A DNA stretch of 64,000 bases. It comes from Peronospora farinosa (lineage: Eukaryota > Oomycota > Peronosporomycetes > Peronosporales > Peronosporaceae). The stretch spans positions 62,001 to 126,000 of the forward strand of contig CANTFK010000633.1 of NCBI GenBank assembly GCA_947646735.1, written 5' to 3'. This document shows positions 1 to 64,000 of this stretch, in pieces. Under the pieces are notes generated by a model that was given only the letters and a program-made list of their open reading frames with translations, made no database searches and was not told the DNA's origin. Both the position numbers and the translations under genes were made by a program. Numbering within the stretch: position 1 is the first letter of the stretch; every line of letters begins with the position of its first letter.

Positions 1-282
1 CCAGATACTGGTTTTGACCATGGCGGAAACGTTTCTGCAGTAGACTTTCCACATGGAATTGAAGGTTCCCTTGTCCGTGAAGCAAAGCCGGAGGAGGCCG
101 GTGTATCGGCACAAGCTCATGCCGAGCTACTTCAAGAGGTGCAGTCTCTCCACTGTGCAGTCAATGAATTCCCGCCTCGAGTCTCTAAAATAGAGCCGAA
201 TCCGAGGGAGGGTCAGCTTGACATCTTAGTTCAGATGATACGTCCCGCGACAATACCGATAAGCTCGGCGCAAGCTCCTTAG
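1..282 (+). pseudogene. C-terminal part of the Gypsy-1 antisense ORF, copy A
   Basis: The plus frame is open from the window edge to TAG at 280-282 and ends at the same residue as the homologous frame in the complete copy (both end in ...AP). A local 6-nt net deletion keeps the frame. The leucine-zipper segment seen in the other copy is destroyed here by frameshifted residues in the middle. Substitutions between the two copies fall on all three codon positions about evenly, so this pair gives no evidence of purifying selection. Confidence 0.6.
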
Positions 283-1038
283 TGTTCACTTGGGACGGAT
301 CCCGATATGGTTTGAGCATGCCGACGTAGAACACGGGATGTGTACGCAATTTGCGCGGCAAATTAAGCGTAAACGCTAGGCCTTTCTTGGCCACGACCGC
401 AAACGGTCCAATGAAGCGCGAATGCAACTTTGTCTCAAAGACAGCAGACACTACTTTAGTAGGTAGGCTCTAAGCATTAACTAAGACTTGGTATTCGCTT
501 TCATAACAGTTAATACAACTTTTGACTTTATCATCAGCATATTTTTGTTTTTCTTGGCTATCAGCCATTGCGTCACGCACATGTCTTAAGACAAGCAACC
601 GCGTCGCGGAAACGCGCTCACCTGTTTCTTAACAGTATTAGGGCTGAAATCAGCAAGCCGATCGGCAACCTCTCCCCCACCAAGCGCCGAACCACTTGGT
701 GGTAGCGTAAACGGAACACACGGATGCGTGAGGCCATTCGCATTAGAACGGAATGTAGCCGGTCGAGGCGTGCACGGAGTTATTGAGTGCAAACTCAACA
801 ACAGGGAGCATAGATCTTTATCGCTTAGGCGTTTCGGCACAAACGCTGCGGAGGATATCTTCAAAAACACGATTGATACGTTCAGTTTGACCACCGGTCT
901 GCGGATGATCCGCTGTGGACATGTCTAATCGGGTGCCTAGCACCTGAAAAACGGACTTTCAAAACTTATTCGTGAAGCGTAAATCACGGTCAGAAACAAT
1001 TGCCACTGGCAAGACATGCTGACATATTACTCGATCGA
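185..1038 (-). pseudogene. Gypsy-1 integrase C-terminal remnant, copy A
   Basis: The minus strand at 185-451 reads the integrase C-terminal domain with the typical RFIGPF and HPVFYVGMLKPYRDP motifs. Farther upstream on the minus strand (586-1038) the core end is split between frames. It is parallel to 5150-6028 of the complete copy. It is a dead fragment of a Gypsy pol gene. Confidence 0.8.
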
Positions 1039-1912
1039 CTGATGTGTTAAAGTAAAAGTTGGAAAGTTTTCCAAAGAAGTGTTTCGAAGAGTGAGTTTTA
1101 TTACCAACATTATGTGCGCCCTAACTACGAGCACCCTGATTTGCAGCCGCTCCCTTTCTCCTGCACGATGTTAGCACAAGATGTGCTCACCTTCCGTCTT
1201 TTCTGTCGCCTGCAAATTAAAATATACAAAACAAAAGGTAATCCTGGAAAACGGCAGTTTCTTGTGTCTTGAGACCTGGTAGCAATTAAAATACCGTTTT
1301 CCAACATGATGATCCATTAATCTGGTAAAAGACTGATTAAGGATAATCGTGTTTACCCCGAACACCTGTGTGGGGATCACTATATGCTATATCCTATTAT
1401 GTAGACGTCAAGCTAGCTAGGGGAATAACGAAATACGCATCACTCTCTCTTTTGCATTTAAATTGTGTGTGCTATTGTTGTCCTTTTTATTTAACTTCTA
1501 ACATAGGCCTCCATAGGGGGGCTACACGCTAGCACCGTCTTTTTGGTGCATCATGGGTAGCCGGCGGATAGAGACCCAAAACCTCCGGGGCTTGAGTGTC
1601 GAGATTCGAGCGAACTGGCTTAAATCCTAGAGAAGAACGCCCGCAGCCGACCGACCGTTTTTCTGGTTAATACAGAAGACTCATGTAAAAAGTGACGGGG
1701 AGGCAGACCGTCTAGCGGTTACCTGAACGCGATTAATGGAGCAACATCAGCCACACGAACCGACGTTGTCCCATTAAAATGTCGATGAGAGCGAAATGGG
1801 TGAAGTAGCTATTGTGACGACACCACTATTTCCGAAGTATTCACTGTAATAATCAGTCATTGTTGTGACTGATAGTTGAGGGAAGGGGTAATGTAATGTC
1901 GTGAGCCCGTTA
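1039..1912. other. Unassigned non-coding stretch
   Basis: No open frame with recognisable content and no match to the LTRs or repeats elsewhere in this window. It lies between the truncated Gypsy-1 fragment and repeat R1 and may be decayed mobile-element DNA, but I see nothing that shows this. Confidence 0.5.
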
Positions 1913-2233
1913 CACAACAATGAAGTGCCAATGTAAATATATCTTATCTGATAATATTCGACAATAGTATCTTTTCTTATCGTATTGTACTCGCATCTTC
2001 TTTAAGTTGGAGATGCCTCTAATTGACTGATAGGCCATGATATCACTTAACGCGCTGGCCAATGACAGATGGACGCGCGCAATGAGAGGATGGCAATTAG
2101 TCAGCATACATATAAGTATTTATATATCGTTAAAATAGGTTTCAAATGATTTCTATTAAGAAGTCTTTAACTACTGTATATATAATACAGTTTTCCTTTT
2201 CTACAACTAAGCGTGTTCGTTTAGTTGTATAGT
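1913..2233 (-). repeat. Interspersed repeat R1, uninterrupted copy
   Basis: About 320 bp that recur in reverse orientation as 18815-19030 plus 25203-25310, where the copy is split by the Copia element. One end carries a short palindrome (TACAACTAA ... TTAGTTGTA, 2203-2231). It encodes no protein. The class is unknown: a MITE or an old LTR are both possible. This copy shows the empty target site of the Copia insertion. Confidence 0.8.
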
Positions 2234-3229
2234 TTTGTCTGCTTCCGTCAATGTACATGAAATTCCGAAGCACCTGCTTACACTTTCGTCAGTATGCCAT
2301 TTTCAGTATAGTCAGATACCATGTACAAGCTGACAGGAATAAAGGATTTCGCGTACACGTAGACAGTTTAGGTTCGTTAAATTGTGAGCGGAACGACTCC
2401 ACCTCATCCAAAAAGCGTTATGCGAGTCTCGACCGAGCCCATTAAGCACGTGTCGTCTGGAAGGACAGCCATACGGCTAATTCGAATGCGGCAAGAAACA
2501 CACGCAAGGAGACAGCAATGATATCTACCGAAGACCAGACGACGGATGCTTGATTGCATCCAATTCCGGACAGCGCTGCAGTGACTCGATGGAAGCCACC
2601 GACACGAAACAGGGGCGCTGGCGTTCTAAGGGTGAGTTTTCACCCGGAGGATTACACCAACTACGCTGCCCACATAGGAATGCAAAGAGCGGGCGGTACG
2701 GCTGAAAGAAATGTTTGAGGCGGTGCAGGAGGCGATGAAGGCAGCTACGCCTGGAGTATGGATAGCTACGATAGTAAAATTGTACAAAATTGAGCATGAT
2801 GCTGTGACTATTGCTGCGGAACTAATGCCTACCGGAAATAAGAAACACTTTTCAAAATTACGACACACCGAGAAAGAAACCTTATTCAGACTCTTTAAAA
2901 AAATGTGCATTGTCAGCGACAGCCCATTATGAAGTAGGTTTACTACGCAAAGACGGCGACATAAGATCTCTAGAATCAAGATGGTTGTTTAAAGCATCAT
3001 GCAAAGCTTAATTGTCAAGGTAGGTGCAACATTACTAAATTATTAGACTGCCAAGTCAAGTCTGGGACTCGACAAAGTAACGCGAAAGCGCTAAGTACCT
3101 ATCAAGATTTCATGTTTAACCCAGAGGTCTTCAGCAAAACGGATATGAGACGCTTCGCACGCTCATCCAGCAGCAAAGGTCGAAAGGAAAGGCTGTCAGC
3201 TTTAAGAGGGCACCTTAGACAAATGGAGG
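2234..3229. other. Unassigned stretch with one short open frame
   Basis: About 1 kb between repeat R1 and the Gypsy-1 insertion. The plus strand has one 73-codon frame (2711-2932) of normal amino-acid composition but no motif I recognise. It may be a relic of an older element. No promoter or splice model could be supported. Confidence 0.4.
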
Positions 3230-3234
3230 GTCAT

Positions 3235-3872
3235 TGTAGCGGAGCTGCACAGCTCTTTGGCCAGAGGAAGACTTTTGGCTGGAAGCCTCTTAGTTCTAGA
3301 GAACTAAATAGAGTTAAGGCTAAAAGCCACTTAGTTCTAAGGAACTAATGTAAATGACTCAAAAATCACCCTGTTCTAAGGAAGTAGGAGAGACTTTTAG
3401 TCAGCAAGCAATAATCTTAAGGTTCAGAGAACCAACGCACATAGTGCAAGAGAAGCTAGAAGCTTAGGGGTTCAGAGAACCAACGCACGAAGTGCACAAG
3501 AGAGAAAGTCAAAACGACTTGCGATCTTAAACTCAAAAGGAGAACTGATTGTATTTAAGCTTTAAGATTTTATGAATAGTCCTACTCTAAGTACCCTACA
3601 CTAGATATTAATTACTATAACAGTAATTATAATATGCAGAATTTGCTATTGAACGACGTATCGTCTAAACATCTGTGTATGATGTACTTAGTACAGCGTT
3701 ATCGATTATCGAATCCTAATCGATAATACGGTATACCGAATACCGTATCTTTAGCGCTCATACTTAATACCTCTCTAAAGAGAAGTATAATAATGCATTA
3801 TATGCAATAGAAAGGAGAGTTTAACCGTAAACTTTCGGAATAATGTTACAATCGTCGTGTAACCCCGTTACA
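3235..3872 (-). repeat. LTR-A, 3' LTR of Gypsy-1
   Basis: 638 bp, nearly identical to 9908-10545. It begins TGTAGCGG and ends CGTTACA on the plus strand. It differs from its partner mainly in a short block near the right end and at single sites. It is the 3' LTR because pol runs on the minus strand. Confidence 0.95.
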
Positions 3873-3884
3873 CTCTCCCCCACC
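3873..3884 (-). other. Polypurine tract of Gypsy-1
   Basis: The minus strand reads GGTGGGGGAGAG directly before the TG of the 3' LTR, the usual plus-strand primer site. It fixes the transposition orientation as minus independently of the coding frames. Confidence 0.9.
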
Positions 3885-3966
3885 GGACTGACATTCCCAT
3901 AGAATGTCATTCGACATCTTTCCTCTTTTTGAGGTTTTGCTTTAGCGAGCGTTTAAACCTTACGAT

Positions 3967-5268
3967 TTGTTTACGGCACACAACATGATGCCTCCTGGCA
4001 ATGAGTCACAGACTCTACGGGACCTCATTGAAGACAAACTTGACGAAGCGAATGATTACGAAAGTGACACCGTCTTTGTGGGACCCGATGGGTCCCCTTT
4101 AGCCACCCTTACGGGTGAAGATGACACTAGTCATGCACCGAATCCGTTTCCTGAACGTGGTGCTGCAGATGCGCTAACAGCGTTACGAGACCCGCCTGAC
4201 GTATCATCAACGGTAATGGTTACCAATCAACTCGACGAGCGGCAACAGCAGACCATCGACCAAAAAGAAGGCGCATAGCGCCGGACGAAGAATATGGCGA
4301 GACTTCAGGACCACCGACAGTACAGGTTCAAGCCACCTACGGTGGAAGAACGCCTAAAGGAAGCATCTGGGCATTCCCTTTTTGGCTGGACCATTGGGCC
4401 TGAGGCCATTTCACCTGAGGATGTTGCCACGCGCACGGCACTTCGACAACGATATCTAGAGCCCCACATTACGACACAAAGCCAATACTTGGCACGCCTT
4501 AACCGGCAAGTGCGCGGTGCGCCAGTACCTCCTATAAAGGGTGTTACCATCCTTCTGTTCGTATGGGAAACCGAGGACGAAGAAGACACGGCTTTTAGCC
4601 GCTGGGCGCATTATGCGCGACGTTTAAGCAGCATGTGGGCCCTACGGGCAAGTGCCGATGTGGCAGATGTTCGACTCGAGCGAAAGATGCGTTATGATTA
4701 CGCTAAATTGAAGGCTCGGGAAAAATTGAAATCCCAACGAACGCATTATGCGTCTGCTACCCAGAATCCCAATGTTTCGGCTTCACCTGTAGCCGCGAGT
4801 CCACGACAGTCTGAGGCCGCTAACCCGCCCACACCCACCATTACTGGTGAGAAGCGTCAGCGCCAACAGGCTGACCCTGCGCACGACGCTCAAAAACGTC
4901 CACGGCGTATGGGCAGTCCTGCCGAAGGGGAGTCTCAAACTCCCATGAATTCCACGATTCGGAATAACCCCGCCACTTTACCAGATACTGGTTTTGACCA
5001 TGGCGGCGACGCTTCTGCAGTAGACGCTCCACATGGAACTGTAGGTTCCCCTGCGCATCGAGCAAAGGAGGCGGAGGCCGGTGTATCGGCAAAAGCTCAT
5101 GCCGAGCTTGTTCAGGAGGTGCGGTCCCTCCGTGAGGAGAGGCAGACGATTAACTCCCGGCTTGCGTCCCTGGAAGAGAGTCGGACCCGTATGCAAGATC
5201 AACTTGACATGTTGGCGCAGATGCTTCGTCCCGTGACAGTGCCAATGGGCTCGGCGCGAGCGCCTTAA
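3967..5268 (+). CDS. Antisense ORF of Gypsy-1 (unknown leucine-zipper protein)
   Basis: A 434-codon frame on the strand opposite to pol, starting 95 bp inside the 3' LTR. One TAG at 4276-4278 divides it into a 103-residue part (3967-4278) and a 324-residue part (ATG 4294, stop 5266-5268) in the same frame. The second part has a helical N-terminal region, a Pro/Ser-rich linker with a bipartite basic stretch (KRQRQQ ... KRPRR), and near the C-terminus six heptads with L, L, I, L, M, L at one position, a leucine-zipper pattern (about 5100-5250). The 3967-4840 part lies outside pol; 4841-5268 overlaps the chromodomain and integrase end antisense. The end of the frame is also present in copy A. 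I recognise no known family. It may be a regulatory protein, or an open frame without function; the split by TAG argues that this copy is damaged. Confidence 0.55.
4841..5149 (-). pseudogene. Chromodomain of Gypsy-1 Pol
   Basis: The minus frame contains FHVERLL, then QYLVKWRGYSESWNSWE, the signature of the C-terminal chromodomain that directs chromovirus integrases to modified histones. It is in the same frame as the integrase end but is cut off from it by TAA at 5150-5152, so a full Pol from this copy would lack it. The whole segment is overlapped on the plus strand by the antisense ORF. Confidence 0.85.
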
Positions 5269-6250
5269 CGTTTACTTGGGACGGATCCCGATACCTTTTG
5301 AGCATGCCAACAAAGAACACAGGATGTGTACGCAATTTGCGCGGCAAGTTAAGCGTATACGCTGTGCCTTTCTTGGCAATGACCTTAAAGGGTCCAATAA
5401 AGCGCGGGCGCAACTTCGTTTTAAAGACAGCGGATACTACATTGGTAGTTAGATTTTTAGCATTTAATAATACTTGGTCTCCGAACTTATAATAATCAAT
5501 ACAACTTCTGCCTTTCGCATCTGTATATTCCTTTTGTTTATCTTGACTATCAGCCATTGTATCTTGCACATGTCGTAAGACATTCAGTCGCGTCGCGAGA
5601 AACGCGCTCACCTGCTTTTTAACAGTAATAGAAATGACATCAGAAAGCCGATCGGCAACCTCTCCCCCACCAAGCGCCGAACCACTTGGTGGTAGCGCAA
5701 ACGGAACGCGTGGGTGTGTGAGGCCATTGACATTAAACGGAGTGTAGCGGGTAGAGGCGTGCACGGAGTTATTGAGTGCAAACTCAACAACAGGGAGCAT
5801 AGATCTTTATCGCTTAGGCGTTTCAGCACAAACGCTGCGGAGGTATATCCTCAACGACGCGATTGATACGTTCAGTTTGACCATCGGTCTGCGGATGATC
5901 CGCTGTGGACATGTCTAATCGGGTGCCTAGCACCTGAAAAACGGACTTTCAAAACTTATTCGTGAAGCGTGAATCACGGTCAGAAACAATTGCCACTGGC
6001 AAGACATGTTGGCGAATCACTCGATCGATAAACAGCTTCGCTGTACCTTCACCATCGATCGAGTCTGGTACAGCCGCTAAGTTAGACATCTTGCACAAAT
6101 GGTCAACGAAGATCACAATATTTGTGTTTTCATGTAAATCTTTCGGTAGGCCAAACCCAAAGTCTCGACTAATGGACTACCAGCACCCATTGGGAATAGG
6201 AAAGCTAGTCAGCGGTGCTGCCGAATGGGGCGAGGGTTTCACTTGTTGAC
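5150..6250 (-). pseudogene. Gypsy-1 integrase core and C-terminal domain
   Basis: The 5150-5800 frame (216 aa) starts within the end of the core and carries the C-terminal domain (RPRFIGPFKVIAKKG, HPVFFVGMLKRYRDP). Upstream on the minus strand, split between frames, 5830-6150 reads the DDE core with VSDRDSRFTNKFW and [19 protein letters not shown] frameshift near 5840 separates the two. It would insert the cDNA copy into chromosomes if intact; it is broken here. Confidence 0.85.
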
Positions 6251-6277
6251 GCTTTTCACACGTACGCACATATGTGC

Positions 6278-7216
6278 TCACCCATTTGTACAATTTGGTC
6301 CACCAGCAAATTGGAACACTGCCCCATAGGTCTTTTCTTGACCCAAATGAGCACCGATGGCGGTGTCATGTACCTCATAGAGGATCTTAAACTTCAGGTC
6401 CTTATCATGAGAAGCCACAATACGCGGTGGGTCTTTCAAATCCGTACAATAGTATAACAGCTCCAGATCGATGCAATATCGATGGAGGCTCGCACGTGAT
6501 CGTACTGACAATTTAATATCCGAGTCTTTAAACTCCTCACTGCCAAGAGCATGTAGCAACGCTATACAGTAATCATCTTTAGCATACGCCGTACGAATGA
6601 GATCGGTGATAGAAGACGACAATGTCGTCACATGAGCAAGCTCATAGTCAGGTCTGCGTGACAACGCATCAGCCAAAGCATTTTGCTTGCCCGGCTTATA
6701 TTTCACCACGAGATTATACTAGGCAAAGAATGACAGCCATCTGGCCATTCTCTGCGAGAGATGCGGCGACTGAGTCGCAGTGCGTAACGACGCATGATCG
6801 GTATAGATCACAAAAGGCTTTGAGCCCAGCAGATGAACTCTGAATTTGACCAGAGCATACTTTATCGCAAGTAGTTCTTTGTCATGAACTAGATAAATCT
6901 TTTCTGCAGCTTTCAGCTGGCGAGATTCAAAAGCGACTACACGCTCACGACCTTCATCATCTGTTTGTAACAGATCACTGCCAATGGAAAAATTCAATGC
7001 GTCACAGACGACGCTAAACGGTCGGTCAGGGTCTGGCAAAGCCAAAATAGGAGCATGTAGAAGGCTCGCCTTCACCGCTTGATAAGCATCTTCGTGTTCG
7101 GCATGCCAACACCATTCCACATCCTTTTTAAGAAGATTGGATAACGGCCGAGCCATATCAGCGTAATTCTCGCTATACTTGTGTAAGTAATTGGCAAGGC
7201 CAAGCCATTTACGCAA
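6278..7216 (-). pseudogene. Gypsy-1 RNase H and integrase zinc-binding region
   Basis: The 6719-7216 frame holds the end of RT (LGLANYLHKYSENYA) and RNase H (FSVVCDALNFSIGSDL, VHDKELLAIKYAL, VIYTDHASL). A TAG follows, then 6278-6709 continues with KYKPGKQNALADALSRRPD and the HDTAIGAHLGQEKTY zinc-binding part of integrase. Family catalytic positions D, E and D of RNase H are visible. The break between the two frames makes the polyprotein non-functional. Confidence 0.85.
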
Positions 7217-7304
7217 GTCCTTCTGAGACTGTGGAACAGGCTAATCGACTATGGCTTTGACCTTAGCGGGATCCTCTCTGAGGTCTCGCTACGAATGAAG
7301 CACC

Positions 7305-9269
7305 CTAGAAAGGGAATCTCTTCGGCCCCGAAGATGCACTTAGATGCATTAGCATATAATTTATTAGTGCGCATGCACTCGAGCACAGCTCGTAAATGAA
7401 CAATATGATCTCAATATCTGACCGCCCATGTTCAGCCCGACTATGGACAAAAATGGCATCAAAGTACGTCTGTGCATAGCTTCGATGGGGTCGAAACAAT
7501 TGCGTCGCCAAACGGTTAAACGTAGCCGGAGCATTAGATAGCCCCTTAGGCATCACTAACCACTCCCGGAGCATACCGCTCGGAGTACTAACAGCAGTAA
7601 GCGGAATATTACTAGCTCGCATGAGCAATTGGTAATAACCATCGACTAAGTCGAGCGCACTGTACATGGTACAACCGACCATATTGTTCTGAAGAACATC
7701 CTTTCTAGGTATCGGCGTCTGTGCAGGTATAGTGGCCGCATTGAGCTTATTATAAGCTTGAACGATACGCCATTTACCATTCGGTTTCTTAACACAGAAA
7801 ATGGGTGTCGAGTGCGGAGATTTACTCTCACGCACCATGCCCGCCGCGTGCTTTGCCCGAAATAACTCTTCAATGACGTCACACTGTTCTTTGGGTAAAG
7901 GCCACTGCCGTGTTACGCAGTATTTGGTTCCGGGAACCAAGTCAATTTCATGACGTACACCCCTATCAGGTGGTAGAACCGACGGTGGATCGTGACACAC
8001 CACGTCCTGGAATTCCTTTACCAAAGGGTAGTAGGGATCTGAAGGGTTCTTCAGAATAGATGCCCCACTACGTGCACTTAGTGCCGCTTTGGTATCTTCA
8101 AGGACTGTCTGATCGACAAGCGAGGATGAGTTCAGCTCGACGTTAGGTCGAATGACCACCATGTCGGATAGAGCACCTGCCTTCAAGGCCTGATGAAATT
8201 CATCCACAGACATTTCGTCTAGCTCTAAAAGAGCATTTAATGATGGGAGGGCCTCAAGGTCAATCTCACCATCTACATCACCTGTCACTCCGTTGACCAG
8301 GGTGTACAACTGGTCACTGACATTACTATGCGATAAAACAGACGCTTTGCGCCTCGCAGCCTCCATCTGGCTACTCTGCCGTCTCATTGACGAGACCGTA
8401 CTCTTCAAAGTACTTGGGATATTATCATCCCCAAGGTCAACAGATCCCTTGTCATTTACCTGCCCTATGCGAGGGCCGATGTCATTACCGACACCCAGTG
8501 GGTCACTAGTACCAGTGACTTCACTAACAAGGTCATCGACCTTCACTTGCTCTATACGAGAGCCGATGTCATTATCGACATCCAGTGAATCGCATTTACA
8601 GCCAATATCACTAACAAGGTCATCGACCTTCACTTGCTCTATACGAGAGCCGATGTCATTATCGACATCCAGTAAATCGCATTTACAGCCAATATTACTA
8701 ACAAGGTCATCGACCTTCACTTGCTCTATACGAGAGCCGATGTCATTACCGACATCCAGTCTATCGCATTTACAGCCAATATTACTAACAAGGTCATCGA
8801 CCTTAACTTGCTCTGTACGAGAGCCGATGTCATTACCGACATCCAGTGTCTCAATATTACTTTGAGTATCACTCAATGGAGTACGTGCCGTTCCACTAAG
8901 TGTCATTGAGCTCTGCTCGACACTATTATTGTTGACATCGGAGTTTATCGACTCAGACACTCCAATGTCCAGCACACTAACTGAATCAGTTAATGGCTCG
9001 CGCCAATAGCACTTTTGTTTTCTAGCGAAGGTGGAATCATGACTCTCCAAAGATTCTCTAGGAGCATTGCGCGTTGCGCCTAAGTTTTTAGATCTCCAAT
9101 CGATCCATGGCTCATGGCGTTCCAGCCAGGCCATACCGATAATGAAATCATATCTTGAGTCCAAATCTAGGACAAGACAGCGTTCAACGCTATTGAAGTC
9201 TAAGAACTTCACACCTAAGTTCAACGGAACTTTAGGAACGGTGACACGTACACCGGTCGCGAGACGCAC
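7305..9269 (-). pseudogene. Gypsy-1 protease tail, spacer and reverse transcriptase
   Basis: A 654-codon frame. It begins in the second half of the aspartic protease ([20 protein letters not shown]), passes a long acidic spacer with four to five 29-residue repeats, and ends in RT ([43 protein letters not shown]). The catalytic box reads YFDA where the related Gypsy-2 copy has YFDD, so the second catalytic aspartate is lost. Shortly after it the frame shifts and runs into nonsense. RNase H resumes in another frame from 7216. Confidence 0.85.
8500..8850 (-). repeat. 87-bp in-frame tandem repeat in Gypsy-1 pol
   Basis: The anchor AAGGTCATCGACC recurs at 8529, 8616, 8703 and 8790, exactly 87 bp apart. 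On the minus strand each unit encodes 29 residues of the type [20 protein letters not shown] followed by NIGCKCD. It lies between protease and RT and keeps the reading frame. Confidence 0.9.
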
Positions 9270-9500
9270 GGTTATACTGTCACCCTCTTGTGCTTCTAGC
9301 GCCTCAGCATACAGCTGACTCCCTTCAAGGGAACGACGTCGGACATAATTACCTGACGCCCCTGAGTCAATTAAAATTTACCATGGTTTCTTAAAACCCT
9401 TAACGGTTGCCGACACAACCAACAAGCCTGGATTGTAATCTTGTTCTATGGGAGCATCCACAGAACCACCTGGGGCTAAGCCCTGTATACCTTTACCTCC
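9270..9500 (-). pseudogene. Gypsy-1 aspartic protease, N-terminal half
   Basis: The minus strand reads [18 protein letters not shown], the retroviral-type aspartic protease active site (D-S-G), directly upstream of the 7305-9269 frame. A TAA codon sits three residues before LIDSG (near 9377-9379), so the frame from Gag into protease is closed. The protease would release the Gag-Pol products. Confidence 0.75.
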
Positions 9501-9547
9501 TAAAGATCCAACAGAACTTAGTTCTTTCCCAGTAGGGCGCCTCGCGC

Positions 9548-9905
9548 CTACTGGGAGTTGACGTTTTCCCCTGCGGTGCTCGCCTTTTGGATAAGAGCAG
9601 GGTTTCGGCTTTGCAGATTTGAACGTTGCTTTCGCAACGGACAGCTAGGGCGGAGATGCCTAGTGCTTCCGCACATATAACATCTACGGATGTTAACTTG
9701 CTGCTCAGCAGCTTGAAACTCAGCTTCTTCAGCTTGACTGAGATCCATGGGTTCCGCCCGATTAGAGGTATTTGATTGATACCAGGGCAGACCATATCGA
9801 GCAGATTTAAAATTAAATTCAGCGTTAAACGCTATGCTTACTGCCTCCTCAAAAGTCGAAGGCTGGGCACGGAAAACTTCCGTCCTGGCGACCCCAGTGC
9901 TACCA
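9548..9905 (-). pseudogene. C-terminal Gag of Gypsy-1 with zinc knuckle
   Basis: The minus frame is open from the PBS: STFEEAVSIAFNAEFNF, then AEPMDLS, then CYMCGSTRHLRPSC, a CX2CX4HX4C nucleocapsid knuckle. The N-terminal part of Gag found in the Gypsy-2 relic (about 37 kb) is absent: the PBS is followed at once by the Gag C-terminus. This is an internal deletion, since the LTR, PBS and target duplication are intact. Confidence 0.8.
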
Positions 9906-9907
9906 AG
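9896..9907 (-). other. Primer-binding site of Gypsy-1
   Basis: The minus strand reads CTTGGTAGCACT directly after the 5' LTR. The part TGGTAGCACT is complementary to a tRNA 3' end AGTGCTACCA, whose acceptor stem would begin with A1-U72, the hallmark of eukaryotic initiator tRNA-Met. The same 12 bases follow the LTR at 11653. Confidence 0.8.
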
Positions 9908-10545
9908 TGTAGCGGAGCTGCACAGCTCTTTGGCCAGAGGAAGACTTTTGGCTGGAAGCCTCTTAGTTCTAGAGAACTAAATAGAGTTAAGGCTAAAAGC
10001 CACTTAGTTCTAAGGAACTAATGTAAATGACTCAAAAATCACCCTGTTCTAAGGAAGTAGGAGAGACTTTTAGTCAGCAAGCAATAAGCTTAAGGTTCAG
10101 AGAACCAACGCACATAGTGCAAGAGAAGCTAGAAGCTTAGGGGTTCAGAGAACCAACGCACGAAGTGCACAAGAGAGAAAGTCAAAACGACTTGCGATCT
10201 TAAACTCAAAAGGAGAACTGATTGTATTTAAGCTTTAAGATTTTATGAATAGTCCTACTCTAAGTACCCTACACTAGATATTAATTACTATAACAGTAAT
10301 TATAATATGCAGAATTTGCTATTGAACGACGTATCGTCTAAACATCTGTGTATGATGTACTTAGTACAGCGTTATCGATTATCGAATCCTAATCGATAAT
10401 ACGGTATACCGAATACCGTATCTTTAGCGCTCATACTTAATACCTCTCTAAAGAGAAGTATAATAATGCATTATATGCAATAGAAAGGAGAGTTTAACCG
10501 TAAACTCCCGGAAAGACACTACAACCGTCGTGTAACCCCGTTACA
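9908..10545 (-). repeat. LTR-A, 5' LTR of Gypsy-1
   Basis: 638 bp, partner of 3235-3872, flanked on the right by the target duplication GTCAT (10546-10550). Near-identity of the two LTRs marks a recent insertion. As the 5' LTR it should hold the promoter for the minus-strand transcript; I did not identify the start site. Confidence 0.95.
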
Positions 10546-10550
10546 GTCAT

Positions 10551-11045
10551 CAATGGACTCGATGCAGCAAATATTTCAACATACGACTTCCACATTTCGG
10601 ATGCGACATTTACATACAGTACAAAAATGGAAGGAGCCGGACAAACACTAAGGCGATCAGGCAGAAAGCAAGCAATATCAAGGAGGAGCTCCAGTTAGCA
10701 GCTGGAGTAGTGCAATTTGTTCTAATATGAGATTGCAGATTGCAACAAAGGTGATCCAAGTAGAGCTTATGACCCTGCTCAACGCTGCAAAATACATTAT
10801 TATGCAATAATGCTCAGCGAAACATCGATTTATATTTCTTTGACCGAGCGACAGCACGCAAGTATATATTAGTGACCTTCCTTTACAAAGGGGCTGCATA
10901 CCGCGTAGCTAACATGCAAAAGCCGGACACAAGATATTCATGGCCCGACAGCTGAGCGGAGATGAAGAACGATATGTAGTTCAGCTGGGGTACAGATTGG
11001 GGATGAAAAATTGTACCAGTATCACGGATATCGGACGGCTCATTG
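10551..11045. other. Non-coding gap between two Gypsy elements
   Basis: About 0.5 kb with only short chance frames. The last five bases (CATTG, 11041-11045) would be the left target duplication of the next element, whose right partner has been lost. Confidence 0.5.
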
Positions 11046-11652
11046 TGTAACAGGGCATCTAGTTACACGTAAACATTAAGTAATATACGTAATGTTTGAT
11101 CTAAAAGTATCCACGATTACTTTTGACCTGTCACTTGGGTACGATACACAAACGTGGTCCACCCTCGTGAATGTGATATCCATTTATGGATTCACATGAG
11201 AAGGGATGACGCTAGTTGAAGCTAGGCATCGCGACGTCTCAGAAAGACGTCAGTTGCGATCTTAAATCTAGATTTAAGTTCAAGCGACAGGATACGCTTC
11301 TAAAGAGTCGCGTATCCGATCTATATATATACATTATCTATAGCCAATCAGTAATTCAATTTATATTTAATTATAATTAATTAAATATAGCTCAGTTTTG
11401 AATTTGCTTAAACACCGAAGCACCACGCACGAGAAGCTGAAAAGCTTCTGCGTGACGTCGGTGCCTTCTTGTGAAGAAGTTCGTTGCACTCTCGCTTAAG
11501 CGAAAGGCAACTGGTGGTACGACTGCTTAAGCAGTCGACCAACCTCCTAACCACCCTCGCACGCGAAGGTAAGACGGTCTAACCGCTTCTTCGCTTGTGT
11601 ATAAGGTGTGTGCTCGTAGTACGAGGCAACTTCGTAGAAGTGCCCGTCTACA
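11046..11652 (+). repeat. LTR-B, 5' LTR of Gypsy-2
   Basis: 607 bp, beginning TGTAACAGGG and ending CGTCTACA, nearly identical to the solo LTR at 25507-26106. The PBS CTTGGTAGCACT follows at 11653. Diverged relatives are at 18431-18640 and 30944-31296. Confidence 0.9.
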
Positions 11653-11664
11653 CTTGGTAGCACT
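11653..11664 (+). other. Primer-binding site of Gypsy-2
   Basis: CTTGGTAGCACT directly after the LTR, identical to the site in Gypsy-1. It is complementary to a tRNA ending AGTGCTACCA, most likely initiator tRNA-Met. Confidence 0.8.
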
Positions 11665-11696
11665 AGTAGTCCTTCCCACGACCCGTCTCTCTCAGC

Positions 11697-12327
11697 GTGC
11701 GTGTGGTTGAGATGGTCCTTAATATGGACTGGAGTGACTTCCCTCACCTCTCCCAACATCATAGGGAGTTGGCAGAGCATATGGCGCAGGGACTTTGTGA
11801 GCAAGCCCTGGTCAATCTCTTGCATTGTCCTCCTGAGCAACATGTTGCTCAGTTGGAGCAATTTGAGGCGTTTGTGCTCGGACAGCGTAGAAACGCGTCC
11901 GAGGTAAATAGCCAAGCCACCGCTGAGTCCATCAATAAGACTCAGGATGAGCTTAGGCTTGAGCAGGCACGTAATGAGGCGCTCAACAGAACGGTTGAGA
12001 CGCTCTCGGCCCGGTCTACTCAGCCGAGGCCCATTCGGATGGACCCTCCGAGGTTCGATGGAAGTTGCCCTCACACGATTTTTCACTGGCTATTAGCGGT
12101 TTAGCAATGTGGAGTGGCGCAGCTCATCGAAAACGACACCAGGACGGTGTCGTATGCCATTTCAAATTTGCGTGGCAAAGTCAGAGTGGGCTCACTCTGC
12201 GCTTGTAGCAAACGCCGATGCTTTACATCATGGACGATCTATAAGTCAAAGAATCACGCCATGTACTAGCCGCCTAACAATAAAGTTTTACTCCAGACGC
12301 GCTTCTTTGGAGCACTACAGGCGAAAC
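11697..12327 (+). pseudogene. Gypsy-2 Gag, N-terminal part
   Basis: The plus frame 11697-12104 encodes a coiled-coil N-terminus and then RPIRMDPPRFDGSCPHTIFHW, the start of the retrotransposon Gag domain; a TAG stops it at 12102-12104. The same domain goes on in broken form (NLRGK, PPNNKVLL, RFFGALQAK) until the TIR element at 12328. The alignment partner is Gag at 36973-37470. It would form the particle shell; it is not functional here. Confidence 0.8.
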
Positions 12328-13404
12328 TGTGGTGGAGTGGGTTCTCAAAATTGTATGATGAGACCCCAAACCACTCACTTTGCCGGACTGCCGACTGTCG
12401 GAGGGGGTACCCCGATGCCGCGTATGGACCTTCTCTCACCTTGTGTACCCGTCGGCTGGCGGGATGCACTCTTCGGAGGACTTGGTGAGGATGCAGATGT
12501 CTGCCTTGAGGGAGGTAGACCTGGGGGGCCTCGAGTGGATATGCTTCACTCGGTGGGCCGGTAGGTGGCCACTCGATCGACCTTGTCGAGAGTGGGCTTA
12601 GAACCAAATTCTTCAGGGGCGCTTGTCGTCCCTGGCCTTTTCCTTCTGTTTCAGGGGTATTAACCACCTGACCTTTACGTTGCTCCCGGACCTTGAGGTG
12701 AGGGAGACCGCTTCCGATAGCGGGTCTTGGGGGGTGTTGCTACTCGAACGAGCTCACATGCCAAGTATATCATGGAGCTCTATTCGCACTTGAACTTCGC
12801 TACACAACTGTCTTCGACGGGGGGCCAGAATGTATCCCTTCCCGGAACAGTGAGTAACTTAGAACAAGTCCTTCTTGGGTGACGGAGTCGTGCCACGTAG
12901 ATCGCAAATTGAGTAGTATTTAATATAGTCCTATCCTTTTAACTCCTTTACTCTATCCTTGCCTGAGCTCTGATTTCTTGCGTCGACTGGTCTGATACTT
13001 GTGTTAACTGGTCAGGAGTAGCTGAACCCCGAGGGGCCGAGGTCGACCAACGAGGAACTGGGTCGACCAATGAGGGACCCAGGTCTACTGATGAGGGGCC
13101 GGGTCGAACAATGAGGGACCCAGGTCTACCAATGAGGGACCGGATCGACCGATGAGGGACCCGGGTCTACCAACGAGGGGCCAGGTCGATCAATGAGCGG
13201 CCATGATCAACTCCCTTCGGTACCGGTTAACCGGTACACTGATACTGATTTTTCTTCGGCGGATCCTGCGGATTGTCCTCCATCAACGGTCGCTCCCCTT
13301 CGAGGCCCCTGTCTCTCTGGTCCCCTGTCCCTGACCCACGGCCTATACTCTGAATCCAACTGGAGTCCGGGACCTCCACATCACAAAATTAGCACTTCAC
13401 CACA
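12328..13404 (+). mobile_element. TIR-M element copy 1, inserted in Gypsy-2 Gag
   Basis: 1077 bp starting TGTGGTGGAGTG and ending CACTTCACCACA, an imperfect inverted repeat of at least 12 bp. The 4-bp duplication AAAC lies at 12324-12327 and 13405-13408. Removing the insert rejoins Gag in frame (QAK then RSLQE). It contains a 21-bp minisatellite and no transposase that I recognise; frames inside are repeated in mirror image at 16297-16698. It is probably a non-autonomous DNA transposon; a solo LTR is less likely because the inverted ends are too long. Confidence 0.75.
13030..13196 (+). repeat. 21-bp minisatellite in TIR-M copy 1
   Basis: Tandem variants of a 21-bp unit; on the opposite strand the unit is close to GGTAGACCTGGGTCCCTCAT. 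The same unit occurs at 15700-15930, 17694-17866 and 18392-18431. Confidence 0.85.
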
Positions 13405-14308
13405 AAACGATCTCTGCAAGAGTATGTGCAGGAGATGCGTTCGCTTTCTGTAAAGAGAAGTTCACAGTTCTAGGTATGGAGAGTCCGTATGACCTCATCC
13501 TAGGCATGCCTTGGTTGGCTAAACACCAACCATGGATAGAATGGCGTACACGCACAGTCGCTAAATCTACGCAAGACACGGGAAAGGATGTGCACTTGCG
13601 AGAGGTTTATGTGGCTGATGCTGTGTCCAACACAGTCGAGGGTGCGATGACGGTATGTCAATCGGCACCAGGAACTGCCCAGCTCTAAAGGAGTGGTGTA
13701 GTTGGAAGTGATCTGGCAGAAAGCCAGGTGACACAAATTCCTACCCGGCTAGAGGAGACTGGTGTAGTGAATGGGACGATGACAAGTAGTCATGCGTCCA
13801 ATAGTCCTGCACAGAGCCAAGAGCCTGTGGCAGTTGATGGTAGGCTGACAGGAAGTCAAGCGTCACAAGAACCGTCACAGAGCCATGAGTCTGGTGCGGC
13901 TGGATGGAGTGCGTTGGCTAGAACAGCAACGACATTTTCTTCCAGGTTAAAGATCGTGGTGACTCGACCAATGAGCACCAGACGTATTAAGACGATCAAG
14001 GGCACGTCAAATGAGTGACCCTTGACAAACCTCTGAACGAATTGTTCGAGGTCGTCGAAGACAAGATGCCGGAGGCATCCTTAGCTGAGGTGCTCCAACT
14101 TGTCTTGGCATATGCCGAGGAGATAGTAAATCTCTCGGAGATGACGTGGGATCGATTCTTGTCCGAGCTAAAGGAAGGAGATATCCACGAGATAGTCGCA
14201 CCAGTTCCAGAAGAGAACGTGGTGGACTGTTGTTCTTCGTCCACAATGGACGAGAGCGTCTTGGAAACCGACAAAAAGAAACGGTTCGCCGCTTAAGGCT
14301 GGGACGCC
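13405..14308 (+). pseudogene. Gypsy-2 Gag remnant, protease end and Pol spacer
   Basis: Gag resumes at 13405 (RSLQEYVQEMRSLS) and is joined by a deletion to the protease end (KFTVLGMESPYDLILGMPWL), so the Gag zinc knuckle and the protease active site are missing. The spacer frames 13476-13688, 13728-14018 and 14015-14296 match the relic at 35489-36610 nearly residue for residue but are separated by stops and shifts. Confidence 0.8.
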
Positions 14309-15114
14309 TTGAAGGACAACCCGTTCTATGATGTTCTGTGGAAACACCGTGATGTGTTTCCAGCAGAAGTGCCGAGCCGCCTACCGACCGATAGGGGCAT
14401 CAGGCACGAAATTGGCCTGGAGCCTGGCACCAAGTATTGTGTGACCAGGCCATGGCCGTTGTCGAAGGAGCAAGTCGATTACATCGATGAGTTCTTCGAC
14501 AAGCGAGCCAAGGCGGGACATGTACGTGAGAGCAAGTCGCCTCACTGCAGCCCGACCTTCTGTGTGCGTAAAGCAACGGGTGGATGGCGCGTGGTTCATG
14601 CTTATAAAAGGCTAGACACGGCCATTCCGACTCAAACGCCGATCCCGCGGAAAGATGTTTTGTTGTATTCCATGGGAAAGTCAACTATCTATTTCGCGTT
14701 GGATCTGAAGGATGGCTACTATCAAGTGCTCATGAGAGATACTGATGTAGCCAAAACGGCAGTAAGCACCCCAATCGGTATGCTGTGGGAGTGGCTTGTG
14801 ATGCCACAAGGGTTGAAACATGCTCCGGCAATATTTATCCGAGTGGTGGCTCACGTGATGCGTCAGCACCGTGCCTACGCGCCCCATTACTTTGACGATG
14901 TATTCGTGCATAGTAGGGCGGAGGACGGTCTGAGCGCAATAGAGTCGCACAAGCGTCATTTAGACGCTGTGTTGCTAACTCTGGGTGACGCCCAATTATA
15001 CGCTAGCTTGCAAAAGTGCGTAATAGGGGTCCCCGAGATACCTGTACTGGGCTGCATCGTAGGTGCACACGATGTACGAGCAGACCCAGAAAAGGTATAG
15101 GCTGTAAAGGAATG
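14309..15114 (+). pseudogene. Gypsy-2 reverse transcriptase with intact YFDD box
   Basis: A 263-codon frame (14309-15100) covers RT from RHEIGLEPGTKYC through SPHCSPTFCVRK, FALDLKDGYYQVLM and the catalytic HYFDDVFVHSRAED to the connection (LGCIVGAHDVRADPEKV). TAG at 15098-15100 stops it before RNase H. It is the best-preserved RT of the window, but its element has no integrase or complete Gag. Confidence 0.85.
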
Positions 15115-15460
15115 GCCAGTCCCACGTCAGTGAAGGATCTGCGCCAATTCCTTGGGCTCGCTAATTACTTGCATAAGTACAGCAAGAATTATGCGGAGTA
15201 GACTAAGCCATTGTCTGATCTTTTGAAAAAGGATGAAGAATGGACTTGGTCAAAGGAACAAGAAGATGCGTTCACATCAATGAAGCTCTCTGGTTGAGGC
15301 GCCGGTCTTGGCATTGCCAGATGCGAATAAGCCCTTTAGCGTCGTCTGCGATGCAAGCAATTTTGCAATCGGCAGCGCGCTCATGCAGAAGGATGACAAT
15401 GGTGTTGACCGTGTCATTTCGTATCAGTTTCGGCTTTTAAAAGTCGCAGAGCTGGAATAC
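15115..15460 (+). pseudogene. Gypsy-2 RT end and RNase H start
   Basis: Reads LRQFLGLANYLHKYSKNYAE, then FSVVCDASNFAIGSALMQ in a shifted frame, the first RNase H motif. It breaks off at 15460 within the KAAELNY segment, where the second TIR-M copy begins. Confidence 0.8.
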
Positions 15461-16636
15461 TGTGGTGAAGTGCTTTCCTAAATTGTGAAGAACCCAGAGG
15501 CCAGTTGGATTGAAGGGAAAAGGGGCCGTGGATTAGAGAAAAGAGACCACGCCCCAGAGAAAAGGGACCGAAGAGAAAGGTAGCCTCGGAGTGAAGCGAC
15601 CGTTGGCTGAGAATGTGAAAGACAAACAAAGGAGAGCTCATTATCAGGGTACTGTTTAACCGGTACGAAGGGAGTCGACCATGGCCCCCTTTGGGAAGGC
15701 CCGGTCCCTCACTGGTGGATCCGGTTCATTGGTCGTCACAGTCCCTCATCGGTAGACCTGGGTCCTTCGTCGGTCGACCTGGCCCCTCGTTGGTAGACCC
15801 GGGTCCCTCATCGGTCGATCCGGTCCCTCATTGGTAGACCTGGGTCCCTCATTGTTCGACCCGGCCCCTCATCAGTAGACCTGGGTCCCTCATTGGTCGA
15901 CCCGGTTCCTCGTTGGTCGACCTCGGCCCCTCGGGGTTCAGCTACTCCTGACCAGTTAACACAAGTATCAGACCAGTCGACGCAAAAATTCAGAGCTTCA
16001 GGCAAAGATAGAGTAAAGGAGTTAACAGGATAGGACTATATTAAATACTACTCAATTTGCGATCTACGTGGCACGACTCCGTCACCCAAGAAGGACTTGT
16101 TCTAAGTTACTCACTGTTCCGGGAAGGGATACATTCTGGCCCCCCGTCGAAGACAGTTGTGTAGCGAAGTTCAAGTGCGAATAGAGCTCCATGATATACT
16201 TGGAATGTGAGCTCGTTCGAGTAGCAACACCCCCCAAGACCCGCTATCGGAAGCGGTCTCCCTCACCTCAAGGTCCGGGAGCAACGTAAAGGTCAGGTGG
16301 TTAATACCCCTGAAACAGAAGGAAAAGGCCAGGGACGACAAGCGCCCCTGAAGAATTTGGTTCTAAGCCCACTCTCGACAAGGTCGATCGAGTGGCCACC
16401 TACCGGCCCACCGAGTGAAGCATATCCACTCGAGGCCCCCCAGGTCTACCTCCCTCAAGGCAGACATCTGCATCCTCACCAAGTCCTCCGAAGAGTGCAT
16501 CCCGCCAGCCGACGGGTACACAAGGTGATAGAAGGTCCATACGCGGCATCGAGGTACCCCCTCCGACAGTCGGCAGTCCGGCAAAGTGAGTGGTTTGGGG
16601 TCTCATCATACAATTTTGAGAACCCACTCCACCACA
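15461..16636 (-). mobile_element. TIR-M element copy 2, inverted
   Basis: 1176 bp, TGTGGTGAAGTG to CACTCCACCACA, the mirror image of 12328-13404. Its two ends match each other over about 25 bp. Its left neighbour is Gypsy-2 RNase H; the right neighbour is unrelated sequence, and no target duplication is visible, so the right flank was probably changed by a rearrangement. Confidence 0.75.
15700..15930 (+). repeat. 21-bp minisatellite in TIR-M copy 2
   Basis: About eleven variants of GGTMGACCYGGGYCCCTCRT in tandem, inverted relative to those in 13030-13196. The copy number is higher than in copy 1. Confidence 0.85.
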
Positions 16637-17040
16637 ATGATGCGCGTGCCCAGATCTTCGAAAGACGCGGGATTTCACCGCGAGTCCCTAAAAGATAAAG
16701 AGTTCAAGTCAAGAAGGAGAACAAGATAGAATAGCCACTGGTAGACAGATCATCAGTGACTCTAGAAGATAAAAACAAAGGATCGAAGGACCGACCGGAC
16801 CTTGGGAGGGGCATGGTCGAGGTTGAAATTATTAAAGAGAAACCTAAATACCCTCTCTATGTCCTCGTAAAAGACACCTTGGGTCATGATCCCTATCATG
16901 ATCCAGAGGACCATCAGCCGACGGTGAAAACCGAGAGGCTAAGGTCCCCGAAAAAACAACAAAACAAGACCGCGGAGTCCAAGCCGACAAGTTCCGGATG
17001 AAGGCGCCAGGAAACACCAAGTCGATAGTCCCGAGAAGTC

Positions 17041-17357
17041 AGGACTAGCATCATCGTCGGACGCTGATGTTACGAAGGCTTACCACCAGAGAAAGCTGAA
17101 CGCATTCCTGGAGAGCGACCCCATCGCGAAGACCCTCGAGGTCTAGCTGCTTGGACAGCTCACTGGACCGGTAACGACCCTACTACGGCTGCAGACCGTC
17201 ACATACGCGGTCACAGCGCTGGTCACCCTTCTTCGAGAAGTGACCATGGTCGCAGGACGTTTCGATCCGGACGACCTGCCTTCCCTGGGATTCGACAGAA
17301 TCGCAAACGACGTTAGAACATATACACAAGCGTCTGTCAACCCTCGTCGGTACCTTT
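17041..17357 (+). pseudogene. Degenerate ORF of unknown family
   Basis: About 105 codons in one plus frame, interrupted by one TAG at 17143-17145 and ended by TGA at 17357-17359. The content looks like a folded helical protein (KLNAFLESDPIAKTLEV, then VTYAVTALVTLLREVTMVAG, then DDLPSLGFDRIANDVRTY). I do not recognise the family. A recombinase or Gag-like protein of a mobile element would fit the context. Confidence 0.4.
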
Positions 17358-17693
17358 GACGACTCACACACAAACACAGTCCAGGGACATCCAGATGACA
17401 CTTCAAGACAGCGCGGTCTACCCTCAAAGGTATGGAGACACCGGCCACTCAGGGGCGATCCAAGGTACACCGCACACCTGCCGTCCAGCGATCAGATTGC
17501 AGCAGCTCAGTGGTTCCCAGGATCGTCTTCCACTGGATCAGTCACTAGAATGCCCCAGAGATCGACTGGTGCGGCGACGATCAAGGGGCGCGAAGCAGGA
17601 ACAGCGACCTAACGAAACGGTGACGCGTACCAACGAATATCCAGGTTTCTGATAGGTTGAATTTTATGCCAATAGAAAGCTTCTTGGATAGTT

Positions 17694-17866
17694 GGCCATG
17701 GTCCCTCATCGGTAGACCTGGGTCACTCGTCGGTCTGCCTCGGCCCCTCGTCGATAGACCCGGTCCCTCATCAGCTCCTATTCCGGTAGACCTCGGCCGC
17801 TCGTCTTTAGACCTGGGTCCCTCGTCGGTCGACCTCGGCCCCTCGTTGGTTGACCTGGGTCACTCA
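17694..17866 (+). repeat. 21-bp minisatellite, third cluster
   Basis: Eight or so variants of the GGTMGACCYGGGYCCCTCRT unit. A short fourth cluster of two units is at 18392-18431. Confidence 0.8.
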
Positions 17867-18430
17867 AGAATGCAGCTCAATGTATCGAAAATTAATATCA
17901 CAGCTGGAATGACCCAGGTTGGATACGGACTCACTAGCAAATAGCAAGCAGAAAGACCTACGTGATTGACGTGGTGAAGACATGCGCGTGCTCAAGTCTC
18001 CGAACGCGAAGGGAAAGCCCGGTAGGTATTCTACAGACCCTATTAACGCGGCGATGGCAAGGTTTTTGCAAGCGCGTCAAGGACCGCAGGAACACCCTAA
18101 CAAGATTGTTACCAAAGGGAGACTAAGGGCGCAAGTGACTACCTTTCAACACGACCCAAGTTCAACCGTACAAGATACGGCTGAGCACTCGTCGCAAGGT
18201 TCATCTGTTACTAGCTATGTAACCAGGATGGCACTGGGACCGACTGGTGCGGCGCTGCTTGAGTCCCGAGCGAGGGGCGGGAAGCAGGAACAGCGAGCTC
18301 ACAAAACGGTGACGCGTGAACGACCAATGAAAATCCAGGTTTCTGATAGGTTGAATTTTCAGCCAATAGAAGCTCCTTGGATGGTTGGCCATGGTCCCTC
18401 ATCGGTAGACCTGGGTCCCTCGTTGGGAGA

Positions 18431-18640
18431 CCTCGCACGAGAAGCTTGATAAGCTTCTGCGTGACGTAAGTGAGGCACTTCTTAGTTCTTCGTTGCGCGG
18501 ACCACTTTAAGCGGCCGGCAACAGTTTGTATCGGCACTTTAAGCGACCGACCAAAGCAACCACCAGGTAAGACGGTATAACCGCTTCTTCGCGCTGCTTG
18601 AAGGAGTACGTGGCAGCTTCTTCACAAAGCGCTTGTCTAC
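18431..18640 (+). repeat. Diverged LTR-B fragment
   Basis: Matches the last 230 bp of LTR-B: GCACGAGAAGCTTGATAAGC, the AAGCGGCCGGCAAC block and GTAAGACGGTATAACCGCTT, ending CTTGTCTACA. It starts abruptly after the minisatellite. It is older than the 11046 and 25507 copies. Confidence 0.75.
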
Positions 18641-18814
18641 ATATGGCCGAAGCTCTAAGAGAAGCGATGATCCTTTTATATAACTTCTGCTGATTTCATA
18701 GCAGACTTGTCAATGGTCGTTGAACGGATCACGAAGTACTACTAGGTGTATCGGACCACTCGTCGCATTTACTGTTATGCTTCTCACTTACATGGAGGGG
18801 CAGAGGAAGCTATA

Positions 18815-19030
18815 CAACTAAACGAACACGCTTAGTTGTAGAAAAAGGAAAACTGTATTATATACAGTTAAAGACCTTCTTAATAAAAATTATTCGAAAC
18901 CTATTTTAACGATATATAATGACTTATATGTATGCTGACTAATTGCCCTCCTCTCATTGCGCGCGTCCATCTGTCATTGGCCAGCGCGTTGAGTGATATC
19001 ATGGCCTATCAGTCAATTAGAGGCATCTCC
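18815..19030 (+). repeat. Interspersed repeat R1, left half
   Basis: The reverse complement of 2015-2233, ending AGAGGCATCTCC. It continues after the Copia insertion at 25203. The hairpin TACAACTAA ... TTAGTTGTA is at 18816-18840. Confidence 0.85.
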
Positions 19031-19400
19031 TTAGGGAAAACCACGCGTGACTAGACGTAAGCAGAGGGAACCTGTTAGTGAATCCACTGCACAAAATAAT
19101 CACACGAGTAAGTTGGCGTGTTAGTGCCAGAGAAAGTTGCCGGAAAAAATTCAGCTAGCTTTAAAAGAAAAAAAGAGGAAGTGTATTAATCCCAGGAGAA
19201 AGAAAACTCCTGAGTTATTTTGACCGTAATCCTAAAATATAGAGCATACATAGAAACGCCTCTGTAGGCTGCTTCTCTTACCACGAGTGTAATTCCCTTG
19301 ACAATCGTTTCGCATCGCACTCTCAACCTCTGTATGAATTTGACCACGGTAAGTTTGTATACGGAAATGTTTTCTTCAAAAGACAAACCCATTTCCAACA
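19031..19400 (-). repeat. Copia LTR type X, left (3') copy
   Basis: 370 bp, direct repeat of 24826-25197. On the minus strand it begins TGTTGGAAATGG. The terminal TGTAGG of the other copy has become TTAGG here. The polypurine tract GGGAAGGAG (minus strand, 19401-19409) adjoins it. Confidence 0.9.
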
Positions 19401-19410
19401 CTCCTTCCCA

Positions 19411-20300
19411 AACATACTGGGGCTTCATTTTAGTCCGATCTGCTTCCTTAGCTCCAAAATTCGTGGTGCATTTAAAGTTTTGGTTAACAAATCAGCTACA
19501 TGTCTGTACTCGCCACATGCACTGGTTTCACGGTGCCTTTCTTTGCATAGTCTTTCAAAAACTTTAACTTAACATCCACATGCTTTGAGCTTGCCGCACT
19601 TGCTTCACTTTCAAGCTGTTTGATTGCAGCTTGGTTATCAATTTTTAAAATAATTGGCGTTTTTAACTGCACACCAAATTCCGCAAACAGCTCCTTCAAA
19701 CCCAATGCCTCTCGTCCTCCAACTGCAGCAGCCACAAATTCCGCCTCGGCAGTGGAAAGCGCCACTGTCCCTTGCTTCTTACAGTTCCATCCAGCAATTA
19801 TGCCATTTACGTAAATCACATTTGCGCTAATACTCTTCCGATCGTCTTTATCAGCTGCAAAATCAGCGTCACTGTAGCTTATTATACGTAATAATGGGGT
19901 GCTCTTCTCATCATCGTGTTCCAAACAAAATTTCAGGCTTCTTGTTCCTTTCAAGTACCGCGCAATACGCTTTGCCACTTTATAATCCATCAAAGTCGGC
20001 GCGTGTGTACGTCGTGTAGCCCGATGAACCGCAAAATATATATCTGGTCGTGTGCACCTCGAAATCCATAGTAAACTACCGACAAGTGACTGAAAGCTTT
20101 TGACAGTGGGTGCATTTCCGCTTGACTTCAACTGGGAGTAATTCGTTTAACTCCTCATACATCTCTAATTCTGAAATCGGTGATTTTACAGTGTTCGCAT
20201 TTTTTAGTCCATGCTTTTCCAGCATTTCATCAATCGTTAATTCTTGATCAGTCGTGTATCCATTCGCTAAATCTCCTTCGATTCTCATGCCCAAAATTTT
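19411..20300 (-). pseudogene. Copia RNase H
   Basis: The 19496-20131 frame reads the end of RT and RNase H: SLVGSLLWISRCTRPDI, SYSDADFAADKDDRKS, ALSTAEAEFVAAA, IDNQAAIKQLESEA and the final HV.V. segment. After a one-base shift near 19495 the end ADLLTKTLNAPRILELRKQI follows. The D, E and D of the active site are present. The frameshift and a gap at 20131 to 20300 show that it is not functional. Confidence 0.85.
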
Positions 20301-20318
20301 TTTAACATTTCCAAGATC

Positions 20319-20870
20319 TTAAAGGTCGAGAACTTTCATCTCATCGAAAAATTTGTTGACTAACGATACGCTCGTTACAGTCACCAATAAATCGTCGACG
20401 TAAACTCCAATCAGTACCATTCCGCAATCCTCTATACGAGCGAAAATACACGTGTCAGTTAAACACTGCATAAACCTCATATTAATCAGCGTTTTTTGTA
20501 ACAGTTCATGCCACTTTCGACCTGCTTGCTTTAAACCGTTAAGGTTTCGCTGCAACTTTAACACCAAATCTTCTGTGCATTTTGCACCAAGTTCGTTCAT
20601 TTTGTCACTTGAAATTTCCATCCCTTTCGGTATCTGTAGATGTATTTCGTAATCTCCCTCCGTTTCAGCCTTTGGGTATGCGCTTGGTACGTCACCGTGA
20701 CGGGCCGGGACTTTCCATATTATAGCCATTATCAAGATAACTTTCATGTTGTTCAGCTCCATAACAGTTGAGAAAGTTACGTAGTAATCTTCACCAAACC
20801 TTTGTTTGTCACCACGAGGCAAAAGTCTCTCCTTGTATCAAATAATCGTACCATCTGCCAATAATTTTGT
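20319..20870 (-). pseudogene. Copia reverse transcriptase
   Basis: The 20319-20822 frame contains GDVPSAYPKAETEGDYEIHL, LNGLKQAGRKWHELL and the active site VYVDDLLVT. In the family the first motif reads D-V-x-x-A-F/Y. Upstream (20823-21100) the frame is broken and RT joins a spacer with EDSEIKSL-type sequence. The catalytic YVDD is intact but the polyprotein is not. Confidence 0.85.
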
Positions 20871-21101
20871 CTTATAAACCCACTTAGTCGGCAATGGTTT
20901 TTTGTTGTCATCCCGACACATAATCTTCCAAGTCCTAAGATCTTTAATGACTTTATTTCGGAATCTTCCGCCGCTTTCCACATTAGAAAATATTTTTCTT
21001 GATGAGCTTCATTGTAACTTTTTGGGTCAGGTAGTGACGAAAATTTTCCATCATTTGAGACACTTGAATCGGTAACCGCGAGTGCAAACAATAAATTTTC
21101 T

Positions 21102-22330
21102 TCATGGTGTGAAGTTACATTGTCTCTTGTTTTCGAAATCGCCGTTTCTCGATTGTTTTCTTTCAGGTTTTTCACCTTTTTTCAATGCAGCTGCCTTGGG
21201 TGTCTTTTTGCTCCGTCGGCCCGATTTCCTTGGAACAATTTTTCCAGCAAATTCATCATTACTTTTGCGTGTATCAATTTCATTCTTATTACAATCTTCG
21301 TTACAGAGATTGTTATTTTCTTCACAAGTTGTTCGTTCCAAAGCGAGTTGCTCCGACTCGTCTTCTTCGTCATCCTTTAGAGATTGAACAATTTTCTTGT
21401 TGGATTCATCGTTAAGCGTTTCAATATTGCTCACGTGACGAGTAATGGTTACCACTCTGTCCTTTAGAAGTAAAATCTTGTAACCTTTCGTCTCGTCATT
21501 TTTCATAAGTATTAGCGCCTTCTCGGCGTGTCGCTCCAACGACTTTTTCTTTGGATCACGCCATGCCATGCACGGCGACCCAAAAACAACAATATCGTTT
21601 AAGCTTGTTTGTGTTTTCGTTAGCAATTCAATTGGAGACACTCTTCCAGGGTTTGATCTTGTGGGGCTTCGGTTAAGTATGTAGGTTGCATACTCTGCCG
21701 CCTCTGACCAATACATAAGAGGCACTCCAGAACCAAAAATCATGCATCGAATCATATTAAAAATGGTTCGATTCATTCTTTCTGCTTTTCCATTTGAGGC
21801 TGGCTCTGCCGGCTTCCGTAACTTGACGCCTAACACCGGTCTCTTTACAAAAAAGATCAACATTTCGATACTCTCCACCACCATCTGTTCTCAATACGTG
21901 GATCCTGCATCTAAACTCGTTTTCAAACCAAACAAGAAAATGCTCAAACATTTTTGCCGCTCTGTCTTTTGTTCGAGCAGCAAATACTCGGACGTAATTT
22001 GAAAAATGATCGACAAACACCACTAAATAGCAAATTCCACGTCGATCTCGTGGGGTAATAGGACCTTTCAGTTCACTGCAGATAACTCCACCCACACGAT
22101 CAAATCGGAGCGTGTTGACCCGTGTCTTTCTGCGCTTGCTTTGCTCTTGTAGATTTTCCTTCGGCACATGTCAGACAATTCGGTCTCGAGTGATCCGTTA
22201 TTGCAATGCCTGACCTGGAATCTTTTGCCAGTTTCTCAATTGTGTCATAAGCTAGATGACCCAAACGAGCGTGAAAATGATGTAAAGTTCCTTTTTGGAC
22301 ATCGCTTTGCACGCCTTCTGTCGCCACATT
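21102..22330 (-). pseudogene. Copia GAG-pre-integrase and integrase
   Basis: Frames 22100-22360 (LHHFHARLGHLAYDTIEKL, then NCLTCAEGK: the HHCC zinc region), 21757-22167 (YLVVFVDHFSNYVRVFAA, VLRTDGGGEYRN) and 21102-21884 (NGKAERMNRTIFNMIRCM, then YWSEAAEYATYILNRSPT). These are the integrase N-terminal, core and C-terminal parts. They overlap in different frames, so two frameshifts separate them. Confidence 0.85.
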
Positions 22331-22369
22331 CATTACCATATTCGAAAATTTCTTATTCACGTCAATAGG

Positions 22370-22750
22370 TTTTTTTTGCGCGCAGCTTCGTTACAAAAAT
22401 TGACCCATACACTTCCGCACGGAACAACACGTCCTTTCCAAGCGACATATCCATATGTTTCCCATTGTCTCTCAAAATGCACCCTTTTTTCCTTAAACAT
22501 CCCAAAGATATGAGATTTTTCGCCAGAGTCGGTGCGTAGTAGACTTCCGATAGGACAATGGTTGACTTGATGCCAGATGTACTTTGCAGTGTAACACTTC
22601 CAACCTTAGTTACCCGTAGTACTCCACCATCCGGGAGGATTAAAATCTATTTCTCGCTGCAAAGTTCTGCATTTCTAAGAAGACTTTCATCCGACACCAA
22701 ATGCCGACTAGCTCCACTGTCAACGATCCATAAGTCATCACTCAAAAATT
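22370..22750 (-). pseudogene. Copia aspartic protease
   Basis: The minus strand reads DDLWIVDSGASRHLVSDESL, the Copia protease active site (D-S-G-A-S), followed by a TAG, then VLSEVYYAPTLAKNLISLG, the usual protease end. It directly follows Gag. Confidence 0.8.
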
Positions 22751-22754
22751 TAGA

Positions 22755-23960
22755 TTATTCAGAACTTGAAAAATCTTCTAATTTCTCGTCGACTGTGTTT
22801 AACGCGTAGCGTCGATCGTTGTCTACATCATTCTGGCGTCCCTTTTTCTTTTCAAAACGTTTGGTACGTTTGCTTGTATGTGGACAATCCTTTCGAATGT
22901 ACCTTTCCATGCCGCAATTGTAGCAACTTCGTTGTGGCTTCGCCTCATTAATCGAATTCACGTGATTTTGCCCCGATTTCTTGGGCTTATGCAAATCACC
23001 TTCCAGCTCCTGAGCCCACGCAATTAATTCTTGTGCGTGCTGAATGTAATCTTGTCGCTGGGGATTGTAGCGAATCATTAATGCCATTTTCAAATGAGGT
23101 GCAGCATACTTAACGATTTTTTCCACAATTAACTTCTCGTGCGAACCGCTCTCTCTGGCTAAAGCCACAAGATACAGGAAATGTTCGGTCCACGACCTAG
23201 ACACATTCTTTTCCGCGGCGAACCTGTTTGCGGCCTGTTGATGCGTGATGTTGACCTTAAATGCATTATGCATCTGGTCCAAAACGTAGTATAATTGAGG
23301 CGAAACGGCCCACCAGATGCCAATATTTGCTTGGAAGTAACTGGCCGCATGGACTTCCATATGCTCTCCAAGCTTGTTTACCTTCAAACGTTCCGTCCAA
23401 GCAAAACCAGAGGACAATTCCGTGACCTCAATTGCCTCGATAAACAAATAAGCCCACTGCTTAAAACCTGCACCGAGACCTGCATATATTTCAGCTCCGT
23501 TGAAATTCTGAATGTTCAACTTTGGTATTGTTACACCCCCAGATGGGCCAAACGGATTCATCACGGGATGTCTTTGCGGTGGCATATCTCTCACCATCCC
23601 TTGACCCTGTGCTTGACGAGGGTACTCTTGTTGAGCGCGAGCTGCTCCAGCACGTATATCTACACCCCGTTCAATGCCATCCTCCCCACTAAGATCATTT
23701 ACTGTCATCCTCTGGCCAAATGGCCCGTAATTTTTGAGTGTCTCGCGAAAAACACTTGCGTTTTCCGAGGTATGAGAACCTCGCTGTGACCCGGGCGACG
23801 TACTTGGAGCCGATGCTTGAGAGCGTCCTTCCTCAACAGCATTCAATCTTCCTTCCAGACGCTTGACATAATTCAAAAGATCGTGACTGGCAGCGGCTGT
23901 TTTATCCTCGCTGTCCTCCATCTCGATCTCAACCCTTCCTTTACCAAAGGGGACTTCCAC
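22755..23960 (-). pseudogene. Copia Gag with altered zinc knuckle
   Basis: 401-codon open frame. A short coiled-coil N-terminus, a proline/serine linker, the UBN2-like Gag core (FKQWAYLFIEAIEVTEL ... VSRSWTEHFLYLVALARESG) and one knuckle CYNCGMERYIRKDCPH. The histidine of the CX2CX4HX4C pattern is replaced by tyrosine. The frame itself is intact, so this Gag might still be made. The start at 23960 follows the Y-type LTR and PBS by about 60 bp. Confidence 0.75.
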
Positions 23961-24018
23961 GTAATCGAAACGAAGGTCTTTGTTTAAAACTTTGTGAACT
24001 TAATAAAATGGCCGTAAT

Positions 24019-24034
24019 CTTTGGGCTCATAACC
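24019..24034 (-). other. Copia primer-binding site (Y type), half-tRNA
   Basis: Next to LTR Y the plus strand reads CTTTGGGCTCATAACC, identical in character to the anticodon stem-loop of eukaryotic initiator tRNA-Met with its CAT anticodon. The element thus appears to be primed by a tRNA cut in the anticodon loop, as known for Drosophila copia. The X-type site at 24811-24825 reads CTTGGGCTTATAACC, with the anticodon C changed to T. Confidence 0.75.
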
Positions 24035-24303
24035 TGTTAAAAACTAAAAAACGCATGACAAAAAAAGACTTTACTTACGGACGCGTGCCAGACGCGTTTC
24101 GGCCCGCCGCCGCGGGCCTCCCCAGTGGCTTACCGATCGCAAAGTGATCCTACTCAGTGCAGTGGCATCTGCCGCTGCCACACAGTCTACCTATGCATCG
24201 AACGTTCTAGAACTACCTAGAATAGACTATATTAGAACAGCCTAGCAGACTTCACCGGCGTACATCTAGTACCCGGCTAGATACGAAGTTCCACTTTCCA
24301 ACA
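24035..24303 (-). repeat. Copia LTR type Y, internal
   Basis: 269 bp, on the minus strand TGTTGGAAAGTGG ... TTTTTAACA. It shares only the first nine bases with LTR X. On one side it has a PBS (24019-24034) leading to Gag, on the other a polypurine tract (24304-24317, minus strand CCGGCGAGGGGGAG). It thus serves formally as 3' LTR of one element and 5' LTR of the next. Confidence 0.8.
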
Positions 24304-24317
24304 CTCCCCCTCGCCGG

Positions 24318-24825
24318 TGAGAGTGTGCGACTTGGTACTTGACGCTATAAGCGCGCTCATTGACTGCTCATCTTAAGCATTCCTGTCACATTACATGCGC
24401 TGGCTGCTTGTACGCACGCATTCCTTGCGCCGCCTTGAGCATCCCGCCAGCATATCCCGACTTCAGCGTCGTCCTCGCATCGACTCGCTCGACTCATCAG
24501 CGGTCTGATGGTCCACAAACTTCTTACGCTTCTTCGTCGTCTTGCACTTCATGATAGCCGTCCTTATGTCTTCCAAATTGCTGTCCTTCGCATTTCTCCA
24601 TGGCTCCGCGTCGTAGCTTAACTTCGGATGCACCAGCCATTGTTAGATTGCTTGCTACTGCCATCCATCCTTCGTGTGTGTGTGTGCTTCCCCTAGCACC
24701 AACTGTCTCACCTGCGCCGATCCTTTCTTCCGCTCAGTCCTCTGTCACGAGCTCCTTCGTTTCGCATTTGTGCAGCAGCGCTTACCCATACTTGGTGGCG
24801 CGCGCGCAATCTTGGGCTTATAACC
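24318..24825 (-). mobile_element. Truncated Copia 3' region between the two LTR types
   Basis: About 500 bp without coding content, between the Y-type polypurine tract and the PBS of the outer X-type LTR. It is the 3' untranslated end of a Copia element whose coding part is deleted. Confidence 0.6.
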
Positions 24826-25197
24826 TGTAGGAAAAACCACGCGTGACTAGACGTAAGCAGAGGGAACCTGTTAGTGAATCCACTGCACAAAATAATCACA
24901 CGAGTAAGTTGGCGTGTTAGTGCCAGAGAAAGTTGCCGGAAAAAATTCAGCTAGCTTTAAAAGAAAAAAAGAGGAAGTGTATTAATCCCAGGAGAAAGAA
25001 AAACTCCTGAGTTATTTTGACCGTAATCCTAAAATATAGAGCATACATAGAAACGCCTCTGTAGGCTGCTTCTCTCACCACGAGTGTAACTCCCTTGACA
25101 ATCGTTTCGCATCACACTCTCAACCTCTGTATGAATTTGACCACGGTAAGTTTGTATACGGAAATGTTTTCTTCAAAAGACAAACCCATTTCCAACA
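24826..25197 (-). repeat. Copia LTR type X, right (5') copy
   Basis: 372 bp, TGTAGG to CCAACA on the plus strand, paired with 19031-19400 with only a few differences. TCTCC follows at 25198-25202. Confidence 0.9.
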
Positions 25198-25202
25198 TCT
25201 CC

Positions 25203-25310
25203 AACTTAAAGAAGATGCGAGTACAATACGATAGGAAAAGATACTATTGTCGAATATTATCAGCTAAGATATATTTACATTGGCACTTCATGTTAGTGCC
25301 AATGTAATGT
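25203..25310 (+). repeat. Interspersed repeat R1, right half
   Basis: Matches the reverse complement of 1913-2010 (AACTTAAAGAAGATGCG onward to ACATTGGCACTTCAT). Together with 18815-19030 it restores the R1 repeat once the Copia insertion is taken out. From 25311 to 25501 nothing is recognised. Confidence 0.85.
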
Positions 25311-25506
25311 AAAGGGATCAACATGTTACAGTCAGGGCTGTGCAATTTGCGGTTCAAAATTAGAAGCTCGATTTGGATTAGATCAATGAAGGACAGACCA
25401 AAACATTACGTCAGATGTCATCTACTTTAACATACCGCAGTGCACATCAACATTAAGATGCGAATAGAAACCGGTAAGCTAATGTATGGTATCGTCGTAG
25501 CGGTAT

Positions 25507-26106
25507 TGTAACAGGGTATCTAGTTACACGTAAACATTAAGTAATATACGTAATGTTTGATCTAAAAGTATCCACGATTACTTTCGACCTGTCACTTGGG
25601 TGCGATACACAAATGTGATCCACCCTCGTGAATGTGATATCCATTTATGGATTCACATGAGAAGGGATGACGCTAGTTGAAGCTAGGCATCGCGACGTCT
25701 CAGAAAGACGTCAGTTGCGATCTTAAATCTAGATTTAAGTTCAAGCGACAGGATACGCTTCTAAAGAGTCGCGTATCCGATCTATATACATCTATAGCCA
25801 ATCAGTAATTCAATTTATATTTAATTATAATTAATTAAATATAGCTCAGTTTTGAATTTGCTTAAACACCGAAGCACCACGCACGAGAAGCTGAAAAGCT
25901 TCTGCGTGACGTCGGTGCCTTCTTGTGAAGAAGTTCGTTGCACTCTCGCTTAAGCGAAAGGCAACTGGTGGTACGACTGCTTAAGCAGTCGACTAACCTC
26001 CCAACCACCCTCGCACGCGCACGTAAGACGGTCTAACCGCTTCCTCGCTTGTGTATAAGGTGTGTGCTCGTAGTACGAGGCAGCTTCGTAGAAGTGCCCG
26101 TCTACA
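25507..26106 (+). repeat. Solo LTR-B with target duplication
   Basis: 600 bp, TGTAACAGGG to CGTCTACA, almost identical to 11046-11652. GGTAT is duplicated at 25502-25506 and 26107-26111, and no internal region is present, so it is the product of recombination between the two LTRs of a Gypsy-2 element. Confidence 0.95.
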
Positions 26107-26111
26107 GGTAT

Positions 26112-26711
26112 AGATTTTTCTGCATAGAATTGCATACTCATTGCTGAAGTCGCGCTGCACTTTATCTACGTAGTACCGGGTTGAGCGTCGTCGGTGATGT
26201 CCCATACGTAGCATGCGAAAGTGCACTACTACTGGTTCCAAAGCCAAGCATGATATTACCATTTTGCTTGAGCATCATTCTACTGACAATGTCGGCAGCA
26301 AAATGATCATGCTGTAGAGGCGTGTGTAGCAATGACCAGGTCAGAAATATGCAATATTGGCTACGTCTGTACTACGTACACAATAGGATGTAGATACAGA
26401 AAATCTCGCCTAAAGTACACTGCCTCAGCTTATAACTTTTGTTAACTGCTACATAATATGGGCGACCCCATTCACAAGACATCGACTAATAGTAATACAT
26501 CCTTACTGGTAACTTGCCCTAACTGATATATACCTTTGGTCCCAGGGGATCATTTTAGGCAAGTTTTTTTGTATTGTCAAATTTGTAGCGAACGTACACC
26601 TCTTTAACAAAAAAATCTCTTAAGAGACGTAACTTTACTTCATTTTGTTTAAATTGTTGTTTGTCATTATTTTCTACCCAGTCACCGACTAAACTCTAAT
26701 TTTTAGTGAAA
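26112..26711. other. Non-coding upstream region of the TRMT10 gene
   Basis: 600 bp, AT-rich, with no recognisable frame. It separates the repeat island from the first host gene and should hold its promoter; no specific element could be identified. Confidence 0.4.
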
Positions 26712-27965
26712 ATGCTCTCAATATCAGAGACTTTGCACCATGATTCTGTCGATGCTTCAGAACTCGACAGCGCAGTCACTACTTCGTCTCGACAATTGAC
26801 AACTACCTGTCATTCATCCAGAAGCAATTCAGTTTTGCGAGCCCAGCGCACGAGGCAGAAGACACAGCGCTTTGAACTCCTCCACTCCATGACTGCAGGT
26901 GCGATCGAATTGACATAAAACGAACGAGTGTGTTTCTTATTATTAACCTCATTAGTATTTGTATTGAATAATTGAGTAGAGGAACGTCTGAAGTTTTTAA
27001 AGCAAGAGACTGCAAAGAAGGAGGAAGTACTACAGCGTCTACAGCGAGCAGCAGCTTCTGACAGCTTCAGCCAACGGATTGTGATTGATTTGAGCTTTGA
27101 CAGCATCATGAACGATAAAGAACTTCGAAGTCTTGCGAACCAGCTTAAGCTCTGCTATGGGGCAATCAAGCAAATGGCCGAGCCGTTTCAATTGGTCTTT
27201 TGCAATCCTAGCGGGCAGCTGGAGCACTCGTTAGAACGGTATGGCGCCAGCAATTGGTATATTCAGTGGCGACGTGGAGCTGAAAGCGTCGCAGAGCACT
27301 TTCAACTGGACAAACTCGTGTATTTATCACCCGATTCTCCCAATGTACTGAAGAAAATAGACCCAGAGAAGATATATGTGATTGGGGGCATTGTGGATAA
27401 GTCCCGTCGAAAGGTTAGTAGGCTGGCGAGATAAAAACTCGGTCGGAGCATTAAATGGTCATTTTGCCAAATGCAGGGAGCAACGCTTAACGCAGCTACT
27501 GAAGCTGGTATCACGACAGCCCGATTGCCGATTCAGGAGAATATCCCAGAACGGCCGGACCATATATTGAACGTCAACACGGTAGTTGACGTGCTGATCA
27601 ACTTTCAAGAGCTCGGCGACTGGCCGCGCGTGCTGGAAACTGTGTTACCACAGGTACAGACTCGACAGAACACTACTTTGGCAGTAAACGTGAAGCTAAC
27701 AGATAATGGTGCTTGTGTGTAACAAAAGCGTAAACGGAGCCAGGTAGGTCGAAAAGCTATTCGACGGCGACAGAAGCAGCAAATGCTCCAGACCGTTTCG
27801 GCTAACGGTACCAGTTCAAACCAAGCAAATGATGTCGCTCGGAGCCAAACTTACCAGAACAAGACCAAGCAGCGTGAAGTCATTAGCGACGGGATAGAGA
27901 ACACAGAAGCGGAGTTGTCTCCAACAGAGGACATAAGCTTGTGGTTGGACGATCTAGCAAGGTGA
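26712..27965 (+). CDS. TRMT10: tRNA (guanine-N1)-methyltransferase, TRMT10 family
   Basis: Model of four exons: 26712-26898, 26977-27413 (or from 26980), 27477-27653, 27729-27965; about 345 aa. TRMT10/Trm10 enzymes methylate N1 of purine 9 in tRNAs with S-adenosylmethionine, acting as SPOUT-fold monomers. Visible motifs: a coiled basic N-terminus, IVIDLSFDSIMNDKE, VYLSPDSPNVL, the family hallmark YVIGGIVDKS, then TTARLPIQ and LGDWPRVLETVLPQRKR with a basic tail. All introns are GT-AG and keep the frame. The TAA at 27720-27722 falls inside the last intron; splicing restores LPQ-RKR as in the family. The start is the first ATG of the frame. It is convergent with the ALKBH8 gene, another tRNA modifier. 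Confidence 0.85.
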
Positions 27966-28388
27966 CAACATATTGTATCGTCCACTTGCTGTTAAGAGAT
28001 CACTCCACAGCTAACGATATGTGACGAAAATGAAGGAATCTTGTTCGGATTGGGCCACTTTGACTCGAACGTTTTGTATTGACAGAGATCACGGAGGCAA
28101 GCCGATATCAAGTGCGCAATCGCTCAAGACGCACAGATGTCGTGAACATGGTGGACAAATGTGTACTGTGGGGATATACTTGACAGTAAATCAAAAGCAA
28201 TGCAGAATATATACGGAGACCAGACGCGATGGCGATCAGCCTTATTATTAGTTATAGCAGCTATGACACCGATGAAGTGACGAGAGGAGAAACCGACCAT
28301 ACAGGGACCAATTAACTACATTTTGCTAGCCAATGCACAGATCAGTCACAAGTAGTGCCTTCGATGCCGGCACAATTTTCCATTTGGA
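27966..28388. other. Convergent intergenic region
   Basis: About 420 bp between the ends of the TRMT10 and ALKBH8 genes. A 76-codon plus frame (28021-28251) has no recognisable content. It should hold both polyadenylation sites. Confidence 0.4.
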
Positions 28389-30290
28389 TCAACGGACACG
28401 TCGAAGAACGACAGCCCAGTTTGACTCATCGTAGTAGCTTGTCTCCACCTTGGCAATGCCTGACAGCTCTACAAGGCTCTCCAGTTCACCTTGCTTGAAC
28501 ATGTGGCAATATCGTTGAACTACCACGCGTTCTTGCACTTTCGTAGAGGGCTTATCGTCGGTGTCATCGCCAATGATTCCATTTCTAACATCGATGGGAT
28601 CTTTGTATGTATCGTCACTCTTTCCGTTGCGCTCAGATTTCACGGCAGTCGGGCTTTTTTCAAAGGAAGTGGCAAAACGCTTGTCCAAGTTCCAAGGCAC
28701 CATGAAGTCTTGCCGGCCTTCTTCAAAACGACGACGAGAACCCGTCATCTGCTCATGCGCCCATGCGTAAATGATTCCACGTCCGCCCACACGCAAAACA
28801 CGAAGCAGCTCCTTCACAGCCGCTAGTCGGTGACCAAGAGTACTGAGATGGTGAAGCACTGCGATTGACAGCGCAGCATCACACGAGTTCGAGCGCAACG
28901 GAACTGCTAGTGCGTCACACACCATCGTTTCAAGTCCGCGGTCTCGACAGATATTCACGAGACGTGAGCTTCGGTCACCGCCCATTACAAAGCTCTGCGT
29001 TGAATCGACACACTTCATATATTTCCCGTTTCCGCAACCAATATCAGCGATCACAGAACCACTCGGCAGCGTTGCTACGAAGTGAGCAACTCTCGGCCAT
29101 GGGCTATGTCGAGTGCTGCTAAAGTGCGCCGCTACTGTCTCATAAAATTTATGAACGTACTGTTGCTCCAACACGGTAGGTGCCAGGCTAGTTTCAGCGT
29201 CCTCTTCAGCCTCTTGCTTACTAGTATCCTGTCCTTCACGCATTGGGGTGTCGCAATGCTTTGGGTATGGACATTCGCACGGGCCTGATCGGATCTTACG
29301 AAAAGTAATGCTCAGTCTCCGTTGGCGTGCCACCTGCTTCCCATCGATCACATCAAACGTGCGTGGAACAATGGCATGCTCCCAAATGTAACGACTCACC
29401 CCGCTCATAACAGTTAGTGAACGCGCTGGCAAGAGCACACCTTCATTTTGAATGCCATCTGGGTGCCGAAAGTCCATAACAACTTCACTACAGATGCTCA
29501 ATGTTGCAATGGTGGTCGTAAATGCCGAGTGGGTGTCGAAGTGAAAAGCAATCCCTTGTCCCGGTAAATACTCGTTTACTGTAATCTGATCAGGTTTGTC
29601 GCCATCCATTATCCTGCATTCTTCTATCTTGTCAATTATCGATTGCAACACTTGTGGTATCGGTTCTTTCATCGGCTCATTAGAGTCACATCTCCTCGTA
29701 TCATAGTTAAACGTGTAGCCAAAGTGCTGCACTTGTCTCGCTCGAATGGTATGAGCCCAATGAGCTCCATTATCTCTCTCAAAGAAGGCAAGACACGCAT
29801 CTTCTTGTGCTTTAGTAATAAACTCAGCCTCAAATCTCAGTCCTGGAACTCGTCGTTCAGGCGAATCAGCATTACGTTGAACATGGTGCACTCTCAGGAG
29901 CCGATCACGAAATTCTTGCTCTTTTCTTGGTATTGCAAACTCGACGTACATGGGACGTCGGCCAAGCAGCTCACAAGGCTGTTCATGGAGCAATTCACGC
30001 AGTTTCTGAGCCACCTCAATGTCCGAAAATTCCAGCAAAATGACACGACGTGAGCCAGTCCCGTATAGTACGCGATTTACGATGGAATCAGCGTTTAAAG
30101 CACTGAAAGTTGAGGTGGAAGTCGACTGCAGCAGTTGGAATAGGAACGGGACGAGCTTGGACTCTGCGATCGTTTTGTCTTTGATGCGGCGACTCATCGT
30201 AAGTTTCAGAAAAGCGCTGGGCTGCTCATCGATGACAAAGTCGGTTAGCTTAAGCTCTAAAGCGGCTGGAGACTCATTAGTGTCGCTCAT
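28389..30290 (-). CDS. ALKBH8: Alkylated-DNA-repair homolog 8, tRNA wobble-uridine enzyme
   Basis: Single-exon frame of 633 aa combining the three ALKBH8 modules. Residues 20-125: RRM-like RNA-binding domain. Residues 160-335: AlkB 2-oxoglutarate/Fe(II) dioxygenase with HFD (H250, D252), EHAIVPR (H305) and RRLSITFRK. Residues 385-630: S-adenosylmethionine methyltransferase with VIADIGCGNGKY (about 413-424) and LSIAVLHHLST. The enzyme completes mcm5U and hydroxylates it to mchm5U at the wobble base of certain tRNAs. Four cysteines around residue 338-346 follow the AlkB domain, as in animal ALKBH8. The frame is complete, so the gene looks functional. Confidence 0.93.
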   Translation of the reverse strand: MSDTNESPAALELKLTDFVIDEQPSAFLKLTMSRRIKDKTIAESKLVPFLFQLLQSTSTSTFSALNADSIVNRVLYGTGSRRVILLEFSDIEVAQKLRELLHEQPCELLGRRPMYVEFAIPRKEQEFRDRLLRVHHVQRNADSPERRVPGLRFEAEFITKAQEDACLAFFERDNGAHWAHTIRARQVQHFGYTFNYDTRRCDSNEPMKEPIPQVLQSIIDKIEECRIMDGDKPDQITVNEYLPGQGIAFHFDTHSAFTTTIATLSICSEVVMDFRHPDGIQNEGVLLPARSLTVMSGVSRYIWEHAIVPRTFDVIDGKQVARQRRLSITFRKIRSGPCECPYPKHCDTPMREGQDTSKQEAEEDAETSLAPTVLEQQYVHKFYETVAAHFSSTRHSPWPRVAHFVATLPSGSVIADIGCGNGKYMKCVDSTQSFVMGGDRSSRLVNICRDRGLETMVCDALAVPLRSNSCDAALSIAVLHHLSTLGHRLAAVKELLRVLRVGGRGIIYAWAHEQMTGSRRRFEEGRQDFMVPWNLDKRFATSFEKSPTAVKSERNGKSDDTYKDPIDVRNGIIGDDTDDKPSTKVQERVVVQRYCHMFKQGELESLVELSGIAKVETSYYDESNWAVVLRRVR

Positions 30291-30943
30291 ATCGAGATGA
30301 CCAGTAATTATTTACGTGTGGTGTTATAATCCAAACATGGAGCCATTTCGACCTGTATTGTATGTTGATATGGGTACATTTGAGCCCGCTGACCAGAACT
30401 CACTTACACATTTGCGCCGTGATATCCATCCGTTACCTGTATATTCTACAGTCGTACACTCGATCAAGGTCAAGGCAGTTTGTCTTCTTCGTCCTGACGC
30501 TGCCTGACGCACAACTTGCCTTTAAAGTCCGGAGTAATATAATTGTGGACTCGAATGGATGCCAGCGCACATCGCGGATAAGTCTGCTAGACTTCATTGC
30601 AAATGCCTTTACAAGGTCACTATAAATACTGTCAGACACTTACACACGATCGTTCGCTGAGCCCGTGTATATGTACTTTTGCGCGGTGGAGTGGAGTGGC
30701 GAGAAGTAGCACCGAATAAGCGTCTCGATGACCATGTTATCACGGTATGTCATCACTGACTGTCATGTGGGTGCTAAACTGGCGCCATGCTGCATCCTGG
30801 TTACGTCTAATAGCGGTAGTACTACGAGAATGGTCTGCGGAAGGCGAAATTTCATTATGATCATCCGATGAAAAGCATCTTAGAGTTTGGTTGTCCGGTA
30901 AGTAGAAGTCATCATCTCTTGACGAAATGTGCATGATGCCTTC
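30291..30943. other. Non-coding upstream region of ALKBH8
   Basis: 650 bp with short chance frames on both strands and no motif. It ends where an LTR-B fragment begins. Confidence 0.4.
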
Positions 30944-31296
30944 TGTAGACGGGCGCTTCAATAAGAAGCTGCCACGTACTACGCGGGCACGAACCTTTGA
31001 GCAGCTTTAGGAAGCAGTTAGACCGTCTCACATCCGCTTGCCATGGAGATGGTGTTGGTCGGCGCTTTAAGCCGATCCAATTTGTTGCCGGCTACTTTAA
31101 GTGATCCGTGCAGCGAACTTTTAGAACAAGCAGCTACCTACGTATGTTTTCAGTCTTTTCGTGCGCAGTGAGTATGATGTAGTAAATCTAAGACTGACTT
31201 ACATTTCATAAGATTTAAATTAAATATAAGCTTAATTACTGATGGCTAATTATACAAAAATTGAATACGCGTCTCTTTAGAAGCGTATTCCTACGT
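30944..31296 (-). repeat. LTR-B fragment, left end of Gypsy-2 relic
   Basis: Begins TGTAGACGGGCGCTTC, the reverse complement of the LTR-B end, and runs to the inner AAGCGTATTCCTACG block. About 250 bp of the U3 side are missing. It should be the 3' LTR of the minus-strand Gypsy-2 relic. Confidence 0.75.
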
Positions 31297-31342
31297 AAAA
31301 CATCGAAAAAAGAGACGATGCCGCCGAAACGTGGTTAGGCTG

Positions 31343-32039
31343 ATGAGTCGCCTGCCAAAGGCGTCCATGCAGACCAGCATCAAGCGCACGTGCCGCAATA
31401 ATTCGCAGCCGTCCCGAAGTGCCTCTGTGACAATGCCGACATCTGATGTCAGCCTGTCAGCAGAGTACACTGGTCCATCCCACTTTTGTGCGGATGAAGA
31501 CTTGTCTCTCATTGTTGACTACAATGAGAGCACACCATTGCCATCAACCAAAAGTGGTGATGCGCACAGTGCTCTGATGGGACATTTGTCCCCATCATTT
31601 AAAACACTCAAATTTCAGAAAGCTTCCATGCTTCCTGACAGCGAGGGTCATGCCTCATTGTGTAACGGGCTAAGGATCTTACACTAAAAGGGCGTTGAGG
31701 AAGCGCTCTTAATTAACTCGTAAATATAACTCTGTTTTATTTTTGTTTTAGTTTTAATTCGCAGTAAGTGCGAATATGTTCCCTAGCTCATGGGAACCAC
31801 TCAATATGGAAGTCAATTCATTATTGGCTAATTATTGGGTCTGGCACCCCAATAATAAACCAATAATAAAATGACGCGCAGTATCCGCTAATCAAATACT
31901 GCCCTATGCCAATTATGTAATTATGTATTAATCCTATAACTACTCATGTAATAGGTTGCCCCATTACACATTGTCTGCGCCAACGATCACAGCGACCACA
32001 ACTGAGCGCGCTGCTTCGAAAGAAACAGCCGCGACTTAA
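31343..32039 (+). pseudogene. Plus-strand ORF in the Gypsy-2 3' region, split by a solo LTR
   Basis: From ATG 31343 the plus frame is open to the insertion of LTR-C at 31661. Removing the LTR and one target duplication carries it on in frame to TAA at 32037-32039. The product is about 125 residues, rich in Ser, Thr and acidic residues, with no known domain. Position and orientation correspond to the first part of the antisense ORF of Gypsy-1, but the residues are not clearly similar. Confidence 0.4.
31661..31968 (+). repeat. Solo LTR-C with target duplication
   Basis: 308 bp, TGTAACGGGC to CCCATTACA, flanked by CATTG at 31656-31660 and 31969-31973. A third LTR family with a single copy here. 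It interrupts the plus-strand frame of the Gypsy-2 relic. Confidence 0.85.
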
Positions 32040-32315
32040 CAGCAGGTCGGCGATTCAAATTGACCACCTCTGTCAACCCTACATCTGATGTCTTGACAAT
32101 CCATAATGGAGAGTCAGACTCAGGCGAGGGTGATCAAAAGCCCCTTCGACTTCAAAGTCGGCCTCACTAGCACGCCGTCGCGAGGGCGGCTACGTGAGTG
32201 ACGGTTTGCCAGATATGACACCGTCATCTGAGTGGCCACGCTGGAGTGTAAATAGTGCGACGCATTAATGGCGCGCCACTATTGACGCTAATAAACGTTT
32301 TAGCGTCTTTCCATC

Positions 32316-32600
32316 ATGGAAACGGAAGGGCGAAGCACGTGGTCGTTCTTTCCCTATCCCCGTCGTGTTGCGTTCAATGAAACGACCAACAAATACGAGG
32401 CAAATTTCCTGCGCCGTGTTTCACCGCATGTAGATGCAGTGAAACTGCTGTCTCAGCGAATCTGCTTTGATATGACGCGTGCGAGGGAGATATTGGGTGA
32501 TAACATTTCCCAACTCCTTCTCGCTACGCTGCCCCTGCTAACCCATCAGGATCTAGAAGAGCGAATGCAGCTGATGCTTCTGCTCTTAAGCAGCCACTAG
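32316..32600 (+). pseudogene. Second plus-strand ORF of the Gypsy-2 3' region
   Basis: 94 codons from ATG 32316. The frame ends about where the antisense chromodomain starts (32586). A continuation exists in shifted frame (ALKQPLAEALRRATIQSN). Later on the plus strand, near 32830-32890, VAAEIAALKREWLILRVK could be a coiled coil, placed like the zipper of the Gypsy-1 antisense ORF. Function unknown. Confidence 0.35.
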
Positions 32601-32882
32601 CCGAGGCACTTCGACGCGCAACGATTCAATCGAATCGTAAGGGTCGAAACTCTTCGGATATCCTTTCCACTGGACAAGGATATGGAACTTTTGATTCACA
32701 TAGTGGTGGGTCAACAACCTTCCAACAAGGAAGCGTGTGTTCCCACCCGCATCCACCAACATAGGTGGCACATTAGAGGAGCGGCGATTACGCCCAACTA
32801 CTCGCGACTGCCTATCCTGTTGTCGTTCAGTCGCAGCGGAGATTGCTGCGCTGAAGAGAGAGTGGCTGATCCTTCGAGTCAA
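32586..32882 (-). pseudogene. Gypsy-2 chromodomain
   Basis: The minus frame holds NTRFLVGRLLTHHYV and FHILVQWKGYPKSFDPYDSI, the chromodomain at the C-terminus of chromovirus integrase. The frame is open for 98 codons and ends where the plus-strand ORF ends. Confidence 0.8.
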
Positions 32883-33099
32883 GTCTCGCGACTGACTTCG
32901 GATCTACGGTGTGTGAATACGAGAGATCGTCAGGGGTAACACCACCTGAAGGCCCGTTTGGACATACACGAGCGACTGGTGATGAGAGACCCGCGTCCAA
33001 CGCGGAGTCCTCCTCGATCACCCAGTATTCCGTCGTCGGTCTCGTCTACGGAAAGTTGTTCACCTTCCCCGTCGCCTGATCGGCAACGACTCTCGACTC

Positions 33100-34304
33100 A
33101 CAGTCGATATCAATCGATCTTGTTAGACTGATGCGGATATGTGACCTCTTGTGGACCTACATACCGTTTCAGACGACCCACGTAAAATACGGGGTACGCC
33201 TTCATATACGGTGAAAGAGTGATGATATAATTTAGGTCTCCAACCTCCTCGACAACCGCAAAGGGCCCAATAAATCGGGGCAATAGCTTAGTAGTACCAC
33301 CAGGTAGTACAGAAATTGTATTTTAAGGTAGGATAGTAGTACTTTATAGCACTTTGTCCCCAACACTCAAGTGTTCATTGTTTTTGCGACCATGTCGGTC
33401 CGCATATTGAACCTGTTTGTTCTGTACCCTTGCCATAGCATCACGGACTCAACGTGTGATAGCTAATCGCTCCTCCATCAAGCGCTGAGCTTCGCTCACG
33501 CTTCTAGCATCCAGCTCGCCTATGGCTTCTCCGAGAGATCGGTCATGGGTCGACGCTGTTGATATTACTATAGTGTCATCGTCAAGGTGCACAGGCAATA
33601 TTTGACATGCCTCCTCTGTGATACCGATAATTGACGTGACCACTACTAAATTAGCAGTGTCACTAAGGCAATTTTGACACTCTTTGGCATTCGCACCGAG
33701 CGAAGTGAGGGGCCCTCCCCCACTAAGACTCGGGCTGCGTACAAACGCGACTGACGTTCGAGGATGACGCAGTTTAATAATTTAAAACGGTGTTTCAACC
33801 GTACTGGCGTGTACACTGTTAATAATAGCGAGATCCACGAATGGCAATTTCTTACCTTAATTATTTAGAGTCGCTACAGTACGCAACAACTCGATTGGCA
33901 CGTTCTGTTTGGCCATCGGTCTGGGGATGGTCAGCGGTTGACATGTGGAGCTTGCTACCCAGCAGCTCAAACACATTTCGCCAAAAACCCGACGTAAAAC
34001 GCGGATCCCGATCCGATACTATGGACTCGGGCATCCCGTGTAGTCGGTACACGTGATCCAGAAACAAGAGGGCAGCCTCTTTTCCTGAGATCTTGGTGCT
34101 ACATGGTGCTAAATGCACCATCTTGCTAAGTCGGTCTACAAAGCCAACGAGCCCCGTCCTGCCTTTATGTTCAGGCGTTAAGCCAAACATGAGTTCCAAA
34201 CTCCAACAATCCGTTGGAAACGGCAGTGGTTTCAATGGCGCACTGTTCGAAGGTGCAGGCTTTATGCGCTGACACTCTTCGCAAGAGCGAATATAATTGG
34301 CCAC
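33100..34304 (-). pseudogene. Gypsy-2 integrase
   Basis: 33861-34304 reads the zinc-region end CEECQRIKPAPSNSAPL and the core GLVGFVDRLSKMVHL, VSDRDPRFTSGFWRNVFELL and [17 protein letters not shown]. The first catalytic aspartate of the family (normally in a DFV/DFI segment) reads E in WSLELMFGL. 33449-33643 and about 33130-33190 (VGRLKRYVGPQEVTYPHQ) give the C-terminal domain in other frames. Confidence 0.85.
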
Positions 34305-34507
34305 CCATCGTTATAGGTGGGGCCACCAAAATTCCTCTGACACTCGTAAGAATGTCTTTTCACGGCCCAGATGCCCACTAGATGGCGCATCATGGCACTC
34401 GTGAAGTATCATCAGCTTGAGATCTGTGTCATGAGGGACATAGATTCTCAAGGGATCACAGAGAGACAGTTGATGCCATAACAGGCCATCACTGTAACTA
34501 AAGCGAT

Positions 34508-35233
34508 TTAACTTCGCTTGAGGTGCGACGGAAGGGTAACCTTTCGTCCACCAAAATGATCAAACAGCAGGCGACAATTTTCGTCCTGACTGTAACGCTC
34601 CTTTATATCGGTGGTCATTGAGCTCGTCACATGGTACGCTTTTACGGCTGCCAATGTCGACGACTCAACTTGTGCTTTCTCACGAGACACACTTTCCTGG
34701 TGCCTTGCCTCGAAGTATGGTCTGCGCGATAACGCGTCAGCCAAGACATTCGACTTACCCGGCTTATATTCAACCCTGAAATTAAATTCAGAGAAGAATG
34801 TTAGCCATCTCGCCATCCTATCCGAGAGGTGCGGTGAATTGATAGCGGTACGCAGTGATGCGTGATCCGTATAAACCACAAAGGGTTCGGTGTCTAAGAG
34901 GTGCACACGAAACTTACAAGAGCATACTTAATTGAAAGTAGCTCCTTGTCATGCACAGGGTAATTCAGCTCGGCAGCTTTTAAAAGCCGAGACTGATACG
35001 AAATGACACGTTTAATGCCGCTGTCATCTTTCTGCATGAGCGCGCTGCCGATTGCAAAATTGCTTGCATCGCAGACGACGCTAAAGGGCTTATCCGCGTC
35101 TGGCAATGCCAAGACCGGTGCCTCTACAAGAGATTGCTTCACTGAAGTGAACGCATCTTCTTGTTCCTTTGACCAAGTCCACTATGTATCCTTTTTTGAA
35201 AGGTCAGACAATGGTTTAGTCTGCTCCGCATAA
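34508..35233 (-). pseudogene. Gypsy-2 RNase H
   Basis: 34894-35142 carries FSVVCDASNFAIGSALMQ and NYPVHDKELLSIKYALV; 34508-34906 goes on with FVVYTDHASLRTAINSPHL and EYKPGKSNVLADALSRRP. One frameshift near 34900 separates them. Confidence 0.85.
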
Positions 35234-35690
35234 TTCTTGCTGTACTTATGCAAGTAATTAGCGAGCCCAAGGAATTGGCGCAGATCCTTCACTGACGTGG
35301 GACTGGCCATTCCTTTACAGCCTTTACCTTTTCTGGTTCTGCTCGTACACCATGTGCACCTACGATGCAGCCCAGTGCAGGTATCTCGGGGACCCCTATT
35401 ACGCACTTTTGCAAGTTCACGTATAATTGGGCGTCACCCAGAGTTAGCAACACAGCGTCTAAATGACGCTTGTGCGACTCTATTGCGCTCAGACCGTCCT
35501 CCGCCCTACTATGCACGAATACATCGTCAAAGTAATGGGGCGCGTCTTGACTCGCTTGTCGAAGAACTCTTCGATGTAATCGACTTTTTCCTTCGGCAAC
35601 GGACATTGCCTGATCGCACAATACTTGATGCCAGGATCCAAGTCAATCTCGTGCCTGAATCCCCTATCGGCCGGTAGGCGGCTCAGCACT
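35234..35690 (-). pseudogene. Gypsy-2 reverse transcriptase with internal deletion
   Basis: The RT start (RHEIDLDPGIKYC ... DYIEEFFDKR) is joined directly to HYFDDVFVHSRAEDGLS. Compared with 14519-14880 about 360 bp are missing, covering the fingers and the first catalytic aspartate. The join also shifts the frame. Confidence 0.85.
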
Positions 35691-36726
35691 TCTGCTGGAA
35701 ACACATCACACGTCATCTCCGAAAGATTTACTATCTCCTCGGCAGATGGCAAGACAAGTTGGAGCACCTCAACTGAGGATGCATCCGGCATTTTGTCTTC
35801 GACGGCCTCGAACAACTCGTTCGTAGGTTCGTCCTCTTGGACCGAGCCTGATCCAAGGGTCACTCGTTTCGACGTTCCCTTGATCGTCTTGATACGTCTG
35901 ATGCTCGCTGCTCGAGTCACCACGACCTTTGACCTGGAAGAAGGTGTCGTTGCTGCTATATCCAACGCACTCCTTCCAACCGCACCAGGCTTATGGCTCT
36001 GTGCCGGTTCTTGTGGTGCTTGACTTCCTGTCCGCCCACCATCAACTGCCACAGGCTCTCGGCTCTGTGCAGGACTATTGGACGCATGACTACTTGTCAT
36101 CGTCCCATTCACTACACCAGTCTCCTCTAGCCGGGTAGGAATTTGTGTCACCTGGCTTTCTGCCAGATCACTTCCAACTACACCACTCCTTTAGAGCTGG
36201 GTAGTTCCTGGTGCCGATTGACATACCGTCATCGCACCCTCGACTGTTTTGGACACATCATCAGCCACATAAACCTCTCGCAGGTGCACATCCTTTCCCG
36301 TGTCTTGCGTAGAGTTAGCGACTGTGCGTGTACGCCATTCTATCCATGGTTGGTGTTTAGCCAACCAAGGCATGCCTAGGATGAGGTCATACGGACTCTC
36401 CATACCTAGCACTGTGAACTTCTCTTTACAAGAGAAGTCACTGAAACTGAAGGCGAGTTCAACTCGAACTCCCTCCGATTTAACGAGCGCGCCGTTCGCT
36501 AAATGAACGATCGCCTCTTCTCGCTTGCCATCCTGGCAAAGCGACTCATATAATTCGCCGGACTCTTTTTCAGAGCCGCAAGTTTCACAAAATTCTGTGA
36601 TGCACCCCAATCAACGAGAAGGGTCATCACTTGGTCATTGCCTCGTACTCGAGCGCTATAGACCAAAAGGGTTGAGGTCCGACCTTTCGGAACCTCAGGG
36701 ACTATGCTACCCATTTGTTCGATCAC
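35691..36726 (-). pseudogene. Gypsy-2 protease and Pol spacer
   Basis: 36499-36726 contains LLVDWGASQNFV, the protease active site with W in place of the usual S/T after D (D-W-G-A), and 36191-36610 continues with KFTVLGMESPYDLILGMPWL. 35489-36151 is the spacer (MTQIPTRLEETGVVNGT ...) and RT start. The frames overlap with shifts. Confidence 0.8.
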
Positions 36727-36733
36727 TCTGAAC

Positions 36734-37470
36734 TCAGAGTCCGCGACAGTAGGGCATCCCGCCCCTACTGCGCTCCCGCATTTCCCGACTTATCGGGGGT
36801 CGAATCTGAACCCGTGCGACGTGCACGGTTCTTGAACCTGGGAGACTCTTGCTGGGTGTCTTACCACCAGCAGCAAGTCTGGCATAGCAGCGAGCCATTA
36901 TATGGCCGCGCTTGCCGCACTTGTAGCAGACCACGTCTGCATTGCTTAACTCCATTGGAGTGGCATCCGACCTCATGGCCGACGGCCTGTAATAGGCTGT
37001 CGCCGAGGCGCTGTTGTAGGATTGTACTCAACTAAGGCAATGTCAATCGCCTCTTCCATCGTCGCTGGCACCTTTTTAAAAAGGGCCTGACGCGATGGGC
37101 CGTGCCTAAGTCCATTCATGAACGTGGCCACCTTGATACGTTCCGGTATCGGTTCCTCATTATTGGACGCCGACAACGAACGCATCTCCTGCACAAATTC
37201 TTGCAAAGATCGTTTCGCCTGTCGTGCTCCAAAGAAGCGCGCCATAAGCAACACTTCGTTGTTAGGCGGCTGATACATGGCGCGAATATTTGTTTTAAAG
37301 ATCATCCATGCTGGAAACGCATCAGCATTTGCCATCAGCGCATAGTATGCCCACTCTGACGCTTTGCCACGCAAGTTGGACATGGCATACGACACCATCG
37401 TGGCGTCGTCTTCGATGAGCTGCGCCATACCGCATTGCTCCACGGCTAGAAGCCAGTGGATAATCGTATG
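36734..37470 (-). pseudogene. Gypsy-2 Gag with zinc knuckle
   Basis: 36973-37443 reads the Gag core (VSYAMSNLRGKASEWAYYAL, AMYQPPNNEVLLMARFFGA, LQEFVQEMRSLS) and can be followed upstream to HTIIHWLLAV near 37466. 36734-36976 gives VCYKCGKRGHIMARC, a complete CX2CX4HX4C knuckle. The N-terminal coiled coil is cut off where the LTR-A fragment begins. Confidence 0.85.
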
Positions 37471-37481
37471 TTATGCATTAA

Positions 37482-37991
37482 AATGTTATGAATAGTCCTA
37501 CTCTAAGTACACTACACTAGATTAATTACTATAATAGTAACTATAATATGCAGACTTTGCTATTGGACGACGTATCGTCTAAACATCTGTGTATGATGTA
37601 CTTAGTACAGCGTTATCGATTATCGAATCCTAATCGATAAGATACGGTGATATTTCACCAGGCTTGCCCTTCCAATTGGATTGGTACGTATTTTAACGGC
37701 GACGCACCTAGTACACGGATGCACAGTTCAAACCCACCTCCATTATACTTGAGGATTTGTCGGCCGTGGGTATCGAACCCGTGACCTCCCGGTCCCGTAG
37801 TGAGTGGTAAACTAGTACACCGCGGGGTCGGTAATCGATGAGATACGGTAGTACCAAATACCGTATCTTTAACGCTCATACTTAATACCTCCTTTATAGA
37901 GAAGTATCAAGAATACATTATATGCAATAAAGGGAAACTTTAACCGTAAACTTTCGGAATGATGTTACAACCGTCGTGTAACCTCGTTACA
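37482..37991 (-). repeat. Truncated LTR-A with nested SINE
   Basis: Matches LTR-A from TTATGAATAGTCCTACTC to its end CGTTACA, corresponding to about 3566-3872, but holds a 184-bp insertion. The first 330 bp of LTR-A are missing and the left flank is Gypsy-2 Gag. Confidence 0.85.
37649..37832 (-). mobile_element. tRNA-derived SINE
   Basis: 184 bp present here but absent from the LTR-A copies at 3235 and 9908. On the minus strand it begins with a tRNA-like head: a partial A box (CTAGTTTACCAC) and a perfect B box GGTTCGATACC, 30-40 bp apart, then an unrelated tail. A 17-bp duplication with one mismatch flanks it (37632-37648 and 37833-37849). A pol III transcript copied by a LINE explains this structure. 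Confidence 0.85.
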
Positions 37992-38218
37992 TACGTAATA
38001 CAGTATTGTGCGTGTACCCTGTATTTATACCTGCAAATACTTCGGCATGCTCTAATTACACACAAAAATTCCCTGTATCGACCGTCACAAAACCGGCAAA
38101 CTACTTTCAAGTTTGTTTGCGCAAAATGGTATCGCAAGGTAAACACTATATCGAAACTGCTTTAGTCACTGACTGATGACTGAATCTTCATGCAGCACTA
38201 TAACGCTTAGAAAAGAAT

Positions 38219-39534
38219 TTATCCCTTTTTGAAAAACACTTTTTCAGTATTTTCATGGACGCTGATCGCAATATCTTCTTGAGGTTCACCACGAATGCCG
38301 CTGATTATTTCCAGCACCTGACTGCACAACAACACCATTTAGTATACCGATCGTAATATTTACCTTACGAGTCGACTGCACGACGCAAAAGTAGACGCTT
38401 AACTTACACGAGTGTGCAAGGCTCGTTACGTCCTTTGACGAGACAATCGGGTGTGTACTTTTCAGCTTTCTTGCTCTGCCACAGTGTTTTCACGTGGCAA
38501 TGACCAGCATGCGTTGCACGAATATCGCACCAAGGAGCATCTGTCAGAAAATGATGCCCATAGAATAAAGTCAAGACAATATAACCGCACTCCTTGCAAT
38601 CAGTTAAGATCAGCGTACCGGTCTCAATCATTAGCCGTTCAAGCGGAATTTCCTTGACGCAGTCTAAATTCTCCTCAGTCTTCAAGGAGCAGCCATTCAC
38701 TCCTGTTCAACCCTCAGACGTCAGTAACTAAGCCACTAGTGCTACACCTCTCCCCAGCAATTTGTGCTCACCAATGTACAGTCCGAGTTCCACCAATTTG
38801 AGCATCTCATCCTTTTCACCCGTGAAAGAATGCACGACACCATTCGAGAATCTTGATCGATTCTTCGAAATCATATCTACAAAACTCATCAGAACGCACA
38901 AGAACGACTTAGTGCAGTTACACCCTTACTTCTTAGGCAATTATGTATCTACACACCGTAGAAATCTCCTCCCGTATTCCGATTGTGAAGAAACAAAGGC
39001 AACTTGGTCCGCTCTGCTAGCTGAAATTGCTTCTCAAAGTACTTGAGCTGTGTTTGTTTGTCACAGAACTCGAGTCTATCGTAGTCTAGACCACACTCCC
39101 CAATAGCCACCACTTTTCCATCGTGTTTGCCTTGTTCACATAAAGCCAATAGCGCTGCAAAATACGCGTTTGGGTCTGCCTCAAACTCGCTACAACGTGT
39201 CGGATGCACTCCCACAGTCGAGAAAAGCTTTGGCAAAGCATCACCTTCATTATCTTTTGTCAGCTGCAATGCTTTACGACTTTCTTCGAGGTTTCCACCC
39301 GTCACAATAATCTTCTCGACGCCGAAAGCTTTGGCTCGAGTCAGAATTGTGGTCAGATCGAACTGGATTATAGTGGTATAACAGCCATATTAGAGCGTAA
39401 ACTGTAGTATGAAGATAGATAAGACGTTGGCAATGTACCTCGTGCTTTTGTTTCCCACGATAAAGACCCGTAAAGACCGGATCTGTGAGATTGGCACCAA
39501 TGTCGACCATCTTGAGCGTCATTTTACGCAGCAT
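38219..39534 (-). CDS. TATDN1: TatD-like metal-dependent deoxyribonuclease
   Basis: Six exons from right to left: 39439-39534, 38957-39362, 38772-38876, 38619-38702, 38408-38540, 38219-38321; 308 aa. TatD nucleases are TIM-barrel 3'-5' exonucleases with a role in DNA fragmentation and repair. Visible motifs: [94 protein letters not shown] and the end [10 protein letters not shown]. The metal-binding E, H, H and D are present. All five introns are 69-86 bp, GT-AG and in frame. A start at MTLKM, four residues inside, is also possible. The gene is divergent from the HTH gene, with 188 bp between the starts. Confidence 0.9.
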
Positions 39535-39722
39535 GCAAGGGGATTAAGTACGCTCTTGGGCTTGCTAAGTTCGGTATGCAGTACTTCATCCTAAGGTTCG
39601 CACTGGATCTCGGTAAGTTCGTTCTCCGTTTGAAGTGTATCTTCAACTTCAAAAGCGCGGGAAAAAGAAACAACTCTTTGAGTTGCCGCGTTAATTGACA
39701 AGCTACAGAAGAAATCAAATCA
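39535..39722. promoter_or_regulatory. Shared upstream region of TatD-like and HTH genes
   Basis: Only 188 bp separate two divergent starts, so the promoters must overlap. No clear TATA or oomycete initiator was found. Co-regulation is possible but not shown. Confidence 0.4.
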
Positions 39723-40844
39723 ATGGCGAAAGGTATTTGGATCTCGGATGAAGAACGCGTCAAGATTCTTCAGATGCGCAAGGACGGGGTGCCAGTCTCT
39801 ACAATTGCCAAGAGAACGGAACGCAGCACCAATTTCATCTACCGGATCTTGAAGAAAGCCAACGGTCCAGCGCAGATCAAAACAAAGCACAAGACTTTCA
39901 ACACTTCAGCAATCAATGGGCCTTCTGCTTCAATTGCTGCTGCAGAGCGCAACGATAAACGTGATCAACTGTCGGGAGATCTCACCGACTCCAATCCAGC
40001 GTTTCTATGCGCTGTCGAAGGCATGGAAGTGTCATCTTATGAGCCAATTCCAATGCCAAGATCAGTGAAAAGCTTTGAACAACGTTACAATCAAGTGCAA
40101 CAATCGCGACTAGAAAGTGTGGACGTCAACGTTGGCTTTGCTAATGCGCCAGTTGTCTCTGATCCTGTTAAACCTCAAAGTGTTGAGGCAACGGACGAGT
40201 TTTGGCTGTTGACAGATACGACGTCATCTAGTCGTACATTGAGTTCATCCTTGGATACTTCCAAACGCAACCAAGAGCAGAGACAATTGTCTCTACAACC
40301 GCTGAAAAGGCAAAAGACTTCAGCTGCAACAGCTCAAAATCCGGATGAGAAAAACACCCAAACAACTTGTACACCGACATCTTCATCGTTGCTTGCGGGC
40401 CTCCAGCTCCAATGCTCTCATACAGCAAAAAACATGACTGCGGACTCTATTGATGGACTCAGTGAGCTTCTCAAACGGATTCAAAACGAAATTCGACGAC
40501 TGGAAGGATCAGCCCAATCTGATGTGTATGATGCTCAGCTGCTACAGTTGCTTGTCAAATTTTACGCAGAGATATTATTTATGCAGCTTCAAAAAACTCT
40601 CTCTGATGCTGAGGCTAGTAAGCGTAGCAGGGATGCAGATACCGACGGTAACGAAACAAGTCGATTGCTCCGCGAGAAACTGGCGAAAGAAATCGCCCTC
40701 TTAAACGTCCAGGCAGACCGCGAAACACTGGAGCTGGAGCGTGAGCGAATCCGACACAAAACGACGTCGATGATTTGTCGCAAAACTCTACTGGATGCCA
40801 ACACGCCTCAAACCGATGTGGACCAACTCTTCTCTTACCAGTAA
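39723..40844 (+). CDS. HTH / coiled-coil protein of unknown function
   Basis: Single-exon frame, 373 aa. Residues 5-48 (ISDEERVKILQMRKDGVPVS, then TIAKRTERSTNFIYRILKKA) look like a homeodomain-like helix-turn-helix of the resolvase/transposase type. A long Ser/Thr/Gln-rich middle follows. Residues 250-350 (LSELLKRIQNEIRRLEGSA, then REKLAKEIALLNVQADRETL) form a probable coiled coil. Such an order fits a DNA-binding protein that dimerises; it may have come from a mobile element long ago. I do not recognise a named family. The start ATG is right after an in-frame stop region and gives the HTH at the N-terminus. Confidence 0.75.
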   Translation: MAKGIWISDEERVKILQMRKDGVPVSTIAKRTERSTNFIYRILKKANGPAQIKTKHKTFNTSAINGPSASIAAAERNDKRDQLSGDLTDSNPAFLCAVEGMEVSSYEPIPMPRSVKSFEQRYNQVQQSRLESVDVNVGFANAPVVSDPVKPQSVEATDEFWLLTDTTSSSRTLSSSLDTSKRNQEQRQLSLQPLKRQKTSAATAQNPDEKNTQTTCTPTSSSLLAGLQLQCSHTAKNMTADSIDGLSELLKRIQNEIRRLEGSAQSDVYDAQLLQLLVKFYAEILFMQLQKTLSDAEASKRSRDADTDGNETSRLLREKLAKEIALLNVQADRETLELERERIRHKTTSMICRKTLLDANTPQTDVDQLFSYQ

Positions 40845-41052
40845 GCCTCAACTTTGCCAGTTTTGCTCGCTCTTTCAGCGATCTTTTCGTGTAGCGTCAG
40901 ACCGCTAGTCGAACACCATCCACGTTTCCGTCCCTCTGTGTTACCATTTTAATGCGTTTTTATCGATTGGCTAGATTGCACTCCACACGTTGCCGATTTT
41001 TTCCTTGTTACTTCTTCCAGCTGCTGGCTTGTATGCGATTTATTCTGCCTCG

Positions 41053-43974
41053 CTAGCTGGAGCTGATCGGAGTACATGATTTTGCCTTTTTGAGCAAACG
41101 CTCTGAGTTTGTCACTTCCTCCAGTGCTAGCTTCCGCTTCGCAACGATCAAAGCTGCTGACTCAGCGTTTACACCATCATCACAGGCCACATACTCGCTC
41201 CCTACACTATTCTTGTTGCTATCATCGCGCTGTGCAAAACTGCTGCCGTCGTTGCAACCCTTTTTCTCGGTCGCAACCTTTGTCAGCATATTGCTTCCAT
41301 GTTCAGTACTGCTGACAGGTGTGTTGAGCTTCCATGATATCTTCTGGAACACGTTCTTAAACTGGGGCGACCGAGCCTTATTCGAGATTTTCTGGTGAGC
41401 TTTTTTGTGAGCGAGTACACTATTTCCTCCCAGAAATGATTGAGCGGTCACTTCCTCCTCCTTCTTCTTGCGTACTGGGAGCTGAAGTTCTCGTTTTTCA
41501 TCGATATCAGCACCACGTGGAGACGTAGCAGATGCTGCCTCAGCCGAGTTGCTTTCATCCTTCGGAGTCGTTGATTCGTCGTCGTCGTCATCGTAATCCA
41601 CCAATTTTACTAATCTCGGGCTGTTCTGACAAGACACCTCCTAAGTGATGTCACGCAAAACAATTAGTACCACATTAGAATTATAGCATCATTATCGTGT
41701 CATTCTCACCTCTGATAGTCCGTTTTTGAGTTCGGGTGCAGGTTCAGTCGTTTCAGTATCTTTCTCCCAGTACAACTCCTCTTCTTCATCGACAATGCTC
41801 CCTGCCCGTACAAAGCGGACCTTGTTGTTATCGATGGAATCCAGAGCTTCGGCTACAGATCCCGAGTTTTCATTATGGCGTGCACGGATGGCCTCAAACA
41901 CTAGTGGACACTCCGCTTTATATGTCTCGAAAAACTTTGTGTAGATGTGCTCGACCAAAGACGTCATGTTCGTCTTCATCAAATAAACAAAACAGACTGT
42001 TTAGTGCCCAGCCAAGATAACGCAGTGAAGTTAGGTAAGATCTGTCACCTTCTCTATATATGATAGTGCTTCCAAGACTGCTGAACTAACAGCCCCCGTA
42101 TTCGTCTTTCCAATCTCCAGATTCGCTAGCATCGGTGTAAAAAGATCATTCTGAATCAAAAATCTGGAAAAGAAAGCCTCGGCTCGTACTATGCAAGCTC
42201 GAACAAACTTCACTGCGTCTGTCAGTACCGTAACATGAGATAATTATTAGCCAGTCTGCTCGAAAGTAAACTGCAATACAGCTCGCAGCACCTGGATGGT
42301 GACATGTCGATGCGCCTAATACGTACGAATAACGAAAAGCTTGTTCTTGGAGCGTAGCATTTTCTCAGCGTACGACGCAATTGGTTGCCTCCCAAATAGA
42401 TATTTAACGCGATAGCCGTGGTTTTCCGTGCATAATGTGAGTAGTTCCATGATGCTGTCTTGCAGATCAAACATAGCGGATTCATCGTACAGAAAGGTGT
42501 GTTTCTTCAACGGTTGAAGCAGCCAGTGCATATAGTTAGGGTAGAGCACGCTCAAAAACTTGTCATCCTGTAAAAAGCATGACAACAACAACATTGTCAT
42601 CAATCGCAAGACACCCTTATTGCGTTTTCATGTGCGCATACCTGCGCCAACGGCACGCAAAAAATATCCCTCAGCAAGTTGAGCAACTGGATTCGCATTG
42701 GTTCATCACGCTCGAAAACAAGCAGCAAAGCAGTAAACAGCGACGATTCAGAAGTCCACACGATACGTTCGTTATCCGAGCTCGGTGCAGGTACACACTT
42801 GCCCTCACTTGCAAGGTATGCTCGTAATCTGTCAGGACCCTGATAGAAAACTAACGCGTTCAAAATGTCCACTGCTAACGCGATCTCCTTCGAGTTGGAG
42901 TCAGGAGAACCCAAAACCGTAGCAAACGCCGCAAAAATCTCGCCATCACCAAAGAAACTGCTAATGAGGGAGCCAAACACAGGTGGTGCTCCAAACGGCT
43001 CACGGCGCTGAGATCTGTCCAAAGGTTTGGTCACTCGTACCAAGTTGAGAATCGCTTTCAGCAATCCAAGGCCATCCAGTCTCTTGTCTTTACTAACAAT
43101 AAGGTCCTTACTAGACGAGGAGCCACAAATTCGTCAGCTTTTCGATCACGTCGAATCTTCCACTAGCACTACAACACGTACATTGCTTTCCAGTAATCTT
43201 CAGTCTCGGAAATATAGGTAAGAATATAAAAACTGTTCTCATTGATCATGTGTTCCAACAAAAGGACACATCCATCAGGAAGAGAGCGTGACAGCACATT
43301 ATCTTTAATCACTTGGATCCGATAGTTCATGTGTACACGCTCCACCACACTCCGATCAGTGATGGGGATTACCTGCCACGTAACAATTAGAACCAAATGA
43401 AACGTCAGCATTTAGTCCGTTCTGTCCTATTGTTTCATACAAATACCTCATTGAACCCTCCACCTCCTTCCAACGCTGTTCGAAAATCCATCTCACGAAT
43501 TAATCCAGGATTATAGCCAAATACACCGACAACCGAGATAAAGTTGGTATCACTTAGTAAAATCTCAATCACGCCACGATTGCACATCTCAACTATCACA
43601 CATACATACATAACAGCATTAGTTCTGCCTCATATGCACCCAATCAGATACAAGCAAAGAAACTTACGCATCGCATAGAAGACGTCAAACAGTTTATACA
43701 GCTCGGACTTGTCAGCATCCAGTTCACTAACATCAAAGAGATCCAAGAGCTTGGCAATGTATGCTCCATCCTGTATGTCATCAGCAACAGTGAGTCTCTC
43801 GAGTCTTCAGTTCAATCGATTGTCCACTTTGTTCACCTTATCCATGAGATCCGTAAGCACCGCTGAACGGACTGTCGGGTGCGCTGTCTTGAGTAGAATC
43901 AGAATCTCATCCAAGTTCTCCAACTCACACGATGGCAAGTCACGTCTATGTTCAATTTTAATGGTCGTTAGCAT
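41053..43974 (-). CDS. PP4R3: Protein phosphatase 4 regulatory subunit 3 (SMEK/PSY2)
   Basis: Nine exons from right to left: 43837-43974, 43668-43770, 43447-43592, 43182-43372, 42642-43092, 42327-42567, 42049-42218, 41710-41973, 41053-41640; 763 aa. PP4R3 targets the PP4 catalytic subunit to substrates in DNA repair and centrosome control. Family motifs: LPSCELENLDEI, AYIAKLLDLFDV, FNEVIPITD, YRIQVIKDNVL, the ARM-like helices (IVWTSESSLFTALLLVF, LQDSIMELLTLCTEN), FVRACIVRAEAFFSRFLIQNDLF, LVEHIYTKFFETYK and the acidic end LVKLVDYDDDDDE. Introns are 66-108 bp, GT-AG. The EVH1/RanBD-like domain that starts animal and yeast homologs was not found upstream. The ATG chosen is the first in frame after a stop; a further 5' exon may be missing. 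Confidence 0.8.
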
Positions 43975-44632
43975 CTTTATCAGCCAATAGAAACCGCTGC
44001 TTCAGATACTGAACAAGAGTTTCCGTACGGTTTAATATCGTCGCGAAAGAGATGATCGATGCTGCTCTCACAATCCATTATAAGAGTCGATGGCGACGTC
44101 ACCTTGTGTTGCTGTACTACTTGTCTCTTTACGGTCGTAGCAAACGTACGTACGACCTTCCAGCAACTTTTCGACTTTTTTGAGTGCGCGTTACAGCTAT
44201 TTTTGCAAAATGAGCTACCTAACTTTTTCCCTTTTTATCCCGCATGATTGGCCAATGAGACGACAGTATCGAAAGGGTTGTAGCCAATCATAACAGGTGT
44301 ATGGTGGCTTGAGTCACTTAACAACCAAAGCAGCCGCGGCGATGGGAAGTAGCTTTGTAGGGAAGTACAATCGCGGAACTTTGCTTCTACGCGTATCGAT
44401 TGGTTATATTGTAGCGCACACTTTCTTCTCCTAACTGATCACCAAGTATCATACTAGCTGAACCTTTGATTGACCGAGATGACAGCAATTATTACGTTAG
44501 TTAATGTAACTTTTACAATAACATCCCAGCCTTTTTTCAGTTTTACTTTCTACCAATCTGATCTTTTCATCATTCCGTAATTTCTACCAATCATTATTTC
44601 GAGACGTTTGTATCCCAACTTTCAGTTACATA

Positions 44633-47035
44633 ATGGCGGGTCGAGAGTTTGCGCATGTTCAGCCGGTGCGTGTGCAGCCTCTGGCGAGCAAAGGAGACCC
44701 GAACTGCTCTTGTTTTTTCTTCTATCTTCTTTGCAACATTCCTCTTTAACTCTTGGCAATTTGTTGCTCTTCAATTCGTCAGGACAATGCCGAGATCGAG
44801 CGCTCTGTGCTCTCGCAGGAGGTACCAGCTTACTCACTTTTAAACGATTTATAGTCAACTATGGCACTGATACTGTGATGTTCTTTGGTATGATAATATC
44901 TAATGTTGTGACTGTAGGTGGAGACGCTGCGGAACCGACTCGGTCTTCGCCAAGTAGACGTGTCGAAAGAATGCGGTGTGAATGCCAGTATGTTGTCTCA
45001 GTGGATGCTGGGAAGGTACAAAGGCAATGTTGGACGGGTAAGGTGTGATTTTTTGTAATTTTGTGTGATTTTGATGACTCTGTAATATGTCTAAGAGTGA
45101 GATTGCACGCTGCTTACTGGTTGTGGCTTTTTTGTCGTAAAGATCAACGGGTTGATGGAGTCGTGGCTGATTCGTCGGCGCGGAGGGAAACCTATGGAGA
45201 AGGCAATGATGTGTACGTCCTGATGTATATGAAAAATGTGCCATCTGTATTGGTCGATTGTCTGACGTGATGGTGTGCTCGATAGTGTTCAACTCGACGG
45301 CTAGCTCTCCAAAGCTGAAACGAAGATTGGAAGAAATGAACGATCCTTTACAAGCTGCACGAAGGTACCCCAGCACGACAAGATCATGTGCCTATGCGTG
45401 ACATTATTTACTTATCATGCTTGATTGACGGGCGCAGAAAAGACGGCATGATCCTTGCTCAACGAAAACTGTACGACTACCCCAAGGTGCGTTGTTTAGG
45501 TAACCTGACCGGCTTTTTGCATCAACTTCAGCTCGCTTTTTTTGATTCTTCACAGTTTCCGGCTCGCGACACTTTGCTAATCCCTATCGGACTCGACATT
45601 GACATTGAGGGCTATCGATACATTGACTCCTTCTCATGGAATTTGTAAGTGTATAGCTTGCTCTGTTGTAAATATTGACGTTTTTTCTTGGGTGCTGATT
45701 ACGACAATGAACGCGTTAAATGTGCAGTTATGAAAAAGATTTTACGTACGAGACGTTTGCCGCAGCATTAGTGAGGGATTTGGACCTTCCGGATTGCTTT
45801 TACAAACGCATAGCCAAATCGATTCAGGAGCAGGTCGAAAAAGCGCAAAAGTCGCTTCCGTGGCACGAAGCCGTCACTAGCGAGAGTTTGCACCCGATCT
45901 TTATCAATTTACGGCTAAATGATACCATTTACATTGACAAGTTTGAGTGGGACCTCAACGATCCGAACAACTCACCCGAGCAATTTGCACGGGTCGTATG
46001 CGAAGACTTGGTAAAAAGATCAGCAACTCATTGGTACAATAGGTTTGTTGTTGATTGCTGACTGATCATATTTTGCACACAGGGTTTAAGCGGCCAGTTT
46101 GAGGCTCAAGTGGCTTTAACTATCCGCGAACAGCTTCGCGACTACTCTAGAGTAAGTGTTTAACTATCGTTCGTTCAGGTCGTGGCATGAGTCGTGTTGC
46201 TAATCAAGCGAATTCGTGGTGTGATGCAGCTCATTCGAGAAGGCTTAAAAGACTCTGTCACTAGACTACCACCTGTTACAACAGCATTCCGCGATCGTCT
46301 TGACACAAAAGTTTGGGGTCCCTCTGTGAAGTTTATTCTGGCGGAAGACATCCCACAACTCGAGCGAGAGGACTTTAAACGGATGAGGCCGTTGTCGCGG
46401 CCTACAGTGCAAATGGTTCCACTGCCACCTCCGGTAGCGAGGCCTAACCGTCCACCTAAGCCAGTAAATACCTTTCTCATGTTCTGCAGGTAACTCTAGC
46501 AAGCCAGCAAGTTCATGCTGGCGTCGTGTACTTACCTGCTGACGATGTTGTTTGCAGGCAAAACCGAAAGAAGATAATGGCTGACCACCCCAGCACCAGT
46601 GCTAAGGATGCGTCAAAGATACTTGGAGATATGTGGCAGAAGCTGTCTGAAAAAGAACGAGCAAGGTATGAGCCAAAATAAAACGAAACGAGAGTTATGC
46701 TTTGCGTCGGTACTAACCTAAGCGCATGGTATTGCAGCTACATCCCGATGACTGATTTGGAAAATCAGCGGCGGATGAATGAATGGCAGATGAAAGAGAA
46801 TGCGTTGAATGGTATTCACACAACACTTACTTCCGGTATCGCTGGGGCAAACTCGACAGGACCTGCAACGTCTATCTCTCCTGCGATTCTAGGGTCTCCA
46901 GTGCTTCTCGGTCCTCGAGTCACTCCGAGTGTGGCCTCTTCGATAGATGAAGTGGACGAGGTGGACGTCGAAGATGAGGAAGATGACGAAGAAGACGACG
47001 ACGATATCGCTAATGCGACCAGTATTGCTGTCTGA
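44633..47035 (+). CDS. SNF5: SNF5/SMARCB1 chromatin-remodelling subunit with HMG box
   Basis: Twelve exons: 44633-44665, 44783-44821, 44918-45037, 45143-45212, 45286-45364, 45438-45486, 45556-45644, 45728-46010, 46083-46151, 46209-46489, 46558-46665, 46738-47035; 505 aa. SNF5 is a core subunit of SWI/SNF remodellers. Order of domains: HTH-like N-terminus (LRNRLGLRQVDVSKECGV, then LSQWMLGRYKGN); first SNF5 repeat (LLIPIGLDIDIEGYRYIDSF, then YETFAAALVRDLDL); second repeat (INLRLNDTIYIDKFEWDL, then SPEQFARVVCEDLGLSG and ALTIREQLRDY); HMG box (RPPKPVNTFLMFCRQNRKK, then KILGDMWQKLSEKERASY); acidic C-terminus. All junctions are GT-AG and in frame. The first exon boundary (at GTGCGT) is the weakest. 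It is divergent from PP4R3. Confidence 0.82.
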
Positions 47036-47111
47036 AAAAAGGTTTTGCATGAATCAACTGGCCATGCATCGATCCCACAACGAGTTGTGCATTTTTGTGA
47101 TATGTTACTGT

Positions 47112-47579
47112 CTACGATGTTTCGTCACTGTCTGTTGTAGGCGAAAGTCTCCACTTTGACTGGTAGAAGTGATTCTCTAGCTCGAACAACGCCGACGAGA
47201 TGTCTGAGCTCAAGTGCGAAATCTGCGCGTCCACGTCGTCGCATCTGTCGAGTTTTATTAGCACTTGTCTATGTACCACAGAGATGTAGTCAGGTATTTC
47301 AAGGGTGTCTTACCGTTTCAGTAGCTCTTCTGAAGTCGTGTCGACGTTCTGACTCATGCCTTCGAAATCGCCCAATGCCAGCGATAACTTCATTTCTGAC
47401 ACGAGTTTAAGCAGCGATTCACTGGCCTGAACCAAGGTTGTGGCGTATATCGAGCTCTGGAAGGACTCGCGTGTGGTGTTGGCCGGGTCCTTAATCTTGG
47501 CAGTCTTTACAAGTCCTTTAAAGTTCTCCACCAACTTCTCCACGTTATTATCAAGGCGCTGTCTGTACTCCTCCGCCAT
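47112..47579 (-). CDS. MED22: Mediator complex subunit 22
   Basis: Two exons, 47314-47579 and 47112-47244, 132 aa; 69-bp GT-AG intron. MED22 is in the head module of Mediator, which links activators to RNA polymerase II. The sequence matches the family: YRQRLDNNVEKLVENFKGLV, FQSSIYATTLVQASESLLKL, VSEMKLSLALGDF and CDDVDAQISHLSSDISSALF with the acidic helix ELENHFY. The single frame without splicing stops early after ELLKR. It ends 76 bp from the stop of the SNF5 gene in convergent orientation. Confidence 0.85.
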
Positions 47580-48039
47580 TGCCGAGTAGTGTCAATAAAG
47601 CTGACGTAAAGTACAAATGTTTAGGAAGGAACCTATTATAGTGACGATGTGAAGTAGCTATCATGGACCTCTCTTACTGACTATTGCTGAAGTAAGCGAT
47701 GTTGGCTTTAGTTTCTCAGCAGTTAATCTTCTGTTTCTATAATAGATCTTTGCTAAGGTTTTATTGATAAAAAAACCTCTTTATCTAATTATGCCTTCGA
47801 AGGGGGCTCAAAACAGGTTAGTGCCCATATTCCTGAAAAAGTTGTTCAGGTGCGTAAAGTTGACAAGAAGACGTCTTGTTGATGGCGTATTATCGTGACA
47901 CACCATACACTACAGCTCATATCGTCAGCATCATTACGTAGTTTACATCCGCAGCTATCTGACCAGTGCTGTTTTTTTCTCTACTATGCAATATGTCACT
48001 TCTCAGAAAGCGCCATAGAAACCCAATTCCTTCAATAGA
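47580..48039. other. Divergent intergenic region MED22 / V-ATPase c
   Basis: 460 bp between two divergent starts, presumably holding both promoters. I see no distinctive element. Confidence 0.4.
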
Positions 48040-48701
48040 ATGTTGGCTCAACTAGTAGCAGACGTGTGTCCCTCGTCTGCGTCGTTCTTTGGCTTCATGG
48101 GTGTCGCCTCTGCCCTCGTCTTTGCCAGTACGTTGTCGTTCTCTTCGTAGCTCATTAGTAGACAAAACAGTCGTGCATATTGCCGTCGCTTTGAGACGAT
48201 ATCGTGACTTTTTACGGTGATTTGTTTATTAGTATTTATTCGTCACTATTACTTGCTATTTTAATTTGTCTAGATCTTGGTGCTGCATACGGTACGGCCA
48301 AGTCCGGTGTAGGTATCGCATCAATGGGTGTGATGCGGCCAGAATTGGCGATGCGGAACATCATTCCTGTGGTCATGGCTGGTGTGCTGGGCATCTACGG
48401 TCTGATTGTAGCAGTGATCATCCAGGGCTCGATCGACCCTCCGAACGGCAATATGCCCAAGTACGGCTCTTACTCTGGCTTTGCGCACTTGGCTGCGGGT
48501 CTGTGCTGTGGTTTAAGTGGTCTAGCAGCTGGCATGGCAATTGGAGTGGTGGGAGACGCGGGTGTGCGGGCTGTGGGGCAACAGGAGAAGCTGTTTGTCA
48601 ACATGATCCTGATCCTGATTTTTGCAGAAGCCTTGGGCCTTTACGGCTTGATTGTGGCGCTCATTCTATCGCAGAAGAAGAGCGACTGCCCGACCGAGTA
48701 A
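48040..48701 (+). CDS. VMA3: V-type H+-ATPase proteolipid subunit c
   Basis: Two exons, 48040-48127 and 48274-48701, 171 aa. Subunit c forms the rotating proton-carrying ring of the V-ATPase in vacuole and endosome membranes. Four hydrophobic helices are visible: [59 protein letters not shown] and [19 protein letters not shown]. The proton-binding glutamate is in [10 protein letters not shown], as usual. The intron sits after FA-N in the first helix; splicing gives the family sequence [14 protein letters not shown]. The length is normal (155-170). Confidence 0.92.
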
Positions 48702-49836
48702 GCTCTTTTATTGCGGATCATGGAAATGATCGGTGGAGTGCGGCTAGTGCTAGTAATCCTTTTCGTAGCTTCTAAAGAAAGTCGAATGGCGTAGTCCAGT
48801 GCTTCTAACACGACATCGGCGGCTTAATGACTTAAGTTGTCGTTCGCAGTTCTATTTCACTCAATCTCGCTACGTAATGCTTAACCTTTTACAATCTAGT
48901 TCTCATGTTCATCAGCACTGCACTATGGTACCTCACCCCAAAGATGCTTTGTTGTATTCATGCTTAGTCTATTTAGTAAAACATTTTTATGGTTCAAGCA
49001 TGCTACTCAAATCAAAATATAATATTGCTTGTCAACTAATGCAAGAAAGATGCGATTACCACCGCCATGGCTGTCTCGCGTTAATGAACGTACGACTGAC
49101 TGCTATCCATGTGGAAGCGGCATATTGGTTGCGAAGCTTGTAGGAGACGAGGCGCACTCTCTTAAGTATCCTGCTGTTCTGACTGCTGTAGCATGTGAGA
49201 TGGACTGCGTAAAATCGATCTGACAATGTCACCGACAGATCAATGTACTTTGTACAATAGATCAAGACACTACATTCATTTCAATAGCTACAGAGGCAAA
49301 TGCGTGCCCTGCGGAAGCTGAGTGGAGGGGTCTCAAAGCTGCAATGGTATAGAAGTGTTTGCATCAAACGATTTCTTGTAAGCTATAAGTTGTGAGGCAC
49401 ACTCGAGATAATTTGCAGCGATGATTGCCTGGCTAAAAGCATTCGTGTGCCACTACTGACACATCATCAATAAGAAACAAGCGTTGCTGCGTGTTGAAGT
49501 TGTTCTTGCATTGTAATAATGAATGGCTTAATGTTGTTAGTGATATTCAAGAGACCGCTCATCTTATGACTAAACGTGAAGCCTTGGGGAACCATTGAAG
49601 AGATACGTCAGGCTCTGTAGTAGAACTCTATGTAGTGTAACTTCAATTGATACCCAAGGTTACATCAAAATGACTTTCATCCCTTGATGGCTACAATAGA
49701 AAAAACGTACTTACGTGCGAACCTTATCGCTTGGTTCTGAAACGTACATCATCAAAAACGTCATAGTATCACTAGCAACCGACTTCCTCCTCTCTAGAGC
49801 CACTTCCATCCTCTTTCATTCTCTATAGTCTCCATT
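48702..49836. other. Long intergenic region without a supported gene
   Basis: About 1.1 kb. A 114-codon plus frame (48799-49143) and smaller ones have no recognisable content. No LTR or known repeat of this window is present. It contains the 3' end of the V-ATPase gene and the promoter of the Reptin gene. Confidence 0.45.
49812..49824 (+). promoter_or_regulatory. Possible oomycete initiator element of the Reptin gene
   Basis: TCTTTCATTCTCT lies just before the ATG at 49837 and resembles the oomycete Inr consensus around a TCATT core. Spacing to the start is short but normal for this group. No transcript evidence. Confidence 0.35.
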
Positions 49837-51308
<1,472 letters not shown>

Positions 51309-51430
51309 ACGAGCCTTGGACCGGGAGTTTTTGCTTGTGTTTGCAGCTGTCAGTGCCTTGTGTGACCTATAACGATGAAACCCACTTACTATTGCAGCTA
51401 TTTGCTTCTACACGTTATTTAATGAGTCAT

Positions 51431-52708
51431 TCATTTGGTCGAGAAGAACGATCGCAAGTCACGCTGTTTAGGCGGACCGCTTTGCTTTTTAGCCTCTTTC
51501 TTGGCCTTAGTAGCCTTCTCCGCGGCCGCTTTTTTCTTCTTCTCCTCCACTCTCTTCTTAGCAGCCTTTTGCTCTTCTTCAATCTCCTCGGCCGTCAACT
51601 CTACCTCCTCGTACGTCTTCTCCGTGACCATGTAACCTTGTTCATTGATGCGCGTCTTGGTGACGACAACCCGTCGCTTAGTCTCGAGCACAGGTTCCTC
51701 CACAGAATCGTCGTCAGCTTCGTCTTCCGACTCCACGCGCTGTTTCTTGTTTGACGGAGACTCGTCGTCCAATTCCGCAGCCTCTTTTGTCTTCTTCGTC
51801 TCAGCTGGAGAAGCATTCAATTTTCGCTTTACGTTGCGAGTCTTTGGAGCAGGTGTTCCTGTCTCCTTCGGAGGTGGCACCTCGTCCATTTCCTCGTCAT
51901 CGTCACTAATAATTCTCTTATTGCTCGAAGTCTTGACAAACACAGGAGCATCCGTCTCGTCGTCGTCTTCTTCGTCGTCACTGTCCATAGTCAGCACGTT
52001 GCTCATGTCGAGTTTCTTGGTCTCTTGTTTCCTGCTCTCTGTCATCTTGCTATCTCCATTCTTACTCGAGCTACTGACCTTGGATCCCCCTGTTTTCTTG
52101 CTGCTCTGAAAGAACGACGTTGATGATATGGAAGACGATAGTTTCTTCTTAATCGACGTGTTAATGGCATCGAAGGCCGAGATGGTCTCCTCACCCTGAT
52201 CTTCTCCGACATCTTGTCGTGCCGTAGCCTCTACACACTTAATTCCGCTTATATAAAGCGCCTTAACAGCTGCAGACAGAGGTGCATTCTTGGTCACTGT
52301 ATTGAACACGTCATTGCGTGCCTGACGCTCCTGTGCCCAACAGACTGTAGCCACGGCCGTCACTTCGTCTTCGTTCTCTGCAGCAGTATTTGACTTGCTG
52401 TAGAGCGCGTAAATCTGCTGATACAACACGTCATCATTCTTTCTCTGACTTCCCACTGCTAGAGACAGCACACGAGCCCTTGGATCGCGTTTAGCGGCTG
52501 CAGTCTCGCTCTTGTCGTCAGTGGCCACGGGTACTCGTTTGATCAGCAATTGCAACGTTTTAACGTTGCTATTCTCGGCAGAAAAGTCGGTGAGGGCTTC
52601 AATACTAACATTTGAGGGTACTTGAGAGCGAATACTGAGCGTACGGTATGAAATAGGCTCGCCTGCGTCCAATACCGTTGAGGAGATCTCTTCCAGACAG
52701 CGCTCCAT
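51431..52708 (-). CDS. POLD3: DNA polymerase delta subunit 3 (POLD3/Cdc27)
   Basis: Single-exon frame, 425 aa. POLD3 holds the B subunit of polymerase delta and contacts PCNA. The N-terminal half (ISYRTLSIRSQVPSNVSIEA ... VLSLAVGSQRKNDDVLYQQI ... WAQERQARNDVFN) fits the winged-helix region of the family. The middle and C-terminal parts are strongly charged (acidic blocks around DDEEDDDET, Lys/Glu-rich helix), as in Cdc27. It ends QRDLRSFFSTK, a canonical PIP box (QxxLxxFF) at the extreme C-terminus. The family is weakly conserved, so the call rests on layout plus the PIP box. Convergent with RUVBL2, 122 bp apart. Confidence 0.8.
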   Translation of the reverse strand: MERCLEEISSTVLDAGEPISYRTLSIRSQVPSNVSIEALTDFSAENSNVKTLQLLIKRVPVATDDKSETAAAKRDPRARVLSLAVGSQRKNDDVLYQQIYALYSKSNTAAENEDEVTAVATVCWAQERQARNDVFNTVTKNAPLSAAVKALYISGIKCVEATARQDVGEDQGEETISAFDAINTSIKKKLSSSISSTSFFQSSKKTGGSKVSSSSKNGDSKMTESRKQETKKLDMSNVLTMDSDDEEDDDETDAPVFVKTSSNKRIISDDDEEMDEVPPPKETGTPAPKTRNVKRKLNASPAETKKTKEAAELDDESPSNKKQRVESEDEADDDSVEEPVLETKRRVVVTKTRINEQGYMVTEKTYEEVELTAEEIEEEQKAAKKRVEEKKKKAAAEKATKAKKEAKKQSGPPKQRDLRSFFSTK

Positions 52709-52992
52709 GTATGACCAAGTTCACTTTTGTCAAAAAATCGCAATTTGGATGGTACAATGTACCAGGTTATGTGTAAAGTGTACAGCTTGTGTGAAAAACA
52801 CTAAAAAGCGAATGTTAATGAGATATCAAGCATTTGTATAGGAAGCGATAGCTTGCTGTCTTTCAGATAAAGAACTCCTATTGTCCGCCTTAATTACAAG
52901 CCAAGACTCTTCTGCTGATAAGTCGATCCATAGACGCCGGTCACGCCATTTTTTCTTCTCGTCTGCGTCACTCGCGAATTTGGATCAGTTTT
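52709..52992. other. Short intergenic gap POLD3 / citrate synthase
   Basis: About 280 bp with promoter function for POLD3 and the 3' end of the citrate synthase gene; no distinctive signal. Confidence 0.4.
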
Positions 52993-54402
52993 TTACTTCT
53001 TGTTGGCAAAGTAGTTGTTGATCCACTCGCTAGTCACTGACTTGGGGCGCTCCAGTGGAAGACTCAGTGCACGGTCCCAGAAGAGCTGCGAGAGCACACC
53101 AATAGCGCGCGACACACCAAAGAGCACAGTGTAGTAGTTCTTTTGCGTCAAGCCGTAGTACTGCAGCAGCACACCGCTGTGCGAGTCCACGTTCGGGTAC
53201 GGGTTCTTGGTCTTGCCGTGCTCTGTCAGAACACCCGGCATGACCTGGTAAATCGTATCCACAATACGGAACAGCTCGTCGTCAGGCATGTACTTGAGAC
53301 CGAACTCGCGCTGGCACGTGTAACGCGGATCCGTCTTGCGCAGCACAGCGTGACCGTAACCCGGGATGACCTTGCCAGCGTTCAGCGTGTCCCACGCAAA
53401 CTGAGTAATGGTCTCCTTGTTCACGTCCAGGTTCTTGGAGCGGAACTCGGCCTGCAGGTCGAGGATCCAGCCGAGTACCTCCTGGTTGGCGAGACCGTGC
53501 AACGGGCCAGCCAGAGCGTTAAGCCCACCAGCCAGGGCGAGGTACGGGTCCGAAAGCGTCGAGCCGACCAGGTGCGTGGTGTGGGCACTGGCGTTTCCGC
53601 CTTCGTGGTCACTGTGGATGACCAGGTACAGACGCATGAGCTCATCGAACTCAGCATTGTCAAAGCCCAGCATGCGGTTGAAGTTGGCCGAATAGTCAAG
53701 GCTCGAGTCGTACGCGTTGTTGGACTCGCCAAAGTACGTGTTGCGATAGATAAGAGCCGCGACCTCAGGCAGACGGGCGATGAGGTTCATGCTGTCCTCG
53801 TACGTGTACTCCCAGTACGTTGATTTGTGAATACCTTCAGCATACTTCTTAGCAAAGACACTCTCAGTGTTCATAGCAGTCACAGCAGCCGATAGCTGCG
53901 TCATGGGGTGAGCGTGCTTGAGGTCACGGATAAGCTTCGTTACGTGCTCGGGCACTTTGGCACGTGAGTGCAGCTCAGCAGTGACGCTAGCAGTCTGAGC
54001 AGCCGTGGGCACCTCACCGGTAAGAAGGAGCCATAGTAGACCTTCCGGTAGAGGCTCACCGCCTTCTTCCTTGGCCGGCAGACACTTCTGAAGATCCGGG
54101 ATCGTGTGGCCACGGAAGCGAATTCCTTCCTCAGCGTCCAGTAGTGAAGTTTCCCACAGGAGAGACTTGATTCCACGAGCACCGCCCAAAGTCTGGTCTA
54201 CTGTGACTTCGCCCAACGATTTGTGGCCGTGCTCAGCCTTCAGTTTCTTGAGCGCCTCTTGGCGGACAGGAATCTGCTCCTTGAGCTCGTCGAGTAGAGA
54301 CGTCGCCGACGTAGACAACGCACGAGCAGCATTGGGAGCAGCACTTGAGCGTGCGGCCATGGTGGCCGACTGGCAGAGGGACTTGATGATGATGGCGCTC
54401 AT
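52993..54402 (-). CDS. CS: Citrate synthase, mitochondrial
   Basis: Single-exon frame, 469 aa, the usual length. It condenses acetyl-CoA and oxaloacetate to citrate, the first step of the tricarboxylic acid cycle. The N-terminal 35 residues ([20 protein letters not shown] then [10 protein letters not shown]) are basic, Ser/Ala-rich and free of acidic residues, a mitochondrial targeting peptide. The catalytic histidines are in [12 protein letters not shown] and [15 protein letters not shown], and the active-site aspartate in the [11 protein letters not shown] region. It belongs to the eukaryotic (type I) group. Confidence 0.96.
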
Positions 54403-54443
54403 GTCTGTAGTAATAGCAAGAGATTATGATTAGAGAATGCACA

Positions 54444-54743
54444 GCTATGTACAAGCCGATCTTTTGCGCAGATGAATGCGATTTAGGGTCGCACCTGATG
54501 GATTGGGAGCTTGACGAGTGCTGTCTAACGGCTAGAAGAATGCGAAATGGCTGGCTATACGGTGAAGATCATGAATATGATAGCGCGTCGTGGGAGGAGA
54601 GCGATACTTCAAACGAATGCGATATCAAAGGAGATTATGTTTCAGAGTTGGTGGTAAAAAAAGAAATGGAACGGACAGTGGGGAAGTCAAAAAAGGAAAA
54701 GGTCGTTCGACGGTACAGTTCTGCATGGCTGCTTGGTCGGTAG
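54444..54743 (+). CDS. Small acidic ORF divergent from citrate synthase
   Basis: From ATG 54444 (another ATG in frame at 54426) a frame of 99 codons with many Cys, Asp and Glu in the first half and a basic second half (KKEMERTVGKSKKEKVVRRY). No recognised family and no good splice link to the frames downstream. It begins within 50 bp of the citrate synthase start on the other strand, so it may only be promoter DNA that happens to be open. Confidence 0.3.
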   Translation, partial: AMYKPIFCADECDLGSHLMDWELDECCLTARRMRNGWLYGEDHEYDSASWEESDTSNECDIKGDYVSELVVKKEMERTVGKSKKEKVVRRYSSAWLLGR

Positions 54744-56433
54744 TGAAACGCAATATCTCGGGGCTTGTATTGCAGCATCATGTGATAGAGATGAGGCGTA
54801 GCATTCCCTTCCGTAAGCATGATCTGACGGTAGCCTCTTCGCTGGCCATCAAGAAGTCGCGTATAAGCTAAGTTACCATCGATGTCTGCGAGCACACTTG
54901 GAAATGTAAGAATGCCAGTGCTGCATCACCTGGAGACGCTCGAATCCGGCAACATCTGGCAAATACTACCGCATGTTAAGATGCCACAATACGTGACAAG
55001 TCAAATCGTCAAGGACACCTGGTCGCCGGATGCAAATCCCAAGCTACCATGGTCCGGCGTGACATCACGTTTGCGACGCCCCAAGCAGCACGTCTACACT
55101 TTAGCAGCACCTTTTTAGTTTTGTCTGCGCTTGCTTAGCTGGTCGATGAGGTGGCGCACAACGCCTGCACCTTGAAGTTGAGCTGCCATGACCAAGTATA
55201 ACGCGTTCAGAATGTCAAAGTTAAAGTCGCAAACTTTGAGGTGAGAGCGGGAGAAAGGGACGATTGCGGCCTCTTTCTAATCTTCATGCGAGCTCGTCGT
55301 ATTGGACGTGTCTGGCGTTATCCAGACTCCGGTAAAATACCGGTAGCAGCACTATTTTGCGTAACGTTTTCTGCGTGTGCGAAAAAAACGAGTCCGTGCG
55401 TGCCTGGTCTATTCACAAGCGCTTACTGAAGCTGCCGACATTGAAACTTGTCATACAAACGGCTAGAAGCGTTCGCGTGAAGTTTGCAATGATGTTGAAC
55501 GCATTTCAACGTTTAAGATTCTTTGTTTCGAGTATGCTTTATTGAATTTTACAGTGATAATGACCCTTTGTCTCAAAGCTCAAATCAAGTGCTGACTTCC
55601 GAAGAGATAACTTCGGAACAACGGCAAAGATCAATTGCGCTAGTCGGGTAAAAAGCTCATCCTTCCATCGTCGCAGAAAAGCGCTGCCTATACCTGTAGA
55701 CAGTTCCTGATGAAATTTCTAGTTGAATAAATGCTTCTTTGCAGTTGCTCAGCCATTTCGGGGTCGAGTGAAAAATTATAAACTGGTGCTGGCAGTTGCA
55801 CCTCGAAACGCGTCCCAATGACAACGACGTGGGTGTCCGTACAGCACTTGACTACCAATACAATGATCATGCATACATATCGTACTTAACCGAGGTGAAT
55901 GTCAGTTGCCACGTAACCAGCCATCTCAAAGCGTCACGAGACCCATGAAGCTCAATACGGTGTCAAGTTGTGTAATGGATGCTCTACGCACGTTGCAGTT
56001 CCGACTGATCGTACCTAATTTAAATCACAGCCTTACTGACGTTCATCAAAGTGTCGAGGAAATTTAGTCATCTAAAAGAATGTATCTGCTCTCTCCCACA
56101 CGTCATCCAGTATCGTCGTTTCCCTTACTTTGTAACCCCTGTCTTTTGACACCCCCCCCCCCCCCCCCACCACATGTTTTTCTTTCCTCCATAAAGGCAA
56201 CTAACCCATTCTCATTGAAAGGGAAACCGCAGTCTCTGCCGCTTTACCACCAACATGAAAAAAACTTCGGCAACGTTCATTTGATTCATGCACCAGTTTA
56301 TGTGGAACTGAGAAAAAAAGCGCTAGTATCAATTCACTTCATCTTTCATTTGTGTGCCAAGTCCACAAGTTCATTTTGTTTCTTGCACTACAATAAAAGC
56401 CCCCCCCCCTCCTCTCTTTCATACAATAAAAGA
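54744..56433. other. Intergenic region before chitin synthase
   Basis: 1.7 kb. Short frames (54882-55118, 78 codons plus strand; 54635-54895, 86 codons minus strand) cannot be tied to families. Near the chitin synthase start are two C runs: C17 at 56152-56168 and C10 at 56400-56409, the second followed by a CT-rich stretch. These likely belong to the promoter or 5' untranslated region. Confidence 0.45.
56152..56168 (+). repeat. Poly-C run upstream of chitin synthase
   Basis: Seventeen C in a row, with a ten-C run at 56400-56409. Such tracts are prone to length errors in sequencing and replication. Confidence 0.9.
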
Positions 56434-59172
56434 ATGAGTAGTGCTCTCCCTCCTTCTTCGAGTTATCCATCACGTAGTACGGGTCTCCCTCCTCTCTCTC
56501 ATGGTCCTCGTTCTTCAATGATGTCAATTGAATACGATGGGATTCCATTACCACCTCCAAGTATTCGTTCATGTGGTTCCCAACAATATGTGACCAGTTA
56601 TATTCCTACAGGTGCTGCTTTTCCTCCTAATAGTGTTCAAGACTTGATCTCCAGTATGAAATCCTATGTTAGTGCTACTGATTTGGTACGCACATACAGT
56701 GAAATTCCATCCGTTGAAGAAGCTCTTGTAACGTTGGATCGAGCAGCCCTTGCACTGAATACAAGACGATATCGGGATGCTCTGAAATTGTATCTGGAAG
56801 GAGGGTATGCCATGGCAAATGTGGCCGAACGACAAGCAAATCCCAAGATTTGCAACTTGTTGACTAGTAAAGGCTTTGAAACACTCAATTGGTGTGCACG
56901 ATTATGTGATTGGATTGAAGGACGCGTCAAAGAGAAACGTCCACGACCAGGTGTACATAAAGTGGGGATTCCAGTGAGTAATTGGGATGAAGATTGGCTC
57001 GGTCCTTGTATGGATGAAGAGGAAGCAAGACGAATGTGGTATACACCAGTATATTGTCCTCATCCAATTGATTTTTCCAACTTGGGGTATCGTTTACGAT
57101 GCGTAGAGACAGGAAGACGTCCACGCCTTATGATTTGTATTACAATGTACAATGAAGACCCACAACAATTGAAAGCAACATTGAAGAAACTTGCCAATAA
57201 TTTGGCGTATATCAAAGAGAAACAGACAGAGCGTGAGAAAGCTCTAACAGGAACGTTTGGAGGTGACGACATTTGGCGGAATGTACTGGTCTGTATTGTA
57301 GCTGATGGACGTGAACAGGTAAATGACAAGATGCTGGATTACTTGGAAGCTATTGGACTCTACGATGAAGATCTTTTGACCATCAATAGTGCTGGTATTG
57401 GAGCACAATGTCACTTGTTTGAACATACGCTACAGCTTTCAGTGAATGGCAAGAGTTTGCTGCCTATCCAGACAGTCTTTGCACTAAAGGAAAACAAGTC
57501 GAGTAAACTTGACTCGCATCATTGGTACTTTAATGCGTTTGCAGAGCAGATTCAACCAGAGTACACAGCAGTGATGGATGTCGGCACGATGTTGACCAAG
57601 TCAGCACTCTACCACTTGCTGTTTGCCTTTGAGCGCAACCACCAGATTGGAGGAGCTTGTGGACAACTTACGGTAGACAAACCGTTTGAGAATATGAACA
57701 ATTGGGTTGTCTCGGCGCAACATTTCGAGTACAAGATTTCCAATATCCTTGAAAAGTCGTTGGAAAGCTGCTTTGGGTTTGTCAGCGTCCTCCCTGGTGC
57801 TTTCTCGGCTTACCGCTACGAAGCTATCCGCGGAGCCCCATTGGATGCATACTTTCAGACCCTGAACATCGACTTGGACGTGCTTGGGCCTTTTATTGGC
57901 AACATGTATCTCGCAGAGGACAGGATTCTGTCATTTGAAGTAGTCGCGCGGAAGAACTGCAAATGGACCATGCACTACGTCAAGGACGCTGTGGCTCGCA
58001 CGGATGTACCGCACAATCTTGTTGGGCTTATTTCGCAGCGCAAGCGCTGGCTCAACGGCGCATTCTTCGCCACGCTCTTCAGTATTTGGAATTGGGGTCG
58101 TATTTACTCGGAGAGCTCGCACTCGTTTGGGAGGAAGCTGGCGTTCCTGGTGTTTTTCATCTATCACCTGTTGTACACGGCGTTTGGCTTCTTCTTACCT
58201 GTGAATTTGTACCTGGCACTTTACTTCATCGTGTTTCAGGGGTTCCAGCAAAATCGCCTCAAGTTTGTTGACACTTCGGGGTACTCGCAAACCGTGCTGG
58301 ATTGTGCTGTGTACATCTACAACTTCATGTACCTCTTTGCGCTCCTGATGCTCATCATTATCGGTTTGGGCAACAACCCGAAGCACATGAAGCTCACGTA
58401 CTATTATGTGGGTGCTGTGTTTGGCGCCATGATGATGCTCTCGTCCCTTGTGGGTATTGGCGTATTTTTCTCGACGCCAAGTACCACCAACTCAGTTTTG
58501 CTATCGGTCCTTACTATGGGCGTATACTTCCTTGGTCCAGCTCTCCACGGCGAGGTACACCACATTTTCATGACATTCACGCACTACGCGGCATTAACCC
58601 CGAGCTTCGTGAACATCTGTACAATCTACTCATTCTGCAACCTTCAAGATCTATCGTGGGGCACCAAAGGTTTGCACGATGATCCGCTGCTGTCTTTGCG
58701 GGATGAGACCGAAAAGGGAGACTTCAAGGACGTGATCGCCAAGCGTCATGCGATGGAAGAACGCCGCCGCGAGGAGAAGGAGCGAACTGAGAACAGAAAG
58801 AGAATCTTTGAAGCTTTTCGCACCAACGTCCTCCTCATATGGGCGTTCTCCAACCTCATCTTCGCACTCGTCATCGTGTACTTCTCCAGCTCATCGACGT
58901 ACATGCCTTTCCTGTACATCTTTGTTGCCAGCATTAACTCGTGCCGTCTACTAGGGAGTATTGGTCACTGGGTCTACATGCACACGGCTGATCTGCGTGA
59001 TCGCGTTCTTGACAAGACTGAATGTGGCAACGGCACTGGCCGCTATCCGCAAAACTCATACGTGCAGCTTGATGAGCACTACGCCGCCCTCACAGAGGAC
59101 CAGCGCGCGTACGCTTCCGGACGCACCAATGTTTCTGAACGTACCAAGAATGACGTCTCCTCGGTCGCGTAA
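56434..59172 (+). CDS. CHS: Chitin synthase with MIT domain
   Basis: 912 aa from ATG 56434. Chitin synthases are plasma-membrane family-2 glycosyltransferases that polymerise GlcNAc from UDP-GlcNAc; oomycete enzymes carry an N-terminal MIT domain for membrane trafficking. Residues about 90-160 (VEEALVTLDRAALALNTRRY, then RDALKLYLEGGYAMANVAER) are that MIT domain. The catalytic part has RLMICITMYNEDPQQLKATL, VCIVADGREQVN, DVGTML, GGACGQLTVDKPF, the acceptor motif LAEDRILSFEV and QRKRWLNG (QxxRW). Five or more transmembrane helices follow, from RKLAFLVFFIYHLLYTAFGF to MPFLYIFVASINS. The frame is open upstream to 56080, but that part is translated from poly-C DNA and is unlikely to be protein. 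Confidence 0.93.
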   Translation: MSSALPPSSSYPSRSTGLPPLSHGPRSSMMSIEYDGIPLPPPSIRSCGSQQYVTSYIPTGAAFPPNSVQDLISSMKSYVSATDLVRTYSEIPSVEEALVTLDRAALALNTRRYRDALKLYLEGGYAMANVAERQANPKICNLLTSKGFETLNWCARLCDWIEGRVKEKRPRPGVHKVGIPVSNWDEDWLGPCMDEEEARRMWYTPVYCPHPIDFSNLGYRLRCVETGRRPRLMICITMYNEDPQQLKATLKKLANNLAYIKEKQTEREKALTGTFGGDDIWRNVLVCIVADGREQVNDKMLDYLEAIGLYDEDLLTINSAGIGAQCHLFEHTLQLSVNGKSLLPIQTVFALKENKSSKLDSHHWYFNAFAEQIQPEYTAVMDVGTMLTKSALYHLLFAFERNHQIGGACGQLTVDKPFENMNNWVVSAQHFEYKISNILEKSLESCFGFVSVLPGAFSAYRYEAIRGAPLDAYFQTLNIDLDVLGPFIGNMYLAEDRILSFEVVARKNCKWTMHYVKDAVARTDVPHNLVGLISQRKRWLNGAFFATLFSIWNWGRIYSESSHSFGRKLAFLVFFIYHLLYTAFGFFLPVNLYLALYFIVFQGFQQNRLKFVDTSGYSQTVLDCAVYIYNFMYLFALLMLIIIGLGNNPKHMKLTYYYVGAVFGAMMMLSSLVGIGVFFSTPSTTNSVLLSVLTMGVYFLGPALHGEVHHIFMTFTHYAALTPSFVNICTIYSFCNLQDLSWGTKGLHDDPLLSLRDETEKGDFKDVIAKRHAMEERRREEKERTENRKRIFEAFRTNVLLIWAFSNLIFALVIVYFSSSSTYMPFLYIFVASINSCRLLGSIGHWVYMHTADLRDRVLDKTECGNGTGRYPQNSYVQLDEHYAALTEDQRAYASGRTNVSERTKNDVSSVA

Positions 59173-59608
59173 TTTCATACGCTGGTCGAGAGAATAAGAG
59201 GACCTTGATCAATTGCATGCAGCAATTAACAGAGAGGTTCTTACATCCAACCATTACCGCAGTAAACTGCAACATGAATCGTCACCACCACGAGGCCAAG
59301 CAAGCGAGACGAGCAGTATTGAGTCCAGTTTTGATATATATTCTTCCATAGTACGTAGATGAATCGACAAGCACATTTTTTGCTCTGAATAAGGTCATTA
59401 AACTTTGGCGTGAGTCAGAAGATTGACTCTTAGCATTTGGTAGATACTATCAAAATGATGCAATACGATCGCAAGGTCATAGTAATTCATACATGTATGC
59501 GTCTCTGTCTCTTACAGTTACTTTTAACAAAACCTTCAAACAACTTCAACACTTGCCCAAAATTATGTTAATTTGGGCGTCTACAAATTCCTATTTTTCA
59601 AAAAAAAA
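59173..59608. other. Intergenic region CHS / POP1
   Basis: 436 bp between tandem genes. The A10 run just before the POP1 ATG (59600-59609) is the only feature of note. Confidence 0.4.
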
Positions 59609-62330
59609 ATGGCTGGCCTTGGTCCGTGTGTGCTGCCAGTGCTCGAATTCGCCAACGCTCGCGCGCCGGAGCTACAGGCATTGCATGAACTCTCGCAACA
59701 TAAACAGATATCCACTTGCATTGATGCGAAGCTCGAAACACAAAAGAATCAGCGACGTCGTCGAGCCAATGCCTTCAAGTCGCATAAAATACCCCAGCGA
59801 CTTCGAATTTTACCCAAAGCTGTTAAAAATTCGTTACGTTGCCGAAAACACAACCGTCGCCCTCATAAGTTGCTGCAAGATCGAGCAACTCCATCTGTTG
59901 CAAATTTCGAGCGGTCGCTGTGGCTTTCATCGCATGTATGGCATACAAAACGTATGATTATGACAGACCAATATGGCTACATTTTAGCATCCCATCGAGC
60001 AGATAAAAGTATCTCTGCTGCCTTGGAAGCTCTACGGACCAAGGCAACACTACATGATGCCAGTTATTATGGAATTATTGAGCTCTATGGACTGCCACAA
60101 GTGATTTTAGAAGCTCTACAGCTCATTTCAGACCCGGAGGGATCAGATTTTCATGGTCGGCGCTTCTTGGCTGGAGCTGAGGAAGGACGCAGTATGTTGT
60201 ATCATAAGGGCCAATTCCCACAAGGTGCAATTGCACCCGTGACTTTTATGTGGAGACCATTGAGACAGGACTATGAAGGTGGACAGTTTACATTGCACAA
60301 AGACTGGCAGAACACGAAAAGACAATTGTGGCTCTGGGTACACCCTGCAGCGTACATGGAAGCGGCAACGGCAATTGCAACGGCGTGTCTGGATGTGGGA
60401 CATGATGATGAAGAAAGCATTGAGATGCTTGATCGACGAGGACAATTATGTCGATTGAAACTGCGGGGGCGACTTGCTGATGAGCTCGTCACGAGCATTG
60501 CCAGTGGTGATGGAGATGAAGGTAGTGGTGAGGAAGAGCAGGATAATCAGGAAGAAGACACGTCGGATCATGAAGATAGTTTTGATGAGAAGCAAACGAG
60601 AATCAATTGCTGCAATGGCAATCGGTTGTATATTCTTCGCGAGACAGAAAAGAAGACACAGATTGAGAAGGAAAAAGACAGCATTTATGCCATTGCGGTG
60701 AAAGACCCACGCATGACACGTTGGAAACATGGTAACTTCTATCATTCTACCGACCGCGCGACAAGCTTTTCACTGCTGAAAGAACCATCCGCTGAGGCGG
60801 TTCCGAAACTTGGCACGGATCTAATTGAAAGTCCGTTGTCGGGGCTTAGTCTCTCGTCACTTGGCAAAGACGCGGAGGAGCCCGAGTCTAAAGAGATTCT
60901 CAAGGAAATACAGACATTGCTGGCCTGGACGACCAGTACCTCAAATGCAGTGGTAGCTGACGAATCTGGCAGTTTAAACTTTCCAAACTCGGTTGGAGAT
61001 GGAGAGCGAACAAAGTTTGACGTGGCTAAAGACGACATTGATATGAATGTGGAACCAATACCGAACTCGCTGCTGTGGTCATTGTCCAAGAGGCTTAAAA
61101 TTGAAAGCAATTATAAGAAAGATCACAAGCTGAACGAAGAGATATACCGTCAGCGAAAGGAGAGTGTGCTTGGCAGTACCTCATACGAAGTGCGTGCGAA
61201 GTCCCAGGCGCTTCATCTCCTGATTATCAAAAAGCGTGAGCCGTACCCTCACACGAGCGGTTGGGACATCGTTTGTCCTCCATCTAGTGTGGTGGGATTG
61301 CTGAAGTCGTTGGTTTTTGGTGGTGCCCTGGTCGTAGGACTCGAGGAAGACGCCGCTTTGTGTACGGTGTTGCACCAGCCCAGGTATGATTACTGTATAG
61401 AGGAAGATGCGGCTAGTATCTGACGTTGATGTGAATAGCTTTCCGTGTGATTACCCGGATACTAAAGCTGGGCATGTCTATTGGGACTCCCGTGCACGCG
61501 ACTTAGGCACTGAACAGGCAAAAAAGCCCAAGGCGGTGCGCTACAATTTTGAGAAACACGGCGTGAAGTCGCCCTTCCGACCACGATGGGAGCTACTCTT
61601 TAATCTGCAGAAGCATGAAGGTGATGCAGAAGACGAGGAGACACAGTCGCTTTGTGTTCTACGCGGAGGGAAGTACACGGAACCCTTTTGCTTTCACCGA
61701 TCAAGTAGTACTGCCACCGGACCCGGCGAAATGACATCAATGCCAACATGTGGTGTCGAGTCTGTCGTGCCTGTAACGATTCCAACTCTTGTTCGTGTTG
61801 TTATTGTTGTCCCGAGACGTGGCCATATTGATGTCAACGCTATGGTACGTGGAGCAGGTAGCACGTTTCATGTTTTACTGGGACTGACATAGCGATGCTT
61901 TGTGGTTGCTTCTATCGTGTGATCAGCTCTTGGTGCCCTCAGCTGGAGACGTGGAACAGTTCAACAATAACAAAGATTGGAAGGGTGTTGACGTTTGTTT
62001 GCCAAAGAAGAACAGTGTCAAGAGCTCCAATACCGATGAGGTAGAAGTTATCTCGTTCAACCTTGCTTTTGGAAAGCATATGGACTAACGATTGAGTGGT
62101 GCCTCTGTATGTGTTAGCGATCTCTTATCGGCTACGTGACTTCCTCAATCTACGATCGACCCAAAGGCGCTTTCCGTGCCGTTGGCTTTATCGCCTGCGA
62201 GCCACTTCAGCAACTCTATATAGCAAACGCAGGTCAGCGATACCGTAAGCAAGGTTATTATGTTCTAGCAATGCTTCGATCACCGCACGGTCAAATGGTT
62301 CGCCCTGTGCTCGTCCAAGCCCAAACCTAA
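59609..62330 (+). CDS. POP1: Ribonuclease P/MRP protein subunit POP1
   Basis: Four exons: 59609-61383, 61439-61844, 61927-62040, 62118-62330; 835 aa. POP1 is the largest protein of RNase P and RNase MRP, which process tRNA 5' ends and rRNA. N-terminal POP1 motifs: RRRRANAFKSHKIPQRLR, RPHKLL, LSSHVWHTKRM (family HIWHAKR), DASYYGIIELYG. The acidic middle (residues 270-330) is low-complexity. The POPLD region reads SGWDIVCPPSSVVGLLKSL, then FGGALVVGLEED; splicing then gives SFPCDYPDTKAG, a strong family motif. The end IGYVTSS ... KGAFRAVGFIACEPL also fits. Introns are 55, 82 and 77 bp, GT-AG; the last has a branch-point-like ACTAAC. ATG 59609 was chosen over 59573, which lies before the A run. 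Confidence 0.88.
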
Positions 62331-62709
62331 GCACACGGAGATACATATCCCTTACGACCTGAGCACATTTGAAAGCAAAAGCAATATGTTGGTACGGAAC
62401 ACGGTCGTTTTCAAATAAATGAAGCAATGCAAGAAGCAGTATATATAAACTAGTACTTACAACCAGGTTTGAGCATGTCAATGACCCGAGAGTGGCCATG
62501 TTTAGCTCAGTTTTGTCGATTCAGAAGATAATGTCATATTGACAGATATTTTCAGCCAGAAACTGAGCAGCACAATGAGAAAAAGCCGGCTCAGTGAGAA
62601 ATAGTTGTACATGACGGGAGGCATGTGTGGCCCAATGAGTTTGCTGACGGCACGGGGTAGCGAACTAGCTTGCGTCTTCCGTAAAGGAGTGCGAGTAGCA
62701 TTCGAGCGA
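62331..62709. other. Convergent intergenic region POP1 / sirtuin
   Basis: About 380 bp; a 103-codon minus frame (62188-62499) overlaps the POP1 end antisense and has no recognisable content. Confidence 0.4.
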
Positions 62710-64000
62710 TCAATTGTCATCAAAGCTTGTAGACCCTAGCAACTCGTTGCCACTTCCCATCAACTCGTCTTGATCCTCCTTTGCTAAGTCGCCGTTAAGT
62801 GGCGAGAATGTCTCATCGTCCACGCCTTCCACATCAGCTGTACCAAAATCTGTATCACCCTCTCCACCTGTCCGGTTTTCGCTAGACGAGCTGCTACTAT
62901 CATCGTCACTTGAACTGCAATATGTTGACTTCGAACCGTTGAACAAATGCCGTGACGGAATAACAAACTCGAACGACAGGGGTACAAGAGTACTCAAAGG
63001 TACCACGGGCGGCAGTGGAAGGTTAGACTGGCCCAGAAGCACCGGGTCAGGCTGTGGAATATCCCATTCAAGCAGTCGACATAGCTCCTGCACAATCTCA
63101 TCGGAATATCCTAGTAGCTCTACGTCAAACTTGTGTGGACGTCCCACTGGTTCTCTATTGATCAAGATCATGGGCGTAGTCTTTTTGAAGCGACCAACAA
63201 TACTGCGTACAGGGTTCACCTTGAGTGACGATCCCATAACAAGCACAAGATCTGCCTCGCCTTCGTCACTCTTAATGGAGTCGTGAAAGCGTCGCGGTAA
63301 CGATTCACCAAAAAATACAATGTCAGGCTTGACGATTCCATCCGGTGACCTACACGACTTGCACATCGGCACTTGCTGATTTAGCACATCCTCGCGAATA
63401 GCGTCGTTTGGATACATCTGTTTGCATGCTAAACATGTTGCTGTGGCGAAAGAACCGTGGCATAGCACAGAGTGTTCGTGCGAAATGCCTGCTGCGTGCT
63501 CTAACATATCAATGTTCTGATAATAGCAAAAATATCCACAGTCAGTCCTTTTTCATACAGGCTTCTGGTGCACAGGCAAACCCGTCACTCACCTGACTGT
63601 AAATCCGAAGTAGCTTTCCCTTTTCTTCAAGCAGCTTCAAAAAGTAGTGACTCCGAGATGGTACAAACGTAAAGCCGCTACATTTAGGAAACAGTTCCTT
63701 CGCAAAAGCGAAGAATGGCCGTGGGTTCGATCGAAAAAACTCAATGTCTGCACAATGCAACAAATAACCGCGTTAGTCGAATCAAACATAATCTACCAAA
63801 TTAGACGACAAGCTAGTACCAAACATGCACTGTGGATTTGGCAGGTTGTACTCGCCAAGGCGCTGTACGAACATAATGGTCACAAGTCACCAAGTCAGAG
63901 TCACCATGAGGAGTAGTAACTATAGTCACGTACACTATAAATGCCATTCTCTGACCGGAAATCCGGGATGCCACATGACACAGAGATGCCAGCACCCGCC
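62710..64000 (-). CDS. SIR2: SIR2-family NAD-dependent deacetylase (SIRT1 class), 5' part missing
   Basis: Four exons visible from right to left: 63934 to the window edge, 63820-63862, 63593-63747, 62710-63516. Sirtuins remove acetyl groups from histones and other proteins with NAD. Motifs in order: GAGISVSCGIPDFRS (NAD binding), LPNPQCMFDIEFF, PRPFFAFAKELFP, LEEKGKLLRIYSQNIDMLEH, the catalytic H in VLCHGSFATATC, a zinc site with CLAC and CKSC, VKPDIVFFGESLP and VLVMGSSLKVNPV. The IEFFRSNPRPF and NID.LE segments place it with class I (SIRT1/Sir2). The C-terminal 100 residues are a Ser/Asp-rich acidic tail. Introns are 71-76 bp, GT-AG. The N-terminus lies beyond the right edge. Confidence 0.9.

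What the first reader, a model, noticed from the sequence alone, without database searches (positions are those of the whole stretch)
3967..5268. Long antisense ORF in the 3' region of a Gypsy retrotransposon
Seen: polypurine tract, PBS and pol all put Gypsy-1 on the minus strand, yet a 434-codon plus-strand frame with a single TAG starts 95 bp inside the 3' LTR. About 290 codons lie outside pol; the rest overlaps the chromodomain and integrase end antisense. The product has a bipartite basic stretch and six heptads of a leucine zipper. The frame's end is retained in copy A. Known: antisense genes driven from a 3' LTR exist in a few retroelements (e.g. the bZIP protein of deltaretroviruses; antisense ORFs in some plant Gypsy elements). 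Inferred: this may be an oomycete element-encoded regulatory protein. Caution: substitutions between the two copies are not biased to third positions.
Basis: partly seen in the sequence, partly recalled or inferred. Interest (0 to 1): 0.75.

Follow-up and report, generated by a model that had tools for sequence, protein, structure and literature searches.

The report
Hidden backwards gene in oomycete retrotransposon
A jumping genetic element of downy mildews and Phytophthora carries an extra protein gene written backwards across the end of its main gene; the protein is conserved, belongs to no known family, and its job, perhaps controlling or helping the element in the nucleus, is still untested.

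Summary
The frame is real and is a gene. The window holds a damaged member (ATG 3985, one TAG) of a chromodomain Ty3/Gypsy family. Of 301 candidate copies in the host genome the 40 scored were fetched; 24 of 40 have an intact antisense ORF (427 or 431 codons). Outside pol, variants shared by three or more copies fall at plus-frame codon positions 16/8/49; private ones are flat, 66/73/74 (27N:46S against 146N:67S, Fisher p 3e-6). Against a divergent copy dN/dS outside pol is 0.22. Three searches gave 123 homologous protein clusters from Peronospora, Hyaloperonospora, Phytophthora and unnamed records, none with a fitting functional name. Five overrunning gene-model ends read the neighbouring LTR/PPT or antisense pol, so the arrangement is shared. 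The last 141 codons overlap pol, where pol's constraint dominates, though a six-heptad coil is conserved. It is not a bZIP; no convincing Pfam or fold match was found. A weak oomycete core-promoter motif lies about 77 nt before the ATG. Antisense ORFs here are known in plant and fungal elements; this protein family, host group and pol overlap look new. Transcription and function are untested.

The parts
3235..3872 (-). 3' LTR of the Gypsy element (element reads on the minus strand)
   Evidence: 98.4% identical over 641 bp to 9908-10548; direct repeat D2
3873..3884 (-). polypurine tract (GGTGGGGGAGAG on the minus strand)
   Evidence: read from sequence; similar tracts follow the LTR in the leaders printed
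3907..3922 (+). INR+FPR-like core-promoter motif of oomycetes, about 77 nt before the ATG (2 mismatches in this copy; over 32 parsed copies, this one included, 2 mismatches in 22 and 1 mismatch in 10)
   Evidence: motif definition from passages of PMC3599244
3985..5268 (+). antisense accessory ORF (427 codons plus stop); this copy is broken by a TAG at 4276-4278; intact copies exist elsewhere in the genome
   Evidence: selection; homologues
4225..4734 (+). conserved core of the antisense protein (residues 81-250), confident in the model (10-residue blocks pLDDT 79-95), lowest dN/dS
4844..5265 (+). part of the antisense ORF that overlaps the 3' end of pol
5089..5223 (+). C-terminal coiled coil, six heptads (residues 369-413)
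4844..5149 (-). pol 3' end: chromodomain (this copy has an in-frame stop at 5150-5152 before it)
   Evidence: Pfam PF00385 E 5e-13; frames
5153..5806 (-). pol: integrase C-terminal part with Tf2-1-like SH3 domain
   Evidence: Pfam PF24626 E 1.6e-15
7308..9377 (-). pol: reverse transcriptase, with a protease-like region (below its cut-off)
   Evidence: Pfam PF00078 E 2e-13; PF08284 17.2 bits against 20.3
9551..9905 (-). gag remnant (zinc-knuckle end), truncated
   Evidence: weak zinc-knuckle match E 0.027 below cut-off
9908..10548 (-). second LTR, joined directly to gag sequence (rest of gag missing)
1..282 (+). end of the antisense frame in copy A (93 codons, open)

Best explanation
The frame is the antisense accessory gene of an oomycete chromodomain Ty3/Gypsy element. 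It starts about 110 bp inside the 3' LTR, reads against gag-pol, and its last 141 codons overlap the end of pol. SHOWN by sequence: it codes for a protein, and that protein has been under purifying selection while the element replicated. PREDICTED: the product has a disordered acidic N-terminus, a compact mostly helical core (residues 82-250), a disordered linker with basic clusters, and a C-terminal coiled coil that should make it a dimer or oligomer. INFERRED: it is transcribed from a small oomycete-type core promoter (INR+FPR-like) between the polypurine tract and the ATG, helped by the adjoining LTR, and works as a nuclear dimer that regulates the element (its transcription, or the handling of its DNA in the nucleus), as proposed for the plant antisense ORFs and reported for retroviral antisense proteins.
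For: Copies: 24 of 40 fetched copies have the whole ORF intact. Selection: shared variants outside pol 27N:46S, codon positions 16/8/49; private variants 146N:67S, 66/73/74; holds at thresholds 2, 3, 4, 5 and 8 copies and among the 16 broken copies alone (10/3/32 against 50/50/55, p 3e-5). dN/dS against the divergent copy L041: 0.22 outside pol, 0.11 in the core although dS there is near saturation. Conservation: 123 protein clusters in three searches (77, 80 and 37 rows, overlapping), with 13 named species in three genera. Shared arrangement (five pieces): the heads of a Phytophthora citrophthora model and of a record without species name match the window's LTR end/PPT (3853-3888 and 3859-3900, E 2e-5 and 3e-4); tails of one Peronospora matthiolae and two Hyaloperonospora arabidopsidis models match 5229-5312, 5227-5361 and 5242-5379, running past the ORF's stop into antisense pol (E 3e-8, 1e-9, 3e-8; part of each match is the ORF's own end). 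Whole unit: gag, protease, RT, RNase H, integrase, SH3 and chromodomain on the other strand in L051. Coil: a/d positions strongly hydrophobic in 73% against 17% elsewhere over 52 members; such residues need T at plus position 2, which faces pol's mostly silent third base, so pol alone does not explain it. Promoter.
Against: No transcript or protein evidence was available. The INR+FPR motif is weak (best case: 63 of 4000 shuffles reach it; window copy: 1296 of 4000) and absent from L041. The bipartite basic pattern is in only 21 of 50 members. In the pol overlap the plus frame behaves nearly neutrally among young copies (27N:9S shared against 75:22 private), the coil stretch 5060-5265 shows no codon-position bias in either frame (5/7/6, n = 18), and dN/dS there is 0.57 to 0.63. 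No fold or domain match points to a nuclear or DNA-binding function. The 40 copies are the best-scoring of 301 candidates, so intactness is overstated for the family as a whole.
Confidence: 0.55

Rival explanations
1. Same gene, different job: the protein is a structural or integration helper (for example a partner of integrase/chromodomain, a pre-integration-complex import factor, or a particle protein) and not a regulator of transcription.
For: Kept alongside gag-pol in an element with the usual full set of domains; compact core plus coiled coil suits a scaffold; nuclear import of the pre-integration complex is discussed for plant antisense ORFs in the review PMC7264820 (passages).
Against: It is encoded on the other strand, so it cannot be made as part of the gag-pol product in fixed ratio; no similarity to gag by profile comparison (hhalign probability 0.2%).
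Confidence: 0.33
2. The antisense RNA, not the protein, is what matters: overlap of about 1.3 kb with genomic RNA gives double-stranded RNA and small RNAs that restrain the element; the ORF is a by-product.
For: Long overlap with the sense RNA by geometry; the idea is raised in PMC7264820 (passages). Not exclusive of the protein role.
Against: Codon-position bias in the plus frame among shared variants, low dN/dS, and protein conservation over three genera, mostly 30 to 60% identity to the query, require selection on the amino-acid sequence.
Confidence: 0.05
3. Chance or mirror ORF: the frame stays open only because of codon bias of antisense pol and because the copies are young.
For: In the overlap itself openness has P 0.04 to 0.085, and plus-frame changes there look neutral among young copies.
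Against: Two thirds of the ORF lies outside pol, where 0 of 2000 shuffles are open, and selection is visible there.
Confidence: 0.02
4. HBZ-like bZIP transcription factor encoded antisense by the element.
For: Antisense, near the 3' LTR, C-terminal zipper-like coil of six heptads, basic clusters.
Against: Basic clusters (residues about 287-307) are not continuous with the coil (369-413); the model has disorder between them; no bZIP Pfam model listed.
Confidence: 0.05

Closest known systems
Antisense additional ORFs between pol and 3' LTR (aORF-3R) of plant LTR retrotransposons: Grande gene23, RIRE2, Retand, PvRetro13
   Same: Same place and orientation, in most copies of a family, conserved over species, product without clear relatives; Grande's is reported nuclear and transcribed from its own promoter (PMC7264820, passages and section 5).
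   Different: The Retand lineage is non-chromovirus Gypsy (PMC11963269 abstract and Background); here the element has a chromodomain, the ORF overlaps pol by 141 codons, and no PF04195 match was listed. The proteins of Grande, RIRE2 and PvRetro13 were not compared directly.
Boty of Botrytis cinerea / Sclerotinia sclerotiorum
   Same: A non-plant element listed with an antisense aORF between pol and 3' LTR (PMC7264820 section 5).
   Different: Fungal host; its protein was not compared here.
TRP28 (Transposase_28, PF04195) antisense proteins of Retand elements
   Same: Antisense, between pol and 3' LTR, suggested regulatory role.
   Different: No PF04195 match listed in 23 members scanned; TRP28 is reported as apparently only in flowering plants (PMC11963269 passages).
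HBZ and APH proteins of primate deltaretroviruses
   Same: Antisense protein near the 3' LTR, reported as regulatory; HBZ has a C-terminal bZIP domain (PMC10186651 passages).
   Different: Here no basic region continuous with the zipper; promoter position undecided; host and element class differ; sequences were not compared.
Oomycete LTR elements with captured domains (Chronos and others)
   Same: Oomycete Ty3/Gypsy elements carrying a chromodomain (PMC5348765, passages).
   Different: The word 'antisense' does not occur in that paper's main text; whether this family equals one of its named groups was not tested.

Membership tests
Antisense aORF (aORF-3R) of LTR retrotransposons | ORF antisense to gag-pol | tested here: met
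   L051: ORF + 814-2142, pol, protease and gag frames minus
Antisense aORF (aORF-3R) of LTR retrotransposons | lies between pol and 3' LTR | tested here: met
   starts about 110 bp inside the LTR; 286 codons in the spacer, 141 overlap pol
Antisense aORF (aORF-3R) of LTR retrotransposons | present and conserved in most copies and across species | tested here: met
   24 of 40 fetched copies intact; homologues in 13 named species; the less well preserved candidates were not counted
Antisense aORF (aORF-3R) of LTR retrotransposons | antisense transcript from own promoter | not testable with these tools
   no expression data; weak INR+FPR-like motif
TRP28 / Retand antisense proteins | PF04195 domain | tested here: not met
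   not listed for L005 at E up to 5 nor for any of 23 members at E up to 1
TRP28 / Retand antisense proteins | non-chromovirus Gypsy element | tested here: not met
   chromodomain PF00385 E 8e-12 at the end of pol; no RT tree was made
bZIP factor (HBZ-like) | basic region continuous with a leucine zipper | tested here: not met
   coil 369-413, basic clusters about 287-307, disorder between; no bZIP model listed
bZIP factor (HBZ-like) | leucine zipper / dimeric coiled coil | tested here: met
   six heptads, a/d hydrophobic 0.73 against 0.17, 0 of 2000 random position sets, register chosen as best of seven; helix pLDDT about 94; dimerisation itself not tested
bZIP factor (HBZ-like) | nuclear localisation | not testable with these tools
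   basic pattern in 21 of 50 members only
Autonomous Ty3/Gypsy element with chromodomain | gag, protease, RT, RNase H, integrase, chromodomain, two LTRs | tested here: met
   L051; the rve integrase core is just below its cut-off (31.2 against 32.6 bits); mobility not tested
Known protein fold | match to a solved or viral predicted structure | tested here: inconclusive

The most novel reading that the evidence does not exclude
A retrotransposon lineage of a third eukaryotic group (stramenopiles) has independently evolved and kept, across the downy mildew/Phytophthora family, an antisense regulatory gene with its own promoter just inside the polypurine tract and a protein of a possibly new fold, part of which was written over the antisense strand of the pol chromodomain; antisense control proteins would then be a recurrent invention of LTR elements and not a peculiarity of deltaretroviruses and plants. 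One divergent copy (L041) that keeps the ORF while the facing chromodomain is broken may be a first step to host use.
Probability: 0.35. Interest if true: 0.8.

Novelty: new variant of a known kind. Interest (0 to 1): 0.66.

Why it matters
It gives a clear, evolutionarily tested case of an antisense protein gene overlapping pol in an oomycete retroelement, with hundreds of candidate copies in one genome and homologues in 13 named species that public records give no fitting functional name. It makes the question 'why do unrelated LTR elements carry antisense genes at their 3' end?' testable outside plants and retroviruses, and it suggests that some 'hypothetical proteins' of Phytophthora and downy mildew genomes are element genes.

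Tried and rejected
Tried without result: Pfam (best E-value among 23 members 0.0027, DUF4349 in one member, the rest weaker), NCBIfam, PDB by sequence, Foldseek PDB twice, BFVD, VIA-align, viral-contig scan with A1 (43 pattern matches, none confirmed), relation to the element's own gag. None shows a family or fold; the core was not folded alone, so absence of a known fold is not claimed.

Rejected: mirror ORF of pol (outside pol the frame is selected); a minus-strand protein in the frame whose third positions coincide (5 or more stops in each of 40 copies); bZIP membership; TRP28 membership.

Literature: searches with oomycete, downy mildew or Phytophthora among the terms and general searches on antisense ORFs listed no paper that by title or shown start of abstract describes an antisense ORF in an oomycete element. 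One search (HBZ terms) returned 0 papers. Only open-licence PMC papers are held, most listed papers were not opened (among them PMC3522703 on small RNAs of Phytophthora transposons), and Repbase was not searchable, so an earlier mention cannot be excluded.

Results against the reading: neutral-looking plus frame in the pol overlap; no codon bias in the coil stretch among young copies; weak promoter motif; patchy basic pattern; no expression data. Rows dropped: 40 of 301 candidates were scored and all 40 were fetched; L003 (99.9% like L002) was left out of the variant counts; variants in exactly two copies were left out but are at threshold 2. Leader parsing failed for 8 of 40 copies. Six copies only were looked at for the LTR motif.

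Full report
WHAT IS THERE. The window's first 11 kb hold a Ty3/Gypsy element on the minus strand: LTR 3235-3872, polypurine tract 3873-3884, pol pieces ending in an integrase SH3 domain (5153-5806) and a chromodomain (4844-5149), reverse transcriptase (7308-9377), a gag remnant, and a second LTR at 9908-10548 that is 98.4% identical over 641 bp and is joined directly to gag sequence. The copy is broken in several places. On the plus strand the frame 3967-5268 has one internal TAG; its first ATG is at 3985, about 110 bp inside the LTR. A better-kept tandem pair (L051) shows the whole unit: LTR 108-750, antisense ORF 814-2142 on the plus strand, then on the minus strand one 1263-codon frame with RT, RNase H, integrase, SH3 and chromodomain matches (1721-5509), a protease frame, a gag frame with Retrotrans_gag and Ty3_capsid matches, and the next LTR at 7497. 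The unit is about 7.4 kb.

IS IT A GENE. A DNA search of the host genome gave 301 candidates, of which 40 were scored, all matching query bases 1 to 1301 or 1302 of 1302. I fetched all 40. 24 of 40 have an intact ORF, 23 of 427 codons and one of 431; since these are the best-scoring copies, the share in the whole family is probably lower. Outside pol the plus frame is free of stops in 28 of 40 copies and each of the other five frames in 0 of 40.

SELECTION. Young copies can be open merely for lack of time, so I compared variants shared by three or more copies (arisen while the element was replicating) with private ones (mostly after insertion). In 3985-4842, outside pol, shared variants fall at plus codon positions 16/8/49 and are 27 nonsynonymous to 46 synonymous; private ones fall at 66/73/74 and are 146 to 67, stops counted as nonsynonymous (Fisher p 3.4e-6). 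The other two plus frames do not show it; the minus frame whose third positions coincide shows the same bias by geometry but has at least 5 stops in every copy. The contrast holds at thresholds of 2, 3, 4, 5 and 8 copies, in the 16 broken copies alone (10/3/32 against 50/50/55, p 3e-5), in the intact copies alone (p 7e-4), and without L001, L009 and L031. The middle third is strongest (shared 3/1/22). Over a longer span, copy L041, whose protein is 54% identical, gives dN/dS 0.22 outside pol and 0.11 in residues 81-250, where dS is near saturation.

THE POL OVERLAP. The last 141 codons lie antisense to the chromodomain and the linker before it. Plus codon position 2 faces pol position 3. Among young copies, shared variants follow pol (pol positions 1/3/9 in the chromodomain core), and the plus frame looks neutral there (27N:9S shared, 75:22 private). 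In the coil stretch 5060-5265 the shared variants are even in both frames (5/7/6), and dN/dS against L041 in the overlap is 0.57 to 0.63. Openness of the plus frame there is only mildly unusual (P 0.04 and 0.085 under two recodings of pol). Yet the C-terminal coiled coil is kept in the plus frame over 52 members: heptad a/d positions are strongly hydrophobic in 73% against 17% elsewhere (0 of 2000 random position sets; register chosen as the best of seven). Hydrophobic residues need T in plus position 2, that is A at pol's mostly silent third base, so pol alone does not produce the pattern; in the 40 own copies a/d second bases are T in 360 of 480. The coils of L005 and L041 differ by an indel of exactly seven residues, one heptad. 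I take the coil as probably selected, the chromodomain-facing part as undecided.

HOMOLOGUES. One sequence search and two profile searches listed 77, 80 and 37 proteins, 123 different clusters in all; each search scored only the 7,994 or 7,995 candidates sharing most words. Named sources: Peronospora effusa, P. matthiolae, P. destructor, Hyaloperonospora arabidopsidis, H. brassicae, Phytophthora ramorum, citrophthora, idaei, cactorum, fragariaefolia, sojae, rubi and palmivora, plus ENA, JGI and other records without species. Those with a name are mostly called uncharacterised, hypothetical or unnamed; one JGI record is labelled an anti-sigma factor and one P. cactorum model an SH3-domain protein, neither fitting. 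No named source outside the downy mildew/Phytophthora group was listed, but the searches cannot exclude one. The best match, 93% identical, is P. effusa, so the host is probably a Peronospora close to it (inference).

SAME ARRANGEMENT ELSEWHERE. No DNA of those species was fetched, but overrunning gene models report on their surroundings. I compared five pieces, chosen by eye from the proteins printed, with window 3001-6500. The heads of a P. citrophthora model and of a record without species match the plus-strand translation of the LTR end and polypurine tract (E 2e-5 and 3e-4; proline-rich, low-complexity filter off), and the tails of one P. matthiolae and two H. arabidopsidis models match the plus-strand translation around and beyond the ORF's stop, into antisense pol (E 3e-8, 1e-9, 3e-8; part of each match is the ORF's own end). 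All five had their best match at the expected place. So in these too the gene lies antisense between LTR and pol.

THE PROTEIN. The AlphaFold2 model from 52 sequences has two confident parts, residues 82-250 (helices and two short strands) and a helix 369-414; most of the rest is below pLDDT 50 (mean 66.5). The N-terminal 80 residues are acidic (18 D/E, 4 K/R). Among 23 members no Pfam match was better than E 0.0027, and no fold match was found, which is inconclusive. The basic clusters (about 287-307) are separated from the coil by about 60 residues, so it is not a bZIP; a loose bipartite basic pattern occurs in 21 of 50 members.

EXPRESSION SIGNALS. Some oomycete core promoters (about 13% in P. 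infestans) carry INR (YCAYTYY) and FPR (MWTTTNC) in one 16-nt block, most often within 50 to 100 nt of the start codon (PMC3599244, passages). The leader between polypurine tract and ATG has such a 16-mer at about -77: one mismatch in 10 of 32 parsed copies and two in 22 of 32; shuffles reach this in 63 of 4000 (L019) and 353 of 4000 (L005), but for the window copy in 1296 of 4000, and L041 lacks it. The antisense direction of the LTR has no match with up to two mismatches in the six copies looked at. This favours a promoter in the leader, weakly. No expression data were available.

COMPARISON. [quoted passage not shown] Grande's product is reported nuclear with its own promoter, and functions are unknown (PMC7264820, passages and section 5; PMC11963269, abstract, Background, Discussion and passages). 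Retroviral antisense proteins such as HBZ are regulatory (PMC10186651, passages). What may work alike: place, orientation, perhaps an own promoter, probably a dimer. What differs: the protein family (by Pfam), the stramenopile host, the chromodomain element, and the 141-codon overlap with pol. My searches listed nothing on an oomycete antisense ORF by title or shown abstract. I call it a new variant of a known kind.

VERDICT. That this is a selected, protein-coding antisense gene I hold at about 0.95; that it acts as a nuclear regulator of the element at about 0.55, against a structural or integration helper at about 0.33.

Noticed in passing
L041 (G000:C58:174600-181500), 1754-3073 minus: A divergent copy keeps a 440-codon antisense frame without a stop while the facing chromodomain has two in-frame stops; it ends about 200 bp before an MCM-helicase reading frame on the same strand (Pfam MCM E 2e-38). 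Possible host use, or chance.
   Followed up: partly
L051 (C227:15800-25700) and C13:397041/404414: Units repeated head to tail about 7.4 kb apart; in L051 they share an LTR, as expected from recombination between LTRs. At C13 only the spacing was seen.
   Followed up: no
window 8436-8934; L051 5328-5749: Array of 87-bp repeats between protease and RT of the element in the window, and a repeat array at the matching place in L051.
   Followed up: no
G000:C200:296899-298179 and C186:225969-227249: Two diverged copies of the antisense ORF carry 7 and 6 TGA stops with few or no TAG/TAA, which might mean biased C-to-T type decay.
   Followed up: no
P0030 (P. destructor), P0019 (P. matthiolae): Public gene models leave out parts of residues about 280-360, a stretch facing the chromodomain, as if an intron were there.
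   Followed up: no
P0113 (Phytophthora cactorum): Model joins the antisense ORF to sense-strand integrase SH3 sequence, suggesting a local inversion.
   Followed up: no
window 14297-63552: Other reading frames with Pfam matches: 2OG-Fe(II) oxygenase plus methyltransferase (28392-30311), TIP49 (49917-51305), CDC27 below cut-off (51434-52720), citrate synthase (52996-54423), chitin synthase (56068-59169), POP1 (59528-61420), Sir2 (62713-63552), Tc3-like helix-turn-helix (39699-40841), RT (14297-15097) (ten frames scanned, one, 22758-23999, without a match).
   Followed up: no
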